Part shown: positions 1 through 62,782 of the stretch, one piece after another
How the letters are laid out: every line of letters starts with the position of its first letter
Numbering within the stretch: position 1 is the stretch's first letter
Assembly: GCA_028383305.1 (NCBI GenBank)
Contig: JAOEVD010000014.1
Coordinates: 1-62,782 of the forward strand
Length of the DNA stretch: 62,782 bases
Direction of reading: 5' to 3'
From: Candidatus Puniceispirillum sp.
GTDB lineage: Bacteria; Pseudomonadota; Alphaproteobacteria; Puniceispirillales; Puniceispirillaceae
Notes under the pieces: model-generated
Told to the model about the DNA's origin: nothing
Databases searched by the model: none
Seen by the model: the letters and a program-made list of their open reading frames with translations, nothing else
Position numbers and translations under genes: made by a program

Positions 1-819
1 GTCATCACGCGCCAGAATGGGGGTTATCTTGCCCGTGGCGCGCAATTGGCTTGCCAGTTCACGCGCCGCCGCCAAGGTGATGTTTTTTTCCGCTGTTCCC
101 GCTTTGCCAAGCGCGCCCGGATCTTTGCCACCATGCCCAGCATCAATAAAGACAACCCATTTTCGCGGCCGCGGCTTTGGCACGGCAAGTGCCACCGTAG
201 CTGGCTTATTCGCATGGCGCGCCGGTTTCGATTTTGGCAATGGCATGGTCAACGGCTTGACCGTTTTCACGCGATCAGCATCTTTCACCATCGCGCGATC
301 AGGAACAGCATCGCTTAGATCAATGTTTGGGGTTTTTTCTAGCGCTGAAGATGCCACCAGAAACGCCGTTTTACCGCGATCAAGAAGATCAATCACAAAA
401 CGGTTGCCGGCCCCTGCCGGCGGAAGAGCAAAGACCCGCACGGGCGCTGCCGGTTTTTCAAGTTCGATCACCAACCGGCCAATTTCCGGCTTTGGATTCC
501 CAAAACGATAGGCCGAACCTGGCGCGACCTGCAATTTTCCACGCCGTGCCAGCTTGTCAACATTCCAGCTGGTGTTGGGCATATCAATCACCAAACGATA
601 AGGTGATTGCAACAGCAAAAGGCTGGCTTTTAACGGGGCTTTGGTTTCGATCACAAGCCGCAAACCGGTGCGGTCATCAATTTGCACCGCGCCAACACGC
701 ATTCCGGTGATGGCATTTTCGGCAAAAGCCTGACCTGTTGCTGTTAGCACCAAGCCCATTGCCAGAAACAGGATAGAGCGGCCCATTGCGGCGAGCATTG
801 CCTTAACACTTATCATCAT
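1..819 (-). CDS. N-acetylmuramoyl-L-alanine amidase, AmiC type (3' end outside window)
   Basis: This is a zinc-dependent periplasmic amidase that cleaves the lactyl-peptide bond of peptidoglycan, typically during daughter-cell separation. The frame is open for 273 codons from an ATG at 819 to base 1, so the C-terminal part of the catalytic domain is missing. An N-terminal hydrophobic signal ends near GQAFA-EN (about residue 34). An AMIN-like beta-rich domain follows at about residues 35-140, then a Pro/Lys-rich linker. The Amidase_3 domain begins near residue 218 with the zinc-ligand motif FIDAGHGGKDPGA and the downstream AEKN glutamate. A second in-frame ATG lies at 816 and others follow within 12 codons, so the exact start is uncertain. 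It is divergent from rne, a neighbourhood common in alphaproteobacteria. The family is secure; which septal partner it uses cannot be told. Confidence 0.9.
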   Translation of the reverse strand, partial: MMISVKAMLAAMGRSILFLAMGLVLTATGQAFAENAITGMRVGAVQIDDRTGLRLVIETKAPLKASLLLLQSPYRLVIDMPNTSWNVDKLARRGKLQVAPGSAYRFGNPKPEIGRLVIELEKPAAPVRVFALPPAGAGNRFVIDLLDRGKTAFLVASSALEKTPNIDLSDAVPDRAMVKDADRVKTVKPLTMPLPKSKPARHANKPATVALAVPKPRPRKWVVFIDAGHGGKDPGALGKAGTAEKNITLAAARELASQLRATGKITPILARDD

Positions 820-1386
820 CGATATTTTAACCAAGTCTGGCCTTCTTTGCTATCGCCGATCACGATTACCGAAACCTAGCCCATGCCTCGCTCGCGACAA
901 AGATAAATCATGCTAATTATCAAAACGGCATTACTTTGTTGGCAAAAAAGCTTTAGCAGGTATATAAGGGAATTAAGTTCGAGGTAAAAATTTGGTTTTT
1001 CTGACATGAGTGGCGCCAAAGCGCCAACAGCAGAAAGTAAACAAACCGATATTTTTACCGCTGAACGGCAATTGAATTATTCACCTGATGGTGTTCATCT
1101 CGACGATCTTTGTTATGCCGTAATTATGAGTGATCTTAATTTTTGTGCCGTGACACTGACCGCCAGCGAGCCTTATCATCAGGACACACAACGCGATTTG
1201 AAACCACCGGACTAATCTAAATGACTCAGCCAAACCGATCACATGACAAAAGCAGCCATTATGGCCACCGCTTTATGGTCGGTACTGCGCGTGGATTTGG
1301 TCTGGATTCACAACACCTGCCATGCCTGATTAACACACTGTCTGAATTTGACAGCCGAACATGTTTGGCCGGGGAAAGACAAGTAC
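820..1386. other. Divergent amiC/rne intergenic region with long rne leader
   Basis: These 567 bases separate the amidase start from the rne start. The only elements I can support are a sigma70-like promoter near 939-968 and the rne ribosome binding site at 1371-1378. Small open frames occur (for example 1006-1215), but they lack a ribosome binding site, recognisable motifs or a convincing composition, so I do not call genes. If the promoter is right, the rne mRNA has a leader of about 410 nt. This resembles the long regulatory leader of enterobacterial rne, but I see no conserved structure that I could name. Confidence 0.5.
939..968 (+). promoter_or_regulatory. Predicted sigma70-type promoter of rne
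   Basis: A -35 hexamer TTGGCA at 939-944 is followed after 18 bases by TATAAG at 963-968 (TATATA at 961 gives 16-base spacing). It is the best promoter match between the amidase and rne and points towards rne. Transcription would begin near 976. This is a prediction from sequence only. Confidence 0.5.
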
Positions 1387-3984
1387 ATGACAAAACGCCT
1401 ATTAATCGATGCACGCCAGGCCGAAGAAACCCGGGTGGTGCTGCTGAGCGGAACACGCATTGAAGATTTTGACTATGAAACAGAAAACCGGAAACAACTA
1501 AAAGGAAATGTCTATTTGGCACGGGTCACTCGCGTTGAACCGTCTTTGCAGGCAGCTTTTGTTGAATATGGCGGAAACCGTCAGGGCTTTCTGGCTTTTA
1601 GTGAAATCCACCCCGATTACTACCGCATCCCAATTGAAGACCGTGAAGCCCTGATTGAGGCCGATAGTGTCGAGGGCGATGATGACAGTGATGTAACTGG
1701 TTCTGATGGCGCGCCTGAAACCATTGGTGGCGAAGAGGCGGATGAAGAAGATATCCGCCCAAAACGTCAGGTAAAACGCTATAAAATCCAAGAAGTGATC
1801 TCGCGCAAACAAATCATGCTTGTGCAGGTTGTAAAAGAAGAGCGCGGGAATAAAGGTGCGGCTTTGACAACTTATCTTTCACTTGCCGGACGCTATTGCG
1901 TATTGATGCCAAATAATAATCGCGGCGGCGGCGTTAGCCGGAAAATCACTAATATTGCTGATCGTAAGCGGCTGAAAACAGTCGTTGGCGGGTTGGATAT
2001 CCAGGCCGGAATGGCCGTGATCGTTCGTACCGCCGGTGCCAAACGCACCAAAACCGAAATTGCGCGTGATTTTACCTATCTGTCAAAATTATGGGATGAT
2101 ATCCGCGCGCGCACGCTTGAATCACAAGCCCCCTGCCTGATCCATGAAGAAGGCGATTTGATCAAACGGTCAATTCGTGATCTCTACACAAGCGAAGTTG
2201 ACGAAGTGCTTGTCGAAGGCGAAGAGGCCTATAAGATTGCACGCAACCAGATGAAGATGCTGATCCCAAGCCATCTGAAAAAGGTCCAGAAATACGAAGG
2301 CACACATCCGATTTTCCAGCATTTCAATATTGAAAATCAGATGGACACCATCCACAGCCCGCAGGTGACGTTAAAATCTGGCGGTTATCTGGTGATTAAC
2401 CAAACCGAAGCGCTTGTCGCCATTGACGTGAATTCAGGCAAATCAACGCGCGAACGCAACATCGAAGAAACCGCGCTGAAAACCAACCTTGAAGCCGCCG
2501 AAGAATTAGGACGCCAGCTTCGGCTTCGTGATCTGTCGGGGCTTATTGTTGTCGACTTCATTGATATGGAAGAAAACCGCAATCAACATGCGGTTGAACG
2601 CCGGATGAAAGATGCAATGCGCAATGACCGCGCACGGATTCAAATTGGTTCAATTAGCCATTTTGGCCTTCTTGAAATGTCGCGCCAGCGGCTGCGGCTA
2701 AGCATCAATGAATCAATCAGCAATCTTTGCCCGCATTGTGAAGGCACGGGCCGCGTCCGGTCGATTGATACCGCCGCCCTGCAATTGCTGCGGTCAATCG
2801 AAGAAGAAGTGCAAAAAGGCAAAATGGATGAATTGCATATCACCGCCCATCGGGATGTGGTGCTGTTTATCTTGAACCATAAACGAAGCGCAATTGCCGA
2901 TATTGAAGCACGGTTTGGCCTTATGGTAATTTTGCTGTCTGATGACAGTCTGATTGCCCCAGAATATAAGGTTGATCGTGTTGGCTGGCAGGGTAAAGCT
3001 CAAGCCCAGCCTCAATCACACCAGCCGCAGCAGCCACGTCATGCCAATAATAATGTCAAACCGGATACAAGCGATCCAGATCAAGATGAGGTGACTGAAA
3101 CGGAAGCAAATGCAGCGCCACATCGGGAAAATGAAGAAACCGGCAGCGAAGATGGTGGTGCAAAACGGCGGCGGCGCGGACGGCGCGGCGGTCGGCGTCG
3201 GCGTCGGCGCAATGGTGAAGACGGCCAAACTGGTGACAATCAGACTGGTGATAATCAGGCAGCATCAGCGTCAAATGACGAAGATCAGGCCGCAGCCAAC
3301 ACCGACACCGAAAACGGTGGCGTTGTAGCCAGTAACGATGCTGCGCCAAAGGCCAAAACCGGTCGCGGTCGTGGTCGAGGACGGCGCGTTGCCAAGGCTG
3401 ATCCAAGCGCAGCAGATAATGTCGCAAAAGATACTGCAACTGACGACAGCAAAGCACCAGAAGCAGCGGCCGAACCGACCAGCGATGGTTCGGTAAATAT
3501 TGCCGCAGCAGACGATAATGGCGACGCGGCAGCGGCAAAAAAACCGCCACGGAGACGCAAAAAATCAGAAAACGCCGTAAAAGCAGATGTGGCCAAAGCA
3601 GGTGATGCCACAGCCGAAGATAACAAAGCTGAAGCCCCTGCTGAAGCCGACGATAGCAAAGCTGAGGCTGCTAGCGGTGCTCAGAAGCCTGCTAAAAAAC
3701 CTACCCGCGCACGCAAGCCAAAAGCCAAAGCCGATGCTGGTGATAAGCCAGAACAAGATGCAGCTGCGGCCAAACCAGCAGCGAAAAAACCGGCACGAAA
3801 AGCCGCAAAAAAAGCACCAGCAAAAGCCGCTGATGCAAATAATGCTGAAACCGGTGCCGATAATGAGGCACCTACCAATACGCCAGCAGCAAGAGAGGCG
3901 AGCAGTTCAGCCCCGCAAAATGTTGTCGAAATTGGCAGTAGCGCGCCAAAATCACGGCGCAGCGGTTGGTGGTCAAAAAGCTAG
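1387..3984 (+). CDS. rne: Ribonuclease E, degradosome scaffold endoribonuclease
   Basis: RNase E cuts single-stranded AU-rich RNA in mRNA turnover and rRNA/tRNA processing. I start at ATG 1387 (MTKRLLIDA, the family N-terminus, 865 aa) because GGGGAAAG lies just upstream; an in-frame GTG/ATG-type extension to 1348 is unlikely. An S1 domain occupies about residues 37-150 and is split by an acidic Asp/Glu/Gly insert (about 92-125), typical of alphaproteobacterial enzymes. The catalytic metal-binding aspartates sit in VAIDVNSGK (about 343) and DFIDME (about 389). The zinc-link Cys pair is in CPHCEGTG (about 447). Beyond residue 560 the protein is low-complexity: Arg-rich blocks (RRGGRRRRRR, GRGRGRGRR) and Ala/Lys-rich histone H1-like repeats, expected to bind RNA and partners. 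The last residues, RRSGWWSKS, carry the GWW motif that in Caulobacter RNase E recruits PNPase. Confidence 0.97.
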   Translation: MTKRLLIDARQAEETRVVLLSGTRIEDFDYETENRKQLKGNVYLARVTRVEPSLQAAFVEYGGNRQGFLAFSEIHPDYYRIPIEDREALIEADSVEGDDDSDVTGSDGAPETIGGEEADEEDIRPKRQVKRYKIQEVISRKQIMLVQVVKEERGNKGAALTTYLSLAGRYCVLMPNNNRGGGVSRKITNIADRKRLKTVVGGLDIQAGMAVIVRTAGAKRTKTEIARDFTYLSKLWDDIRARTLESQAPCLIHEEGDLIKRSIRDLYTSEVDEVLVEGEEAYKIARNQMKMLIPSHLKKVQKYEGTHPIFQHFNIENQMDTIHSPQVTLKSGGYLVINQTEALVAIDVNSGKSTRERNIEETALKTNLEAAEELGRQLRLRDLSGLIVVDFIDMEENRNQHAVERRMKDAMRNDRARIQIGSISHFGLLEMSRQRLRLSINESISNLCPHCEGTGRVRSIDTAALQLLRSIEEEVQKGKMDELHITAHRDVVLFILNHKRSAIADIEARFGLMVILLSDDSLIAPEYKVDRVGWQGKAQAQPQSHQPQQPRHANNNVKPDTSDPDQDEVTETEANAAPHRENEETGSEDGGAKRRRRGRRGGRRRRRRNGEDGQTGDNQTGDNQAASASNDEDQAAANTDTENGGVVASNDAAPKAKTGRGRGRGRRVAKADPSAADNVAKDTATDDSKAPEAAAEPTSDGSVNIAAADDNGDAAAAKKPPRRRKKSENAVKADVAKAGDATAEDNKAEAPAEADDSKAEAASGAQKPAKKPTRARKPKAKADAGDKPEQDAAAAKPAAKKPARKAAKKAPAKAADANNAETGADNEAPTNTPAAREASSSAPQNVVEIGSSAPKSRRSGWWSKS

Positions 3985-4040
3985 GTAAGTATCGCCTTTG
4001 TGAATGAAATTGAAAGCTGGCGGCCGGTTTTACCTGGCCG

Positions 4041-5204
4041 CTAGAGATACTGACCGGCAAGCCAATCATTCAGGCGTTGAACCGCCTTTTTCATATCTTG
4101 CGTGCTGCCCGCATAAGATAGCCGCATATGTGACCGCCCATCGACAGCATCGAAATCAACACCCGGCGTTATCGCCACGCCGGTATCGGTCAAAATGCGA
4201 TCGGCAAAAGCAATCGAGTCATTAGTAAAAGCGCTAACATCTGCATAGAGATAAAAAGCCCCATCTGACGGCGCGTGATTGCCCAGAAATTCGGCTGGCA
4301 AGCCACGATAAAGAAGGTCGCGATTTTCTTCATAGCGCGGGACATGCGCATCCAGTTCATCATAACAATCAAAGGCGGCAATTGCGCCAAGCTGGTTAAT
4401 CGTTGCCGCTGAAATATACATATTCTGCGCCAACATTTCGGCGGTTGGCACCAAATCTTCGGGAAGCACCATCCAACCAAGACGCCAGCCGGTCATACAG
4501 AAATATTTCGAAAAAGAATTGATGATGATGGCATTGTCAGTATGGGCAAGCGCGCTTTTGATTCGTCTGCCAAAGGTCAGGCCATGATAGATTTCATCCA
4601 TGATTAGACGCACACCATGCTTATCACACCAGCGGCAGACGGATTCAAGCTCGTCATCGCGCATCACAACGCCGGTCGGATTTGCCGGACTTGCCAACAA
4701 CAGCCCATCGGGAATGTTATCGGTTGCAACCAATGAGTTGAGATCGGGCATCCAGTTTTGCGCGGCACGGGCAGGCAGTAATTGCGGCTTGATCCCAAGC
4801 GCAAGCATCAGATTGAAATAGGCCGGATATCCAGGCGTGGCGATGGCAATACGATCGCCCTTGTCAAAGGCCGATAAAAAGGCAATCGCAAAGCCAAGCG
4901 ATGATCCAGGCGTGACAGCGATCCGTTGCCAATCCAATGGCAGTTGATACCAATCTTGATAATGCTGTCCGATCCGTTGCCGCAATTCAGGCAATCCCAA
5001 AGCAACCGAATAACCATGCGACGCAACATGTTTCAAGGACACTTGCAATGCGTTCGAGACGGCGGTTGGCGGTGGAGTTGATGGCTGTCCAACCTCAAGG
5101 TGAACAAGGTCACTTCCGGCGGCCTGCATCTCTTTTGCACGTTTCATTACCTGCATGGCAAGAAAGGCCGGGATTTCGCTTGCTTGACTAACTTTTAAGG
5201 CCAT
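4041..5204 (-). CDS. Class I/II pyridoxal-phosphate aminotransferase
   Basis: A 387-residue fold-type I aminotransferase related to aspartate/aromatic aminotransferases. It would move an amino group from an amino acid to a 2-oxo acid in the cytoplasm. The Schiff-base lysine is in NSFSKYFCMTGWRLGW (about residue 235). Upstream lie the substrate/PLP signatures LASPANPTGV (about 168) and MDEIYHGL (about 203). The C-terminal arginine region contains SHMRLSYAGS. Length is normal for the family. The start is the first ATG after a weak purine-rich stretch. It is a single gene on the minus strand facing rne, with a short GC-rich inverted repeat between the two stop codons. The exact substrate cannot be read from the sequence. 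Confidence 0.88.
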   Translation of the reverse strand: MALKVSQASEIPAFLAMQVMKRAKEMQAAGSDLVHLEVGQPSTPPPTAVSNALQVSLKHVASHGYSVALGLPELRQRIGQHYQDWYQLPLDWQRIAVTPGSSLGFAIAFLSAFDKGDRIAIATPGYPAYFNLMLALGIKPQLLPARAAQNWMPDLNSLVATDNIPDGLLLASPANPTGVVMRDDELESVCRWCDKHGVRLIMDEIYHGLTFGRRIKSALAHTDNAIIINSFSKYFCMTGWRLGWMVLPEDLVPTAEMLAQNMYISAATINQLGAIAAFDCYDELDAHVPRYEENRDLLYRGLPAEFLGNHAPSDGAFYLYADVSAFTNDSIAFADRILTDTGVAITPGVDFDAVDGRSHMRLSYAGSTQDMKKAVQRLNDWLAGQYL

Positions 5205-5346
5205 TGTTCATTCCAGTGAATTCATGCCATGATCAGATCAATATGGCAGGGGGATTGTATTCCATAGCCTGCAAACACACGCTACGGGCTCATGGCTATA
5301 GCAGAGCTGTCTTAAACAGGCCATAAATTTGTGGGAAAAACATTCC

Positions 5347-6678
5347 ATGCGATATTCATTTTTACGAAAGCTCACTTTGATATCGCTGTTCTCGATAACC
5401 ATTACCCAATCGGCATTAGCCGGATTGATAAGAGATACCGAGCTGGAAACCGGCCTGCAAATCTTGGCAGCGCCTTTGATGCGCGCTGCTAGCTATGCGC
5501 CGGACGCAATCAGCATCAGGATCATTATTGACAGCAGCTATAATGCTTTTGTCGCTGGCGAACGCGTTATCTATATCCATTCGGGTCTTTTGCTCAACGC
5601 TCAATCAGCCGAAGAAATTTTAGGCGTGATCGCGCATGAGCTTGGCCATTTAAAAGCCGGTCATGTGCCGCGCCGCGATGAGGCTTTGCGCGATGCCGGT
5701 ACAGCAGGCACCCTTGCCGCGATTGCCGCACTTGCGCTTGCTGCTGGTGGGGCACCAGGTGATGCAGCTGTCGGGGTTATGGTTGGCGGTACCGATCAGG
5801 CCAAGCGCGAGATGCTTCGTTCATTCCGCTATGATGAGGCTGTTGCTGACGAATTGGGGCTTGATTATCTTGATAAGGCTGGCATCAGCTCGGCTGGTCT
5901 CGAACAGATGATGCTCCGCATGGCAGCGCAGCGCGCCCTTCCCGAAAGCCAGCAAAGCCAATATTATCAAACGCATCCCGATTCAGCCCAGCGCCTTGCC
6001 GTCTATCAAGATCACGCGCGTCAAGACGGCCATAAATCAGCCCCGCTTTCAGCTGATGACACAAATTTGATGAACCGGCTTGTGGCCAAACTTCGCGCCT
6101 ATAGTGAACCAGTGCAAAACGTTTTATGGCAAGCTGCCAAATCAGATAGCGCAGATGCAATCTACAGCCAAGCGATTGCGCAATATCGGCGCGGCGATTT
6201 AGCAGCAGCAATAACCATAATGGATCAACTATCCGCAGCGTATCCCGCCGATCCATTCTATCATGAATTTCGCGGCGATATCTTGCTGTCAATGGCCAAG
6301 GCTGAGGCGGCAGCGGCAGCTTATGAAACAGCACTGAACTTCCGACCAAACAGCCCGCAAATTCTGGTTAATCTTGGACGAGCACTGGTTGCGACAAATG
6401 ACAAAAAGCGTCTGTTACGCGCGATCGAAGCCATTTCAGCGGCACAAAAAACCGAACCGAAATGGGCCTTCATCCGCCGGCAATTAGCGATTGCCTATGG
6501 ACGAAATGGCGATATTGCGGCGGCTGATCTAGCGCTTGCCGAAGAAGCGCTTTTGCTTGGCGATGACCAACAGGCGGTGCGAATGGCCAAACGGGTTTTG
6601 AGCGGTGACCAGCTAAAAGATAATCTTCGTAACCGCGCCAATGACATTCTTTTCCGCTTTGGCAAACTCGCGCCGTGA
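5347..6678 (+). CDS. M48 family metalloprotease with TPR repeats (BepA-like)
   Basis: A secreted zinc metalloprotease of the BepA/YfgC type, which in other Gram-negatives aids or degrades outer-membrane proteins in the periplasm. I choose ATG 5347 (443 aa) because GGGA precedes it; the in-frame TTG at 5329 has nothing comparable. A signal peptide ends at SALA-G (residue 25). The catalytic motif VIAHELGHLKAGH places HExxH at about 97-101, with a downstream glutamate in RSFRYDEAVADELG. The C-terminal half (about 250-440) consists of alanine-rich helical TPR-like repeats such as AEAAAAAYETALNFRPNSPQ. It lies 146 bases ahead of a DsbA-type oxidoreductase, so the two may share an envelope-maintenance role. 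The fold is certain; the substrate is inferred. Confidence 0.92.
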   Translation: MRYSFLRKLTLISLFSITITQSALAGLIRDTELETGLQILAAPLMRAASYAPDAISIRIIIDSSYNAFVAGERVIYIHSGLLLNAQSAEEILGVIAHELGHLKAGHVPRRDEALRDAGTAGTLAAIAALALAAGGAPGDAAVGVMVGGTDQAKREMLRSFRYDEAVADELGLDYLDKAGISSAGLEQMMLRMAAQRALPESQQSQYYQTHPDSAQRLAVYQDHARQDGHKSAPLSADDTNLMNRLVAKLRAYSEPVQNVLWQAAKSDSADAIYSQAIAQYRRGDLAAAITIMDQLSAAYPADPFYHEFRGDILLSMAKAEAAAAAYETALNFRPNSPQILVNLGRALVATNDKKRLLRAIEAISAAQKTEPKWAFIRRQLAIAYGRNGDIAAADLALAEEALLLGDDQQAVRMAKRVLSGDQLKDNLRNRANDILFRFGKLAP

Positions 6679-6824
6679 TGGCTTTGCAATAGCGGCATTA
6701 ATCCGTTATAAGGTAAGGCTAGTGAAGGGTGTTTCTGCCGGATTATTCGTCTCCAGCGGCGGTTTGCCCGAGATGAAAAAGGACTCAAAATCAAAAGAAT
6801 TCAAAGATCAAAAGGATAATGTGA

Positions 6825-7550
6825 ATGTCACGCTTTTTTGCCTCTATGATTGCATTGCCTTTGATGTTGGTTGGTCTCGCCACAACACCGGTAAAGGCCG
6901 ATATTGATCAAAAAGACCGCGCAGAAATGCAGCAGGTGATCGAACAATATATCAAGAACAATCCCGAAGTGCTTCGCGATGCGTTGGTATCTTTGGCCGC
7001 ACGCGAAGAAGCCGAGCGTTTGCAAGCTGGCATCATGCTCGTTCGCAATGATGATGGCGATCCGGTTATGGGCAACCCAAATGGTGGCCTGACTGTTTAT
7101 GAATTTTCGGACTATAATTGCGGCTATTGCAAACGCATGTTTGCCCCGATCATGCAAATGCTTGTGGCAAATGGCGATGTTCGTATGGTGATCAAGGAAT
7201 TTCCAATCCTTAGCCAATCATCTGTCATCGCCGCCAAGGCTGGAATCGCCGCCCAGAAACAAGGAAAATTCAAATCATTCCACACTGAAATGATGACCTA
7301 TCGTGGGCAGGTTAATGACGCCTCGATCATGCAAGCGGCGGGTGCGGCAGGTCTTGATCTTGACCAATTGAAGCAAGATATGGACAGCCCCGAAACAGCA
7401 GCTATTATCACACGGACACGAAGCGCGGCAACGGCCTTGAATATCAATGGCACGCCGGGGCTTGTGATTGGCGATACGGTGATCCCCGGTGCGATTGGCA
7501 TGGAGGAATTGCAAACTGTGATTGATAAGGAGCGCACCAAACAGGGCTAG
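6825..7550 (+). CDS. Periplasmic DsbA-family thiol:disulfide oxidoreductase
   Basis: A 241-residue secreted thioredoxin-fold protein that would form or isomerise disulfide bonds in exported proteins. AAAGGAT precedes the ATG. A signal peptide ends at PVKA-D (residue 25). Residues 26-80 form a helical N-terminal segment typical of the Com1/ScsC-like DsbA branch. The redox-active site is C99-G-Y-C102 within FSDYNCGYCKRMF. The conserved cis-proline is in NGTPGLVIGD (about 211). The middle alpha-helical insertion expected in DsbA proteins is present (SFHTEMMTYRGQVNDASI). Whether it acts as an oxidase or isomerase cannot be decided from the sequence, since CGYC occurs in both. ccmABCD, another thiol-linked periplasmic system, lies elsewhere in the window. 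Confidence 0.93.
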   Translation: MSRFFASMIALPLMLVGLATTPVKADIDQKDRAEMQQVIEQYIKNNPEVLRDALVSLAAREEAERLQAGIMLVRNDDGDPVMGNPNGGLTVYEFSDYNCGYCKRMFAPIMQMLVANGDVRMVIKEFPILSQSSVIAAKAGIAAQKQGKFKSFHTEMMTYRGQVNDASIMQAAGAAGLDLDQLKQDMDSPETAAIITRTRSAATALNINGTPGLVIGDTVIPGAIGMEELQTVIDKERTKQG

Positions 7551-7593
7551 GCTGTTTGCATGGCTTGCGAAGTGAGTGTACTGTAACTAAACA

Positions 7594-8043
7594 ATGGCAA
7601 AACCAATGAATATTCTTGTTATGAACGGCCCAAATCTCAACATGCTTGGCATGCGTGAGCCCGATATCTATGGCCATGAAACGCTTGGCGATATTGAGGC
7701 GAAATGCCGTCAATTGGCCGCCGGACATGATATGGAACTGAATTGGTTCCAATCAAATTTGGAAGGTGAATTGATTGAAAAAATCCAGCAAGCAGTTGGC
7801 AAAATGGATTGGATCATTATCAATGCTGCTGGACTGACCCACACATCCGTTGTGCTTCGCGACGCGCTGTCGCTATTTCCGGGCGGGGTCATCGAAGTGC
7901 ATCTCTCAAATGTTCATAGCCGTGAATCTTTCCGGCATGTATCGCTGATTTCAGCGATTGCCAAAGGCGTCATTGCCGGTTTTGGCGCATCATCCTATTA
8001 CATGGCCATTAATGCCATTCCCAATATGCATTCGGAGACATGA
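7594..8043 (+). CDS. aroQ: 3-dehydroquinate dehydratase, type II
   Basis: AroQ dehydrates 3-dehydroquinate to 3-dehydroshikimate in aromatic amino acid synthesis. The 149-residue length and dodecamer-type fold fit type II enzymes. Signatures include the N-terminal NGPNLNMLGMREPDIYG (catalytic Arg and Tyr), the NAAGLTHTSVVLRDAL segment and the HLSNVHSRESFRH substrate loop with the catalytic His. Two ATG codons, at 7594 and 7606, are possible; neither has a strong ribosome binding site. It heads aroQ-accB-accC, with 6-base spacing to accB, an arrangement found in many proteobacteria. The later shikimate-pathway gene aroC is also in this window, unlinked. Confidence 0.96.
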   Translation: MAKPMNILVMNGPNLNMLGMREPDIYGHETLGDIEAKCRQLAAGHDMELNWFQSNLEGELIEKIQQAVGKMDWIIINAAGLTHTSVVLRDALSLFPGGVIEVHLSNVHSRESFRHVSLISAIAKGVIAGFGASSYYMAINAIPNMHSET

Positions 8044-8049
8044 ATCAAA

Positions 8050-8553
8050 ATGGCAACGACACCAAAAAAATCAGCGGCAAAAACCGCCGCCGCAAGCAAT
8101 GAAGCTAGTTTTGTAAAAGAACTTGCCGATATCCTTGATCAAACGGGGCTTGCCGAGCTTGAATATGAAACCAAAGCTGTTGCGATCCGGTTATCACGCG
8201 TTACCACTGCCGCGCCCGTTGCCGCTGCCGAGCAGGTTGCTGCTGCGCCTGTTGCCGCCGCCGCACCTGCCGCCATTGCCGAGTCTGTGGCCGAACTGCC
8301 GGCAAACCCGGCCGATCACCCGGGCGCCGTCAAATCGCCAATGGTTGGCACGGTCTATACAGCCCCTGAACCCGATGCGCCTGCCTTTATCACCGAAGGC
8401 GCAACCGTTACCGCTGGTCAAACCCTCTTCATCGTCGAAGCGATGAAGGTGATGAACCCGATTACCGCGCCAAAGGCTGGCACGGTTGTGAAAATTTTCG
8501 TGCAAAACGCCCAGCCAATCGAATTTGGCGAAGCGCTTGTGATTGTAGAATAG
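8050..8553 (+). CDS. accB: Acetyl-CoA carboxylase biotin carboxyl carrier protein
   Basis: AccB carries the biotin that shuttles CO2 between biotin carboxylase and carboxyltransferase in malonyl-CoA formation, the first step of fatty acid synthesis. The 167-residue protein has an N-terminal domain (residues 1-60) and an Ala/Pro/Val-rich flexible linker (about 60-95). A biotinyl domain follows, with the biotin-accepting lysine K133 in EAMKVMN. It overlaps no neighbour but sits 6 bases after aroQ and 5 bases before accC, so the three are surely co-transcribed. Nothing is unusual in length or motif. Confidence 0.97.
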   Translation: MATTPKKSAAKTAAASNEASFVKELADILDQTGLAELEYETKAVAIRLSRVTTAAPVAAAEQVAAAPVAAAAPAAIAESVAELPANPADHPGAVKSPMVGTVYTAPEPDAPAFITEGATVTAGQTLFIVEAMKVMNPITAPKAGTVVKIFVQNAQPIEFGEALVIVE

Positions 8554-8558
8554 TCGCC

Positions 8559-9902
8559 ATGTTTAAAAAAATCCTGATAACCAATCGTGGTGATGTTGCC
8601 TTGCGGGTGCTTCGTGCCTGTAAAGAGCTCAACATTCCATCGGTGGTGGTTCATTCGACCGCTGATGCCGATTCAATGCCAGTTCGCCTTGCCGATGAGT
8701 CGGTTTGTATTGGCCCACCAAGCAGCGCCGAATCCTATCTGAATATTCCGGCTATTTTATCAGCAGTTGCCATCACTGGTGCCGATGCGGTGCATCCAGG
8801 GGTTGGTTTCCTGTCTGAAAATGCCGATTTTGCCGAAATTGTTGCCGCCCATGGACTGACCTTTATCGGCCCTGAGCCGCGCCATATTCGCGCAATGGGT
8901 GACAAGGTCGAGGCCAAGATTACCGCCGCCGACGCCGGCTTGCCAATTGTTCCGGGCTCACCCGGTGCCGTTCACACCCTTGCCGAGGCGCAACGTATTG
9001 GCAAGGATGTCGGCTATCCGCTTTTGGTCAAGGCCGCTTCTGGTGGCGGAGGCCGCGGTATGAAAGTGGCCGAAACCGCTGATCACCTTGGCGAAGCCTT
9101 TTCGTCTGCACGCGCCGAAGCCAAAGCCGCCTTTGGTGATGATACGGTTTATCTTGAGCGTTATCTTGGCCAGCCGCGCCATATCGAAGTGCAGGTTATT
9201 GCCGACTCGCATGGCAATGTTGTGCATCTTGGCGAACGCGAATGTTCGGTTCAGCGCCGTCACCAAAAGCTATTTGAAGAAGCCCCATCGCCAGCCCTTT
9301 CCGCCGAACAGCGCGCGCGCATCGGTGGCATTGCCGCCGAAGCCACCCGCAAGATGGGATATCTTGGCGTTGGCACGATGGAATTTCTTTATGAAGATGG
9401 CGAATTTTTCTTTATCGAAATGAACACCCGCCTTCAAGTTGAACACCCAATCACCGAAGAAATCACTGGCGTTGATCTGGTGCGCGAACAAATTCGCATT
9501 GCAGCTGGCATGCCGCTGTCATTTACCCAAGACGATGTGACCTTTACCGGTCATGCGATTGAATGCCGTATCAATGCCGAACATCCCGAGACCTTTATGC
9601 CAACACCCGGCAAAGTGACCGCCTTTCACGCCGCTGGCGGGCCAGGTGTTCGCGTTGAGTCCTGTTTATATTCCGGCTATTCAGTGCCGCCCTACTATGA
9701 CAGTCTGATTGCCAAGCTGATCATTCATGGCGATGATCGAGATCATTGTCTGGCACGGTTGCGGCGGGCGTTGCAAGAATTTATTGTTGAGCCTATTCCG
9801 ACAACGCTGACGCTTCATAAACGTCTTGTTGATGCTGATGCGATCAAAGATGGCAGCTATAATATCCGCTGGCTTGAAGAAGTGTTTTTGAAAAAAGACT
9901 AA
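8559..9902 (+). CDS. accC: Acetyl-CoA carboxylase biotin carboxylase subunit
   Basis: AccC is the ATP-grasp enzyme that carboxylates the biotin of AccB using bicarbonate and ATP. The 447 residues begin with the biotin carboxylase N-terminal motif KILITNRGDVALRVLRAC. The ATP-grasp core includes the glycine-rich loop KAASGGGGRGMKV (about residue 158), RHIEVQVIADSHG and the metal-binding/catalytic EMNTRLQVEHPITEE (about 287). The C-terminal domain ends at NIRWLEEVF. One small difference from most homologues is RGDVA where RGEIA is usual, a conservative change. It is followed 30 bases later by aat on the same strand, which probably belongs to the same operon. Confidence 0.97.
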   Translation: MFKKILITNRGDVALRVLRACKELNIPSVVVHSTADADSMPVRLADESVCIGPPSSAESYLNIPAILSAVAITGADAVHPGVGFLSENADFAEIVAAHGLTFIGPEPRHIRAMGDKVEAKITAADAGLPIVPGSPGAVHTLAEAQRIGKDVGYPLLVKAASGGGGRGMKVAETADHLGEAFSSARAEAKAAFGDDTVYLERYLGQPRHIEVQVIADSHGNVVHLGERECSVQRRHQKLFEEAPSPALSAEQRARIGGIAAEATRKMGYLGVGTMEFLYEDGEFFFIEMNTRLQVEHPITEEITGVDLVREQIRIAAGMPLSFTQDDVTFTGHAIECRINAEHPETFMPTPGKVTAFHAAGGPGVRVESCLYSGYSVPPYYDSLIAKLIIHGDDRDHCLARLRRALQEFIVEPIPTTLTLHKRLVDADAIKDGSYNIRWLEEVFLKKD

Positions 9903-9932
9903 GCTTCGCGCCCCTTTGGTTAGAGGCATTGC

Positions 9933-10613
9933 ATGGCTGATCACTATATCTATTCGCCCGAGACAATTATCAAAGCCTATTCGCTTGGGCTGTTTCCGAT
10001 GGCTGACAGCCATGACAGTCTGGACATAAAATTCTATGACCCTGACCGGCGAGCGCTGATTCCGATTGATCATTCGCTTGGCCGCGGCGTTCATATTCCG
10101 CGGCGGTTGCAACGCCGTGTTCGGCAAGCACCATATAACGTGACGCTGGATCAGGATTTTACTGCAGTCATTGACGCCTGCGCAGCACCAAGTGGTCAAC
10201 GCACCGACACATGGATCAATAAAGATATCCGCCAGCTTTATATCGCGCTTCACAAGATGGGCTTTGCCCATTCGATTGAGGTATGGTCAGATGGTGCGCT
10301 CATTGGCGGACTGTACGGCGTGGCGATGCGGGCGGCTTTTTTTGGCGAGTCGATGTTTTCGCGCAAAAGCGATGCCTCGAAAATCGCACTTGTTCATTTA
10401 ATGGCGCGGCTTCGCCACGGCAATTTCCTATTGCTTGATGCGCAATTCACCAATGATCATTTACAACAATTCGGCGTAACCGAAATTGACCGGTCAGATT
10501 TTCAAGGCCGCCTTGCCGAGGCGCTTGCCAGTGATGGTGATCTGCATTTTGACACGCCAAGCGCCGCCTTGGTTATGCCCTATCTCGATCAATTGGCAAA
10601 ACACCAAGCTTAA
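9933..10613 (+). CDS. aat: Leucyl/phenylalanyl-tRNA--protein transferase
   Basis: Aat adds Leu or Phe from aminoacyl-tRNA to the N-terminus of proteins bearing basic N-terminal residues, creating an N-degron. The 226-residue protein shows the family pattern GLFPMAD, WYDP-like IKFYDPDRRALIP, the TWINKDIRQLY segment, GGLYGVAMRAAFFGESMFSRKSDASKIAL and LLDAQFTNDHLQQFG. AGAGG precedes the ATG. Its biological partners, the N-degron adaptor ClpS and unfoldase ClpA, are encoded at 18115-20735 in the same window though not in the same operon. The aat stop codon overlaps the stop codon of the convergent DUF2155 gene. Confidence 0.97.
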   Translation: MADHYIYSPETIIKAYSLGLFPMADSHDSLDIKFYDPDRRALIPIDHSLGRGVHIPRRLQRRVRQAPYNVTLDQDFTAVIDACAAPSGQRTDTWINKDIRQLYIALHKMGFAHSIEVWSDGALIGGLYGVAMRAAFFGESMFSRKSDASKIALVHLMARLRHGNFLLLDAQFTNDHLQQFGVTEIDRSDFQGRLAEALASDGDLHFDTPSAALVMPYLDQLAKHQA

Positions 10614-11080
10614 TCATTAAAACAGGCAAGAAGCGTCAAATCATAAACTGGATGTTCAAGCGCCGATACCGCCGGGCTGGAGGAAAAAAACCAGCCTGAA
10701 AAAACCTGCTTTGGGGCAAGCCCGTCATATCCACGATCGCGAACCGTGATAAAAGCGGCATTTTCTGGCGGTTCTTCGGGTGGATGAAAGGCGCAGCGAT
10801 TGATGGTGATTTCCAGCGTGCCATAAAACCGCGGCGCACCAACAGGCGCTTCAACGGTTGAAATGCGGGCGGTAATTTTATCAAGCGCCTGCAATCGCGC
10901 CTTGTTCCCATCAATCCATGTCGTCGCGCCAGCAGCGCCTACCAAGAATGAGCTTGCCAAGAATGGCCAGAGACAAGCAATGGCCACCAACATGGCACAG
11001 CGCCACCCCGCGCCGATATGCCCGTATTTTGCATGAATGGCAGACCAGATGGTCGCTGGTTGGCGCATCACCTGAGGCAT
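10610..11080 (-). CDS. DUF2155 domain-containing exported protein
   Basis: A member of an alphaproteobacterial family of unknown function. The conserved domain spans about residues 60-155: KARLQALDKITARIS, EAPVGAPRFYGTLEITINRC, PPEEPPENAAFI and the C-terminal FSSSPAVSALEHPVYDL. I start at ATG 11080 (156 aa), one base after the mlaD stop codon, which suggests translational coupling; a longer frame reading back into mlaD is unlikely. A hydrophobic segment (about residues 26-50, ending AAGATT) looks like a signal peptide or membrane anchor. The gene order DUF2155-mlaD-NDUFA12 is conserved in alphaproteobacteria, which hints at an envelope role but does not prove one. Confidence 0.87.
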   Translation of the reverse strand: MPQVMRQPATIWSAIHAKYGHIGAGWRCAMLVAIACLWPFLASSFLVGAAGATTWIDGNKARLQALDKITARISTVEAPVGAPRFYGTLEITINRCAFHPPEEPPENAAFITVRDRGYDGLAPKQVFSGWFFSSSPAVSALEHPVYDLTLLACFND

Positions 11081-11081
11081 A

Positions 11082-11534
11082 TTAATTCGCCGTATTATTG
11101 GATGAGAATACAGCCTTGCCAAGAAGATCACTAAGGCTAATCGGGTCACGGGTATCATAAATCACCGCACCAGCACCAAGCATGTCAGTGGCAGCCCCTG
11201 GCATTAATTCAAGATAATTGCCGCCAAGAAGCGAGGCGGCGGTGATGCGCGCGCTGCTGTCGCTTGGAATTTTAATCGTTGGTTCAATCGCCATCGACAC
11301 TTTGGCAACATAGGTAATGGGATCAAGCTGTTGCGCCGTGATCTGCCCCACTTTAATGCCCGAAATACGGACATCATCACCAACCGACAGGCCGCCTGTG
11401 CTACCAAATTCGGCGGCAATCTCATAGCCGCCACTGCCTTTCACATCTGCCGCTTCATAGGCAAGCGCGACAAATCCAGCCGCCGCCAACAAAACGATGG
11501 CGCCCATAACGGTTTCCAAAGTATTGCGATGCAT
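11082..11534 (-). CDS. mlaD: MlaD-family MCE-domain lipid transport protein
   Basis: MlaD is the inner-membrane-anchored substrate-binding subunit of the Mla phospholipid transporter that maintains outer-membrane lipid asymmetry. The 150 residues comprise one N-terminal membrane helix (about 8-28, ETVMGAIVLLAAAGFVALAY) and a single MCE domain. The MCE motifs are AEFGSTGGLSVGDDVRISGIKVGQ (split here only by the reading of the domain) and GGNYLELMPGA. The C-terminal tail is short. The other Mla subunits are not in the window, so this one stands apart from its transporter genes, as is usual in alphaproteobacteria. It lies between NDUFA12 and DUF2155 on the same strand. Confidence 0.93.
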   Translation of the reverse strand: MHRNTLETVMGAIVLLAAAGFVALAYEAADVKGSGGYEIAAEFGSTGGLSVGDDVRISGIKVGQITAQQLDPITYVAKVSMAIEPTIKIPSDSSARITAASLLGGNYLELMPGAATDMLGAGAVIYDTRDPISLSDLLGKAVFSSNNTAN

Positions 11535-11613
11535 GGCTGTTATCTCCTAGTTACTTGATCCGAAAGGCGTGATGCGGCGATACAACAATATCACCCAACA
11601 ATGATCACATGAT

Positions 11614-11970
11614 TCAGGCTGGGTTCCAAGGCTCATAGTCACCGGTTGCTGGCTTGCGTTTTCCGCCTTTGAGCATATGCCCATCTGGGCGATAGGCGTG
11701 GGTGGTGCCAGTTACATTCGGTTGATGTTCCTGCTGCCACACATGCTTGTCATAACCACCAACCGGCGGTGGTGTTGCTTCTGTATGATGCAGCCAGCCA
11801 TGCCAATCGGCAGGCACTTTTGACGCTTCGGCAATACCGTTGTAACGGACATAACGGCGCGGCGGCTTGCCAGCGCGGGCGCGGCGCTCTTCATAATAGC
11901 GGTTGCCAAACTGGTCAGTGCCAATCTCGTTCGCCGTTAGCTTTAGCGTCATCAAAGTTACGAAATCCAT
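11614..11970 (-). CDS. NDUFA12-family complex I accessory subunit
   Basis: This is the bacterial homologue of the mitochondrial 17.2-kDa NADH:ubiquinone oxidoreductase subunit NDUFA12. It is a supernumerary complex I subunit retained in alphaproteobacteria. The 118 residues show the family features DQFGNRYYEER, RRYVRYNG, EASKVPADWHGWLHH and the C-terminal YEPWNP. Two starts, M1 and M7, are possible. It is the first gene of a minus-strand set with mlaD and DUF2155, a conserved order. The nuo operon itself is not in the window. Presence of this subunit is a good marker of the alphaproteobacterial origin of the DNA. Confidence 0.94.
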   Translation of the reverse strand: MDFVTLMTLKLTANEIGTDQFGNRYYEERRARAGKPPRRYVRYNGIAEASKVPADWHGWLHHTEATPPPVGGYDKHVWQQEHQPNVTGTTHAYRPDGHMLKGGKRKPATGDYEPWNPA

Positions 11971-12316
11971 CGAACGCCTGCCCTCTATGCTTTGCTGCTT
12001 TGAGTTTGTCTTTTCGGTACCTCACTATAGGCGCAAGCAACCCAGCGCGTCCAGCCATCAACCAACCCATGACCTAAAATATTTTCATCCCTCAAGGCGA
12101 TGACCATCACCTGCCTCCCATATCAGCCCGCCGCGTTTACAGCCGATTGCGATATGCGTTTTTTTTGCCGCATTTTTTAAGCCTGATTTTCACATTACTG
12201 AGTTTATGAAAATAACTTTTCATCAGAGACTTACTCTCAGAAGTGACACTTGATAGCTAAGAGTAGAACCCTACATCAGGGCTTTTTTATGGCATTTTTT
12301 TGTCCTTTGACGCGTT

Positions 12317-12346
12317 TTGGCTATTGTCCATATCCCGCTATATAAT
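12317..12346 (+). promoter_or_regulatory. Predicted nrdJ promoter
   Basis: TTGGCT at 12317-12322 and a perfect -10 hexamer TATAAT at 12341-12346 are separated by 18 bases. The -10 lies inside the first NrdR-like box, so a bound repressor would block RNA polymerase. The transcript would start near 12353, leaving a leader of about 125 nt. Confidence 0.55.
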
Positions 12347-12382
12347 GTAGTTTAATCTTCAGGCGCACGCTACATGTTGTGA
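12335..12382 (+). promoter_or_regulatory. Tandem NrdR-like boxes upstream of nrdJ
   Basis: Two 16-base sites, CCGCTATATAATGTAG (12335-12350) and ACGCTACATGTTGTGA (12367-12382), match the NrdR consensus acaCwAtATaTwGtgt at about 11 and 12 positions. They start 32 bases apart, three helical turns, which is the spacing known for cooperative NrdR binding. NrdR is an ATP/dATP-sensing repressor of ribonucleotide reductase genes. The call is from sequence comparison by eye. Confidence 0.65.
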
Positions 12383-12476
12383 CTAAATCCATATCAAACA
12401 TCGGTAAGATCAAGAAATTAAACAAAATTCTCAGCTATATGAGTTGTGATTAAAAACGTAATAAAGGAAAAGATAA

Positions 12477-15400
12477 ATGCATTTTGAAAGACGGTTCACG
12501 ACATCTGGTCAAGACGCGTACGCAAATATTGAATTTAGGTCAGCGACAAGTGAGATTCGCAACCCAGATGGTACGATCGTGTTTCGGGCTGAGAACATTG
12601 AAGTTCCAGCCCAGTTTTCACAGGTAGCGACCGATATTCTAGCGCAGAAATATTTTCGCAAAGCTGGTGTTCCTGCAGCCCTAAAGCGGATTGAGGAAAC
12701 ATCAATCCCATCATGGCTATGGCGCAGCGAGGCTGATTCGGCAGCGCTTGCCAAACTTCCTGAAGATCAGCGCTATTTCGGCGAAATGTCAGCCAAGCAG
12801 GTTTTTGACCGGCTTGCCGGCACATGGACCTACTGGGGCTGGAAGGGTGGCTATTTCACCAGCGAAGAAGATGCGCAAACCTATTTTGACGAAATGCGCC
12901 ATATGCTGGCAACCCAGATGGCCGCACCAAATTCGCCACAATGGTTCAACACCGGCATGCATTGGGCCTATGGCATCGATGGCCCAAGCCAAGGCCATTT
13001 TTATGTTGATTACAAATCTGGCAAGCTAACCCGTTCGGCAAGCGCATATGAGCATCCGCAGCCACATGCCTGTTTCATTCAATCGGTCAACGATGATTTA
13101 GTGAATGAAGGCGGCATCATGGATTTGTGGGTTCGTGAAGCGCGCCTGTTTAAATATGGGTCGGGTACCGGTTCAAACTTTAGCCGTCTTCGTGGCGAAG
13201 GCGAAAGCCTGTCAGGTGGCGGCAAATCATCTGGCCTGATGAGCTTTTTGCGCATTGGTGACCGTGCAGCGGGTGCCATTAAATCAGGCGGCACAACCCG
13301 CCGCGCGGCCAAAATGGTAACTGTTGATGTCGATCACCCGGATATTGAAGCCTATGTTGATTGGAAAGTTGTCGAAGAACAAAAGGTAGCCGCGCTTGTT
13401 GCTGGCTCGAAGCTGGCGCAAAAACACATGACCGAGGTGATGGAAGCTTGCCATATCACTGAAGGGCTTGTTGATGACGAGCGTTTTGATCCGAAAGCGA
13501 ACAAGGCGCTGAAAAAGGCGATCCTGTCTGCCCGTAAATCAATGATCCCTGAAAATTATGTCCAGCGGGTTATCCAGTTTGCCCAGCAAGGCTACAGCGA
13601 CATCGAATTTAAAACCTATGACACTGATTGGGACTCAGAAGCCTATCTGACGGTCGCGGGTCAGAATTCAAACAATTCGGTTCGCGTTAGCAATGAATAT
13701 TTGCAGGCCGTTCTGGATAAGGGCGATTGGGAATTGATCAGGCGGCGCGATGGTGGCGTGGCAAAACGTATCAAAGCAGCCGATCTATGGGAAAAAATTG
13801 CCCATGCAGCATGGGCTTGTGCTGATCCAGGTCTACAATATGACACCACCATCAATGAATGGCATACCTGCCCTGAAGGCGGCCGCATAAATGCGTCGAA
13901 CCCATGTTCAGAATATATGTTCCTTGATGATACAGCCTGTAATTTGGCATCACTGAATTTGATGCAATTCCGCAAGGAGGATGGCAGTTTTGACATTCCA
14001 GCGTTTGAACATGGAGTTCGGTTCTGGACATTGACGCTTGAAATTTCGGTCTTGATGGCGCAGTTCCCGTCAAAGGAAATTGCCCAACTATCTTATGAGT
14101 ACCGCACCCTTGGTCTTGGCTTTGCCAATATTGGTGGCTTGCTGATGGCAGAAGGTCACTCATATGACAGTGATGAAGGCCGCGCGATCTGCGGATCAAT
14201 CTCGGCAATCATGACCGGCGTTGCCTATGCCACTTCAGCTGAAATTGCCAGCGAAGTTGGCGCGTTCCCGGATTACAAGAGAAACGCCAAACACATGTTG
14301 CGGGTGATGAATAATCACCGTCTGGCAGCGCATGGCAAAAGCGCTGGCTATGAAGGGCTGGAAATCCTGCCTGTGCCGCTAGACATCAAATCCTGCCCCG
14401 ATCAAACACTTCCCGAAGCGGCGAAAGCAGCATGGGATCTGGCAGTTGATCTTGGTAAAAAGCATGGCTATCGCAATGCACAAGCAACAGTGATTGCGCC
14501 AACCGGCACCATCGGCTTGGTCATGGATTGCGATACCACCGGCATTGAGCCTGATTTTGCAATCGTCAAATTCAAAAAGCTGGCCGGTGGTGGTTATTTC
14601 AAGATCATCAACCGCGTTGTTCCAGAGGCCTTGCAGCGTCTTGGCTATGCACAAAACCAGATCGACGATATCATCACCTATGCGGTTGGATCAGGCAGCC
14701 TGAAAAACTGTCAGTCAGTCTCGATCAACGCACTGAAGGACAAAGGATTTGGCGATAAGGAGCTTGCCAAAATCGAAAGCAACCTTGGCAGTGCCTTTGA
14801 TGTGAAATTCGTCTTTAACCAATTTACCCTTGGTGTTGATTTCTGCAAAAGCAAGCTTGGTTTGACCAACGCGCAGCTAAATGATTTTGATTTCAACCTG
14901 CTTGACCATCTTGGCTTTAGCAAGGACGAGATCGAAGCGGCGAATATCCATGTTTGTGGTGCGATGACCCTTGAAGGGGCACCGCATCTGCAAGACGCGC
15001 ATTTGCCAATCTTTGATTGCGCCAATGTCTGTGGCCGTATTGGCAAGCGTTTCTTGTCAGTCGAAAGCCACATCACCATGATGGCCGCCGCCCAGCCATT
15101 CATCTCAGGTGCCATTTCAAAAACCATCAATATGCCAAATTTGGCCACGGTTCAGGAATGTGGTGAGGCCTACATGCAGTCATGGCGTCTTGGCCTGAAA
15201 GCCAACGCGCTTTACCGCGATGGATCAAAGCTTAGCCAGCCTTTGTCATCGGGTCTGGTTGACGATATTGACGAGGAAGAAGAAGCCCTTGAGACACCAA
15301 TGGCCGCCGCGGCGCCGCAGGTCATTGAAAAAGTGGTCGAGCGGGTCATCCGCGCCGAGCGTGCACGCCTGCCGCATCGCCGTAAAGGATATACACAAAA

Positions 15401-16130
15401 GGCAACTGTTGGTGGGCATAAGGTCTATCTGCGAACTGGCGAATATGAAAATGGCCGGATTGGTGAAGTGTTCATAGATATGCATAAAGAAGGCGCTGCC
15501 TTCCGCTCATTGATGAATAATTTTGCCATCGCTGTATCGATTGGCCTTCAATATGGCGTGCCATTGGAAGAGTTTGTCGAGGCCTATACATTCACCCGCT
15601 TTGAGCCGCAGGGCATTGTCACGGGTAATGATGCCATCAAGATGTCGACCTCAATCCTTGATTACACATTCCGCGAATTGGCGATTTCCTATCTTGACCG
15701 AAGCGACCTTGGCCATGTGAATGTCGATGATCTTGATGTGACAACAACCGGAACTGGCGATAGTCAGTCTGAGTTGATGAATCGCGTCACCAGCCATGGC
15801 TTTATTCGTCGCCAAGGGCTTGTCGTCTATTCCAATGATCGCGGTGCGGCCGTTGCCGCCACGCAAAATGTGGCCACTGAAACAATGCGGGCGCAAGAGC
15901 CAAGCCCATCGACAACAAGCGAAATCGGGCTTGCCAGCGATACGGCAAGTGAAGTAGCCAGCAGTGCCAATCGCACAAAGGGCGGCCAAAAAGCAGCCGA
16001 CCTTGTGCAACAGGCCCGCATGCAGGGCTATGAAGGTGAAGCCTGCCCTGAGTGCCAGAACTTTACCCTTGTCCGCAATGGTACTTGTTTGAAATGCAAC
16101 ACCTGTGGCGGAACCACAGGCTGCAGTTAA
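12477..16130 (+). CDS. nrdJ: Adenosylcobalamin-dependent (class II) ribonucleotide reductase
   Basis: NrdJ reduces ribonucleotides to deoxyribonucleotides using adenosylcobalamin to make the thiyl radical, and works with or without oxygen. The 1217-residue length is typical of the long alphaproteobacterial form. The reductase core includes [11 protein letters not shown] and the [11 protein letters not shown] segment. The conserved [21 protein letters not shown] motif falls near residue 474 and [11 protein letters not shown] near residue 680. A C-terminal extension ends in a zinc-ribbon-like Cys cluster ([16 protein letters not shown]; about residues 1190-1217) that carries the redox cysteines needed for re-reduction. 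An Ala/Ser/Thr-rich linker (about 1125-1180) tethers it. The predicted NrdR boxes imply control by deoxynucleotide level. It stands alone and ends in a strong terminator. Confidence 0.97.
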
Positions 16131-16159
16131 GCTCTCCCTGCAGTGCAACCTGCAGACCT

Positions 16160-16190
16160 GGCCCCACGCTCTATCGTGGGGCCTTTTTCT
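16160..16190 (+). terminator. Intrinsic terminator of nrdJ
   Basis: A perfect 9-bp stem GGCCCCACG / CGTGGGGCC with a 6-base loop is followed directly by a run of five T residues. It begins 30 bases after the nrdJ stop codon. Confidence 0.93.
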
Positions 16191-16335
16191 TGTGTAAAAC
16201 GGTATCTAATCATCTGAACCGGCTTGCTATCCAGCAATGATTATGCAAGCTTCGCAATCAGAATATGGACTATGATGGGATCGGTTTCAGACCATCAACC
16301 ATCGAGCCTCTTCACCAGTTTAAAGGAGTATGACC

Positions 16336-16803
16336 ATGACAAGCAAAGTAGAACAGCGTTTGCAAGAGATCGGCGTTAGCATCCCCGATGCCCCAACCCC
16401 AGCGGCGAATTATTTACCATTTACCCGCACTGGCAATCTTGTTTTCGTGTCAGGACAGGTTCCTTTTGTTGATGGCAAGCTAACCGTTACCGGAACCGTT
16501 GCCAAAGATGCCAGCATCGAAGACGCACAAGGTCAGGCAAAGGTTTGCGCGATCAATCTTTTGGCGCAGCTAAAAGTGGCCTGTGATGGCGATCTTGACC
16601 GTGTTGTTCAGGTGGTCAAGCTTGGCGCCTTTGTCGCGTCAGCCGATGATTTCCATAGCCAACCGGTTGTCGTCAATGCCGCATCAGATTTGATGGTTGC
16701 AGCTTTTGGTGATGCTGGTCGGCATGCACGGTTTGCCGTTGGCAGCAACGCATTACCGTTAAATTGTCTTGTTGAAATTGATGGTGTGTTTGAAATCGCT
16801 TAA
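16336..16803 (+). CDS. RidA family (YjgF/YER057c/UK114) protein
   Basis: A small protein of the RidA superfamily, whose best-known members hydrolyse reactive enamine/imine intermediates released by PLP enzymes. The family features TRTGNLVFVSGQVPFVDGKL, the middle QVVKLGAFVAS and the C-terminal ARFAVGSNALPLNCLVEIDG are present. The invariant arginine is in GRHARFAVG. I start at ATG 16336 (155 aa) because AAAGGAG at 16322-16328 is 7 bases from it but only 1 base from the in-frame ATG at 16330. The length is about 20 residues more than canonical RidA and fits the YjgH/YoaB-like subgroup common in alphaproteobacteria. The substrate is unknown. Confidence 0.92.
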   Translation: MTSKVEQRLQEIGVSIPDAPTPAANYLPFTRTGNLVFVSGQVPFVDGKLTVTGTVAKDASIEDAQGQAKVCAINLLAQLKVACDGDLDRVVQVVKLGAFVASADDFHSQPVVVNAASDLMVAAFGDAGRHARFAVGSNALPLNCLVEIDGVFEIA

Positions 16804-16889
16804 CCCCCCATCTTTATTTCAATTCTGTCAAAAAATGAACCGGTCAGCCCGTAACGGGCTTATCCGTCAAAGGGCGATTTGCAAGCCTT

Positions 16890-18035
16890 ATGGATGGTAG
16901 TGCGCTAAATCTTCATATCGGCACCGAAATGGCGGCAATCGAGGCCGCCGAATGGGACGCGCTTGCCGGATCGGCAAATCCCTTTATCACCCATGCCTTT
17001 TTGCAGGCACTGGAAAAAGGCGGGGCGGTTGGCGGTGACAGCGGCTGGGATCCGATGCATCTGCTATTGCGAAGCGATGACGGCCAGCTTCTTGGCGCCA
17101 TGCCAAATTATCTAAAGCATCATTCCTATGGTGAATATATTTTCGATCATGGTTGGGCCAATGCCTTTGAACGCGCTGGCGGTGCTTATTACCCAAAATT
17201 GCTTGCCGCGGTTCCATTTACGCCAGCAACCGGTCCCCGCTTTCTGGTTCGTGATAACCGCACCGATTTAAAAACTGCCCTTGCCAAGGGCATGGAAACG
17301 CTGGTGGAAAAATATCAGCTATCGTCAGCGCATATTAATTTTCTGCCATCTGATGATGCGCATCAGCTTGCCGCCGCAGGCTGGCTTGACCGAACCAGCA
17401 TCCAGTTTCATTGGCATAATCAGAACTATGCTGATTTCGATGATTTTCTGGATCATCTGTCATCACGCAAGCGCAAAAATATCCGTAAAGAGCGTGCCTC
17501 GATTACCAAGGCAGGCGTTACCATGCTTCGGCTGACCGGTGCGGCAATCACCCAAGATCATATTGACGCTTTTTTCCGGTTTTATATGTCTACCATCGAC
17601 CGAAAATGGGGCGGTGCCTATCTGACGCATGAAGTATTTACCCAGCTAGGCAAAACCATGGCCGACCGCATGCTTTTGGTAATGGCCGAATATGATGGCA
17701 ACATTATCGGCGGCGCACTTAATTTCATTGGTGATGATGCGCTTTATGGCCGCAATTGGGGTACCGATATCGATATTCCCAATCTGCATTTCGAGGCATG
17801 TTATTATCAGGCGATTGATTTTGCCATCGAACATGGCCTGGCGCGGGTCGAAGCGGGGGCGCAGGGCTTTCACAAAGTCCAGCGCGGCTATCTGCCCGTT
17901 ACCACCCATTCGGTGCATTGGATAGCGCATGACGGGTTTCGTGACGCTGTTGCGCGGTTCCTAGACGCGGAAAAGCGCGGCGTCGAGGCCGAGAAAAACC
18001 ACATCACCATGACCAGCCCCTTTAAAGCCAGCTAG
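16890..18035 (+). CDS. DUF482 / FemAB-like GNAT acyltransferase
   Basis: A 381-residue member of the DUF482 family, which has a duplicated GNAT (FemAB-like) fold. Recognisable pieces are the N-terminal AAIEAAEWDALAGSANPFITHAF split over about residues 15-38 and PNYLKHHSYGEYIFDHGW. Also visible are SSRKRKNIRKERASI (about 200) and the C-terminal GAQGFHKVQRGYLPVTTHSVHW. Homologues are called putative N-acetyltransferases; the acceptor is not established. It lies 86 bases after the RidA gene on the same strand and may be co-transcribed. Downstream, before the convergent clpA gene, sits a three-copy 15-bp repeat. The name of the family is secure, but no function can be assigned beyond probable acyl transfer. 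Confidence 0.85.
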   Translation: MDGSALNLHIGTEMAAIEAAEWDALAGSANPFITHAFLQALEKGGAVGGDSGWDPMHLLLRSDDGQLLGAMPNYLKHHSYGEYIFDHGWANAFERAGGAYYPKLLAAVPFTPATGPRFLVRDNRTDLKTALAKGMETLVEKYQLSSAHINFLPSDDAHQLAAAGWLDRTSIQFHWHNQNYADFDDFLDHLSSRKRKNIRKERASITKAGVTMLRLTGAAITQDHIDAFFRFYMSTIDRKWGGAYLTHEVFTQLGKTMADRMLLVMAEYDGNIIGGALNFIGDDALYGRNWGTDIDIPNLHFEACYYQAIDFAIEHGLARVEAGAQGFHKVQRGYLPVTTHSVHWIAHDGFRDAVARFLDAEKRGVEAEKNHITMTSPFKAS

Positions 18036-18044
18036 CCCCATCTT

Positions 18045-18089
18045 GGGTGATATCTGGGCGGGTGATATCTGCGCGGGTGATATCTGATC
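18045..18089. repeat. Three 15-bp tandem repeats between convergent genes
   Basis: The unit GGGTGATATCTGSGC occurs at 18045-18059, 18060-18074 and 18075-18089, the last with two or three changes. It lies in the 79-base gap between the DUF482 and clpA stop codons and does not form a clear terminator hairpin. The unit length equals that of the coding repeats in the imuA-imuB-dnaE2 cluster. Confidence 0.85.
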
Positions 18090-18114
18090 CGGCTGATCTG
18101 GTGATCTGGCTTGA

Positions 18115-20412
18115 TTAACTATCGTGCGGTGCGGGCAATGCGGCGCGTTTATTTCCACCCGAGATCGCTTTTTGCGGTGGGGCTTTGACCGTAACCGTCA
18201 AATCATCATCAGCAACATCGACAAAAACAAATCCGCCACCGACAAGCCCGCCAAACAGCATTTCATCGGCAAGCGGCTTTTTGATATGTTCCTGCACAAC
18301 CCGCGCCAGTGGCCGCGCGCCATATTTGGCGTCATAGCCACGTTCGGCAAGCCAATCCATCGCCACTTCGCTCAATTCGATTTCGACATTACGATCGGCA
18401 AGCTGGGCATCAAGCTGCATGATAAATTTATCAACAACCAACCGGATGACATCTTTGCCAAGCGGCGCAAACGGAATAATCGCATCAAGCCGGTTACGGA
18501 ATTCAGGCGTAAACATTTTTTCGATAGCTTCAATATCGGCGCCTTCATTATGCGTACGGTTAAAGCCGATTGCCGATTTTGACAATTCCTGCGCTCCGGC
18601 ATTTGTTGTCATAATCAAAATGACATTTCTGAAATCAACAATCTTGCCATTATTGTCGGTCAATTTTCCATGATCCATGACCTGCAGCAGAATATTGAAC
18701 AAATCAGGATGCGCTTTTTCGATCTCGTCAAGAAGCAGAACGGCATGCGGCGTCTGATCAACCGCATCGGTCAACAGCCCGCCTTGGTCAAACCCGACAT
18801 AGCCTGGAGGCGCACCAATCAGGCGCGATACCGTATGGCGTTCCATATATTCGGACATATCAAACCGCATCAGCTTGATGCCAAGCGTTTCGGCAAGCTG
18901 GCGCGCAACCTCGGTTTTACCAACGCCTGTTGGGCCGGAAAACAGATAATTGCCAACCGGCTTTTCTGCATCACGAAGGCCAGCACGCGATAGCTTAATC
19001 GCTGATGCCAAGGCGGTAATGGCCGGATCTTGGCCAAACACCATACGTTTCAAATCAGTCTCAAGCGATGCCAACACAGCCTTGTCATCACGGCTAACAT
19101 GCTTTGACGGAATCCGCGCCATTGTCGCCACCGTGGCTTCGATTTCTTTCTGGCCAATTGTTTGGCGGCGGCGTGATGGTGGCAGCAGATTTTGTGCCGC
19201 CGCAGCTTCGTCAATCACATCAATCGCTTTATCGGGCAATTTGCGATCATTGATATAGCGAGCAGACAGATCAACCGCGGTTTTCAAGGCAGCACCGGTA
19301 AAGCGCACTTTGTGATGATCTTCATAGCGGCTTTTCAGGCCGTTCAGAATTTTGATCGTATCGGGGATGGTCGGCTCGGCAACATCAATCTTCTGGAACC
19401 GGCGCACCAATGCGCGATCCTTTTCAAAATGGCCGCGATATTCTTTATAGGTTGTCGACCCAATACAGCGAAGCGTGCCTTCCTGCAACGCAGGCTTTAG
19501 CAGATTTGACGCATCCATCGCTCCGCCAGAGGTCGCCCCTGCGCCAATCACCGTGTGGATTTCATCAATGAACAGAATGGCATTTTCGTCGTCTGCCACC
19601 GCTTTCATCACGGCTTTCAACCGTTCTTCAAAATCACCGCGATAGCGGGTTCCAGCCAGCAATTGTCCCATATCAAGCGAATAAATCACCGCTGTTGCCA
19701 GAACATCGGGAACATTGCCGTCATAAATTCGCAAGGCAAGCCCTTCGGCGATGGCGGTTTTGCCAACACCCGGATCACCAACATAAAGCGGATTGTTTTT
19801 CGTGCGGCGGCATAAAACCTGAATCGTGCGGTCTAATTCACGGCTGCGGCCAATCAGTGGATCAATCCTACCAGCTGCGGCCTTGGCGATCAAATTGACA
19901 GCAAACTGGCTAAGCGGGTCTTTGCCATCCTCGCCAATGGTTTCGCCAGCCTGATCTTCGCTCTGGCTTTTGGCGATACTGCTGTCGGCGCCATGGCTGA
20001 TAAAGGACACCGCATCAAGCCGTGTCATATTCAATGATTTCAAAAACCAGACAGCATGGCTTTCGCGCTCGGAGAAAATCGACACCAGAACATTGGCACC
20101 GGTGGCCACTTCCCGCCCTGATGATTGTGTATGGATGATGGCGCGCTGTATCACGCGCTGGAAACTTGCCGTTGGCTGCACATCAACATTGCCTTCGGGG
20201 TCAACAATCGATGCCAGTTCAATTTCGATGAATTCACCTAGCTTTTTGACCAGCTCATCAATATCAACATTGCAGGCATGCAGGACTTCAAGCGCGTCAC
20301 TATCTTCGGTTAGTGCCAACAGCAAATGTTCTAAAGTGGCAAATTCATGCGAACATGATGCCGCATTCGACATGGCGCGGCGCAATGTTTCTTCGAGTTC
20401 GCGTGACAGCAT
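18115..20412 (-). CDS. clpA: ATP-dependent Clp protease ATP-binding subunit ClpA
   Basis: ClpA is the AAA+ unfoldase that threads substrates, including ClpS-delivered N-degron proteins, into ClpP. The 765 residues include an N-terminal Clp_N double repeat (about 1-145). The first AAA+ module has Walker [14 protein letters not shown] (about 215) and Walker [10 protein letters not shown]. The second has [12 protein letters not shown] (about 489) and [14 protein letters not shown]-terminal D2-small domain follows. The absence of a long coiled-coil middle domain separates it from ClpB/ClpC. A Gly-Gly-Asn-Lys-rich tail ends the protein. It follows clpS by 5 bases, so the two form an operon. GGAATAGG precedes the start. 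Confidence 0.97.
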
Positions 20413-20417
20413 TTTGC

Positions 20418-20735
20418 CTATTCCTTTTCCAGTTGTAATTGCAGCGGATGATCATTCTTCCGCGCATAATCAATGGTTTTTTGCGCTTTGCTTTCGGCGA
20501 TTTCAAAACTATAGACACCGCAAACACCAACCCCGCGCTGATGCACATTCAACATGATCTGGGTGGCTTCATCTGCCGAACGACCGAAAAATTTCTGCAA
20601 GACATGCACGACAAACTCCATCGGTGTATAGTCGTCATTAAGCATAATGACTTTATACATTGATGGCTTTTTCGTTTTGGTACGGCTGTCGAGGACTAAC
20701 TGACCATTGCCGTTTTTATCGTCTTCATTTGCCAT
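20418..20735 (-). CDS. clpS: ATP-dependent Clp protease adaptor ClpS
   Basis: ClpS binds N-degron substrates and hands them to ClpA. I start at ATG 20735 ([11 protein letters not shown], about 104 aa), preceded by AAGAGAA; longer in-frame starts upstream would add about 34 residues with no family similarity. The protein has the flexible N-terminal extension followed by the folded core [40 protein letters not shown] and [10 protein letters not shown]. The residues that form the hydrophobic N-degron pocket (ND-YTPM and the MxxVH-type helix) are present. It is the first gene of clpS-clpA, and aat in this window makes ligands for it. Confidence 0.97.
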
Positions 20736-20922
20736 AAATTCTCTTTTAAACCTTCGTAATTCAATCATCCGTACAGGGCGTTGAATATAGCACAGAAACA
20801 AAACACCCGCCGCATCCTTTTGATATTGGTATCGCATCCATCAAGGAAAAGGGGTGCGGCAAAAAAACTTTTGCAAATACATGATGCGACCATATTGCAG
20901 TTTATTGTCCAAATTTTGGCAA

Positions 20923-20939
20923 GATTCTTGAATAGAATC
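20923..20939. promoter_or_regulatory. Inverted repeat with two GANTC sites upstream of the carboxypeptidase
   Basis: GATTCT and AGAATC form a 6-bp inverted repeat around a 5-base centre, in the divergent region between clpS and the D,D-carboxypeptidase. Each arm contains GANTC, the CcrM methylation target of alphaproteobacteria. Regulation is possible but unproven. Confidence 0.35.
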
Positions 20940-21007
20940 CTAATTGCGTTATGCTTTGCCGCGCAGTGTTACAAGATAGTCATAATCTCGGAATGGGGCA
21001 GGCCTTA

Positions 21008-22417
21008 ATGGCACGATCAAATGTAGCCAAGACGCTACTGAACAAGCAACATGCACCCTTTCGGTCACTCAATCGGCGTGGTGAAAAATGTCTATTTTCG
21101 ATAAAATCCGGCCTTTTGGCTTTGTCACGGCTTGGGGGTTTCCGCCCCGGTAAATCTCTTTTGACAATGATGATCATTTTTATGGTTGGGTTTGGGCTGT
21201 CTGCAACACAAGCTAAAGCCAGCAAATATGCGTCAATCGTCATTGAAGAAGCCACTGGCAAAGTGCTGTTTTCGCGCAATGCCGATAATCTGCGCTATCC
21301 GGCATCCTTGACCAAAATCATGACGCTTTATCTTTTGTTTGAAGATATCGAAGCGGGGCGCATGACACTGAAAAGCAGGATTCCGGTTTCCAAAACAGCC
21401 GCTGGCCGTTCGCCATCCAAATTATATTTGAAACCAGGTCAATCAATCAGCGCCGAACAAGCCATCTACGCGCTGGTGACAAAATCGGCCAATGATGTGG
21501 CAACAGCAATTGCCGAAAAACTGTCGGGCACGGAACGAAAATTTGCCAAACGCATGACCCGCAAGGCCAAGGCTCTGGGCATGCGGCGTACGGTTTTCAA
21601 GAACGCGTCAGGCCTGCCAAATCGCCGGCAGAAATCGACAGCGCGTGATATGGCCGTTCTGGCCGTTGCCATGCGGCGCGATTTTCCGCAATTTTATAAA
21701 TATTTCAGCACCCAAAGCTTTAACTGGAAAGGCCGGAAATACGGCAATCATAACAAGCTATTGGCAAAATATAGCGGCACAGATGGCATCAAAACAGGCT
21801 ATATTAATGCATCGGGATTCAATCTTGTTGCCACGGTCGAACGCAATGGTGTTCGGCTGATTGGTGTTGTGTTTGGCGGGAAAACGTCGCGCAGCCGCGA
21901 CCGCCATATGATGCAAATTCTGGATAATCAGTTTAAACGCGTCAAAACCATCACGGTTCGGCGTGCCGCGCTTGCCATGCCAACAACCTTGCCAGTGGCA
22001 CCACCCGAACGCGGCGACAAATTGCCCAAAAGCCTGCCAGTCAGCAAAAGCCTGCCAGTCAACAAAACCAAGACACGGCCAGCTGCAGCACCGAAAAAGA
22101 CCGAATTTATCCAGCTTGATATTGCAAGTGCCGCCAACCCTGCCACTGATGAAAACCCAAGCTGGAGCGTGCAAATTGGTAATTTTGCCCAGCGTGTTAA
22201 CGCACATCGCGCGGCGATTGTGGCACGGCGCGCGGCCGATGATGTGCTTGGCATGACACCGGCAAATTTGCATCTTGTCACGCGTGGCGCGATTCCATTA
22301 TGGCGGGTTCGATTTAATGATCTTGAAGAAGATCAGGCGCGCGCAGCCTGTGCAGCGCTGTTTTCCGCTGGACGGCCCTGCATTGCCATTGCCGTGTCGC
22401 CAACATCACGCGGCTAA
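21008..22417 (+). CDS. D-alanyl-D-alanine carboxypeptidase with C-terminal SPOR domain
   Basis: A PBP5/DacF-type serine carboxypeptidase that trims the terminal D-Ala of peptidoglycan stem peptides. The start ATG 21008 (470 aa) follows GGGGCAGG. Active-site motifs are S100-L-T-K103, S160-A-N162 and K262-T-G264. A C-terminal SPOR domain (from about residue 383, PSWSVQIGNF, to the end) should bind denuded glycan at the division septum. Between the two lies a Pro/Lys linker with an 18-bp duplication. The N-terminus is unusual: about 50 basic residues precede the hydrophobic stretch (SLLTMMIIFMVGFGLSA, ending TQAKA-S near 71). A later start near 21166 would give a conventional signal peptide. The SPOR fusion is found in several alphaproteobacteria. 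Confidence 0.92.
   Translation: MARSNVAKTLLNKQHAPFRSLNRRGEKCLFSIKSGLLALSRLGGFRPGKSLLTMMIIFMVGFGLSATQAKASKYASIVIEEATGKVLFSRNADNLRYPASLTKIMTLYLLFEDIEAGRMTLKSRIPVSKTAAGRSPSKLYLKPGQSISAEQAIYALVTKSANDVATAIAEKLSGTERKFAKRMTRKAKALGMRRTVFKNASGLPNRRQKSTARDMAVLAVAMRRDFPQFYKYFSTQSFNWKGRKYGNHNKLLAKYSGTDGIKTGYINASGFNLVATVERNGVRLIGVVFGGKTSRSRDRHMMQILDNQFKRVKTITVRRAALAMPTTLPVAPPERGDKLPKSLPVSKSLPVNKTKTRPAAAPKKTEFIQLDIASAANPATDENPSWSVQIGNFAQRVNAHRAAIVARRAADDVLGMTPANLHLVTRGAIPLWRVRFNDLEEDQARAACAALFSAGRPCIAIAVSPTSRG
22031..22066 (+). repeat. Two-copy 18-bp in-frame repeat
   Basis: AGCCTGCCAGTCAGCAAA is repeated once with one change, adding Ser-Leu-Pro-Val-x-Lys to the linker between the catalytic and SPOR domains of the carboxypeptidase. 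Confidence 0.85.
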
Positions 22418-22436
22418 GATATCTTAGGATTTTTTA
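22414..22436 (+). terminator. Possible weak terminator after the carboxypeptidase
   Basis: The palindrome CTAAGATATCTTAG (22414-22427) overlaps the stop codon and is followed by GA and six T residues. The AT-rich stem is short, so termination would be weak. Confidence 0.4.
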
Positions 22437-22866
22437 CCCCGAAACTGATCATCAAGATGCGGCAAATCATGGGGGCGCAGCCGATCCCAATGCGGGTGGC
22501 TATTGGCAAAAATCTGGCCAGCAATCACGAGATCATTGGCATCATCAAGCATGCCAATGGCAACTGACGTTCGGGAGATGCCATTTAGGCGATAAAACAA
22601 CGACGCACCGCAATTTCGGCAAAATCCGCGTTTGGCCCAGGCCGAACTGTCATACCAGCCAAGCGTTTGCTGGGCGTTCAGCTCAAAGCTGTCATCCGGA
22701 ACCGAGGTCGAACCCAGCTAAGACCGGCAATCTGAAAACAATCACGGCAATGGCAAATCAACGCCTGACGCAATGGAACGGTTAGGCAAAACCGGACCCC
22801 CCTGCAATGGCAACCACCTAGGTAAGTTTTACCTTTGGTGATGGCGATATCTTTGACATGAGCCAT
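22424..22866 (-). pseudogene. GFA-family (CENP-V/Mss4-like fold) protein, frameshifted
   Basis: The family is named for glutathione-dependent formaldehyde-activating enzyme; most members are zinc proteins of unknown substrate. GGGAGGAAG precedes ATG 22866. The first frame reads GGCHCRGVRF and CHCRDCFQIAGLSW, then drifts and stops at 22678. The rest of the domain continues in a different frame from about 22712: STSVPDDSFELN, LGWYDSSAWAKRGFCRNCG and ASLFYR, ending at the TAA at 22424-22426. Adding one G to the GGG at 22713-22715 (minus-strand sense) restores a continuous protein of about 147 residues. All expected zinc cysteines (CHC, CHCxxC, CxxC) are then present. It is either a recent single-base deletion or a sequence error in a homopolymer. 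Confidence 0.85.
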
Positions 22867-22915
22867 AGCTTCCTCCCACAATCATCATTTGCTTTATCAT
22901 GTTCAAAATTAATCT

Positions 22916-25900
22916 TTAATGAAAATCTCTGCTTTTCATCCGAACGGCATTTTTGCTGCCGCTGCTGGCATCGATATGACGCAAAAACCCGTTCAGGTTA
23001 AACAGAGATTCGGCAATGATATGTATCACCGCCTGCTGGCGTTGGACGCGGCCAACCAGCCCTAAAACCTGCGCCCGCAACAATGCCTCGCGATAGGTTT
23101 CGGTTAATTTTGGCCAAATAATCACATTCGCCGTGCCCTGCCCATCTTCAAGCGTTATGAAAACCGTACCGCTGGCGGTGCCGGGTCGTTGACGCATCGT
23201 CACCAGACCAGCAATGCGAAGCCGTTTCCCGTCAGGTGCATTTTGGACATGGCTGCAAAGCTGCCAGCCAGCCAGACCAAGCGGCTTTGCCAGCAAATCG
23301 AGGGGATGCGCTTTTAATGACAGGCCAAGATTGCGGTAATCTTCAGCCACGTTTTCACCAAGTTCGGCTTGCGGCAATTCGATCACCGGTTCATTCCCCG
23401 CAAGCCGTTCATGTCGGCGACCAGCATGGGCAAATAATGGCATATCATGCAGCCGGTGCCGCGCCAGTCCGCGTGCTGCCCATAATGCCTGTCGCCGGTC
23501 AATCGCAAGGCTGGCAAAACCATCCGCATCGGCAATGGCCTGTAATGATTTTGCCGATACATCGGCTTTTCGCATGACATCATCAAGGCTGGAAAAGCTT
23601 AATCCTGTCTGTTTTCCGCCATTGGTTATTTGGCTGGCGGCTATTTGGCTGGCGGCTATTTGGCTGGCGGCAATCCGTTCACCTTCACCGCGCGCCAGCC
23701 CTTTGACAAGCCGCAAACCCAACCGTAACGCATGATAACCCTTTCGATTGTCAGGGTCGGTTTCAAGACGGTGATCCCAGCCTGAAAAATTCACATCAAC
23801 GGGGCGGATGGTAATGTTGTTTTGTTTGGCTTCGGCAATTAATTGCGCTGGTGCATAAAACCCCATCGGCTGGGCATTCAGCAAGGCACAGATAAACACA
23901 TCTGGATAATGGCATTTCAGCCATGCCGACACATAGACCAACAGCGCAAAGCTTGCCGCATGTGATTCAGGAAAGCCATACATGCCAAAGCCTTCGATCT
24001 GGCGAAAACAGCGAATGGCAAAGGCTTCATCATAGCCGCGCTCGATCATGCCATTGATCATTTTATTGCGGAAATGGCTTATGTTTCCCTGCTTTTTGAA
24101 CGTCGCCATCGTTCGGCGCAGCTGGTCGGCCTCAGCGCCCGAAAACCCCGCCCCAACAATGGCAATCTGCATTGCCTGTTCTTGAAATAGCGGCATACCA
24201 AGCGTGCGTTCGAGAACATCACGCAAGGCATCTGACGGGTAATCCACCTTTTCCAAACCGGCACGCCGCCGCAAATAAGGGTGAACCATGTCGCCCTGAA
24301 TAGGGCCCGGGCGGACAATCGCTACCTGCACAACAAGATCGTGAAAACAGCGCGGTTGCAGGCGCGGCAACATCGCCATCTGCGCCCGCGATTCAACCTG
24401 AAAAACCCCAACCGACTGCCCCCGACATAGCATGTCATAGGTTTTCATATCTTCAGGCGGTAATGATGCCAGCGTTAAATGCCGGTTATAATGCGTGCGA
24501 AGCAAATCAAAACTGCGCCTAATACAGCTTAGCATGCCAAGCGCAAGCACATCGACTTTTAACAAGCCAAGCGCATCAAGATCATCCTTATCCCATTCAA
24601 TCACAGTACGGCCAGCCATCGCCGCAGGGCTGATCGGGCATAGATGATCAAGCCGCCCACGGGTGATCACAAACCCGCCAACATGTTGTGACAAATGCCG
24701 TGGAAACCGGCTGATATCGGCCACTAATTGTAAAACCAACCGCAGTCGCCGGTCATTGGCATCCAGTCCCGCTGCAGCCAGTGCCGCAGCATCAAGGCCG
24801 GTTTTTTCACGCCCCCATACCTCGCCAGCCAAGGCCGCCTGAACATCACGGCTAAGACCAAACACCTTTGCCACTTCGCGAAATGCGCTGCGGCGACGAT
24901 AGGTAATCACACTGGCGGTAAGGCCAGCACGATTCCGGCCATATTTTGCATAGATATGCTGGATCACTTCTTCGCGGCGTTCATGTTCGAAATCGACATC
25001 AATATCTGGCGGCTCACCACGCGCCTCACTGACAAAACGTTCAAATAAGGGTTGCGATCGTTCAGGATCAACCGCGGTAATGCCCAAACAATAGCAAACC
25101 GCCGAATTCGCCGCCGAACCGCGCCCCTGACATAAAATACCGCGCCCCCGCGCAAAGCAAACAATATCAAAGACGGTCAGAAAATAAGGCGCAATATTCA
25201 AACGCTCGATCAAGATCAATTCATGTTTCAGATAGGCACTTACCTTATCAGGGATCGCATCAGAATAGCGTTTTTCAGCGCCGCGCCATGTCTGGAAGGC
25301 CAGTTCCTGCATGGCGGTTCGTCCACTCGGCTTTAGCTCGTCAGGATATTCATAAGACAAATCATCCATTGAAAAATGGCATAAATCTGCAAGCGCTTTT
25401 GCCCCATCAAGCGCATCTGGCACATGCCGCCAACGCCGTTCAGCCTCGGCACAATCAATCAAATGGCGTTCGGCATTGCGCGAAATAAGATAGCCAGCAT
25501 CATCAAGCTGTTGCTTTTCACGGATGCACGCCAGAACATCGGCAAGCGGGCGGCGATCAGGAATGTGATAAAGCGCATCTGCCGCTGCCGCCACCCGCAG
25601 CCCCAGCGCCGCTGCCGCTGCCGCTAACATCTGGCATCGTGCCTCATCAGCCCCATCACGATATAGGCAAATCCCTGCAAATAATTGCCCTTTGGCAATT
25701 TGGCGAATGGTCTGCAAATGCGTTTGGTAATGCGCATCTGGATGACGCGGCGGCATGACCAGCAATGCGGTGCTTGCTGGCAGGCGGGCAAGATCGGCAA
25801 GATAGAGAATTGGCGCGGCTTTGCTGCCTCGCATATTGGCCTCGCTTAGCAGCATTGATAAAGCTTCATAACCAACGCGGTCACACGGATGAACAATAAT

Positions 25901-26152
25901 ATCAGGACCATCGGCAGGGCGTAATCTGGCACCAACAACAAGCCTGATCTGGTGATCACGCGCCGCCACATGCGCCCGCACAATACCGGCCAGCGAATTC
26001 ACATCGGCAATGCCAACCGCCGCCCACCCAAGCGCGGCCGCCTGTGCCACCATTTCATCAGGATGCGATGCGCCTTTTAAAAAGGTGAAATTACTATAAC
26101 AGCCAAGCAACGCATTTGATGCGGCTTGGCCTTGTTTACGCAATAGGGCCAT
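22916..26152 (-). CDS. dnaE2: Error-prone DNA polymerase III alpha subunit DnaE2 (ImuC)
   Basis: DnaE2 is the catalytic polymerase of the ImuA-ImuB-DnaE2 damage-inducible translesion system. I start at ATG 26152, whose A is the last base of the imuB stop codon (TGATG), giving 1078 aa; an in-frame ATG at 26179 lies inside imuB. An N-terminal PHP domain (about 15-230) precedes the polymerase core. The catalytic aspartates are in PPDIDVDFEHERREE (about 385) and LLKVDVLALGMLSCI (about 530). Helix-hairpin-helix and C-terminal OB-fold (IRIAGLVTMRQRPGT, VFITLEDGQGTANV) regions follow. A 15-bp triple repeat at 23627-23671 inserts Ala-Ser-Gln-Ile-Ala units into the HhH region. As in other DnaE2 proteins, the tau/beta-binding tail of DnaE1 is absent. 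Confidence 0.96.
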   Translation of the reverse strand: MALLRKQGQAASNALLGCYSNFTFLKGASHPDEMVAQAAALGWAAVGIADVNSLAGIVRAHVAARDHQIRLVVGARLRPADGPDIIVHPCDRVGYEALSMLLSEANMRGSKAAPILYLADLARLPASTALLVMPPRHPDAHYQTHLQTIRQIAKGQLFAGICLYRDGADEARCQMLAAAAAALGLRVAAAADALYHIPDRRPLADVLACIREKQQLDDAGYLISRNAERHLIDCAEAERRWRHVPDALDGAKALADLCHFSMDDLSYEYPDELKPSGRTAMQELAFQTWRGAEKRYSDAIPDKVSAYLKHELILIERLNIAPYFLTVFDIVCFARGRGILCQGRGSAANSAVCYCLGITAVDPERSQPLFERFVSEARGEPPDIDVDFEHERREEVIQHIYAKYGRNRAGLTASVITYRRRSAFREVAKVFGLSRDVQAALAGEVWGREKTGLDAAALAAAGLDANDRRLRLVLQLVADISRFPRHLSQHVGGFVITRGRLDHLCPISPAAMAGRTVIEWDKDDLDALGLLKVDVLALGMLSCIRRSFDLLRTHYNRHLTLASLPPEDMKTYDMLCRGQSVGVFQVESRAQMAMLPRLQPRCFHDLVVQVAIVRPGPIQGDMVHPYLRRRAGLEKVDYPSDALRDVLERTLGMPLFQEQAMQIAIVGAGFSGAEADQLRRTMATFKKQGNISHFRNKMINGMIERGYDEAFAIRCFRQIEGFGMYGFPESHAASFALLVYVSAWLKCHYPDVFICALLNAQPMGFYAPAQLIAEAKQNNITIRPVDVNFSGWDHRLETDPDNRKGYHALRLGLRLVKGLARGEGERIAASQIAASQIAASQITNGGKQTGLSFSSLDDVMRKADVSAKSLQAIADADGFASLAIDRRQALWAARGLARHRLHDMPLFAHAGRRHERLAGNEPVIELPQAELGENVAEDYRNLGLSLKAHPLDLLAKPLGLAGWQLCSHVQNAPDGKRLRIAGLVTMRQRPGTASGTVFITLEDGQGTANVIIWPKLTETYREALLRAQVLGLVGRVQRQQAVIHIIAESLFNLNGFLRHIDASSGSKNAVRMKSRDFH
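23627..23671 (-). repeat. Three-copy 15-bp in-frame repeat in dnaE2
   Basis: TATTTGGCTGGCGGC is repeated exactly three times on the plus strand (23627-23641, 23642-23656, 23657-23671). On the coding strand it encodes repeating Ala-Ser-Gln-Ile-Ala. The copies are identical, which suggests recent slippage. Confidence 0.93.
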
Positions 26153-27798
26153 CAGGCGAAAAACCCATGCAAAAACCAAGATGGGGTTTCGTGACGTTCT
26201 GGCAAACCTTCACGATATAGCCAGAACCCTGCCCCCTGATCATCGCGTAACCGAAAATAATCGCGGGTGCGACTGCCAGCGGGTGCCTGCCACCATGCAG
26301 GGGCAATCCGTTCTGGCCCTGTGGCATGAATGATTTTATGAATTCGCCGCCGCCAGATAAATTGCGCTGGCGGGTGATCGGGAAGAAGCGCGACAACATC
26401 AACAGGGTGCGGATAGGCCAAAAGGCGAATGGGGCGTGGTGGCGCAGTGCCTGATGCCGGATCACCAAGCCAACCTGATTTTTCGTCCGTTTTGGTAAAC
26501 ATCTGGCTTGGATCAGGCAGTTCAAACGATTGCGCCGCTTCGGGCTGCCAGCAGGCTTGCGGTGCCAATCTGACCACGGCACCATAGCCAAGACGTGCCA
26601 CCAACCGGTCAACAAGGCTGGCATAGGATTCGCCTGCAACCCCATCATGGCGCTGCAACATCATATGCGGCAAAGCCGTATCAAGTGGCGCAAGGGGGCT
26701 GCAATCAAGCGATTCCATCCAGCCCATTTCAAGACCAAATTCAGGGTTGATCTTGTCGCTGGCATTGGCCAGCAAGCGGTGAAATAAAGTCACATCACGG
26801 CTTGGCCGCGAAAGATGCACATCATGTGCAAAAACCAGCCCATCAACCAATTGCCAGCCAAGCCGCAAACGGCGTGTTGCCAATCCGGCCTGTTGAAGCA
26901 AAGTGGCTGTTTCACTTGCCAATTGCTGAATCATCGCCTTGATATCATCAGCTGCGCCAATGGGTTCGGCAAATTGACGGCATATATAAAGCGGTTTTGG
27001 CGGGCTAACAGCTGTAAAGCTTTCATCCTGATCGCCAAGCGCCTGATCAAGCCGAAGAAGCACATCCTGACCAAAACGCGCGGCCAATGGCGCACGCGCC
27101 AATCCAATAATATCCCCAATCACCCGCAAGCCTGCGCGCCGCATATGATCAGCGATTGCCGTATCGATTCGCAATGCAGCAAGCGGCAATGCTGCCAGAT
27201 GGCGTCGCAAGCGGGCGCGGCTGAAAATATATCTTACCGTGTCCGGCTGTCCATCTGCCGGTTTCGGTGCGGTCATTAACCGCTCTGACGGCTTTCCATA
27301 ATGCGCAAAGGCCCACGCCGCGCCGCAATTTGGTGCCGCCGCCAGCACCGCCCGAAAGTGACTTCGATGAAGGCGTTTGGCGCAATCGGCTAATAGCGAA
27401 CGCACCCCGCCAAACAGATGTTCGGCACCAGCAATATCAATCCAGATTCCGCAATGCTGATCATCAACCGCGGTAAGCGGGCTATAACGACGCGCCCATA
27501 AAGCCAGATGATGAAGATCGGCATGATCGGCTAGCGGGTCATATGCTTCGGTTCTGAGTTGTGGGCATAAGGCGCGGGCATCGGCAAGCCGCATACCAGC
27601 GGCAAGACCATGCGCTGCCGCTTTGGTACAACCCGCCAGAATAATATCAGCACCGTTGACTTTCCAGATTATAACAAGCGGCAGATCAGCTCCAGATTCC
27701 CTTTGCCCAGATTCCTTTTGCCCAGATGCTCTCTGGATCCGCGATGCGGCCAGATAGGGAAAATGGATATAGATAATATGACGATAGGAAACGGGCAT
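26152..27798 (-). CDS. imuB: ImuB, Y-family polymerase-like mutasome subunit
   Basis: ImuB is a catalytically inactive DinB-like protein that links DnaE2 to the beta clamp and ImuA during damage-induced mutagenesis. I start at ATG 27798 (MPVSYRHIIYIHFPYLA, 548 aa), 10 bases after the imuA stop. An upstream extension would read the imuA repeats out of frame and is implausible. The N-terminal Y-family palm/fingers region spans about 1-240 (ALCPQLRTEAYDP, GIWIDIAGAEHLFGG). A thumb/little-finger-like region follows to about 380, then a C-terminal tail. In the palm, the first catalytic Asp position reads YIHFPYLA, without the acidic pair of active polymerases, as expected for ImuB. A Ser-Gly-Gln-Lys/Arg-Glu repeat lies near residues 24-36. 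Confidence 0.93.
   Translation of the reverse strand: MPVSYRHIIYIHFPYLAASRIQRASGQKESGQRESGADLPLVIIWKVNGADIILAGCTKAAAHGLAAGMRLADARALCPQLRTEAYDPLADHADLHHLALWARRYSPLTAVDDQHCGIWIDIAGAEHLFGGVRSLLADCAKRLHRSHFRAVLAAAPNCGAAWAFAHYGKPSERLMTAPKPADGQPDTVRYIFSRARLRRHLAALPLAALRIDTAIADHMRRAGLRVIGDIIGLARAPLAARFGQDVLLRLDQALGDQDESFTAVSPPKPLYICRQFAEPIGAADDIKAMIQQLASETATLLQQAGLATRRLRLGWQLVDGLVFAHDVHLSRPSRDVTLFHRLLANASDKINPEFGLEMGWMESLDCSPLAPLDTALPHMMLQRHDGVAGESYASLVDRLVARLGYGAVVRLAPQACWQPEAAQSFELPDPSQMFTKTDEKSGWLGDPASGTAPPRPIRLLAYPHPVDVVALLPDHPPAQFIWRRRIHKIIHATGPERIAPAWWQAPAGSRTRDYFRLRDDQGAGFWLYREGLPERHETPSWFLHGFFA
27692..27736 (-). repeat. 15-bp in-frame repeats in imuB
   Basis: CCAGATTCCCTTTGC (27692-27706) is followed by CCAGATTCCTTTTGC (27707-27721) and a decayed third unit. 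They encode Gly-Gln-Lys/Arg-Glu-Ser units near the ImuB N-terminus, between two conserved strands of the palm. Confidence 0.8.
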
Positions 27799-27808
27799 GA
27801 TCACATGC

Positions 27809-28780
27809 CTATCGGGCAAGAGCTTGCGCTGGCCAGTGATTGGCTGACAAGTGACTCGCTGGCAAGTGATTGGCTGACAGGTGATTGGCTGACAGGTCAG
27901 CGATGGGCAATTCGGCCTGAACCGGTTTGCCATTAGCCATGATGTTATGATCACAGGCCTGCAATTGACCAAGACCCGCCTGCCAGCCAACCCTGCATTT
28001 ATGCGGCCTGCCACCACGCGCGCGCTGCAATGTCAAATCCCAGACACTGCGTTGAACCAAGGCAGAATGTGACCATCTGTCAAGATCGGCCGCCGGTTTG
28101 ATCTGCCAAGCTGTTTCAAATCCAGCAACGCTGATTGGCGCGCCAAGCAGAAAAGCTGTTGTGCCGCTATCTTCGGCGGCAAGCTGTGCACGTCGTGCCA
28201 GCCGCATCCAGTAATCAGACGATTTCTGCACCCCATCATATTCCATCACAACCGCGGCCAGGCCTTCGGTTCGCAAAATATCATCAAGCGCGGCCAAACG
28301 CCGTGACGGGTTTGGTGTATCAACAATCAGCAATCGCGCCGGATCCAGCCCAGCCGCGGCAAGCCCATGCCCATATAACATACCAGCACCATTTCGCTGG
28401 CTTGCCGGACACCAGACAATCAGACCAGCATCATTTATGGCCGCTGTCGGCCGGTTGCTGGCTTGCTTGGGCTTTATCTGCTGCGCGTGATGTTGCAGCA
28501 AATCAAGAAGCGCCATAGCAAAGCCGCTTACCGCCCCATGCGCCTGCATCGCACCCATTAAAAGATGCACCCGCCCAAGCGTCAGCCCACCAGCCAATGC
28601 CTGATCCAGCGAATCGACACCAAGCGGCATATAAAGACGCTTATCATAACCATCAGCCACGGCAATTTCTTGTCGAAGGCGGGCAAGGTCATATGTCTTT
28701 TTTTCGTTTATAATCTGATCATTAGATGCCCTAAAATCAGATGATTTTGCGATTGATATAGGCTGGTTCATCCTTTGCAT
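27809..28780 (-). CDS. imuA: ImuA, RecA-like mutasome protein
   Basis: ImuA is the SOS-induced RecA/SulA-like partner of ImuB and DnaE2. The 323-residue protein has the family N-terminus (LARLRQEIA, MPLGVDSLDQALAGGLTLGRVHLL) and RecA-core segments AALDDILRTEGLAAVVMEYDG and LARRAQLAAEDSGTTAFLL. The C-terminal RARGGRPHKCRVGWQ region is followed by a repetitive tail of Ser-Ala-Asn-His-Leu units from a 15-bp minisatellite. The Walker A loop is degenerate, as known for ImuA. The start ATG 28780 follows AGGAATCAGG. A LexA box 35 bases upstream marks it as the first gene of the SOS operon imuA-imuB-dnaE2. Confidence 0.92.
   Translation of the reverse strand: MQRMNQPISIAKSSDFRASNDQIINEKKTYDLARLRQEIAVADGYDKRLYMPLGVDSLDQALAGGLTLGRVHLLMGAMQAHGAVSGFAMALLDLLQHHAQQIKPKQASNRPTAAINDAGLIVWCPASQRNGAGMLYGHGLAAAGLDPARLLIVDTPNPSRRLAALDDILRTEGLAAVVMEYDGVQKSSDYWMRLARRAQLAAEDSGTTAFLLGAPISVAGFETAWQIKPAADLDRWSHSALVQRSVWDLTLQRARGGRPHKCRVGWQAGLGQLQACDHNIMANGKPVQAELPIADLSANHLSANHLPASHLSANHWPAQALAR
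27836..27895 (-). repeat. Four-copy 15-bp minisatellite at the imuA 3' end
   Basis: The unit GTGATTGGCTGACAR occurs at 27836-27850, 27851-27865 (diverged), 27866-27880 and 27881-27895. It encodes Leu-Ser-Ala-Asn-His units at the ImuA C-terminus. Shortening or lengthening by whole units would keep the frame. Confidence 0.92.
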
Positions 28781-28814
28781 TTTGCCTGATTCCTATCATA
28801 TATATCTGCCTTTT

Positions 28815-28829
28815 GTTCATGTTTTGTTC
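28815..28829 (-). promoter_or_regulatory. LexA (SOS) box of imuA-imuB-dnaE2
   Basis: GTTC-N7-GTTC reads exactly at 28815-28818 and 28826-28829 (GAAC-N7-GAAC on the coding strand). This is the established alphaproteobacterial LexA operator. It lies 35 bases upstream of the imuA start, where it can cover the promoter. No other exact copy was noticed in the window's upstream regions. Confidence 0.9.
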
Positions 28830-28954
28830 TATTTTAGACCTATGCCAAAGTCAAGATTTTCCATCTTTTAAGATCGCTAGAATATCGGGCAAAATCGATA
28901 GGATATTGGGCGGATCACCCCGCAACACCCGCTGGCAAAAGATAAATTAACGGA

Positions 28955-30124
28955 TTATTTCGGCAATTCGCTTTCAACCAGCCGCGCCCAATAGCTGGCA
29001 CCGGTGGCAAGAACATCATCGTTAAAATCATAACGATCATTATGCAGCATCGCCCCATTCTTGGCAGGCCCTGCCCCAAGCCAGATATAGGATCCCGGCC
29101 TTTCGGCAAGCATATAGGCAAAATCTTCAGCCCCCATTGATGGCTGCAGATCGGTGATGATATTGTCTGCACCAAGGATATTGGCGGCAACAGCAACAGC
29201 ACGCGCCGATTCTTCGGCATGATTGACCGTTGGCGGATAGCCTGGCTGCCAGTCAATTTCAATCTCACAATCATAGGCCTTGGCTGTTGCTATAGCGATT
29301 TCATGGATCGAATCTTCAAGCAATTTGCGAACATCAGGCGAAAATGACCGCGCTGTACCCCCAAGCCGCGCCGAGCCCGGAATCACATTAAAGGCACTTC
29401 CCGACTCGAAAATCGTCACCGAAACAACCGCCGGTTCAAGCGCCGCAACACGGCGTGAAACGATCGATTGCAATGATTGCACAATCGCCGCCCCACACGG
29501 AATCGGATCAATGGCAAGATCAGGGATCGCCGCATGCCCCCCAGATCCGGTGATGCGCATTTCAAACATATCCGCCGCTGCCATACAGGCACCGCTATGA
29601 ACGCCAATTTTCCCAACATCCATGCCGGGCCAATTATGCATCCCCCAAACGGTTTTCATGTCAAACTGATCAAACAGCCCATCCTTGATCATCGCTTCGC
29701 CGCCCTTGCCGCCTTCTTCGGCTGGCTGAAAGATGAAATAGACAGTGCCATCAAAATTACGCGTTTCCGCAAGATATTGCGCCGCGCCGAGAAGCATCGT
29801 GCTATGCCCGTCATGCCCACAAGCATGCATCCGCCCGGGTGTTTTGGACGCATGGGCAAATTCGTTCATTTCCTGCATTGGCAGCGCGTCCATATCGGCC
29901 CGCAATCCGATTGCCGACGTGCCATTGCCAGTGCCGCGCAAAACCCCGACAACGCCAGTTTTTCCCATACCGCGATGAATCTCGATGCCAAATGACTGCA
30001 ATTTTGCGGCGATGAAATTGGATGTCCAAACTTCTTCATAGCTTGTTTCAGGATGCTGGTGCAGCAGATGCCGCCATGCCTTCATATCCTGTTCACGATC
30101 TGCAATCGAATTTATCACCGCCAT
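28955..30124 (-). CDS. M20D family metal-dependent amidohydrolase (hippurate hydrolase-like)
   Basis: A 389-residue dinuclear metal hydrolase of the M20D branch, whose members remove N-acyl groups from amino acids or hippurate, or cleave indole-acetyl amino acids. Visible motifs are HQHPETSYEE at the N-terminus, GLRADMDALPM, the metal ligand cluster MHACGHDGHSTMLLG (about 103-117) and FQPAEEGGKGGEAM (about 140). The dimerisation/lid domain begins with TGSGGHAAIPD. AGGAAAATCATC precedes the start. It is divergent from soxB across a 347-base gap and does not belong to an obvious operon. The substrate cannot be read from the sequence; neighbouring methylamine catabolism genes make an N-acylated amino acid plausible but no more. 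Confidence 0.92.
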   Translation of the reverse strand: MAVINSIADREQDMKAWRHLLHQHPETSYEEVWTSNFIAAKLQSFGIEIHRGMGKTGVVGVLRGTGNGTSAIGLRADMDALPMQEMNEFAHASKTPGRMHACGHDGHSTMLLGAAQYLAETRNFDGTVYFIFQPAEEGGKGGEAMIKDGLFDQFDMKTVWGMHNWPGMDVGKIGVHSGACMAAADMFEMRITGSGGHAAIPDLAIDPIPCGAAIVQSLQSIVSRRVAALEPAVVSVTIFESGSAFNVIPGSARLGGTARSFSPDVRKLLEDSIHEIAIATAKAYDCEIEIDWQPGYPPTVNHAEESARAVAVAANILGADNIITDLQPSMGAEDFAYMLAERPGSYIWLGAGPAKNGAMLHNDRYDFNDDVLATGASYWARLVESELPK

Positions 30125-30471
30125 GATGATTTTCCTATCCTGTCATATCCATGCAAAAACAACCCGATCTGAATATTTATTTCGAACCGGAGATCATGCC
30201 GGTAACAGTGCCGCAATTCAGCCCCCAAGGTCAAGTAATGCACATGGCTAATCACGCGCAAATCACGGCGGTGGTTGGCGGCATAATGCCTCAATTGACA
30301 TTCGGCGCATTAACAGCCTAAAACCGATCTTATCATGTCGATTAAAACATACCCAATGTCGTTGATAGGCTAGGGATTTTTCGGCAAATGCGCAGCATGT
30401 CACGGCAGAGCCGATTGCAGCATTTACGCTATCGCTATGATGGCTTTTACAAAGTTTGAAGGGTGGGTTAG
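30125..30471. other. Divergent amidohydrolase/soxB intergenic region
   Basis: In this 347-base gap I see no gene and no known binding site. A perfect -35-like TTGACA at 30295-30300 points towards soxB, but the sequence 17 bases on (CTAAAA) is a poor -10. The region must hold the soxBDAG promoter, which I cannot place with confidence. Confidence 0.4.
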
Positions 30472-31770
30472 ATGGCACAAAATCATCCAGACCGCGGTCA
30501 ACGCGGATTGCCGGGCGGCGCCCCGCGCTATTCAGCATTTGCGCTTGCCAAAAAGGCGATGAATTATCATCAGGACTGGCAACGCGCATGGCGCGACCCC
30601 GAACCAAAGGCCGAATATGACGCGGTGATTATCGGCGGTGGCGGGCATGGGCTTGCCACGGCTTATTATCTTGCTGCGGTTCATGGCCTGACCAATATTG
30701 CGGTGATTGAAAAAGGCTGGATTGGCGGCGGCAATACCGGCCGTAACACCACCATCATCCGGTCAAATTATCTTTGGGACGAATCTGCTGCCATTTACGA
30801 ACATTCGATGAAGCTGTGGGAAGGCATGTCGCAGGATTTGAATTTCAACGTCATGTTCAGCCAGCGCGGCGTTTTGACCATTGCGCACAGCGAACATGAA
30901 TTACGCGAAATGTCACGGCGCGTTCATGCGATCCGGCTAAACGGCATTGATTCAGAAATTCTTGGCCCCGCAGAAATCAAAAAATTCGTTCCAACAATCA
31001 ATATCGATCAGTCAATCCGCTATCCGGTTATGGGCGGCTTTTTGCAGCGGCGCGGCGGCACAGCACGCCACGACGCGGTGGCCTGGGGCTATGCGCGCGC
31101 GGCCGATGATTTAGGGGTCGATATCATTCAGAAATGTGAAGTCACTGGATTGCGCCGCCAAGGCCGCAAAATCATTGGCGTTGAAACCAGTCGCGGTTTT
31201 ATCAAAACCAAAAAAGTTGGTTGCGTTGTGGCCGGTCATTCAAGCGTCGTTGCGGCAATGGCCGGTATCCGTTTGCCAATTGCCAGCCGCCCATTACAGG
31301 CACTGGTGTCGGAACCGATCAAACCGATTCTTGATACGGTGATCATGTCGAATGCGGTTCATATGTATATCAGCCAATCTGACAAGGGCGAGATGGTTCT
31401 TGGTGCCGGTGTCGATAAATATAATTCCTACGCACAACGAGGCTCATTTCCAGTGCCCGAACATATGCTTGCCGCCGCGGTTGAGCTATTTCCGGTTTTA
31501 TCGCGCTTGCGGATGCTTCGCCATTGGGGCGGCATTGTTGACACCTGTCCCGACGCATCACCAATCATTTCCAAAACCGATATTGAAGGCCTGTATTTTG
31601 ATTGCGGTTGGGGCACTGGCGGCTTTAAAGCAACACCCGGATCAGGGCATGTTTTTGCCGATCTTATCGCCAATGACCGGCCCAATAAAATTGCCGCGCC
31701 CTATAGTTTGGATCGGTTCCGTACCGGCCTGCTGATTGATGAACATGGCGCCGCTGGCGTGGCGCATTAA
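30472..31770 (+). CDS. soxB: Heterotetrameric sarcosine oxidase, beta subunit
   Basis: SoxB is the flavin-bearing subunit that oxidatively demethylates sarcosine to glycine; the methyl leaves as formaldehyde or 5,10-methylene-tetrahydrofolate. The 432 residues show an N-terminal extension and the FAD-binding fold [19 protein letters not shown] (about 45-63). [17 protein letters not shown] and [17 protein letters not shown] follow; the latter contains the His matching the known covalent FMN site. The C-terminal portion has [19 protein letters not shown]. Length and motifs agree with characterised TSOX beta subunits. It is first in soxB-soxD-soxA-soxG, with 21 bases to soxD. Confidence 0.96.
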
Positions 31771-31791
31771 GACGGGTTCTAGGAGAGTATT

Positions 31792-32160
31792 ATGTTGATC
31801 ATCACTTGCCCATTTTGTGGCCCCCGTGACGAAGTTGAATTTGCCTGTGGCGGCGAAGCTCATATTGCGCGCCCCCTTGCCGATCATAAAATTTCGGATG
31901 CTGATTTTGCCGATTATCTATTCATGCGCGACAATCCAAAAGGCCTGTTTCTTGAACGATGGCGGCACAGCGCCGGATGCCGGCGCTGGTTTAATGTGGC
32001 ACGCGACACGGTAAGCAATGAAATTGTCGAGATTTACCCAATGGGAAGCCTGCCGGTAAAAACCGCCGCAAAAACCACCTATAAAACAAGCTGGCGGCGC
32101 GACACAGCGGCCGAAAAAGCCGCCACGCCATCACGCAGCAAAGCCGGAGGATCAAAATAA
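31792..32160 (+). CDS. soxD: Sarcosine oxidase, delta subunit
   Basis: SoxD is the small zinc-binding structural subunit of heterotetrameric sarcosine oxidase. At 122 residues it is of normal to slightly long size. The zinc ligands known from TSOX structures are exactly in place: C6 and C9 (TCPFCGPRDEVEF), H59 and C63 (WRHSAGCRRWF). The conserved YLFMRDNPKG and FNVARDTVSNE segments follow. A Lys/Arg/Ala-rich tail of about 35 residues extends the C-terminus. The stop codon overlaps the soxA start (TAATG), which implies translational coupling. Confidence 0.96.
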   Translation: MLIITCPFCGPRDEVEFACGGEAHIARPLADHKISDADFADYLFMRDNPKGLFLERWRHSAGCRRWFNVARDTVSNEIVEIYPMGSLPVKTAAKTTYKTSWRRDTAAEKAATPSRSKAGGSK

Positions 32161-35100
32161 TGGTATCTCGTTCCGCCGCATCCGGCAGCCCACAAACCAA
32201 GCCCCAGCGCGCAGTCGCAAGAATCGACCAAAACGCGCCTGTCAACTTCACCTTTGATGGCCGCAGCTATCGTGGCTTTGCTGGTGACACGCTGGCATCG
32301 GCATTGCTTGCCAATAATGTTCATCTTGTTGGTCGTTCATTCAAATATCACCGGCCACGCGGCATCATGGCAGCGGGTTCCGAAGAACCGAACGCGCTGA
32401 TCCGGCTTGGCAAAGGCGCTTATGCCGAACCCAATTTACGCGCCACTCAGATTGAAATTTTTGAAGGGCTTTATGCCGAAAGCCAGAACCGCACCCCGTC
32501 TTTAAAATTTGACATTGGCGCCATTAATTCGGTTCTCGACCGGTTTTTCCCAGCAGGGTTTTATTACAAGACCTTTATGTGGCCAGCATCAATGTGGATG
32601 CGCTACGAACATGTCATTCGGCACGCTGCCGGTCTTGGCAAGGTTGCTGATGATCATAATGACCCTGACCGCTATGAAAAAACCCACGCGCATTGCGATA
32701 TTCTTGTTGCTGGCGGTGGCGCAACTGGCCTGATGGCGGCACTGCAAGCGGCAAAAAGCGGGACCCGCGTGATTCTGGCTGACGAGCAGAATGAATTTGG
32801 CGGCTGGTTGCTTGGCGAAGCCGATATCATGATTGGCGATTGTCCAGCGTTCAATTGGATCAGCGATATTGTGGCCGAATTAGCCGCCATGCCGAATGTC
32901 ACCTTGCTTCCCCGAACCACGGTTTTTGGCTATCTGGATCATAATTACCTGACCTTGAATGAGCGCGCAACCGATCACCTACCATCACGCCCAGCGCATC
33001 TGCCACGCCAACGTTTGTGGAAAATCCGCGCAAAACAGGTGATCATCGCGCAAGGCGCCCATGAACGGCCATTGGTTTTTGCAGGCAATGATCTTCCCGG
33101 TGTTATGCTTGCTGGCGCAGTTCGCACCTATATCAACCGCTATGGCGTTTGTCCGGGACAACGCGCCATCGTTGTTTGCAATAATGATGATGCCTATCGC
33201 ACCGCGCTTGATCTTCATCATGCTGGCGCGCATGTCGTGGTTGCCGATCTTCGGGCAAAGGCAACCGGCCCGCTAATGCGTGCGGTTCGTGATGCTGGCA
33301 TCGAAATTCTGCAAGGCCATGCCGTCATTGCCGCCTATGGCAATCACCGCGTTGCGCGGGTCGAGATTGCGCCGGTTAATGACGCTGTTACCGAAATCAG
33401 TGGCGATATTGATCATCGTGATTGTGACCTGATTGCCATGTCGGGCGGCTTGTCGCCTGCGGTTCATCTTCATTCACAAGCCCGCGGCAAATTACAATGG
33501 GACGATGCAAAATTATGTTTCCGTCCATCAGCGACACATGAGCCGAGCTTTAACATTGGTGCCTGTAATGGCAGTTTTGATCTTAGCGCTGGTTTGAAAG
33601 AGGCGGTTCGCGCTGGCACCAAAGCCGCAAGCGCAACTGGCCATAAAACAACCGCGCTTGATACGCCTATTGTGCAAAGCCATAAGCAAAGCTGGTGTCC
33701 GCTTGCTGCATGGAAAATTCCAAATGGTCATGCCGCCGGACGCGGGCCAAAAGCCTTTGTCGATTTCCAGAATGACGTCACCGCAAGTGATGTGTCGCTT
33801 GCGGCGCGCGAAGGATATCAGTCGGTTGAACATCTCAAACGCTATACCACCACCGGCATGGGAACCGATCAGGGCAAAACATCCAATATCAATGCCTTGG
33901 CCATTCTTGCCGATGCGCTTGGCAATGAAATTCCGGCCGTTGGCACAACCACTTTCCGGATGCCCTATACCCCATCAAATATTGGTGCCATCGCTGGCCG
34001 CGATATTGGCGATCTTTTTGATCCGGTTCGCCTGACCCGCATGGATGATTGGCATCGTGCGCATGGTGCGACCTTTGAACATGTCGGGCAATGGATGCGC
34101 GCTTGGTATTACCCACAAAATGGCGAAACCATGCAACAAGCGGTCAATCGTGAAGTCAAGGCAGCGCGGACAACGGCCGGACTGCTTGACGCCTCAACGC
34201 TTGGCAAAATTGATATTCGCGGGCGGGATGCGGCCGAATTTCTTAACCGCCTTTATACAAATGCCTGGCGCAAGCTTGGTATCGGCAAATGCCGCTATGG
34301 CCTGATGCTGAAAGACGATGGCATGGTCATGGATGATGGTGTGACCACCCGCATTGGCGAAAATCATTTCCACATGACCACAACCACTGGCGGTGCTGCT
34401 GGTGTTCTGGATTGGATGGAAGAATGGCTGCAAACCGAATGGCCTGATCTTGAGGTTTATCTGACATCGGTAACCGAACAATGGGCGGTTGCCACATTAT
34501 CAGGGCCGAATGCTGGCAAGATTCTGCAAGATGCCGGTATCGATTTTGACCTGTCACCAGCCGAATTTCCGTTCATGTCGATGAAGGAAGGTCATATTGG
34601 CGGGCTGGCAGCGCGCATTTTCCGCATTTCATTTACCGGCGAGTTGTCTTACGAAATCAATGTGGCGGCGCGTCATGGATTGGCATTATGGACCCGCCTG
34701 ATGGCCGCAGGCAAAGCGCATGGCATCACCCCTTATGGTACCGAGGCCATGCATGTTCTTCGCGCCGAAAAGGGCTTTATCATTGTCGGACAGGAAACCG
34801 ATGGATCAGTAACGCCGCATGATCTTTGCATGAATTGGATTGTCTCAAAAACCAAACCTGATTTTATTGGCAAGCGGGCGCTGGCGCGTCACACCATGGA
34901 ATATGATGATCGCAAACAGCTTGTTGGATTGCTGTGCAGCGACCCGTCAACAGTAATCCCTGAGGGCGCGCATGCGGTTCTTGATCCAGACCAGCCTTTG
35001 CCAATGAAGATGCTTGGACAGGTTACATCATCCTATTTTTCACCAAATTGTGGACGCTCGATTGCGATGGCCATGTTAAAAGGCGGCCATGCGCTAAAGG

Positions 35101-35201
35101 GGCAAACGGTTTTCTTCCCCATGCTTGATGGTTCGATTTTGAAAGCCGAAATCGTCGATACGGCATTTTTTGATCCAAAGGGAGCGCGCATAAATGGCTA
35201 A
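32160..35201 (+). CDS. soxA: Sarcosine oxidase, alpha subunit
   Basis: SoxA binds NAD+ and tetrahydrofolate and channels the imine product of the beta subunit to folate. The 1013 residues start with a degenerate Fer2_4-type domain (about 20-110, FTFDGRSYRGFAGDTLASALLA). A two-dinucleotide-fold domain follows (DILVAGGGATGLMAALQAA, about 180; the RAIVVCNNDDAYRTALDLH region, about 337). The C-terminal GcvT-like folate domain covers about 610-1005 (GLLDASTLGKIDIRGRDAAEF, LYTNAWRKLGIGKCRYG). This order is that of known TSOX alpha chains. It overlaps soxD by one base and soxG by eight. Confidence 0.97.
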   Translation: MVSRSAASGSPQTKPQRAVARIDQNAPVNFTFDGRSYRGFAGDTLASALLANNVHLVGRSFKYHRPRGIMAAGSEEPNALIRLGKGAYAEPNLRATQIEIFEGLYAESQNRTPSLKFDIGAINSVLDRFFPAGFYYKTFMWPASMWMRYEHVIRHAAGLGKVADDHNDPDRYEKTHAHCDILVAGGGATGLMAALQAAKSGTRVILADEQNEFGGWLLGEADIMIGDCPAFNWISDIVAELAAMPNVTLLPRTTVFGYLDHNYLTLNERATDHLPSRPAHLPRQRLWKIRAKQVIIAQGAHERPLVFAGNDLPGVMLAGAVRTYINRYGVCPGQRAIVVCNNDDAYRTALDLHHAGAHVVVADLRAKATGPLMRAVRDAGIEILQGHAVIAAYGNHRVARVEIAPVNDAVTEISGDIDHRDCDLIAMSGGLSPAVHLHSQARGKLQWDDAKLCFRPSATHEPSFNIGACNGSFDLSAGLKEAVRAGTKAASATGHKTTALDTPIVQSHKQSWCPLAAWKIPNGHAAGRGPKAFVDFQNDVTASDVSLAAREGYQSVEHLKRYTTTGMGTDQGKTSNINALAILADALGNEIPAVGTTTFRMPYTPSNIGAIAGRDIGDLFDPVRLTRMDDWHRAHGATFEHVGQWMRAWYYPQNGETMQQAVNREVKAARTTAGLLDASTLGKIDIRGRDAAEFLNRLYTNAWRKLGIGKCRYGLMLKDDGMVMDDGVTTRIGENHFHMTTTTGGAAGVLDWMEEWLQTEWPDLEVYLTSVTEQWAVATLSGPNAGKILQDAGIDFDLSPAEFPFMSMKEGHIGGLAARIFRISFTGELSYEINVAARHGLALWTRLMAAGKAHGITPYGTEAMHVLRAEKGFIIVGQETDGSVTPHDLCMNWIVSKTKPDFIGKRALARHTMEYDDRKQLVGLLCSDPSTVIPEGAHAVLDPDQPLPMKMLGQVTSSYFSPNCGRSIAMAMLKGGHALKGQTVFFPMLDGSILKAEIVDTAFFDPKGARING

Positions 35202-35808
35202 TTTATCAAGCAATAAACCAGATTTTTCTGGCCAGACCGCCCTTGCTGGCATTGCTGGCAGCACAAGCGCCAACCCCGATGGTGGTGCGATTGGGCTTGT
35301 TTTTGGTGAGATGGCGCATCTTGGCAAACTGAATCTGCGTGGCCAAAACGGCCTTGCCAAATCGGTAAAGGCGGTCACCGGCTGCACATTTCCGCCAAAG
35401 GCCAACCGGTTTCAATCGGCAGGCGAACGCCATGTGGTTTGGCTTGGCCCCGATGAATATCTGTTATTATGCGAGGCTGGGAAAGAACAAGAGCTGCAAG
35501 ACAGCCTGAATAGCATGATCACATCATCGCATTTCGCCATCACCGATGTAAGTGACAGCCTCTGTGCGCTATCGCTTCGCGGGCCTGCGGTTCGTGCTGT
35601 TCTAGCCAAAGGTTGCGGGCTTGATCTGCATCCAAAGCAATTCGCCGCTGGCCAATCGGCGCAAAGCTTGCTGGCACTCTCTGCGGTAACATTGATGGCT
35701 GTAGCAGATGATGCCTTTATTCTGATTTGCCGCACCAGCTTTGCCCCGTATGTTCAACGCTGGCTTGCCGATGCTGCTTTAGAATATGGCTATCAATATG
35801 TTGCCTAG
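35194..35808 (+). CDS. soxG: Sarcosine oxidase, gamma subunit
   Basis: SoxG is the fourth subunit of heterotetrameric sarcosine oxidase and also has a GcvT-like fold without a known active site. The 204 residues include the LGKLNLRGQNG start of the domain, VWLGPDEYLLLC, ITDVSDSLCALSLRGPAVRAVLAKGCGLDL and the C-terminal FILICRTSFAPYVQRWL. Its ATG lies within the last codons of soxA (8-base overlap), so translation is coupled. It ends the sox operon. folD, purU or formate dehydrogenase genes that follow soxG in some bacteria are absent here; the next gene is convergent. Confidence 0.95.
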   Translation: MANLSSNKPDFSGQTALAGIAGSTSANPDGGAIGLVFGEMAHLGKLNLRGQNGLAKSVKAVTGCTFPPKANRFQSAGERHVVWLGPDEYLLLCEAGKEQELQDSLNSMITSSHFAITDVSDSLCALSLRGPAVRAVLAKGCGLDLHPKQFAAGQSAQSLLALSAVTLMAVADDAFILICRTSFAPYVQRWLADAALEYGYQYVA

Positions 35809-35810
35809 GC

Positions 35811-35832
35811 TGCGGTCATATCAGTGACCGCA
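35811..35832. terminator. Hairpin between convergent soxG and methyltransferase genes
   Basis: TGCGGTCA and TGACCGCA form an 8-bp stem around a 6-base loop three bases after the soxG stop. No T-run follows on either strand, so it may slow transcription or protect the 3' end rather than terminate on its own. Confidence 0.5.
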
Positions 35833-35908
35833 AACCCAAGCTTCATGACGTTACCGGACGCATGAAACGCCCCAAAAAACGCAACAATAAGATTTTACCA
35901 AGAAGCGT

Positions 35909-37462
35909 TTAATAATCAGTATCAGGCAATTCTTCCATGCGTTTGTCGATAAAGGCACGCAAGGCTTCGTCAATCGCCGGATCGATTGCTGGCGCTTCAT
36001 AAGCAGCCAGCATCTCACCAGCGCGTTTGCGCGCGCGGGTGCCGCTCTCAACACTGCCCTCAGACGACCATTGCTCATATGTTGTGTTATCGGCCATTTG
36101 TGACCGCCAAAACGCATGTTCAAAGTTAGCCTGCGTATGCGCCGACCCCAGAAAATGCTGACCGGGCCCAGTTTCGCGAAGCGCGTCCATTGCCTGACCA
36201 TTTTCCGACAGATCAATGCCATTGACTAGTTTTGGCATCATTGTTAATTGATCGGCATCAAGCAGCAATTTGGCGTAATCGGCAACCAAACCGCCTTCCA
36301 TCCAGCCAGCCGCATGAAGCACAAAATTCGTGCCACCCATGATTGTTGGCAAAATCGTATGCGTCGACTCATAAGCTGCCTGCGCATCAGCCGTTTTGGA
36401 ACCGGTCAATGATCCGCCTGACCGGAACGGCACGCCTAAACGACGCGCCAGCTTGGCACAGCCATAAAGCACCTTTGCCGGCTCCGGCGTACCAAAGGTC
36501 GGCGCGCCTGTCTGCATCGACATCGAGCTTGCAAAACTGCCAAAAATAACCGGCGCTCCCAGATTGACCGCCTGTGCAAAGGCAATGCCGCTCATCGCTT
36601 CGGCAAGCGTTTGTGCCAAGGTACCGGCAACCGATACTGGCGACATCGCACCGGCAAGGATAAAGGGCGAAATAACCGTTGCCTGATTGTTGCGAGCATA
36701 AACTTTTAACGCCCCAAGCATGGTGTCATCCCATGTCATTGGCGAATTGGCATTGATCAGGCTTGTCAGCACCGTGTTATTGGCAACAAATTCATCGCCA
36801 AACAGGATCTTCGACATATCAATCGTGTCTTGCGCACGGCTTGGCGCGGTGACTGACCCCATATAGGGCTTGTCGGAAAAACGCTGATGCGCATAGACCA
36901 TTTCAAGGTGACGTTTGGTCACTGGCAAATCAACTGGCTCGCAGATCGTGCCGCCCGAATGATGCAAGCCCGGATGCATATAGGCCAGCTTTACCAGATT
37001 GCGGAAATCTTCCATCGTCGCATAGCGGCGCTCATTATCGAGATCGCGCACAAAGGGTGGGCCATAGACTGGCGCAAAAACCGTATTCATCCCGCCAATT
37101 TCAACGGAACGTTCGGGATTGCGGGCATGCTGAGTATATTCAGGTGGCGCAGTCGAACAAAGCTGGCGGGCAAGACCACGCGGGAAATGCACACGTTCGC
37201 CTTGAACATCGCAACCAACATCACGCAAAATGCTTAAGGCTTCGGGATCATCACGAAAATCAATGCCAATTTCCTCAAGAATCGTTTCGGCATTGTTTTC
37301 AATAATTTCAGCGCCTTCATCACTTAGAATATCAACCGGGGATATCTGGCGCGTAATGAACGGTGCGGCGGCCTGATGATTGCCTGAAGATCTTGCGCTG
37401 CGGCGCGCATCGCGTCCGCCACCACGGCGATTCCGGCGATCTGATGTGTTTGTGTCAGTCAT
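35909..37462 (-). CDS. MttB-superfamily methylamine/betaine:corrinoid methyltransferase, non-pyrrolysine
   Basis: A 517-residue member of the trimethylamine methyltransferase superfamily. The archaeal founder uses pyrrolysine encoded by an in-frame amber codon near residue 334. Here the frame has no internal stop, so it belongs to the non-pyrrolysine branch. Characterised members of that branch (for example MtgB for glycine betaine) demethylate quaternary amines, passing the methyl to a corrinoid protein. Visible segments are NAETILEEIGIDFRDDPEAL, VFAPVYGPPFVRDL, GGTICEPVDLPVT (about 190) and SFASSMSMQTGAPTFGTPE (about 310). The N-terminus carries an Arg/Gly tail (DRRNRRGGGRDARRSARS, residues 8-25). 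It follows a DMGDH-like gene by 33 bases, so betaine is my favoured substrate; carnitine or proline betaine are alternatives. Confidence 0.88.
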   Translation of the reverse strand: MTDTNTSDRRNRRGGGRDARRSARSSGNHQAAAPFITRQISPVDILSDEGAEIIENNAETILEEIGIDFRDDPEALSILRDVGCDVQGERVHFPRGLARQLCSTAPPEYTQHARNPERSVEIGGMNTVFAPVYGPPFVRDLDNERRYATMEDFRNLVKLAYMHPGLHHSGGTICEPVDLPVTKRHLEMVYAHQRFSDKPYMGSVTAPSRAQDTIDMSKILFGDEFVANNTVLTSLINANSPMTWDDTMLGALKVYARNNQATVISPFILAGAMSPVSVAGTLAQTLAEAMSGIAFAQAVNLGAPVIFGSFASSMSMQTGAPTFGTPEPAKVLYGCAKLARRLGVPFRSGGSLTGSKTADAQAAYESTHTILPTIMGGTNFVLHAAGWMEGGLVADYAKLLLDADQLTMMPKLVNGIDLSENGQAMDALRETGPGQHFLGSAHTQANFEHAFWRSQMADNTTYEQWSSEGSVESGTRARKRAGEMLAAYEAPAIDPAIDEALRAFIDKRMEELPDTDY

Positions 37463-37495
37463 TTAACAAATCCTCATAAACAGTCAATTCGGCGG

Positions 37496-39934
37496 CTAGG
37501 CGCAAAGGCGGGCATTGTCAGGATCAAATGGCGAATCCTCGAGAACGGTCACTGGCAATCGCTGATCCAGAATATCAATCATCAATTTAGTACCAGGTGT
37601 CGCTAAATCTGGACGAACCATTGCCAATGCCAGCGATTTACCCAGCCGGAACCCATAACCACCGCTTGTGGCGCGGCCAATCACTGTTCCATCTTCGGTC
37701 ATGATCGGGTTGCCACCAATGGCATCAGCATCGGTTGTGTCATGCACCTCTAACGTTACCATGGCATTGGCAAAGCCGCGTTCTTGCCATTCGGCCAATT
37801 GACGCTGGCCTTTGAAATCGCCCTTATTGAGATGTACAAACCGGTGCAAACCGCTTTCCAATGCCGCATATTCGATTGATAGTTCGGTGCCAACAAGACG
37901 ATATGATTTTTCCAGCCGCATTGCATCCATGGCCCGAATGCCAAATGGCTTTAGCCCGAATTCCGCACCTGCCGCCATCAACGCATCAAAAATATGGTTT
38001 TGATATTCGATCGGGTGATGCAATTCCCAGCCAAGCTCGCCAACAAAATTCACCCGAATGGCCATTGCTGGTGCCAAATTTACATCAATCATCTGTCCAG
38101 AAAGCCATGGGAAGGCCGCATTCGACAGATCGGCGCGGGTGATTTTGTCAAGAATGTCGCGTGATTTTGGCCCTGCCAAAACCAGAACACCAATTGAATT
38201 GGTTAGATTATCCATCCGCACCGAGCCATCAGTCGGCATATGTTTTTTGATCCAGTCATGGTCAAGGCGTTGCCCCGCCCCTGCTGAAACAAGGTAAAAA
38301 CTTGTTGCGCTTTCCCGCTGAATTGTGAATTCGGAATGCACGCCGCCACGTTCGGTCAAGGCATGGCATAATGCCACCCGCCCCACTTTCTTGGGTAATT
38401 TATTGGCAACAAGATGATTTAAGAACGCTTCGGCACCCGGCCCAGATATCCGCGCTTTGGCAAAGGCAGACATATCAAGCAATCCAGCATTTTCATTAAC
38501 GTTACGAACCTCATTACCGATATGCTCAAAATAATTTGACCGGCGGAATGACCAATGATCTTCTTGCGGCACGCCCTCAGGGGCAAACCAATTGGCTCGT
38601 TCCCAACCAAATTTCTGTCCAAAAACCGCACCAAGCGCTTTTAACCGATCATAACAAGGCGCGGTTCGAAGCGGGCGGGCTTCGGTGCGTTCTTCATCGG
38701 GGAAATGCGTGACAAAAACATTGGCATAGGCTTCTTCGTTTTTGACCTTCAGATAAGATTTTGTGGCATAGCTGCCATAACGCCGCGGATCGACCCCCAA
38801 CATATCAATTGTTGGCTCGCCGTCGACAATCCATTCAGCAAGCTGCCATCCGGCACCGCCAGCCGCGGTAATGCCAAAACTATGGCCTTCATTCAGCCAA
38901 AAATTTGGCAGATTCCATGCCGGTCCAACAATCGGGTTGCCATCAGGCGTATAGGCAATTGCACCATTATAAACCCGCTTTACCCCAGACTCGCCAAAGG
39001 CAGGAACACGGTTCATCGCCGACTCGATATGCGGCTCAAGCCGTTCTAAATCTTCTTGGAATAACTCATATTCGGAATCATCGCTTGGTCCATCCAGATA
39101 ACAAACCGGCGCGCCTTTTTCATAAGGGCCTAGGATCAAACCTCCAGCCTCTTCACGCATATACCATTGTCCTTCGGATTCTCGAAGAACGCCCATTTCA
39201 GGCTTGCCATCACGGTGACGCGCCTGAATATCAGGATGCGCTTCAGTTACGATATATTGATGCTCAACCGGAATGACCGGAATATTCAGCCCAACCATTT
39301 CGCCGGTTTTCCGCGCAAAATTGCCGGTCGCACTGACCACATGTTCACAGGTGATGTCGCCCTTGTCGGTGGAAACAATCCAAAGACCATCATCACTTCG
39401 GCTAATCGCTGTCACCGCAGTATTGCGATAGATTTCCGCGCCACGGTCACGCGCACCGCGTGCCAGCGCTTGGGTTAAATCAGCCGGCTGGATATAGCCA
39501 TCTTGCGGGTGACGAATGGCACCAACAAGCCCCTCGATATTCGCCATTGGCCAATAATCCAGAACCTGCTCAGGTGTTAGGAAATCAACCTGCACGCCAA
39601 TCGTGCTGGCAACACCGGCATATTGCCGAAACTCATCCATCCGGTCTTGATTGCTGGCAAGCCGGATATTGGACACATTGCGGAACCCGACATCCATGCC
39701 GGTCTCTTCTTGCAATTCTTGATAAAATTTCACTGAATATTTGTGAATTTGTCCAACCGAATAGGACATGTTGAATAATGGCAACAGACCTGCCGCATGC
39801 CATGTCGAACCCGAGGTTAGCTCCTTACGTTCGACAAGTACTACATCACTCCAGCCCTTCTTTGCCAGATGATACAAAGTACTAACACCAACGACGCCAC
39901 CGCCAATTACAACAACACGCGCATGCGACTTCAT
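37496..39934 (-). CDS. Dimethylglycine/sarcosine dehydrogenase-like FAD oxidoreductase with GcvT domain
   Basis: An 812-residue flavoprotein of the DMGDH/SARDH family, which oxidises N-methyl groups of dimethylglycine or sarcosine and hands the C1 unit to tetrahydrofolate. The N-terminal half is a DAO-type FAD domain: VVVIGGGVVGVSTLYHLA (8-25) and SGSTWHAAGLLP with H46, the position of covalent FAD attachment in DMGDH. The C-terminal half (about 430-800) is a GcvT-like folate domain (GLLDMSAFAKARISGPGAEAFL, GIRAMDAMRLEKSYRLVGTE). It has a good upstream region (39935-40136) and is the first gene of a likely two-gene operon with the MttB-type gene. Dimethylglycine is the likely substrate because sarcosine oxidase is encoded next door, but related N-methyl compounds are possible. 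Confidence 0.9.
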   Translation of the reverse strand: MKSHARVVVIGGGVVGVSTLYHLAKKGWSDVVLVERKELTSGSTWHAAGLLPLFNMSYSVGQIHKYSVKFYQELQEETGMDVGFRNVSNIRLASNQDRMDEFRQYAGVASTIGVQVDFLTPEQVLDYWPMANIEGLVGAIRHPQDGYIQPADLTQALARGARDRGAEIYRNTAVTAISRSDDGLWIVSTDKGDITCEHVVSATGNFARKTGEMVGLNIPVIPVEHQYIVTEAHPDIQARHRDGKPEMGVLRESEGQWYMREEAGGLILGPYEKGAPVCYLDGPSDDSEYELFQEDLERLEPHIESAMNRVPAFGESGVKRVYNGAIAYTPDGNPIVGPAWNLPNFWLNEGHSFGITAAGGAGWQLAEWIVDGEPTIDMLGVDPRRYGSYATKSYLKVKNEEAYANVFVTHFPDEERTEARPLRTAPCYDRLKALGAVFGQKFGWERANWFAPEGVPQEDHWSFRRSNYFEHIGNEVRNVNENAGLLDMSAFAKARISGPGAEAFLNHLVANKLPKKVGRVALCHALTERGGVHSEFTIQRESATSFYLVSAGAGQRLDHDWIKKHMPTDGSVRMDNLTNSIGVLVLAGPKSRDILDKITRADLSNAAFPWLSGQMIDVNLAPAMAIRVNFVGELGWELHHPIEYQNHIFDALMAAGAEFGLKPFGIRAMDAMRLEKSYRLVGTELSIEYAALESGLHRFVHLNKGDFKGQRQLAEWQERGFANAMVTLEVHDTTDADAIGGNPIMTEDGTVIGRATSGGYGFRLGKSLALAMVRPDLATPGTKLMIDILDQRLPVTVLEDSPFDPDNARLCA

Positions 39935-40136
39935 GCCAAGTCTCCCGCAAAAATAAAGCTAACCCGCGATATCACCAATAAGGGGCATATCGCATGACAG
40001 GGCTATGGTACGAAGAAAATTTGGCAAAAAGCGTCTAGCAAACGACTGTATTTTGACAAAATTGGGCGATGCGTGCCGCAAACAGACAAAAACGCAAATC
40101 TTACGGCAAGCCCAAGCCCGAATTATGATTGGCGAT

Positions 40137-40727
40137 CTATGGATTCAGCCGTTGAATATCCCAGCCACCATCAGCCTGTAACAGGAACCGAAACCGGTCA
40201 TGCAGCCGGTGTTCACCATCATGCCAAAATTCGATTTCCTGCGGCTTTAAACAGAACCCACCCCAATGCGGCGGACGCTCAACAGCGGCGGGAAATTGTG
40301 TTTCAACGGCTTTAACCTCGGCTTCGAGTGCGGCGCGGCTGGCAAGCGGGCGTGATTGCGCTGATGCCCAAGCACCGATCTGGCTTCCACGTCCACGGCT
40401 GTGGAAATATTCATCGGATTGCGCGGCTGTTGCCTTGGTGATATCGCCGACAACCCGCACCTGACGACGCTGGCTTTTCCAATGCATGCAAAAAGCCGCT
40501 TTGCCCGTGGCCAGCAATTCATCCGACTTTCGGCTTTCATAATTGGTGAAAAACAAAAACCCATCAGGCGACCAGCGCCGTAACAAGACCATCCGCACCG
40601 ACGGCATACCGCTGGCATCAACCGAGGCCAATGCAATCGCATCAGGATCATTGATTTCGGTTTTTACCGCCTCATCGAACCAATTTTGTAAAAGGGCAAA
40701 AGGGTCGGTTCCGGCAGTGATTTCCAT
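40137..40727 (-). CDS. pdxH: Pyridoxamine 5'-phosphate oxidase
   Basis: PdxH oxidises pyridoxamine or pyridoxine phosphate to pyridoxal phosphate with FMN. The 196-residue protein has the family segments PFALLQNWFDEAV, ALASVDASGMPSVRMVLLRR, GFLFFTNYESRKSDEL (FMN binding) and FCMHWKSQRRQVRVVGDI. The C-terminal part has PPHWGGFCLKPQEIEFW, DRFRFL and the final RLNP. GGAG precedes the ATG. It is monocistronic between the DMGDH-like gene and a divergent envelope-protein gene. It supplies the cofactor of the aminotransferase and Dxs-linked vitamin B6 metabolism. Confidence 0.96.
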   Translation of the reverse strand: MEITAGTDPFALLQNWFDEAVKTEINDPDAIALASVDASGMPSVRMVLLRRWSPDGFLFFTNYESRKSDELLATGKAAFCMHWKSQRRQVRVVGDITKATAAQSDEYFHSRGRGSQIGAWASAQSRPLASRAALEAEVKAVETQFPAAVERPPHWGGFCLKPQEIEFWHDGEHRLHDRFRFLLQADGGWDIQRLNP

Positions 40728-41051
40728 AGGAATTTGTCTCCATTGATATCGCCCATAATCAGGCAGGCGTAAAAGGGGCTGATCCCAATGTAGGGGCTTG
40801 GATGACTTGGCGCAACGCGGCCAAGATACAAATTTTAATTTCGGTGCTGTTTCTTGCCGATTTACCGGTTTTACCCGCGATCGAATATATGTAAAAAATC
40901 ATGCAAAACATCATAGAATTGCCATATTCACCGCAGATGATAAAAATGCTAGGATTGAACATAAGCAATTTGTTGGCTGTTATCGTTTCGCCGCGTGGCC
41001 AGATAACGCCGCAAATCACAAAAGTGACAAACCAAAACCTAAAGGTGTAAC
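40728..41051. other. Divergent pdxH/glycine-zipper gene intergenic region
   Basis: A 324-base AT-rich gap that must contain promoters for both flanking genes. I see no gene, repeat or recognisable operator in it. AAAGGTG just before 41052 is the ribosome binding site of the downstream gene. Confidence 0.4.
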
Positions 41052-41627
41052 ATGACCCAAATGACAGTGAATACGCCGCTTTGCCGCCTTCTCGCCCCAG
41101 TTGCCGCCGTGATCATGTCTGGATCACTGGTGATTGGCAGCGCCGTTGCAGAAACGCGCATTGAAACGGTTGTTGGCACAGTGGTAGACACCATCACCCT
41201 AACATCAACCTATATTCGCAAAACGCCAACAGATCAGCGCAATTGCCGCACCGAAGATGTGCCGATTTACGCCGAGAGCAAGGGCAATTCCGAACTTGGG
41301 TCAATGATTATTGGTGGCCTGATCGGATCGGCGGTCGGTAATAAATTTTCCGACAATAATGGGGCTGGCGCCGCCGGAACTGTTGCTGGTGCCATTCTTG
41401 GCCGCGAACATACGAAAAACCAGAAAAACAGCCGCATTGTCGGCTATAAACAGCAGGAATCCTGCACCGTAACAACCGTGATGCTGGAAGAAAATGTCAG
41501 CGAAATCACCGGTTATCGAAACCATATCGAACTTAAAGGCAAAATCATCAAGCTTGAAAGCAAAAGCCCCTTGGCGGTTGGTTCACGCGTTGAAGTGGTG
41601 CGCCGGATCAGCTATTCGCTTCGTTAA
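41052..41627 (+). CDS. Exported glycine-zipper (17-kDa surface antigen-like) protein
   Basis: A 191-residue envelope protein with an N-terminal signal peptide ending at GSAVA-E (about residue 33). The central glycine-zipper motif (GSMIIGGLIGSAVGNKF and AAGTVAGAILGRE, about 80-117) is of the type that forms membrane-inserted helical hairpins. A C-terminal beta-rich region (TVTTVMLEENVSEITGYRNH) contains one Cys. No lipobox cysteine follows the signal, so it is probably periplasmic or outer-membrane inserted rather than a lipoprotein. The family is widespread in proteobacteria (rickettsial 17-kDa antigen relatives) and has no defined activity. It is a single gene, 158 bases ahead of fabI. Confidence 0.85.
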   Translation: MTQMTVNTPLCRLLAPVAAVIMSGSLVIGSAVAETRIETVVGTVVDTITLTSTYIRKTPTDQRNCRTEDVPIYAESKGNSELGSMIIGGLIGSAVGNKFSDNNGAGAAGTVAGAILGREHTKNQKNSRIVGYKQQESCTVTTVMLEENVSEITGYRNHIELKGKIIKLESKSPLAVGSRVEVVRRISYSLR

Positions 41628-41712
41628 GATCAATAGCCACCCTTTCCCAATCTAGACCATCCAATTGATGATCCGTGATTTTCACGGCATCACTTGTATG
41701 TTTGGCCTGTGT

Positions 41713-41726
41713 TGGAGTAAACTCCA
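41713..41726. promoter_or_regulatory. Palindrome upstream of fabI
   Basis: TGGAGTAAACTCCA is a 6-bp inverted repeat with a 2-base centre, 60 bases before the fabI start. Its size and position suit an operator for a dimeric regulator of fatty acid synthesis; I cannot name the regulator. Confidence 0.4.
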
Positions 41727-41785
41727 GCCATCAGACCATTACAGTATCTTGTAAAACTATCTTTCGATGAAAAGGGCAGTGATTC

Positions 41786-42607
41786 ATGTCAAATACAGCA
41801 TCATCATCTGGCGTCATGGCGGGCAAAAAAGGCCTTATCATGGGCGTTGCCAATGACCGGTCAATCGCGTGGGGCATTGCTGCCAAACTTGCTGAACAGG
41901 GCGCCGAGCTTGCATTTACCTTTCAAGGTGAGGCTTTGCAAAAGCGGGTTGAACCGCTTGCAGCCTCGGTTGGCAGCGATCTTGTCATACCATGCGATGT
42001 CACCGACGAGGCCAGCATGGATGCCACTTTTGATGTGCTGAAGGAAAAATGGGGCAGTTTGGATTTTGTGCTTCACGCCATTGCCTATTCTGACAAGGAA
42101 GAATTGAAAGGCGGCTATGTCGACACAAGCCGCGATAATTTCGCGCGGACGATGGATATTTCGGTTTATTCCTTTACTGACGTTGCGCGCCGCGCCGCTG
42201 CAATGATGAATGATGGTGGCTCGATGCTGACCCTGACCTATTATGGTGCCGAGCGCGTCATGCCACATTACAATGTCATGGGGGTTGCAAAAGCAGCCCT
42301 TGAAGCCTCAATCCGTTATCTTGCTGTTGATCTTGGCGGACGCAATATCCGCGTCAATTGTCTGTCGGCTGGCCCCATGAAAACCTTGGCCGCATCTGGC
42401 ATTGGCGATTTTCGGTATATTCTGAAATGGAACCAGTATAATTCGCCGCTCAAGCGCAATGTGACGCTTGCCGATGTTGGCGGGGCTGGCATGTATCTTT
42501 TGTCTGATCTGGCATCGGGCGTGACTGGCGAAACCCATCATGTCGATTGTGGCTATCATGTTGTTGGCATGAAAGCCGTTGACGCGCCTGATATTTCAGT
42601 TGTCTAG
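41786..42607 (+). CDS. fabI: Enoyl-[acyl-carrier-protein] reductase (NADH)
   Basis: FabI reduces trans-2-enoyl-ACP in the last step of each fatty acid elongation cycle and is the triclosan target. The 273-residue SDR protein has the FabI-specific cofactor loop [17 protein letters not shown] (about 14-31). The catalytic pair is the Y-x6-K signature YNVMGVAK (about 162-169). The substrate loop [15 protein letters not shown] precedes the C-terminal [18 protein letters not shown]. These mark FabI rather than FabL or FabV. aroC starts one base after its stop codon, so the two are translationally linked; together they supply lipid and aromatic precursors. Confidence 0.97.
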
Positions 42608-42608
42608 C

Positions 42609-43709
42609 ATGGCAGATAATAGTTTCGGCACCCTATTCAATGTAACGAGCTTTGGCGAAAGTCATGGGTCAGCAATTGGTTGTGTTGTTGATGGCGTTCC
42701 GCCAAATCTGCCGCTTAGCGAAGCCTTGATCCAGCCTTATCTTGATCGCCGCCGCCCGGGAACCAGCAAATTTGTAACCCAACGACAAGAAGATGATCAG
42801 GTGGAAATCTTGTCGGGCATTTTCGAGGGCAAAACCACCGGCACGCCAATTGGCCTGTTGATCCGCAATAAAGATCAACGGTCAAAAGATTATGGCGAGA
42901 TTGCCAATCAATTCCGCCCGGGCCATGCCGATTACACCTATCAGATAAAATATGGCAATCGTGATTATCGCGGTGGTGGGCGGTCATCGGCGCGCGAAAC
43001 CGCTGTTCGGGTTGCCGCTGGTGCAATCGCCGACATGTTTTTGAAAAAGGTTCTTGGTAGTGATTATCAAATCCGCGGTGCCGTTGTGCAAATCGGGCCA
43101 CATGCCATTGACCGCACAAACATGGATTGGGACGAACGTCACAATAACCCGTTTTTCTGTCCAGATGCAGCGATGGCAAAACAATGGGAAAGCTATCTTG
43201 ACGGGGTTCGGAAAGCCGGATCATCAGCAGGTGCCATTCTCGAAATCATTGCCGATGGTATTCCAGTGGGCCTTGGCCAGCCGATCTATGGCAAGCTTGA
43301 CGGTGAACTTGCCGCGGCCATGATAAGCATAAACGCTGCCAAAGGCGTTGAAATTGGCGGTGGCTTTGCGCTTTCCAGCATTGACGGCAATCTTGCTAGT
43401 GACGAAATGCGGGCTGGCAACAGCCTTGAAACCCCAACCTTCCTTAGCAACCAGGCGGGCGGTGTTCTTGGTGGTATTTCAACCGGCCAGCAAATTGTCG
43501 TTCGCGTTGCAATCAAGCCAACATCATCAATCTTGACCCCGCGCCAATCAATCGACCGTGACAATCAAAATGTCGATGTTGTTACCAAAGGGCGGCACGA
43601 CCCTTGTGTTGGCATTCGCGGCGTTCCAGTCGCCGAAGCGATGATGTCGCTGGTGCTTGCCGATCTATTGATGCGGCACAAAGCCCAATGTGGTTTTGAT
43701 CTGTCGTAA
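42609..43709 (+). CDS. aroC: Chorismate synthase
   Basis: AroC makes chorismate from EPSP using reduced FMN, ending the shikimate pathway. I start at ATG 42609 ([20 protein letters not shown], 366 aa), one base after the fabI stop; the in-frame TTG at 42579 inside fabI is unlikely. Signature regions are [31 protein letters not shown], the [15 protein letters not shown] stretch (about 133), [11 protein letters not shown] and the final [17 protein letters not shown]. Length is standard. fabI-aroC is a common alphaproteobacterial pairing. An intrinsic terminator follows directly. Confidence 0.97.
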
Positions 43710-43718
43710 ACGGATAGG

Positions 43719-44555
43719 CTAGCCTGCCTTGGCAGGCTTTTTGCCAGCAAGCAGAAATTCGCAGTTTCCATCGGGTCCATCAATCGGCGATGCGGCGGTA
43801 CCAAGATGCTGCCAGCCCATTTCAGTGACCAGCCAGTTTTCAATATCGGCAATCACCATTTCATGCAGATGGCGGTCGCGAACAATGCCGCCTTTGCCAA
43901 CAAGCCCTTTGCCAACCTCAAATTGCGGTTTGATCAAAGCCAAAAGACCAGCTCCAGCAGCGGCCATTTCCAACGCTGGCACAAGCACTTTTTTCAGTGA
44001 AATAAACGACGCATCACAAACCACAAGCTGTGGCGCCTCGGCAAGCATATCCAGCTTTAGATAGCGGGCATTGGTGGCATCCATCACCGTCACCCGCGGG
44101 TCGGTTGCCAAATGGTCTGCCAATTGCCCATTGCCAACATCAATGGCAACAACATGCGCGGCATCATGCGCTAATAACACTTCGGTAAAACCACCCGTGC
44201 TGGCACCAATATCAATCGCGTAACGGCCAGCCACTTCAATCATCTGAAATTCGGCCAGCCCACCAGCCAATTTCATGCCAGCGCGGCTGACCCAAGGATT
44301 ACCAGCCGACGTCACCGTAATCTCACAATCAATTGCCAGCATTTTCGAGGCTTTACGCACGATCTCACCAGCCGCCAGAACCGCACCTTCGGCAATCAGA
44401 TCACGCGCCCGATCACGCGAACGCGCAAGCCCACGCGTCAATAACAATGCATCGGCACGCAGTTTTTGGTCAGCCGCATCAATGGTCGCGCCGTTATCTT
44501 GCTTTGTTTTTCGTGATTTGGCCAAACCCGATGATCCTATCGTGATTAATGCCAC
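43719..44555 (-). CDS. tlyA: TlyA family rRNA (cytidine-2'-O)-methyltransferase / hemolysin A
   Basis: TlyA-family proteins methylate ribose 2'-O positions of rRNA; some were first described as hemolysins. The protein has an N-terminal S4 RNA-binding domain (ADALLLTRGLARSRDRARDLI). A FtsJ/RrmJ-like SAM domain follows with motif I YAIDIGASTGGFTEVLL and downstream VVCDASFISLKKVLVPAL and LIKPQFEVGKGLVGKGG. The frame opens at a GTG (44555, 278 aa), about 30 residues before family similarity begins. A TTG near 44524, preceded by AGGA, is an alternative start. It is the last gene of xseB-ispA-dxs-tlyA, 24 bases after dxs. Confidence 0.93.
   Translation of the reverse strand: MALITIGSSGLAKSRKTKQDNGATIDAADQKLRADALLLTRGLARSRDRARDLIAEGAVLAAGEIVRKASKMLAIDCEITVTSAGNPWVSRAGMKLAGGLAEFQMIEVAGRYAIDIGASTGGFTEVLLAHDAAHVVAIDVGNGQLADHLATDPRVTVMDATNARYLKLDMLAEAPQLVVCDASFISLKKVLVPALEMAAAGAGLLALIKPQFEVGKGLVGKGGIVRDRHLHEMVIADIENWLVTEMGWQHLGTAASPIDGPDGNCEFLLAGKKPAKAG
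43721..43742 (+). terminator. Intrinsic terminator of fabI-aroC
   Basis: AGCCTGCC and GGCAGGCT form a perfect 8-bp stem (2-base loop) followed by five T residues. It lies 11 bases beyond the aroC stop and overlaps the last codons of the convergent tlyA. Confidence 0.88.
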
Positions 44556-44579
44556 GCATAGCCGCGCAATCTGGCAGAT

Positions 44580-46517
44580 TTATGATTTGCCAGCCGAGGT
44601 TTTCTCGGACTTTGGCGCAGCAGTTTTCACCGTTGGTTTCGGCATCACCTTGCACGCCGCCGCATAAATCCCATCACAATCCACACCGGCAAATGCCAAT
44701 TGGCCTTGCTGGCTGTCATGGTCAACAAAGACATCAGGCAAGCAAAGCGTACGGGCTTTCAACCCGCCATCAAGATGGCCAGCATTGCCAAGATAGGTCA
44801 TGACATGGGCGGCAAAACCACCCGGGCTGCCTTCTTCGACAATCAATAATGCTTTATGGTTTGTCGCCAGCTGATCAATCAAAGCCATATCAAGCGGCTT
44901 GGCAAACCGCGCATCAGCAACGGTAACCGAAATGCCATCGCCTTCAAGCCGGTCAGCCGCTTCACTTGCCGCCCCAAGGCGGGTTCCCAATGACAGGATC
45001 GCAACATCACGGCCTTCGCGTAGAATTTTCCCCTTGCCAATCTCAAGCACCTCTCCTGCGTCAGGGATAGCACAGCCAACCCCCTCGCCACGCGGATAGC
45101 GAAGCGCACTCGGCCCATCATCATAAGCCGCAGCGGTTGCCACCATATGAACAAGTTCAGCCTCATCCGATGGACACATAATGACCATGTTCGGCAAACA
45201 GGACAGATAGGCAAGATCATAAACACCCGCATGCGTTGCCCCATCAGCACCAACCAGCCCTGCCCGGTCAATGGCGAAACGTACTGGCAGATTCTGCACG
45301 GCGACATCATGCACAAGCTGATCATAACCACGCTGAAGAAAGGTCGAATATAGCGCACAAAACGGCTTCATCCCCTCACAGGCAAGCCCCGCCGCAAAAG
45401 TCACCGCATGCTGTTCGGCAATGCCAACATCGAAAACCCGACTTGGAAAGCGCGCTTTGACCTTATCAAGACCAGTACCCGATGGCATCGCCGCCGTAAT
45501 TGCCACAATCTTTGGATCAATTTCAGCAGCGGCAATCAAACTATTGGCAAAAACCGATGTATAGCTTGGCAGATTGCCGCCCGATTTTTGCTGCGTGCCG
45601 GTGATAATATCGAATTTGGGAACAGCATGATATTTTTCTGCCGATGGCCCAGCAAAAGGATGCCCATGACCTTTTTCTGTGACAACATGAACCAGAACCG
45701 GCCCATGCGAGCGCGAATCACGAAGATTTTTCAGAACCGGCAGCAAATGCGCCAAATCATGCCCGTCAATTGGCCCTATATGGGTAAAGCCAAGCTGGCT
45801 GAAAACCGAATTTGCGCCCATCAGGTCACGCGCCGCATCTTTGGCTCGCCGCGCCGTCCGTTCAATTTCTGCCGGAAAATGGCTGGCAACTTCGCGCATC
45901 AGATCGCGGATCGAATGATAAGGCTGCGAGGTGATGAGCCGTGACAAATAGCTGCTCATCGCACCAACCGGCTGTGAAATCGACATGTCATTATCGTTCA
46001 AAATCACAATCAACCGATTGTTGCTTGTGCCAGCATTATTCATCGCTTCATAGGCCATGCCAGCGCTCATTGCGCCATCACCAATCACCGCAATCACATT
46101 GCGCGGAATGCCCTGCATTTCGCTGGCAACTGCCATGCCAAGCCCTGCCGAGATTGATGTTGAGGAATGGCCAGCACCGAAAGGATCAAAGGCTGATTCG
46201 CTTCGCTTGGTAAAGCCCGATAGCCCGCCTTTTTGTCGCAGGCTTTCAATCCGGTCACGGCGACCAGTCAGAATTTTATGCGGATAGGCTTGATGCCCGA
46301 CATCCCAGATTAGGCGATCTTCTGGCGTGGAAAACACATAATGCAAGGCAACGGTCAGCTCAATAACGCCAAGCCCCGCGCCAAGATGGCCGCCGGTTTT
46401 CGAGACAGCGGAAATGGTTGCCGTACGCAATTCATTGGCAAGCTGCGGCAAATCAGCTTCGGAAAGCCGCCGGACATCATCAATCTCTTTTATGTGATCA
46501 AGCAACGGTGTGCGCAT
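44580..46517 (-). CDS. dxs: 1-deoxy-D-xylulose-5-phosphate synthase
   Basis: Dxs condenses pyruvate and glyceraldehyde-3-phosphate with thiamine diphosphate, the first step of the MEP isoprenoid pathway. The 645 residues include the TPP-binding motif [18 protein letters not shown] (about 150), [10 protein letters not shown] (about 255), [17 protein letters not shown] (about 368) and the [19 protein letters not shown] stretch. The transketolase C-terminal domain comes last. The C-terminal tail is Lys/Pro/Ala-rich. The preceding genes ispA and xseB are on the same strand with a 130-base gap before dxs, so dxs may also have its own promoter. Its product flows to IspA after the later MEP steps. 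Confidence 0.97.
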
Positions 46518-46647
46518 TAACCCTATCGTCCCCTACTCTTACCACCGGCAAACCGGCAACTGGATTCTAGCAGCCATCGCGGCCAATCATTGACCCTGTT
46601 TTGTCAATCACCGCCGCAGCTTCAAAAAACCGAAGATCGCAAATCTA

Positions 46648-47553
46648 TCATGTTTTGCGCGTAATGGCGAATATCGCCAATTCTTGCATATATTCACCAG
46701 TACCCTGCCATGGGGCAAGCGCATTATTCGCCTCATCAATAAGCCGTTTGGCTTTGGCCGCTGCCGCATCACCGCCCATCAGCGCTACAAAACCTGCCTT
46801 GCCGCGCGCCGCATCCTGTCCAGCCGGTTTCCCAAGAAGCGCCGAATCACCATCATAATCAAGCAAATCATCAGCAATCTGAAACGCCAACCCAAGATGT
46901 TTGGCATAGGCTGCCTGCGCTGCCAGCAGCCGGTTATCCGCACCGCCAACAATACCGCCGGAAATCACCGCACATGAAATCAGCGCGCCGGTTTTCATCA
47001 TTTGCATTTCGCTGGTTTCAGCAAGATTAAAAGAGCGGGTTTCGGCTTCAAGATCAAGCATCTGCCCACCAGCCATGCCTTCAAGGCCGGACGCGCCTGC
47101 CAATTGCGCAACAAGGCGAATACGAATGGCCGCATCGTCATGCGTTGTCGCGCCTGCCAGAATCTCAAACGCCATTGTTTGCAATGCATCACCTGCCAGA
47201 ATCGCCGTTGCATCACCAAAAACCTTATGACAGCTTGGTTTTCCACGGCGCATATCAGCGTCATCCATGGCAGGCAGATCATCATGAACCAATGAATAGG
47301 CATGAAGACATTCAATCGCCGCGGCGGTACGAAGCGCGCCTTTGATAGCAACTGCATCATCGTCATCGCCCCGCGCCATCCGCGAAGCGCCAAGAACCAA
47401 TGCCGCCCGCATGCGTTTACCGCCATTGAAAACAGCATATCGCATGGCCTCAAGAAGGCGGTTTGCCGGCCCTATTGTTTCGGCAATTAATTGATGCAAA
47501 ACAGCATCACAGGCCGCAGCGTCACGCTGCAATTGCTCCGCGAAACCGGCCAT
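46648..47553 (-). CDS. ispA: Farnesyl diphosphate synthase-type polyprenyl synthase
   Basis: IspA condenses isopentenyl and dimethylallyl diphosphate to geranyl and farnesyl diphosphate for quinones and cell-wall lipid carriers. The 301-residue protein has the first aspartate-rich motif HDDLPAMDDADMRRGKP (about 90) and the second, AFQIADDLLDYDGD (about 225), plus the substrate-binding GGKRMRAALVLG near residue 44. Small side chains before the first motif and the two-residue insertion are of the short-chain type II FPPS. It follows xseB by 8 bases and precedes dxs, the standard xseB-ispA-dxs order. Confidence 0.95.
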   Translation of the reverse strand: MAGFAEQLQRDAAACDAVLHQLIAETIGPANRLLEAMRYAVFNGGKRMRAALVLGASRMARGDDDDAVAIKGALRTAAAIECLHAYSLVHDDLPAMDDADMRRGKPSCHKVFGDATAILAGDALQTMAFEILAGATTHDDAAIRIRLVAQLAGASGLEGMAGGQMLDLEAETRSFNLAETSEMQMMKTGALISCAVISGGIVGGADNRLLAAQAAYAKHLGLAFQIADDLLDYDGDSALLGKPAGQDAARGKAGFVALMGGDAAAAKAKRLIDEANNALAPWQGTGEYMQELAIFAITRKT

Positions 47554-47561
47554 GTCTTGGG

Positions 47562-47828
47562 CTAGGCCTCACCCATATCAAAATCACTGGCTTGATCAGG
47601 CGCACCAGCCGAAGATGGCACTTTGATTTTTTCGACTTTCATGCGAGCTTCTTCAAGACGCGCCTGACAATGCGACTTTAATTCAGTGCCCCGCTCAAAA
47701 GCTGAAATCGCATCATCAAGTGCCACTTCGCCACGCTCAAGCGATGCGACAATACCTTCAAGTTCCTTTAGCGCATCTTCGAAGCTTAGCTTTTCCAGCG
47801 ATGCGGATTTGGCGGCATTATCGGTCAT
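47562..47828 (-). CDS. xseB: Exodeoxyribonuclease VII small subunit
   Basis: XseB is the small subunit of exonuclease VII, which degrades single-stranded DNA; the large subunit XseA is not in the window. I choose ATG 47828 (88 aa) because GGGATG lies about 8 bases upstream; an ATG three codons earlier (47837) has no ribosome binding site. The family core is LSFEDALKELEGIVASLERG and ALDDAISAFERGTELKSHC, a helical hairpin. A short acidic tail (DQASDFDMGEA) ends the protein. It is first in xseB-ispA-dxs-tlyA. Confidence 0.94.
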   Translation of the reverse strand: MTDNAAKSASLEKLSFEDALKELEGIVASLERGEVALDDAISAFERGTELKSHCQARLEEARMKVEKIKVPSSAGAPDQASDFDMGEA

Positions 47829-47861
47829 TTTTTTCATCCCATTATGTGTAATGGGATTAGA

Positions 47862-48328
47862 TTATTCGCCAGCAAGCGTTGTGGCAATTGATTTCACTAT
47901 TTCGGCAATCGCTTGCGCACTGCTGGCTTTTCGATGGTGTAATATGTTCGCACCAATTCCAGCGTTTCACGCCGCGCCATTGGGTCTTTTATTTGCTCGC
48001 CATTCAACACGTCTGCATTATCGCCACGGCTGATCCAGCGCGGAGAGCTACGCATTGTGCCTTCCGACATATCATCGAAAAAATAGCTGATCGGCACATC
48101 AAGAATTTAACTGATATCACACAGCCGTGATGCGCTGATCCGGTTTGCGCCACGCTCATATTTCTGCACTTGCCGAAAGGTAACATTAAGCTCGACACCA
48201 AGCTGTTTTTGGCTCATGCCAAAAAGTGTACGGCGCAGGCGCACACGCTTGCCAACATGCATATCAATTGCATTATTATTGGTAATACGGAAGTTTCGTT
48301 CGACGATATCATCCTTCGAGATAGCCAT
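47862..48328 (-). pseudogene. XRE-family transcriptional regulator, broken by a nonsense codon and a frameshift
   Basis: An alphaproteobacterial Cro/CI-type regulator that is no longer intact. GAGGTGA precedes ATG 48328. The helix-turn-helix is complete: [20 protein letters not shown] and [18 protein letters not shown]. The frame then meets TAA at 48107-48109 and resumes in the same frame with ILDVPISYFFDDMSEG, exactly where homologues continue. A second lesion near 47917 shifts the frame by one base: the direct reading ends in RKRLPK at 47897. The other frame gives the family-like tail AQAIAEIVKSIATTLAGE, ending at TAA 47862-47864. The intact protein would have had about 155 residues. A 73-residue DNA-binding fragment could still be made. 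Confidence 0.8.
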
Positions 48329-48461
48329 AAAAGGTCACCTCTATTCCAAAAAGGCAAAAACCACCAACGCAAACCAGCCATTTTGGTTAGGCCTTATTGC
48401 CCTCGGCGGTATCATATGCCGCTTTAATGAAATTGTGGCAGTATCGACAACAGGAATTTAG

Positions 48462-49403
48462 CTAGATTTCTTCAAGCGCCGCCATAAGCGCATGCGCAAT
48501 GCCGCTTTCAAAGGTCGAATGACCCGCAGCATCAATAATTTCCAATTTAGCTTTGCGACCCCATTTCGCCGCCAGACGGCTTGCCGTAATCGGAGGGCAA
48601 ATAACATCATGCCGTCCTTGAACGATGGTTGCTGGCAAATGCGCAATCCGCCCGACATTATCGATGATGTGATTATCAGGCATAAAGCAGTCATTCATAA
48701 AATAATGTGCCTCGATCCGCGCCATCGTCAAAGCACCCACCCCGCCCATATGGCGGTTTCCGGCGCGCAAGGTTGAACAGGAGGTTTCATAAGAAGCCCA
48801 AAATTCAGCCGCTTTTTGATGAATGGTCGGATCAGGATCAATCAAACGTTTGAAATAATTTGTCAGCAAATCACCGCGTTCAGCCGCATCAAGATAACCG
48901 GTAAACCGATCATGTGCTTCGGGGAAAAACCGCCCCATATCATTTAAGAACCAATCAACTTCAGCGCGCGTACCAAGAAAGATACCACGCAGAATAAGCC
49001 CTGCGACATGTTCAGGATAGGCAATCGCATAAGCAAGCGCCAAGGTGCTTCCCCATGAGCCACCAAATAAAATAAATTTGTCGATATTCAGCGATTTACG
49101 AAGCCCCTCGATATCGCCAATCAGCGCATCGGTCTGATTATCGACAAGGCTGGCATGTGGACGGGATTGCCCACAGCCTCTTTGGTCAAACAGCACCACA
49201 TGAAACCGCTTTGGGTCAAATAGCCGCCGATGCGCCGGTGCAATTCCTGCGCCCGGCCCACCATGCAAAAACAGCAAAGGCTGGCCATCTAAATTGCCAC
49301 ATTGCTCATAATAGATTTCATGCTTGTCACGTTGCAAAAAGCCACTTCGAAACGGCATTGCCGGGGGAAATAATTCACGTTCCTGAATAAACGCATTTAC
49401 CAT
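48462..49403 (-). CDS. pip: Proline iminopeptidase
   Basis: An alpha/beta-hydrolase that removes N-terminal proline from peptides. I start at ATG 49403 (MVNAFIQERELFPPAMPF, 313 aa), where family similarity begins; an upstream in-frame start at 49475 would add 24 unrelated residues. The oxyanion-hole motif is FLHGGPGAGI (about 44-53) and the nucleophile elbow is FGGSWGSTLALAYA (about 110). FDQRGCGQSRPHAS is the typical prolyl aminopeptidase sequence. The catalytic Asp and His are in IVQGRHDVICPP and DAAGHSTFE. It lies alone on the minus strand downstream of the carD terminator. Confidence 0.93.
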   Translation of the reverse strand: MVNAFIQERELFPPAMPFRSGFLQRDKHEIYYEQCGNLDGQPLLFLHGGPGAGIAPAHRRLFDPKRFHVVLFDQRGCGQSRPHASLVDNQTDALIGDIEGLRKSLNIDKFILFGGSWGSTLALAYAIAYPEHVAGLILRGIFLGTRAEVDWFLNDMGRFFPEAHDRFTGYLDAAERGDLLTNYFKRLIDPDPTIHQKAAEFWASYETSCSTLRAGNRHMGGVGALTMARIEAHYFMNDCFMPDNHIIDNVGRIAHLPATIVQGRHDVICPPITASRLAAKWGRKAKLEIIDAAGHSTFESGIAHALMAALEEI

Positions 49404-49442
49404 GACAAGACCCCATTCAAAGCAATCACAACCCAACGCGGC

Positions 49443-49466
49443 AAAACGGGCAGCCAAGCTGCCCGT
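49443..49466 (-). terminator. Intrinsic terminator of carD
   Basis: On the minus strand ACGGGCAGC and GCTGCCCGT form a perfect 9-bp stem with a 3-base loop, followed by TTTT. It lies about 65 bases after the carD stop codon and before the pip start. Confidence 0.8.
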
Positions 49467-49529
49467 ATGCAACATTGACCGACCGGCACAACCCGATTGG
49501 CAGAGATGACATCATGCCGGATAGAGATA

Positions 49530-50033
49530 CTAGGCAGCGTCCATAAGATCTTCAAGACGAAGCGCCGCCGCATCCTGATCAATTTTTTCAATCGCCGCAA
49601 ATTCACGGGCCAAACGCTCGAGCGCGGCCTGATACATCTGCCGCTCGGAATAGGATTGCTCAGATTGGTTGGTGCGGCGGTGAAGATCGCGCACAACCTC
49701 GGCAATTGATACCGGATCGCCTGATTTGATTTTTGTCTCATATTCTTGCGCACGGCGCGACCACATGGTGCGGCGCACTTTGGCTTTGCCCTGCAATGTG
49801 GTGATGGCCTGTTCCATTTGTTTTTTCGAACTCAAAGTTCGCAAACCAAGGCCACGCGCTTTTTCCATTGGCACCCGCAATGTCATGCGATCATGTTCGA
49901 AGCGCACAACCAGCATTTCGAGCTTCATACCGGCGACTTCACGTTCTTCAGTACCCAAAATTCGGCCAACACCATGTGTTGGATAAACAACAAAATCGCC
50001 CTCTTCGAACGAACTCTCACTTTTTCGTGCCAT
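49530..50033 (-). CDS. carD: CarD/CdnL-family RNA polymerase-binding transcription regulator
   Basis: CarD/CdnL binds the RNA polymerase beta subunit and stabilises open complexes at many promoters, notably rRNA. I start at ATG 50033 (MARKSESSFEEGDFVVYP, 167 aa) because GAGGGAAAAT precedes it; an upstream start at 50078 is weaker. The N-terminal RNAP-interaction Tudor-like domain spans about 10-70 (FVVYPTHGVGRILG, LVVRFEHDRMTLRVPM). A C-terminal helical DNA-binding domain follows (about 75-165, SRRAQEYETKIKSGD, ALERLAREFAAIE). It follows fdxA on the same strand with about 246 bases between, so it probably has its own promoter. Confidence 0.96.
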   Translation of the reverse strand: MARKSESSFEEGDFVVYPTHGVGRILGTEEREVAGMKLEMLVVRFEHDRMTLRVPMEKARGLGLRTLSSKKQMEQAITTLQGKAKVRRTMWSRRAQEYETKIKSGDPVSIAEVVRDLHRRTNQSEQSYSERQMYQAALERLAREFAAIEKIDQDAAALRLEDLMDAA

Positions 50034-50279
50034 ATTTTCCCTCAGCGCCGCAGCCAACAAAATTTGTTTACTTGCCACCAGCCTTTAAAAAACAATTCGT
50101 GACAAAGATGATGCGTTGGCTAAAGCCTGTATTCACAAACAACAGTGTTATAACGCAGGCCGACTTGACGCTACGAAACAAGCTTCATCTCTGATTTCTG
50201 ATGTCACCTTAGCTTATTTTTGCGGCAAAATCAATCAGCTGGCCATAGTCACGCTCAGGCCGCGGCTTGCCACCAAAAT

Positions 50280-50618
50280 TTAGGCGCCCTTGCCTGGTGC
50301 CTTGCTGAAATATTTGTCGAATTTGCCAGTCTGATCCTGCATTTTTTCAGCTTCGGGCATGGCATCGATCTTTTGTCCAATATTTGGCCAGATTTCTGAC
50401 ATTTCACGATTCAGCTCAAGCCATTTTTCAGCTTCAGGTTCTGAATCAGGCAGGATTGCTTCAGGCGGGCATTCTGGCTCGCACACGCCGCAGTCAATGC
50501 ACTCATCGGGATGGATAACCAGCATATTCTCGCCCTCATAAAAACAATCGACAGGGCATACCTCAACACAATCAGTATATTTGCAGTTGATACAGTTATC
50601 ATTGACGATATAGGTCAT
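50280..50618 (-). CDS. fdxA: 7Fe ferredoxin FdxA
   Basis: A soluble electron carrier with one [3Fe-4S] and one [4Fe-4S] cluster. The 112 residues begin [17 protein letters not shown]. The first Cys set is C9, C17 and so on, with the [17 protein letters not shown] arrangement, and the second is [16 protein letters not shown]. The C-terminal helical extension ([20 protein letters not shown]) is typical of Azotobacter FdI-type proteins. GAGGAGC lies about 11 bases before the start. It is conserved beside carD in alphaproteobacteria. Its redox partner is unknown; the RACo-like protein in this window has its own [2Fe-2S] domain but needs an electron donor. Confidence 0.97.
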
Positions 50619-50707
50619 TCGCGGCCTAGCTCCTCTAAATAATTTTGTGAAAAGCCAGAATGAAACCCAGTCAAACCCGCTTTTTTATCTGTCTATCGCA
50701 GATGCGG

Positions 50708-51172
50708 CTAATCAGCAAGACCAAGACGGCTTTGTGCGCGTTTTGCCGCCATTCCCGATTGCACATCGTCAATATATAACAATCCGGCAAGCCGCCGCAT
50801 CAATTGTGACTCATGCGAATCCAACTGCTTGTCGGCAAGCACCACCATCCAGATCATTTCCAGAATGATAATCCGGTCATCCATTTCGGTTTCGGTACGG
50901 ATCTGGCGAACAAGGCTGTGAATTTCAATGCGCGAATCATGCGCTGCAATCGCCTCATCAAGAAGGCTCTTTGCCTTATCATCCGCAAGCTCAAGCTGCT
51001 CGATCAATAAATGCAGAATGCCGCCGCGTTCGGCATCGTCAAGATCGCCATCGGCCATACCTGCCTCGACAAGAAGCGCCGTAATCGTGGTTACAAAGGC
51101 CTCATCCTCACATGGCACGGCAGTGCCGCCATCTGAAAACCCTTTAACCCATTCAGAAAATTGATTTAACAT
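50708..51172 (-). CDS. TerB-like (DUF/tellurite-resistance TerB domain) protein
   Basis: A 154-residue helical protein with the TerB-like fold. The N-terminal region has FVTTITALLVEAGMADGDLDDAERGGILHLL and the second repeat has IILEMIWMVVLADKQLDSHESQLMRRLAGLL. Each repeat has the acidic Asp-x-Asp-Glu pattern that binds metal in TerB. Function is not defined; homologues occur widely without ter genes, so tellurite resistance should not be assumed. The ATG follows the S4-protein stop codon without a gap (TAAATG), so the pair is translationally coupled. Confidence 0.82.
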   Translation of the reverse strand: MLNQFSEWVKGFSDGGTAVPCEDEAFVTTITALLVEAGMADGDLDDAERGGILHLLIEQLELADDKAKSLLDEAIAAHDSRIEIHSLVRQIRTETEMDDRIIILEMIWMVVLADKQLDSHESQLMRRLAGLLYIDDVQSGMAAKRAQSRLGLAD

Positions 51173-51589
51173 TTAAACCTCGTCACTTTCTAATCCTGTT
51201 TTCAGCCGATCAGTTTCCCGACGCTGACGTTTTGTTGGTCGTCCACTGCCTTTGCCACGCGCCTCAAATTCAGGCGATTTGGTTTTTGCAGCCTTGCCGG
51301 GCGTTGCCTCAACCGGCGCCAGATCTTCAAACAGCAATGCCGCTTCGGGCGCTGGCCCGCGGCGGGTGCCAATCGCCACAACTTTAATCACCCGCACCCG
51401 GTCGCCCTGAACAAAGGTCAAGACCTGCCCGCACAAAGCTTGGCGGTGCGGTTTTGTCATCACCTGACCATCCAGCCGGAAACGTCCTGCCGAAATGACC
51501 TTGCTGGCGGCGCTTCGGGTTTTGAAAAAACGCGCATACCACAGCCATTTATCCAGCCTTATGACTGTTTCTGGCGCGCCAGCATTCAT
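51173..51589 (-). CDS. S4-domain RNA-binding protein, HslR/Hsp15-like
   Basis: A 138-residue S4-domain protein related to heat-shock protein Hsp15, which binds stalled 50S subunits carrying nascent chains. The S4 domain lies at the start: VIRLDKWLWYARFFKTRSAA, KVISAGRFRLDGQ and GDRVRVIKVVAIG. A basic tail (about 95-138, including GKGSGRPTKRQRRETDR) replaces the family's usual basic C-terminus. It sits 4 bases after the helicase stop codon and abuts the TerB gene. The grouping helicase-S4-fdxA-carD is conserved in alphaproteobacteria. Confidence 0.92.
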   Translation of the reverse strand: MNAGAPETVIRLDKWLWYARFFKTRSAASKVISAGRFRLDGQVMTKPHRQALCGQVLTFVQGDRVRVIKVVAIGTRRGPAPEAALLFEDLAPVEATPGKAAKTKSPEFEARGKGSGRPTKRQRRETDRLKTGLESDEV

Positions 51590-51593
51590 TGGC

Positions 51594-54392
51594 CTAGGCT
51601 TTTGTTTTCAAAGCCGCCAAAACAGCAAAAGGTGAATTGGGATCAGGCTGTTTTTCGGCTTGGCGGCGCTGGCCGGATTGCGGCTTTCCGCCTGTCGGTT
51701 TTGGCTTGCGGTTTTGCGCTTTGCGATCATCTTTTGACTTGTCCCCGCGGCGCTGGTTTGGTGCTGGCGCTTTATCGCTGCGCGGTGGACGTGCCTTACG
51801 CTTGCGCTCAAAAATCTGCAATGGCGGCTTTTCTGGATCTTCAACCGCTTCTTCACCAACGATCACACAGCCAAGATCAAGCAGCATCTGCGCCATTTGT
51901 TCGCGCGTTGCCCCTGCCAAAGACAGCATATCTTCAGCGATTTTAAAGTGGCCTTGGCGTGCTGCAACACGAACCAGCATCGCAACACGTTCAACCATAT
52001 CAACCCGCATCACGCGCTGACCAAGCCGCCGGTACCCAACCGCCAACCAATAGGCATCAGGAACATCGGCAATCGCATCAATGGCAACACGCCCTGCCGG
52101 TGGCGGCGCACCTTCATAAAAGGCACCATTGGCGAGGCTGAAAAGCAAGCTTCGCAATTCAATCTGTGCCGGCTTTAACAATTCGGGCATATAAACGGTT
52201 TCAACGCCAAACCGAAGCCCCAAACGCGCCAAACGCGGCTTGTCGCTTTCCTGCATGGCACGGATCAAATGGCCAATCTCGGCAGTCGGAACCGATCCAA
52301 GACGTTCATATAGAAAAAAGGCAATGCCCTTGGCAGCACCGCTAAGGCTGATTGGCGCTGTATCTTGTGGCGCATCAGCAACAGGCGGCACATCAGCAGC
52401 AGGCGCATAAGCAACAGGCGCATCGGCAACGGGCGCATCGGTTGACACTGCCGCTGATTTTGGTTCTGTTTTGGGTTTATGATCACCAATAGGCGCGGCA
52501 TCAGGTGTTTCCAGAACAATCAACCGGCCTAAAATCGTGTCGACATGTGCTGCGGTGAAACTCACCAAACGCTGCGCCATTCGCTGGGTCTGATCGATTG
52601 ACAACAGATCACTGGACACAAGTTCGGGGCGCGGCACATAAATACCGTCACCTTTGACAAGCCGCGCAACCTCGGCTTCACGCCATTTCACAACGCCATC
52701 AGCGCCAAGCCGGAATGCCGGATCAGCCGATACCACAAAGGCACGAACCCGACGTTCAATCTCGTCGGGGAGGCCGCGCCGTGCAGCCGCTAAAATAGGA
52801 GCTTTATCTTCGCCATCGGCAAGTGTCGGATGAAAGGTAAAACCGTCAAGCCGTCCAACCTCCTCACCTTCAACAAGAACCGTGCCATCATCTTTTACAG
52901 AGGCAATCAAATTTTTCGTTTCCTTCAATCTTCTACTCAAATGCGCGGCACGTTTATCCACAAATCGTTCAGACAGCCTGCCATGCAGACAATCTGACAG
53001 CCGATCTTCAATTGACCGGGCACGATCCTGCCACTCGATAGGGCTGTCTGTCCAGTCAGAACGGTGCGTGATGTATGTCCAAGTCCGAATATAGGCAAGT
53101 CGCGTCATTAATGTATCAATATCGCCATCAATCCGGTCAAGCTGCACCATCGCTTTCGCAACCATATCATTGCCAAGCACGCCTTTGGCCACAAGCGTCA
53201 GAAAAATATTGGCAAGCATGTCATAATGGTTTTCATGAAGGCTTTGCCGGAAATCAGGAATCGACGCAACCGCCCACAACAGGCGTACATCACGCGCACC
53301 CGACACTGCACTCCGAATGTCATCGCGGCTGGCAAGCGCGGTTAGCGCCTGATGGTCAAGCGCATCACCTTTGCGAAACAGAAATGGCAATGGTGGCGGC
53401 GCCTCAAGTGAGCCAAGCAACTGATCAATGGATGAAAAGGCAAGATCACGGCTTCGCCAGTAAAAAGCCCGAAGCGGGGCAAAACGATGCTGTTCAATCG
53501 CATCAATCATCTCAGGTTCGAGCGCGTGACATCCATCCGTAACGCCAAAACTGCCATCATTCATATGACGACCTGCCCTACCGGCGATTTGCGCCATTTC
53601 CGATGGCAATAGCTTGCGCATTTGCCGTCCGTCAAATTTCATATCAGCCGACAAGGCCACATGCCCAAGATCGAGATTTAGGCCCATACCAATTGCATCG
53701 GTGGCAATCAGAAAATCAACATCACCATTTTGATATAACTCGACCTGAGCATTACGTGTGCGCGGGCTTAGCCGCCCCATCACCACCGCCGCCCCGCCGC
53801 GCTGACGTTTCACAAATTCGGCAATCTGGTAAACATCGGCCGCGCTAAAGGCCACAATCGCACTTCGGCGCGGAAGACGGGTTAGTTTTTTCGGGCCAGC
53901 ATAGACAAGCCTTGACATGCGATCACGAAATTCAAATTTCGCGTCAGGCAATAATGCCTTCAGCAAGGGCGCAGCCGTTTCCGCCCCCATGAACATGGTT
54001 TCAAATGCCCCTCTTGCATGCAAAATCCTGTCGGTGAAAACATGACCACGTTCACGGTCACCGGCAAGCTGCACCTCGTCAACGGCGACAAAATCAAACC
54101 GGCGATTGGCAAATTCGGCATCGGCATTGGCCTCAAGCGGCATCGATTCAACCGTACAGCAAAGATAGCGCGCACCGGCTGGCAAGATACGTTCTTCACC
54201 TGTCAGCAGCCCAACCTTGCCAACGCCAAGCTTGCGAACAAGCCGGTCATAATTTTCCCGAGCCAAAAGCCGCAGCGGAAAGCCAATCATGCCACTGGCA
54301 TAGCCGGTCATGCGTTCAAGCGCCAAATGGGTTTTACCGGTGTTGGTAGGCCCAAGAACCAGTGTCAGGTTTTGCGAAGAATGAATCGACAT
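51594..54392 (-). CDS. SUV3-like/MgpS-type superfamily 2 helicase
   Basis: A 932-residue helicase related to mitochondrial SUV3. Motif I is LGPTNTGKTHLALERM (about 13-28), the DEVQ box is DFVAVDEVQLAGDRERGHVF (about 97), and motifs V/VI are DAIGMGLNLDL and QIAGRAGRHM (about 270). A long alpha-helical middle region follows. A Pro/Ala/Val/Asp repeat linker lies near residues 640-680, and a C-terminal domain comes after it. The last about 70 residues are a basic low-complexity tail (RKRKARPPRSDKAP, RRGDKSKDDRKAQNRK). RNA is the likely substrate by homology with SUV3. It heads the run helicase-S4-TerB on the minus strand. Confidence 0.92.
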   Translation of the reverse strand: MSIHSSQNLTLVLGPTNTGKTHLALERMTGYASGMIGFPLRLLARENYDRLVRKLGVGKVGLLTGEERILPAGARYLCCTVESMPLEANADAEFANRRFDFVAVDEVQLAGDRERGHVFTDRILHARGAFETMFMGAETAAPLLKALLPDAKFEFRDRMSRLVYAGPKKLTRLPRRSAIVAFSAADVYQIAEFVKRQRGGAAVVMGRLSPRTRNAQVELYQNGDVDFLIATDAIGMGLNLDLGHVALSADMKFDGRQMRKLLPSEMAQIAGRAGRHMNDGSFGVTDGCHALEPEMIDAIEQHRFAPLRAFYWRSRDLAFSSIDQLLGSLEAPPPLPFLFRKGDALDHQALTALASRDDIRSAVSGARDVRLLWAVASIPDFRQSLHENHYDMLANIFLTLVAKGVLGNDMVAKAMVQLDRIDGDIDTLMTRLAYIRTWTYITHRSDWTDSPIEWQDRARSIEDRLSDCLHGRLSERFVDKRAAHLSRRLKETKNLIASVKDDGTVLVEGEEVGRLDGFTFHPTLADGEDKAPILAAARRGLPDEIERRVRAFVVSADPAFRLGADGVVKWREAEVARLVKGDGIYVPRPELVSSDLLSIDQTQRMAQRLVSFTAAHVDTILGRLIVLETPDAAPIGDHKPKTEPKSAAVSTDAPVADAPVAYAPAADVPPVADAPQDTAPISLSGAAKGIAFFLYERLGSVPTAEIGHLIRAMQESDKPRLARLGLRFGVETVYMPELLKPAQIELRSLLFSLANGAFYEGAPPPAGRVAIDAIADVPDAYWLAVGYRRLGQRVMRVDMVERVAMLVRVAARQGHFKIAEDMLSLAGATREQMAQMLLDLGCVIVGEEAVEDPEKPPLQIFERKRKARPPRSDKAPAPNQRRGDKSKDDRKAQNRKPKPTGGKPQSGQRRQAEKQPDPNSPFAVLAALKTKA

Positions 54393-54555
54393 ATGAAACT
54401 GGTTTTTCTGTATCGCCGGAGAAAATTAGTGCCTGTCAGTATAGGCAGCCCCAGCCGCGGAAATCCAGCCAAATAGCCCGCCTTTTTTGTGATAAGCCGA
54501 ACCCATTATGAAAAACCGCCGCCAGAGATGATCATGGCGAGGGTTTTAAGACATA

Positions 54556-54587
54556 ACAGGCAAGGATGTATTAACCCTTACCTGTTT
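54556..54587 (-). terminator. Hairpin downstream of acnA
   Basis: On the minus strand AACAGGTAAGG and CCTTGCCTGTT pair over 11 bases (one G-U) around a 10-base loop, 28 bases after the acnA stop. No T-run follows. It could be a Rho-assisted or 3'-protecting structure. Confidence 0.5.
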
Positions 54588-54614
54588 GATTTGATGCTAA
54601 TCGAAACCAGCTAG

Positions 54615-57287
54615 CTATGCTGCAAGCTGGCGAAGCACATATTGAAGAATGCCACCATTTTTGAAATAGGTTGCCTCACCATCCGTGTCGATCCGCGCCA
54701 ACAGGTCAATTGTTTCGCTTCGCCCATCGGCAAAGGTAAAGACCGCTTTGACCGCCATGCCGGGTGTTACCCCATTGGCAAGACCGGTCAGGCTGATTTC
54801 TTCATCGCCAGTCAAGCCCAAGGTTTCACGGCTAACACCGGCTGGGAATTGCAATGGCAAAACCCCCATACCAATCAGGTTAGACCGGTGGATCCGCTCA
54901 AAGCTTTCAACAATAACCGCCTTGATACCAAGCAAACAGGTGCCTTTTGCGGCCCAGTCACGGCTTGAACCAGTGCCATATTCCTTGCCACCAACAATGA
55001 TCAGCGGAGTGCCTTCATCAGCATAGCGTGACGCCACATCATAAAGCGGTGCAACCTCGCCCGATGGCACATGACGGGCAAATCCACCCGTCGTTCCAGC
55101 AGCCGCCATGTTTTTCAACCGAATATTGGCAAAGGTACCGCGCATCATCACTTGATGATTGCCACGGCGTGCGCCAAATGAGTTGAAATCAACCGGACGA
55201 ACCTGATGGTCGGTCAAGAAATCGGCAGCCGGTGTATCGCGGGCAATGCCACCAGCTGGCGAAATATGATCTGTTGTGATCGAATCACCAAGAAGCGCCA
55301 GAATACGCGCGCCGGTAATGTCCCTTGCTGTTTCCGGAATTTCGCGGGTCATCCCTTCGAAATAAGGTGGGTTCTGAACATAGGTTGAGCCGTCATTCCA
55401 ATCATAGGTAAGACCGCCAGATGTGTTGATTGCCTGCCATTCCTTGGTGCCTTCAAACACATTGGCATAGCGTGACCGGAACATTTCGGCTGAAATAACC
55501 TGATCAACAACTTTGCGGATATCCTCATTGCTTGGCCACAGATCTTTTAGATAGACGTCATTGCCGCCCTGATCCGTACCAAGGGGCTCGTCACTCAATA
55601 CTTTGGTAACCGATCCGGCAAGCGCATAGGCCACAACCAATGGCGGTGATGCCAGATAATTGGCCGCCGCATGTGGGCTGACCCGGCCTTCAAAATTTCG
55701 GTTGCCTGACAGAACCGCGCTGACAACAAGCTCATTTTGGTCAATGGCATTGACAATCGCTTCGTCAAGCGGGCCCGAGTTACCGATACAAGTTGTGCAT
55801 CCATAACCAACTGTATTAAAGCCAAGCGCGTCAAGATGTTCGGTCAAACCAGCCGCATCAAGATAGGCTGATACAACCTGACTTCCCGGTGCAAGCGATG
55901 TTTTCACCCACGACTTGACGGTAAGTCCCTTTTCATGTGCTGCCTTGGCAACAAGCCCAGCCGCCACCAAAACCGATGGGTTTGAGGTATTGGTGCATGA
56001 TGTAATCGCGGCAATCATCACATCACCATCAGCGATTTCATAATTGGCATCGGCAACCGCAACTGATTTTGGCGCTGACCGGCCGGTGCTGTCGGCCAAT
56101 GTGCTGGCGAATGAAGCGGCAACATCTGGCAGGGCGACACGGTCTTGGGGGCGCTTTGGCCCGGCAAGTGATGGCACAACAGTGCCAAGATCAAGTGACA
56201 ATGTATCGGTAAATTGCGGATCAGCTGCATTTGATTCGCGCCACATGCCTTGGGCTTTTGCATAGGCTTCAACAAGCGCAACACGATCATCATCACGGCC
56301 GGTCAGACGAAGGTAATTGATCGCTTCTTCGTCAATCGGGAAAAAGCCACAGGTCGCGCCATATTCAGGTGCCATATTGGCGATTGTGGCGCGGTCAGCC
56401 AAAGATAGCTGGTCAAGTCCCGGGCCAAAAAATTCAACAAATTTGCCAACAACACCGCGTTTGCGAAGCGATTCGACAATCATCAGCACCAAATCAGTAG
56501 CCGTTGCCCCTTCGGGCAATTTGCCGTCAAGGCGGAAGCCAATGACATCTGGTACTAGCATCGAGATTGGCTGACCAAGCATCGCTGCTTCGGCTTCAAT
56601 ACCGCCAACACCCCAGCCAAGAACGGCAAGACCATTGACCATTGTTGTGTGACTGTCAGTGCCGACAACTGAGTCAGGATAAGCAAAGGTTTTGCCATCT
56701 TCGTCGCGCGTCCAAACGGTTTGCGACAAAAATTCAAGATTGACCTGATGGCAAATGCCAGTTCCTGGTGGCACGACGCGGAAATTATCAAACGCGCCTG
56801 CACCCCAGCGCAAAAATTCATAACGTTCCTTATTGCGCGAAAATTCTAACGCAACATTTTTCGCCGCAGCGTCTTTGCCGCCAGCATGATCAACCATGAC
56901 CGAATGGTCAATCACCAGGTCAACCGGTGACAATGGATTGATTTTTTCAGGGTTACCGCCAATCGTCTGCATGGCATCACGCATCGCCGCCAAATCAACA
57001 ACAGCAGGAACACCGGTAAAATCTTGCAAAAGAATACGCGACGGACGAAACGCAATCTCGCCCTTCTGGCCGTTATCTGCCCAATTTGCCAATGCTTCAA
57101 TATCGGCCTTGGTAACTGAACCACCATCTTCATTGCGAAGCAGGTTTTCCAGCAGAACTTTCAACGAATAAGGCAGCTTTTCCAGCGCCGGATAGGTCTT
57201 TGCCAACGCGGCAAGCGAATAATAGTGATATGTTTTTCCGGCTGCATCTAGGCTGGCACGGCATGCATCGCGCAATGTCTCTGACAT
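54615..57287 (-). CDS. acnA: Aconitate hydratase A
   Basis: Aconitase interconverts citrate and isocitrate in the TCA cycle and has a [4Fe-4S] cluster. I start at ATG 57287 ([13 protein letters not shown], 890 aa), preceded by AAAGGAGAACGCC; upstream in-frame ATGs lack a site. The cluster cysteines are in [14 protein letters not shown] (about 435) and [14 protein letters not shown] (about 501). Substrate motifs are [12 protein letters not shown] (about 212), the [14 protein letters not shown] swivel-domain sequence and [18 protein letters not shown]. Length is that of AcnA/IRP1-type enzymes, not AcnB. It is divergent from ccmA. Confidence 0.97.
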
Positions 57288-57511
57288 GGCGTTCTCCTTT
57301 TCAAGGTCGAACCCTACAATAAAATGAAACGGCCAACTTGAGGGGTGCCTCAAAGTGGTCATCACTTCTTATAGCCAAAATAACGCGACGTTTCCAGAGG
57401 GTATTTGCGCCTTTTGAAGCGGCGGTTCACGGGGCTATTCACGGGGCGAAAACAACATTGCGACACCAAAGCCCCTAGACCCAAAGGGGCAAGCACGGCT
57501 AGATAGTGACT

Positions 57512-58162
57512 ATGACAATTAATAACCACACGAAAACGACACGCAAAACAGCGCCAAGCACGGCAGATAATCTTCTGCATATCAATCAGCTAAGCGTGCT
57601 TCGCGGTATGGTTCTGGTTATTCGCAATTTGTCACATCAACAAAATGCTGGCGATATTTGCTGTTTAACCGGTCCGAACGGGGCTGGGAAATCAACCTTG
57701 CTTCGCACGATCGCTGGCCGCCTTCCCGCGGCGGCTGGTGACATCAGCTGCGCGGTGCCAATTATTTATGTTGGTCATACTGATGGTTTGTCAGGCGCCA
57801 TTAGCGGGCGTAAAAATCTGGCTGGCTGGGCGAAAATCAACGGGTTTTCGACAACCGAAACTGCCATTGATACAGCACTATCCAGCTTTGCCACCAAACG
57901 GTTTGCCGATCTGCCGGTGCGGGTTTTATCACGCGGCCAGCGCCGCCGGTTGGCAATTGCCCGATTGGCGTTGGCACCGGCTGACAGCCTTTGGCTTTTG
58001 GACGAACCCAATGCTGGCCTTGATCAGGCATCAAGCCGTATTCTTGACGACATTGTGCAAAAACATGCAACGGCTGGTGGCATGGTGCTGGCAGCAACGC
58101 ATCTTGATTTTGCCGCAGCGGCAAAGCCGCGATCATTGCATTTGCCCGGGCTGGTGACATGA
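57512..58162 (+). CDS. ccmA: Heme exporter ATP-binding protein CcmA
   Basis: CcmA is the ATPase of the CcmABCD complex that releases holo-CcmE for cytochrome c maturation (System I). Starting at ATG 57512 gives 216 aa; a GTG two codons earlier is the alternative. It has Walker A GPNGAGKSTLLRT, the signature LSRGQRRRLAIARL and Walker B DSLWLLDEPNAGLD. The protein lacks any membrane segment, as expected. An N-terminal extension of about 20 residues is polar. The stop codon overlaps the ccmB start (ATGA). Promoters for ccmA and acnA must lie in the shared 224-base gap. Confidence 0.95.
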   Translation: MTINNHTKTTRKTAPSTADNLLHINQLSVLRGMVLVIRNLSHQQNAGDICCLTGPNGAGKSTLLRTIAGRLPAAAGDISCAVPIIYVGHTDGLSGAISGRKNLAGWAKINGFSTTETAIDTALSSFATKRFADLPVRVLSRGQRRRLAIARLALAPADSLWLLDEPNAGLDQASSRILDDIVQKHATAGGMVLAATHLDFAAAAKPRSLHLPGLVT

Positions 58163-58830
58163 AACCGTTTTTTGCACAAATCGAACGTGATCTCCTGATC
58201 GCATGGCAAAACCGGCAAGATCTTGGGGTGATGCTGGTCTTTTTTGTAATCATCATTGCGCTTTTCCCGCTGGCTATTGGCGCTAACGCCACGGTTCTTG
58301 ATCCGCTTGGCGTGCCGGTGATTTGGATTGCGGCACTGCTGGCCATTCTTGCCGGATTCGACCGGCTATTTGCCCAAGATGTTCGCGATGGCTGGCTTGA
58401 TCAAATTGCCCTTAGCCAGCTGGGGCTGGGCTGGTATGCGCTTGCAAAGGCCGTTTCGCATTGGCTTACCGCCGGATTACCGCTTTTGATCATGACCCCG
58501 TTAATGGCAATGATGCTGAATATTCCGTTGCAGCAATGGCCGCCCCTTTTGGTCGCTCTGTTGATTGGCAGCATGGGATTGACCCTTCTAGGCGTGATTG
58601 GCGCAGCCCTTGCCGAAGGGGCGCGGCGCGGCACCGCATTGATGGCTTTATTGATCCTGCCGCTGGCGGTGCCATTGCTTATTTTCGGCACGCTTGCCTC
58701 GCAAAGTGATCGCGGCATCATCAGCCCGCATCTGATGCTTTTAGGTGCCGTTTTTGCGTTGCTTTTGGCCTTGGCACCGCTGGTCGCGGCAAGCGCCTTG
58801 GAAATTGGCGAAACCGAGACCGGTCTCTGA
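58159..58830 (+). CDS. ccmB: Heme exporter permease CcmB
   Basis: CcmB is the six-helix permease partner of CcmA in cytochrome c maturation. The 223 residues include an N-terminal amphipathic segment (FFAQIERDLLIAWQNRQDLG) and helices at about 25-45, 52-68, 95-120, 128-150, 158-180 and 190-212. The family features LFAQDVRDGWLDQIALS and EGARRGTALMALLILPLAVPLLIF are present. It starts 4 bases inside the ccmA stop and is followed after 72 bases by ccmC. Confidence 0.94.
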   Translation: MKPFFAQIERDLLIAWQNRQDLGVMLVFFVIIIALFPLAIGANATVLDPLGVPVIWIAALLAILAGFDRLFAQDVRDGWLDQIALSQLGLGWYALAKAVSHWLTAGLPLLIMTPLMAMMLNIPLQQWPPLLVALLIGSMGLTLLGVIGAALAEGARRGTALMALLILPLAVPLLIFGTLASQSDRGIISPHLMLLGAVFALLLALAPLVAASALEIGETETGL

Positions 58831-58902
58831 CATTAATGGACGCCATCATTCAGCAATTGAGCATCTTTTCACCACCGGAAAAACAGGATATATCTTGCCA
58901 TT

Positions 58903-59625
58903 ATGTTTGATTATTTTGCCAATCCGTCGCGTTTCATGCGCATTGCCAACCGGTTACTTATACCGCTTGTGATCCTTAGCGTAATCACCGGTATAATCGG
59001 TCTATATCTTGGTCTGTTTGTTGCGCCTGCCGATTATCAGCAAGGCGATACGGTTCGCATCATCTATATTCATGTCCCATCAGCATGGCTGGCCTTGTTC
59101 GGCTATGTCGGGCTGGGGCTTTGCGGGCTTTTTTACGTTGTTTGGCGGCACCCGCTTGCCGATATTGCGGCGCGGGCAATTGCCCCGGTTGGGGCGGTTT
59201 TTGCCCTTTTGACGCTGGTGACAGGCGCGTTATGGGGAAAACCGATGTGGGGTGCATGGTGGGTTTGGGATGCCCGCCTAACCTCAATGTTAATCCTGTT
59301 CTTTTTCTATCTTGGCTTTATCGCCTTGGCCAACGGGTTTGACCGCGCCGAACGCGGCAGTCGCCCAGCCGCCCTATTGGCGCTTGTTGGCATGATCAAT
59401 GTTCCGATAGTCAAATTTTCGGTTGATTGGTGGAATACGCTTCACCAACCGGCAAGCCTGCTTCGCAGTGGTGGTCCGGCAATTGATTCATCAATGCTGA
59501 CACCGCTGGTTCTGACGCTTATTGCCGCCCATACCTATTTTGCCATTCTGGTGATTTTGCGGATGCGCGCGCTTTTGACCGAACGCCGCCTTGCCACGCT
59601 GACGCTGCGCCCGGGAGGCGACTAA
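58903..59625 (+). CDS. ccmC: Heme-handling protein CcmC
   Basis: CcmC loads heme onto CcmE in the inner membrane. The 240-residue protein has six membrane helices. The first conserved His is in IIYIHVPSAWLALFGY (about 62), the tryptophan-rich heme-handling motif is WGKPMWGAWWVWDARLTS (about 116) and the second His is in VDWWNTLHQPASLL (about 185). These are the residues shown to bind heme in homologues. It overlaps ccmD by one base (TAATG). ccmE and the downstream ccmF-ccmI genes are not in this window. Confidence 0.96.
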   Translation: MFDYFANPSRFMRIANRLLIPLVILSVITGIIGLYLGLFVAPADYQQGDTVRIIYIHVPSAWLALFGYVGLGLCGLFYVVWRHPLADIAARAIAPVGAVFALLTLVTGALWGKPMWGAWWVWDARLTSMLILFFFYLGFIALANGFDRAERGSRPAALLALVGMINVPIVKFSVDWWNTLHQPASLLRSGGPAIDSSMLTPLVLTLIAAHTYFAILVILRMRALLTERRLATLTLRPGGD

Positions 59626-59801
59626 TGGCTGAATTTTTCGATATGGGCGGTTTTGAAAACTATATCTGGAGCAGTTATGGCTTTGCCGTCATTTGCCTTG
59701 GCTGGCTGAATTATGCGAGCTGGCGCAAGGCCAAAACCACCGCAGAACAGCTTGCCATATTACAAGCTGGCAAGCCTACAAGCCCAAAGACACCAGAATA
59801 G
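59625..59801 (+). CDS. ccmD: Cytochrome c maturation protein CcmD
   Basis: A 58-residue one-helix protein that stabilises holo-CcmE release by CcmABC. It reads from the ATG that overlaps the ccmC stop codon (TAATG) to TAG at 59799-59801. It shows the family pattern GGFENYIWSSYGFAVICLGW followed by a basic, cytoplasmic helix and a short polar tail. The position immediately after ccmC and the F-x-x-Y-x-W-x-S-Y-G signature make the call firm despite the small size. Confidence 0.92.
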   Translation: MAEFFDMGGFENYIWSSYGFAVICLGWLNYASWRKAKTTAEQLAILQAGKPTSPKTPE

Positions 59802-59823
59802 AAACATCCGGAATGGAAAATTC

Positions 59824-61884
59824 CTAGCGCCGCCGTCCACCGCGACGCCTGCCACCCGCCAGCGCCGGTGCATCTTCATCGGTTAAAATCCGTATGGGCA
59901 AATCAACTGCCGCTGCCAGATTGGCATAGGGATCGCTTTTATGCGGAATCGCCATTGCCTTGACAAAATGGTCTTGAAATGACGCTTCGACCGCTGTTTC
60001 AATTTTTTCAATCTGCCTGACAACCGCTTCAATATCGTGGCGCGCCGCCTGATTCAACAAGGCCATCCGCGCGCCCGCACCAGCTGAATTGCCTGCCGCC
60101 CGCACATTGGCCAGCAAACAATCAGGTATCATGCCCAAAACCATCGCATATTTCGGGTCAATGTGCGTGCCAAACGCCCCAGCCAAAACAACACGGTCAA
60201 CCTTCCGGATATTGATTTTATCCATCAACAGGCGGAACCCTGCATAAAGAGCGGCCTTGGCAAGCTGGATTGCCCGAACATCATTTTGCGTCACGCTAAC
60301 CGTATCTGTAATGCGATAGGAAAACGTGCGGTCATCGGCTTCAATTCGGCTATTTTGCGCGGCCTTGCTGCCATCAATCACCCCATCCATCGTGATGATT
60401 CCAGCAAGATACATCTCGCCAAGCACCTCGATGATTCCCGATCCGCAAATGCCGGTAACACCGGTTTTTTCAACCGCCGCATCAAACCCATCTTCAGCCG
60501 ACCAAAGATCAACACCAATAACGCGGAATTTTGGCTCAAGCGTGTCCTTGTCAATGCGAATCCGTTCAATCGCCCCCGGCGCGGCGCGCTGTCCTGATGA
60601 AATTTGCGCCCCCTCAAAGGCAGGGCCGGTTGGCGATGATGCCGCTAACAAACGATGCTTGTTGCCAACAACAATTTCGGCATTGGTGCCAACATCAACA
60701 ATCAGGGTCATTTCATCGGCCTTTTGCGGCGCTTCGGCAAGCACGACAGCCGCCGCATCAGCCCCAACATGGCCAGCAATGCAAGGCAGGATATAAACCC
60801 GGCCACCCGGATTAATGGCAAGGCCTAATTCAGCCGCCCGAACATCCATCGCCGCATCAACCGCCAAGGCAAAAGGCGCGCCACCCAGTTCAACCGGATC
60901 AATGCCAAGAAGAAGGTGATGCATCACCGGATTGCCAACCAAAACCAGCTCGACAATATCTTCACCACTCAGGCCAGCCTGTTTTGCCGCACCATCAATC
61001 AGCGTTTGCAAACCAGCAATCACCGCCTTGGTCATTTCGGCTGCACCGCCCGGATTCATGATGCCGTATGATACGCGGCTCATCAAATCCTCACCAAATC
61101 TGATTTGCGGATTCATCGCCCCGGTTGAGGCCAGCACCGTACCAGTGACCATATCGCACAGATGCGCCGACATGGTGGTCGATCCCACATCAATGGCAAC
61201 ACCAGCAATCTGGTCTTTCAGGCCGGGCCAAATGGCCACGATCTGATGCCCGTCACGAAGCGCCAATGTTACATGCCATTTACCTTGACGTAAAACTGGC
61301 TGTAAGCGCTGGATAACATGTAGATCACAAGTGATGTCGCCAGTAACACGATCTGGCCATTGGCCTTCCAAGGCTTCGATCAGGCGGCGTAAATCGCCTG
61401 ATGGTTCATGCATGTCGGGTTCTCGCACCTCGACAAAACACAAACGCACAATCGGGTCCATTGCGATTGAACGGCCATCGGCCTCTTTACGAACAAGTTG
61501 ATTATGAACCTGACTTTCAGGGGGAACATCAATCACCGCATCATTTAGTAATTTTGCCTGACAGGACAATCGCCGCCCATCAATCATGCCGCGCTTGTCG
61601 GCATATCGCATTTCAACAGCTGTTACCGCAGCCAGATGATCGGCACCCGATTTCAAACCATGTTTGGCAAATTCACCAATACCAACATCGACCTGACAGC
61701 GACCGCACATGGCGCGTCCGCCACATACCGAGTCAACATCCACACCAAGTTGGCGTGCCGCGGTCAAAACCGCCGTTCCAACGGGAACATACCCTTGCCG
61801 GCCAGATGGGGTAAATACTACTTTCACCTGATCAGTGGCTGCCTTATCGGATGTTGTGGCAGCTTCATCTTTGCTTTTGCTCAT
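59824..61884 (-). CDS. RACo-like corrinoid protein reductive activator (2Fe-2S + DUF4445 ASKHA)
   Basis: A 686-residue protein that by family re-reduces oxidised Co(II) corrinoid to Co(I) in corrinoid-dependent methyl transfer, driven by ATP. An N-terminal [2Fe-2S] ferredoxin domain (about 20-115) has Cys in SVCGGRAMCGRC and a fourth in LSCQAK. A linker region precedes the DUF4445 ASKHA ATPase domain (about 230-640), with phosphate loops GVAIDVGSTTMSAHL and LIVDVGTNAEIVVG and adenosine motif VLAGAFGTHIDPK. The C-terminus ends in AGGRRRGGRRR. I prefer ATG 61884 to the GTG at 61887; GGTGGCAAGG precedes it. It is convergent with ccmD and directly follows a pterin methyltransferase gene (24-base gap), its functional partner. 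Confidence 0.9.
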   Translation of the reverse strand: MSKSKDEAATTSDKAATDQVKVVFTPSGRQGYVPVGTAVLTAARQLGVDVDSVCGGRAMCGRCQVDVGIGEFAKHGLKSGADHLAAVTAVEMRYADKRGMIDGRRLSCQAKLLNDAVIDVPPESQVHNQLVRKEADGRSIAMDPIVRLCFVEVREPDMHEPSGDLRRLIEALEGQWPDRVTGDITCDLHVIQRLQPVLRQGKWHVTLALRDGHQIVAIWPGLKDQIAGVAIDVGSTTMSAHLCDMVTGTVLASTGAMNPQIRFGEDLMSRVSYGIMNPGGAAEMTKAVIAGLQTLIDGAAKQAGLSGEDIVELVLVGNPVMHHLLLGIDPVELGGAPFALAVDAAMDVRAAELGLAINPGGRVYILPCIAGHVGADAAAVVLAEAPQKADEMTLIVDVGTNAEIVVGNKHRLLAASSPTGPAFEGAQISSGQRAAPGAIERIRIDKDTLEPKFRVIGVDLWSAEDGFDAAVEKTGVTGICGSGIIEVLGEMYLAGIITMDGVIDGSKAAQNSRIEADDRTFSYRITDTVSVTQNDVRAIQLAKAALYAGFRLLMDKINIRKVDRVVLAGAFGTHIDPKYAMVLGMIPDCLLANVRAAGNSAGAGARMALLNQAARHDIEAVVRQIEKIETAVEASFQDHFVKAMAIPHKSDPYANLAAAVDLPIRILTDEDAPALAGGRRRGGRRR

Positions 61885-61908
61885 CACCTTGCCACCAATT
61901 TGCGACGG

Positions 61909-62782
61909 TTAAGCGTTGCGGCGGCGGCGAGTCTGGCGACGTTCGCGCCCACCTTCACCCGGCACAACAGGTTCGCGAAATTTTTGAATCCAACGACGAC
62001 ATTCTGGATCATTTCCGTTCATCACATTCGCGCCCATGATGCCGGTCATTTCTTCAGCATGCAGCGGGTTCATAATTGCCGAGGTCATACCGGCCCCCGC
62101 TGCCATTGACAGAAACGCGGCATTCATCCCGTGGCGGTTTGGCAGGCCAAAAGAAATATTTGACGCGCCACAAGTTGTATTCACCTTCAATTCATTGCGA
62201 AGACGGATGATCAGATCAAGCGCTGACCGGCCAGCCATATTGATGGCACCAACCGGCATGATCAATGGATCAACAACAACATCTTCGCGCGGGATGCCGT
62301 AATCAGCGGCACGTTCGACAATTTTCTTGGCAACTTCATAACGCACATTTGGATCTTCGGAAATGCCGGTTTCATCATTTGAAATCGCCACAACAGCCGC
62401 GCCATATTTTTTGACAAGCGGCAAAACAACTTCCAGACGTTCTTCTTCGCCGGTTACCGAATTGACCAGCGGCTTGCCTTTATAAACAGACAAGCCAGCC
62501 TCAAGTGCGGCAACGATTGAGCTGTCAATCGCCAGCGGCACATCAACCACCTCTTGAACAAGCTGAATGGCCTTGGCAAGAATGGCCGGCTCATCCGCCA
62601 TCGGAATGCCAGCATTCACATCAAGCATCGTGGCACCCGCCTCGACTTGTGCCAATGCATCAGACAGAACGCGCGAATAATCATCAGCGGCCATTTCGGC
62701 GGCAAGAAGCTTGCGTCCGGTTGGGTTGATGCGCTCACCAATGACACAAAATGGCGAGTCAAAGCCAATGGTGATTTCCTGT
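61909..62782 (-). CDS. Pterin-binding methyltetrahydrofolate:corrinoid methyltransferase (5' end outside window)
   Basis: A DHPS/pterin-binding domain enzyme of the AcsE/MtrH/MtgA type, which transfers methyl groups between tetrahydrofolate and a corrinoid protein. The frame is open to base 62782 without a start, so the N-terminus is missing; the visible 290 residues begin EITIGFDSPFCVIGERINPT. Pterin motifs present are DVNAGIPMADEPAI, PLAIDSSIVAALEAGL, KPLVNSVTGEEERLE and VVVDPLIMPVGA. NTTCGASNISFGLPNRHGMN is the distinctive corrinoid-type sequence. The C-terminus is Arg-rich (GGRERRQTRRRRNA). With the adjacent RACo-like gene it forms a corrinoid module. The direction, probably methyl-cobalamin to folate in betaine catabolism, is inferred. 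Confidence 0.88.
   Translation of the reverse strand, partial: QEITIGFDSPFCVIGERINPTGRKLLAAEMAADDYSRVLSDALAQVEAGATMLDVNAGIPMADEPAILAKAIQLVQEVVDVPLAIDSSIVAALEAGLSVYKGKPLVNSVTGEEERLEVVLPLVKKYGAAVVAISNDETGISEDPNVRYEVAKKIVERAADYGIPREDVVVDPLIMPVGAINMAGRSALDLIIRLRNELKVNTTCGASNISFGLPNRHGMNAAFLSMAAGAGMTSAIMNPLHAEEMTGIMGANVMNGNDPECRRWIQKFREPVVPGEGGRERRQTRRRRNA

Follow-up and report, generated by a model that had tools for sequence, protein, structure and literature searches.

We propose that an operon of an aerobic SAR116 bacterium begins the oxidative breakdown of glycine betaine, by way of MtgB, MtgC, MtgD, a RACo-type protein, DMGDH, and SoxBDAG, and we consider this reading likely. Glycine betaine ranks among the major osmolytes of the sea, and the SAR116 lineage is abundant in the ocean. 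The window, by which we mean the whole stretch of 62,782 nucleotides that was analyzed, comes from the MAG of an oceanic SAR116 (Candidatus Puniceispirillum-like) bacterium and makes up one of its contigs (MAG completeness 84%; Table 1). In the proposed pathway, MtgB would demethylate glycine betaine once and load the methyl group onto the Co(I) corrinoid of MtgC, a free corrinoid protein encoded on contig C48. MtgD would pass the methyl group from MtgC to tetrahydrofolate, and the RACo-type protein would re-reduce any cobalamin oxidized to Co(II). The adjacent DMGDH would oxidize the dimethylglycine left by the MtgB step and SoxBDAG would oxidize sarcosine to glycine, with the folate domains of both oxidizing enzymes taking up the C1 unit.

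Table 1. Features of the window, with the evidence for each (positions of the forward strand).
Feature	Coordinates	Strand	Evidence
soxB, sarcosine oxidase beta	30472..31770	+	TIGR01373 713.5 bits, cut-off 529.45
soxD, sarcosine oxidase delta	31792..32160	+	TIGR01374 119.8 bits, cut-off 116.5
soxA, sarcosine oxidase alpha	32160..35201	+	TIGR01372 1453.8 bits, cut-off 1164
soxG, sarcosine oxidase gamma	35194..35808	+	PF04268 74.5 bits, cut-off 21; TIGR01375 113.7 bits, below cut-off 143.95
mtgB-type gene, non-pyrrolysine MttB-superfamily methyltransferase	35909..37462	-	517 aa; PF06253 753.9 bits, full length; fold; residues
MtgB N-terminal arginine-rich tail (residues 1-33), proposed docking tag	37364..37462	-	23-sequence conservation; low pLDDT; background rarity
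dimethylglycine dehydrogenase (FAD portion joined to a GcvT-type folate portion)	37496..39934	-	812 aa; Pfam domains; 5l46 622.9 bits
RACo/RamA-type corrinoid reactivase (Fe-S + ASKHA domains)	59824..61887	-	PF14574 293.8 bits; PDB 3zyy 307.4 bits
reactivase C-terminal arginine-rich tail (last 10 residues)	59827..59856	-	sequence; background comparison
mtgD, methyl-THF:corrinoid methyltransferase, 5' end lost at contig end	61909..62782	-	NF005719 372.9 bits, cut-off 259; PF00809
MtgD C-terminal arginine-rich tail (last 12 residues)	61912..61947	-	sequence; background comparison

The genes, their conserved arrangement, and their co-occurrence are observed directly. A sequence-only reading of this DNA had described an MttB-superfamily gene without an amber codon behind a GcvT-fused DMGDH-like gene, with soxBDAG converging on it, and coordinates and profiles agree: the DMGDH gene is the first of the pair, the MttB gene follows after 33 bases (37463-37495), and soxBDAG faces it from the opposite strand. 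The first gene encodes DAO, FAO_M, GCV_T, and GCV_T_C domains, the features expected of a dimethylglycine dehydrogenase (FAD domain, FAO_M, GcvT folate domains, and a length of about 800 aa), and the solved proteins that its product matches best are of this kind (5l46, and 4p9s with 620.1 bits). The same reading held that the cluster encodes full stepwise demethylation to glycine with folate as C1 acceptor. The chemistry fits the genes, but the cluster alone is insufficient, because the reactivase and folate methyltransferase genes (59824-62782) are separated from it by about 22 kb, with the gene for the corrinoid protein farther out still. The reactivase and methyltransferase genes had gone unnoticed in that reading, as had a PYLIS_3 match discussed below.

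To follow the arrangement among relatives, we used the best 80 of 553 MttB relatives found, a sample weighted towards close kin, in which 52 share about 72% identity or more and 28 are more distant. The DMGDH gene lies directly upstream of MttB in 50 of the 52 close relatives, and sox genes converge on it in 50 of 52; the exceptions are two loci cut by contig edges (L054 and L074) and one without DMGDH and sox (L072). Given these counts, the arrangement is not due to chance. Of the 28 more distant relatives, 21 have an mtgC gene within the locus, and across the order MttB and MtgC co-occur in the same 37 of 43 good-quality genomes. Genomes of the order with an MttB match and no strong MtgC match (11 of 77) are all less than 90% complete.

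Based on sequence, pocket residues, and gene context, the MttB-family protein is the likeliest glycine betaine:corrinoid methyltransferase (MtgB) of this genome. It is 42% identical to MtgB of Desulfitobacterium hafniense over 468 columns, and the two proteins carry the same residues at the places of Pyl334 (a leucine) and Tyr364. In the two short stretches compared, it shares RSGG-x-L..SKT-DAQA and NFVLH with the solved MtgB 9yce, whereas the three other PF06253 proteins of the genome differ from 9yce there and are only 36, 27, and 25% identical to MtgB. The top-ranked fold matches are 4yyc, 9yce, and 2qne. The translation contains no internal stop or in-frame amber codon, and the protein scores 260.3 bits against the TIGR02369 trimethylamine equivalog cut-off of 525, which together rule out a pyrrolysine-dependent trimethylamine MttB. 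A match to Rfam PYLIS_3 inside the gene (39.8 bits, gathering score 38) was taken for shared protein-coding sequence. In a tree with three characterized or solved reference proteins (D. hafniense MtgB, Methanosarcina barkeri MttB, and Sinorhizobium meliloti 4yyc), the protein groups with 4yyc and adjoins MtgB, apart from the trimethylamine enzyme, and so does not fall into the clade of an unrelated substrate that the first reading had asked about; when paralogues are counted, the MttB orthologues do not form a clean clade. The substrate of MtgB and the flow of methyl groups are what we infer from family knowledge, context, and homology. It is unlikely, in our view, that the enzyme has a different quaternary amine as its substrate (proline betaine, carnitine, choline, or gamma-butyrobetaine), with DMGDH and sox handling a related product. 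Members of the superfamily do vary in substrate, such enzymes being named in Eubacterium by Mausz et al. (PMC12478193), and the genome has four PF06253 paralogues. However, the enzymes conserved beside MttB catalyze the next two reactions once glycine betaine has lost its first methyl group, the pocket residues match D. hafniense MtgB, and in some genomes the protein is the only MttB match (e.g. G089, which is 99% complete, G098, G099, G103, and G104). The pairing with DMGDH and the facing sox genes help to single out the candidate MtgB among the four paralogues, which gives a sequence-based answer as to which PF06253 paralogue is MtgB in SAR116, a point that the available text of PMC12478193 leaves open.

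The B12-dependent partners that such an enzyme would need (the cognate corrinoid protein, methyl-THF methyltransferase, and reactivase) are all encoded in the MAG. The absence of any corrinoid protein gene had been named as evidence against a corrinoid route, and we found one: MtgC, at the end of contig C48, is the sole free corrinoid protein detected and the only protein of the genome with a B12-binding_2 domain. C48 is inferred to continue into the window contig, and in a relative assembled as one contig (G083) the entire hub set lies together. The nearest NCBIfam model of the reactivase is AcsV (378.6 bits, under the cut-off of 800), and MtgC likewise scores under the cut-off of its nearest model. 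MetH was rejected as the B12 partner, since its reactivation domain (PF02965) was found in 0 of 136 genomes of the order, the 84% complete MAG included, in a search that was positive in 7 of 14 controls. Probably MtgC, MtgD, and MtgE, a homocysteine module encoded on contig C56, stand in for the undetected MetH. The C56 protein also bears on whether another enzyme takes the first step, either this protein or a Rieske monooxygenase on contig C41, leaving MttB with a different role, which we regard as very unlikely. It matches NF005718, a model named betaine-homocysteine methyltransferase (468.8 bits, cut-off 338), but among solved structures the MetH homocysteine module ranks above human BHMT (147.1 versus 70.6 bits), so BHMT was judged unlikely as the first step, and proteins like it are argued to be MtgE in PMC12478193. 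The other candidate is a fragmentary PF00848 (Rieske-type) oxygenase at one end of C41, which sits among unrelated genes and only weakly resembles carnitine monooxygenase (34.6 bits).

In addition, we observed arginine-rich tails on the partners of this hub: N-terminal on MtgB, and C-terminal on MtgD, MtgE, and RACo. The N-terminus of MtgC is acidic, a charge opposite to that of the tails. In an alignment of 23 of the 26 MtgB sequences first chosen (A1; L099, which has a stop codon, L034, and L042 were left out), R12, G15, G16, R20, and R24 of the tail are invariant; for MtgC, 22 of 33 distinct sequences were aligned (A2). Residues 1-16 and 25-29 of MtgB have a pLDDT below 50 in the predicted structure. 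Such tails are rare among 323 background ORFs, a mechanical choice of longest ORFs instead of annotated genes, and a by-product of composition is unsupported by this set. In these tallies the window gene enters two times each for MttB, MtgD, and RACo, once from the window and once from a search locus, and MttB row L054, whose 5' end is open, is excluded; no start codon was found for L037. Tails of MtgE, SAR116 MtgD and RACo, and the MttB paralogues were scored by reading, with no cut-off. A wrongly chosen start codon was judged unlikely for the MttB tail, because its arginine codons vary synonymously among close relatives and C-terminal tails cannot be start errors. Among five relatives, codon differences were 34 synonymous and 27 non-synonymous in residues 1-33, compared with 587 and 120 in the rest of the gene, so that, at the protein level, the tail region taken as a whole evolves faster than the core.

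We give an even chance to the idea that these tails form an aerobic docking code for B12 methyl transfer, in which they would recruit partners to one free MtgC through its acidic N-terminus and replace the covalent linkers of MetH. The tails, probably disordered, would be RxGGRxARR-like and N-terminal on MttB proteins, and RGGRAAR-, RRGGRRR-, or RRGRRR-like and C-terminal on the others, so that several substrate methyltransferases could plug into the shared MtgC alongside the folate methyltransferase, the homocysteine methyltransferase, and the reactivase. RG-rich tails are known nucleic-acid binders, and the sequence of the tail is only loosely conserved between paralogues; it is thus possible, if somewhat doubtful, that the tails bind RNA, DNA, or membrane, or aid condensate formation, rather than dock MtgC. 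Against this, they occur on the four kinds of protein that must touch the corrinoid, the N-terminus of MtgC is oppositely charged, and the C-terminal kind is absent from DUF1638, DMGDH, FabI, DHPS, the three other PF02574 proteins, and nine MTHFR-family ORFs (L179-L187). The zero count among these nine also speaks against the tails as a mark of the entire C1 pathway. Docking by such tails, if real, would explain how an aerobe supplies four or more enzymes from a single untethered B12 protein, and the tail may serve as a signature by which further B12-dependent demethylases can be found. In the open-licence literature we found no paper joining a corrinoid protein and methyltransferase with arginine-rich sequence or with disordered, electrostatic docking, which is weak evidence of absence.

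The system described here is a further member of a published kind of B12-dependent glycine betaine demethylation. According to Mausz et al. (PNAS 2025, PMC12478193), Ruegeria pomeroyi DSS-3 has an MtgBCD(E) system in which the role of mtgC and mtgD in growth on glycine betaine was shown genetically, and SAR116 is named among the carriers of mtgC. A corrinoid route in an aerobe is no longer unexpected in light of these genetics. Both systems have separate PF06253, corrinoid, and pterin proteins, together with a RamA-type protein, DUF1638, and a homocysteine module, and no MetH was found; unlike in R. pomeroyi, the SAR116 MtgB gene forms a pair with the DMGDH gene, and the sox genes converge on it. 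The searched text of PMC12478193 makes no mention of arginine or tails, and the tails appear to be a new element relative to the published system. MtgABC of the anaerobe D. hafniense (MtgB: PDB 2qne, 9yce) resembles the SAR116 system in fold, pocket residues, and the leucine at the Pyl place, but its 477-aa MtgB chain lacks the N-terminal tail and aligns from residue 6; arginine-rich tails were likewise not seen on the few anaerobic homologues looked at. The three-part split methionine synthase of Phaeobacter inhibens (Price et al. 2018, PMC5764234) shares the RamA-like and DUF1638 proteins and is described, in the text consulted, for methionine only. In S. meliloti (L188, CP090106), the source of the MttB structure 4yyc, genes for MttB, MtgC, DUF1638, an MTHFR-type protein, MtgD, RACo, and bmt lie within about 18 kb. 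As in SAR116, four partners of this hub carry tails, whereas the S. meliloti MttB gene adjoins MtgC and that of SAR116 adjoins DMGDH.

The sequence-only reading had described an MttB-superfamily gene without an amber codon, 33 bases behind a GcvT-fused gene like that of dimethylglycine dehydrogenase (DMGDH), with soxBDAG (sarcosine oxidase) converging on the pair, and ORF listing and profile searches bear this out. Both ORFs lie where claimed, the measured spacing is 33 bases, and the sox genes face the pair from the other side. The 517 aa MttB-family protein matches the full PF06253 profile (753.9 bits), its gene has no amber codon, and it scores 260.3 bits against the trimethylamine MttB equivalog TIGR02369, far under 525. 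The DMGDH-type protein (812 aa) combines FAD and GcvT folate domains as DMGDH does, and its nearest solved chains are mammalian DMGDH. The Rfam pyrrolysine insertion element model PYLIS_3 matches within this amber-free mttB gene just above its threshold (39.8 bits, gathering score 38), and may recognize the protein-coding family instead of an element.

Positions of the features discussed (window coordinates unless a fetched locus is named)
Feature	Locus	Position	Strand
soxBDAG	window	30472-35808	+
mttB (proposed mtgB)	window	35909-37462	-
PYLIS_3 match	window	36310-36409	-
DMGDH-type gene	window	37496-39934	-
pdxH	window	40137-40727	-
Further ORF with arginine-rich end	window	51173-51589	
RACo-type reactivase gene	window	59824-61887	
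mtgD	window	61909-62782	
Divergent MTHFR-like gene	L105 (G083)	7757-8752	
Second mttB and DMGDH-like gene	L008 (C51)	1712-4807	
Third mttB and neighbors	L010 (C12)	275-11272	
Fourth mttB and neighbors	L009 (C23)	935-8070	
Haloarchaeal mttB-family gene	L191	12001-13452	

We examined the best 80 of 553 relatives of the window MttB, 52 at about 72% identity or more and 28 lower. DMGDH lies directly upstream in 50 of these 52, and sox converges in 50; the exceptions are contig-edge cuts (L054, L074) and one locus with neither (L072). Among the 28 more distant relatives, which include Rhizobiaceae, Rhodospirillales and Acidimicrobiales, none has the DMGDH arrangement and 2 have converging sox; the fetched locus holds the free corrinoid protein MtgC in 21/28, and MtgC, the methyl-THF:corrinoid methyltransferase MtgD or the reactivase RACo in 23/28. 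Sinorhizobium meliloti Ak57, Paracoccus aminovorans and Azoarcus sp. KH32C each have the hub genes clustered, and two of these three regions also encode a glycine betaine transporter. A related MttB of Mesorhizobium sp. B1-1-8 (54.8% identity) is encoded behind two genes for FAD-dependent oxidoreductases and faces genes for betaine transporters. Just upstream of the window's pair, on the same strand, is pdxH, a position kept in most SAR116 relatives with enough flanking sequence among the same 80 of 553.

The hub is also present in the window's own genome (2.41 Mb, 81 contigs, 84% complete; the window is contig C6), with Candidatus Puniceispirillum and SAR116 as close named relatives. Genes for RACo and MtgD, both missed by the sequence-only reading, occupy the window's right end, mtgD being broken by the contig end. 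A corrinoid protein gene, on whose presence that reading depended, was found: the sole B12-binding_2 match genome-wide lies where contig C48 ends, ahead of a truncated DUF1638 gene, and the only further PF02310 match is mutase-like by reading. G083, a relative assembled as one contig, has MtgC, DUF1638, a divergent MTHFR-like gene, MtgD and RACo in this order, followed by cytochrome c assembly-like genes, which likewise stand at the window's end, and 28.8 kb separate mtgC from the start of the mtgB orthologue. Given this order and spacing, C48 very probably continues into the window contig. The MTHFR-like gene (PF02219, 32.9 bits) falls where the window's genome has its inter-contig gap.

Four PF06253 proteins are encoded in this genome. 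The window protein is 42% identical to Desulfitobacterium hafniense MtgB over 468 columns, and its three paralogues 36, 27 and 25%. It shares with MtgB a Leu at the Pyl334 place and, about the Tyr364 place, a His within NFVLH (numbering from the available part of PMC9842639); the three paralogues differ. Its AlphaFold model (mean pLDDT 82.3) has 4yyc (S. meliloti MttB) and 9yce and 2qne (D. hafniense MtgB) as top fold matches. In a tree that was midpoint-rooted purely for display, the neighbor of MtgB is a large set containing the window protein, 4yyc and several paralogue groups including that of C23, and the C51 and C12 paralogues are long branches beside trimethylamine MttB. Window-type orthologues form no clean clade once paralogues are counted; this topology therefore agrees with MtgB function without proving it. 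The C51 mttB gene lies behind a further GcvT-fused, DMGDH-like gene, which the contig end truncates; the MttB has an arginine-rich start and a different pocket, and may accordingly act on another methylated amine. The C12 paralogue neighbors genes for a DmdA-type demethylase, a TPP enzyme, an FMN-dependent dehydrogenase, a peptidase S51 protein, a LysR regulator and a TRAP transporter. Close to that of C23 are genes for a TonB-dependent receptor and for a periplasmic binding protein whose family includes cobalamin uptake, B12 being a possible cargo.

Across 136 genomes of the order, MttB matched in 77 and MtgC in 69, three of these weakly (G008, G047 and G127, about 2e-4 to 6e-4); a strong MtgC match occurs in 66 of the 77 MttB genomes, and the remaining 11 are all below 90% completeness. 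In 43 good genomes (at least 90% complete, at most 5% contaminated), lists compared by eye place both proteins in the same 37, and the 6 with neither all belong to family f3. The MetH reactivation domain PF02965 was found in 0/136 order genomes (7/14 controls positive), so that f3 genomes have neither it nor MtgB and MtgC in this search. The homocysteine module MtgE has some match in 42/43; among the 37 hub genomes, G082, G089, G103 and G104 have weak paralogue-like matches only and G101 none. These five may keep the hub without the methionine module, or assembly gaps could account for this.

Proteins of this system carry arginine-rich tails: MTDTNTSDRRNRRGGGRDARRSARSS at the start of MtgB, and RERRQTRRRRNA, GGRRRGGRRR and RRGRRGRRRSS at the ends of MtgD, RACo and the MtgE on contig C56, respectively. 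We scored the highest Arg count of a 12-residue stretch within the first 45 or the last 30 residues, in MttB, MtgD and RACo sets that each count the window gene twice. At least 5 Arg were found at the N-terminus in 71/82 MttB rows (at least 4 in 80/82) and at the C-terminus in 21/21 MtgD and 23/23 RACo rows. Among 323 background ORFs (at least 120 aa, 400 kb of G083), at least 6, 5 and 4 Arg occur at the N-terminus in 1 (ribosomal protein L18-like by reading), 3 and 15, and at the C-terminus in 0, 3 and 17. MttB and RACo alone reach 6 among the window's 43 ORFs, a list that excludes MtgD (open at the contig end); one further ORF reaches 5. By reading, all 30 MtgE orthologues fetched bear Arg-rich tails with some Lys, as do 9/9 MtgD and 9/9 RACo from additional SAR116 clusters and the 12 additional MttB paralogues. 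Residues R12, G15, G16, R20 and R24 do not vary among 23 MtgB sequences, which span two phyla, and lie in a stretch mostly unfolded in the AlphaFold model save a weak helix (17-25). MttB has 4-6 Arg per 12 in 7/7 named bacteria (Ruegeria, Leisingera, Phaeobacter, Cereibacter, Azoarcus, Mesorhizobium and S. meliloti 2011).

No C-terminal tail was seen on the genome's three other PF02574 proteins, DHPS, nine MTHFR-family ORFs, DMGDH, FabI or DUF1638. Against a clean rule, the C23 MttB has 2 Arg per 12, yet is Lys-rich, and S. meliloti MtgD and MttB reach at most 4. Contrary cases are MetF of S. meliloti and Paracoccus (5 near the N-terminus), an S. meliloti aminotransferase (5, C-terminus), the genome's DmdA (4, N-terminus) and mutase-like protein (4, C-terminus), SoxA (5, N-terminus, 2/39) and PdxH (5, C-terminus, 1/44).

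MtgC bears the opposite charge. Of its first 20 residues, 7-10 are Asp/Glu and no more than 1 is Lys/Arg in 33/33 distinct sequences; 0/323 background ORFs have at least 7 with at most 1. Residues 1-6 are unfolded and 16-28 helical in its AlphaFold model. Partner bodies are acidic too (MttB -12 to -33, MtgD -9 to -16, RACo -16 to -50; whole MtgC -17 to -31), and the positive ends of the partners therefore run against the trend. By the families' known chemistry, the pathway would run through MtgB, MtgC, MtgD, reactivase, DMGDH and SoxBDAG. Tail distribution and charge suggest that the tailed partners may dock on MtgC, in which case one B12 protein could serve several substrate enzymes; four MttB paralogues with one detected corrinoid protein of the MtgC kind would need such sharing.

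Mausz et al. 2025 (PMC12478193, available part) showed that Ruegeria pomeroyi requires MtgC and MtgD both to use glycine betaine and to make methionine; they list SAR116 among mtgC carriers and count as many as seven PF06253 ORFs in a genome. A split methionine synthase was described by Price et al. 2018 (PMC5764234, available part). On these grounds, the window operon is one more example of an already published type. The tails may be new: a word search of the available part of PMC12478193 gave no mention of arginine or tails, "arginine-rich" is absent from that of PMC5764234, and our search of open-licence papers found none on such tails in corrinoid-system proteins. One haloarchaeal MttB begins almost at the core, with 2 Arg per 12 and a net charge of -6 over the first 35 residues; on a plasmid of the haloarchaeon Halomicrococcus gelatinilyticus, a tailless MttB-family gene adjoins genes for urocanate hydratase and an ABC transporter, and two genes for FAD-dependent oxidoreductases are close by. 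In a small set of solved anaerobic comparators, MtgB 9yce (477 aa, with its alignment starting at residue 6) has its N-terminus near the core, unlike tailed MttB; 3zyy (631 aa, aligned to 622) stops near it, unlike tailed RACo, as does 4o0q (290 aa, aligned to 282).
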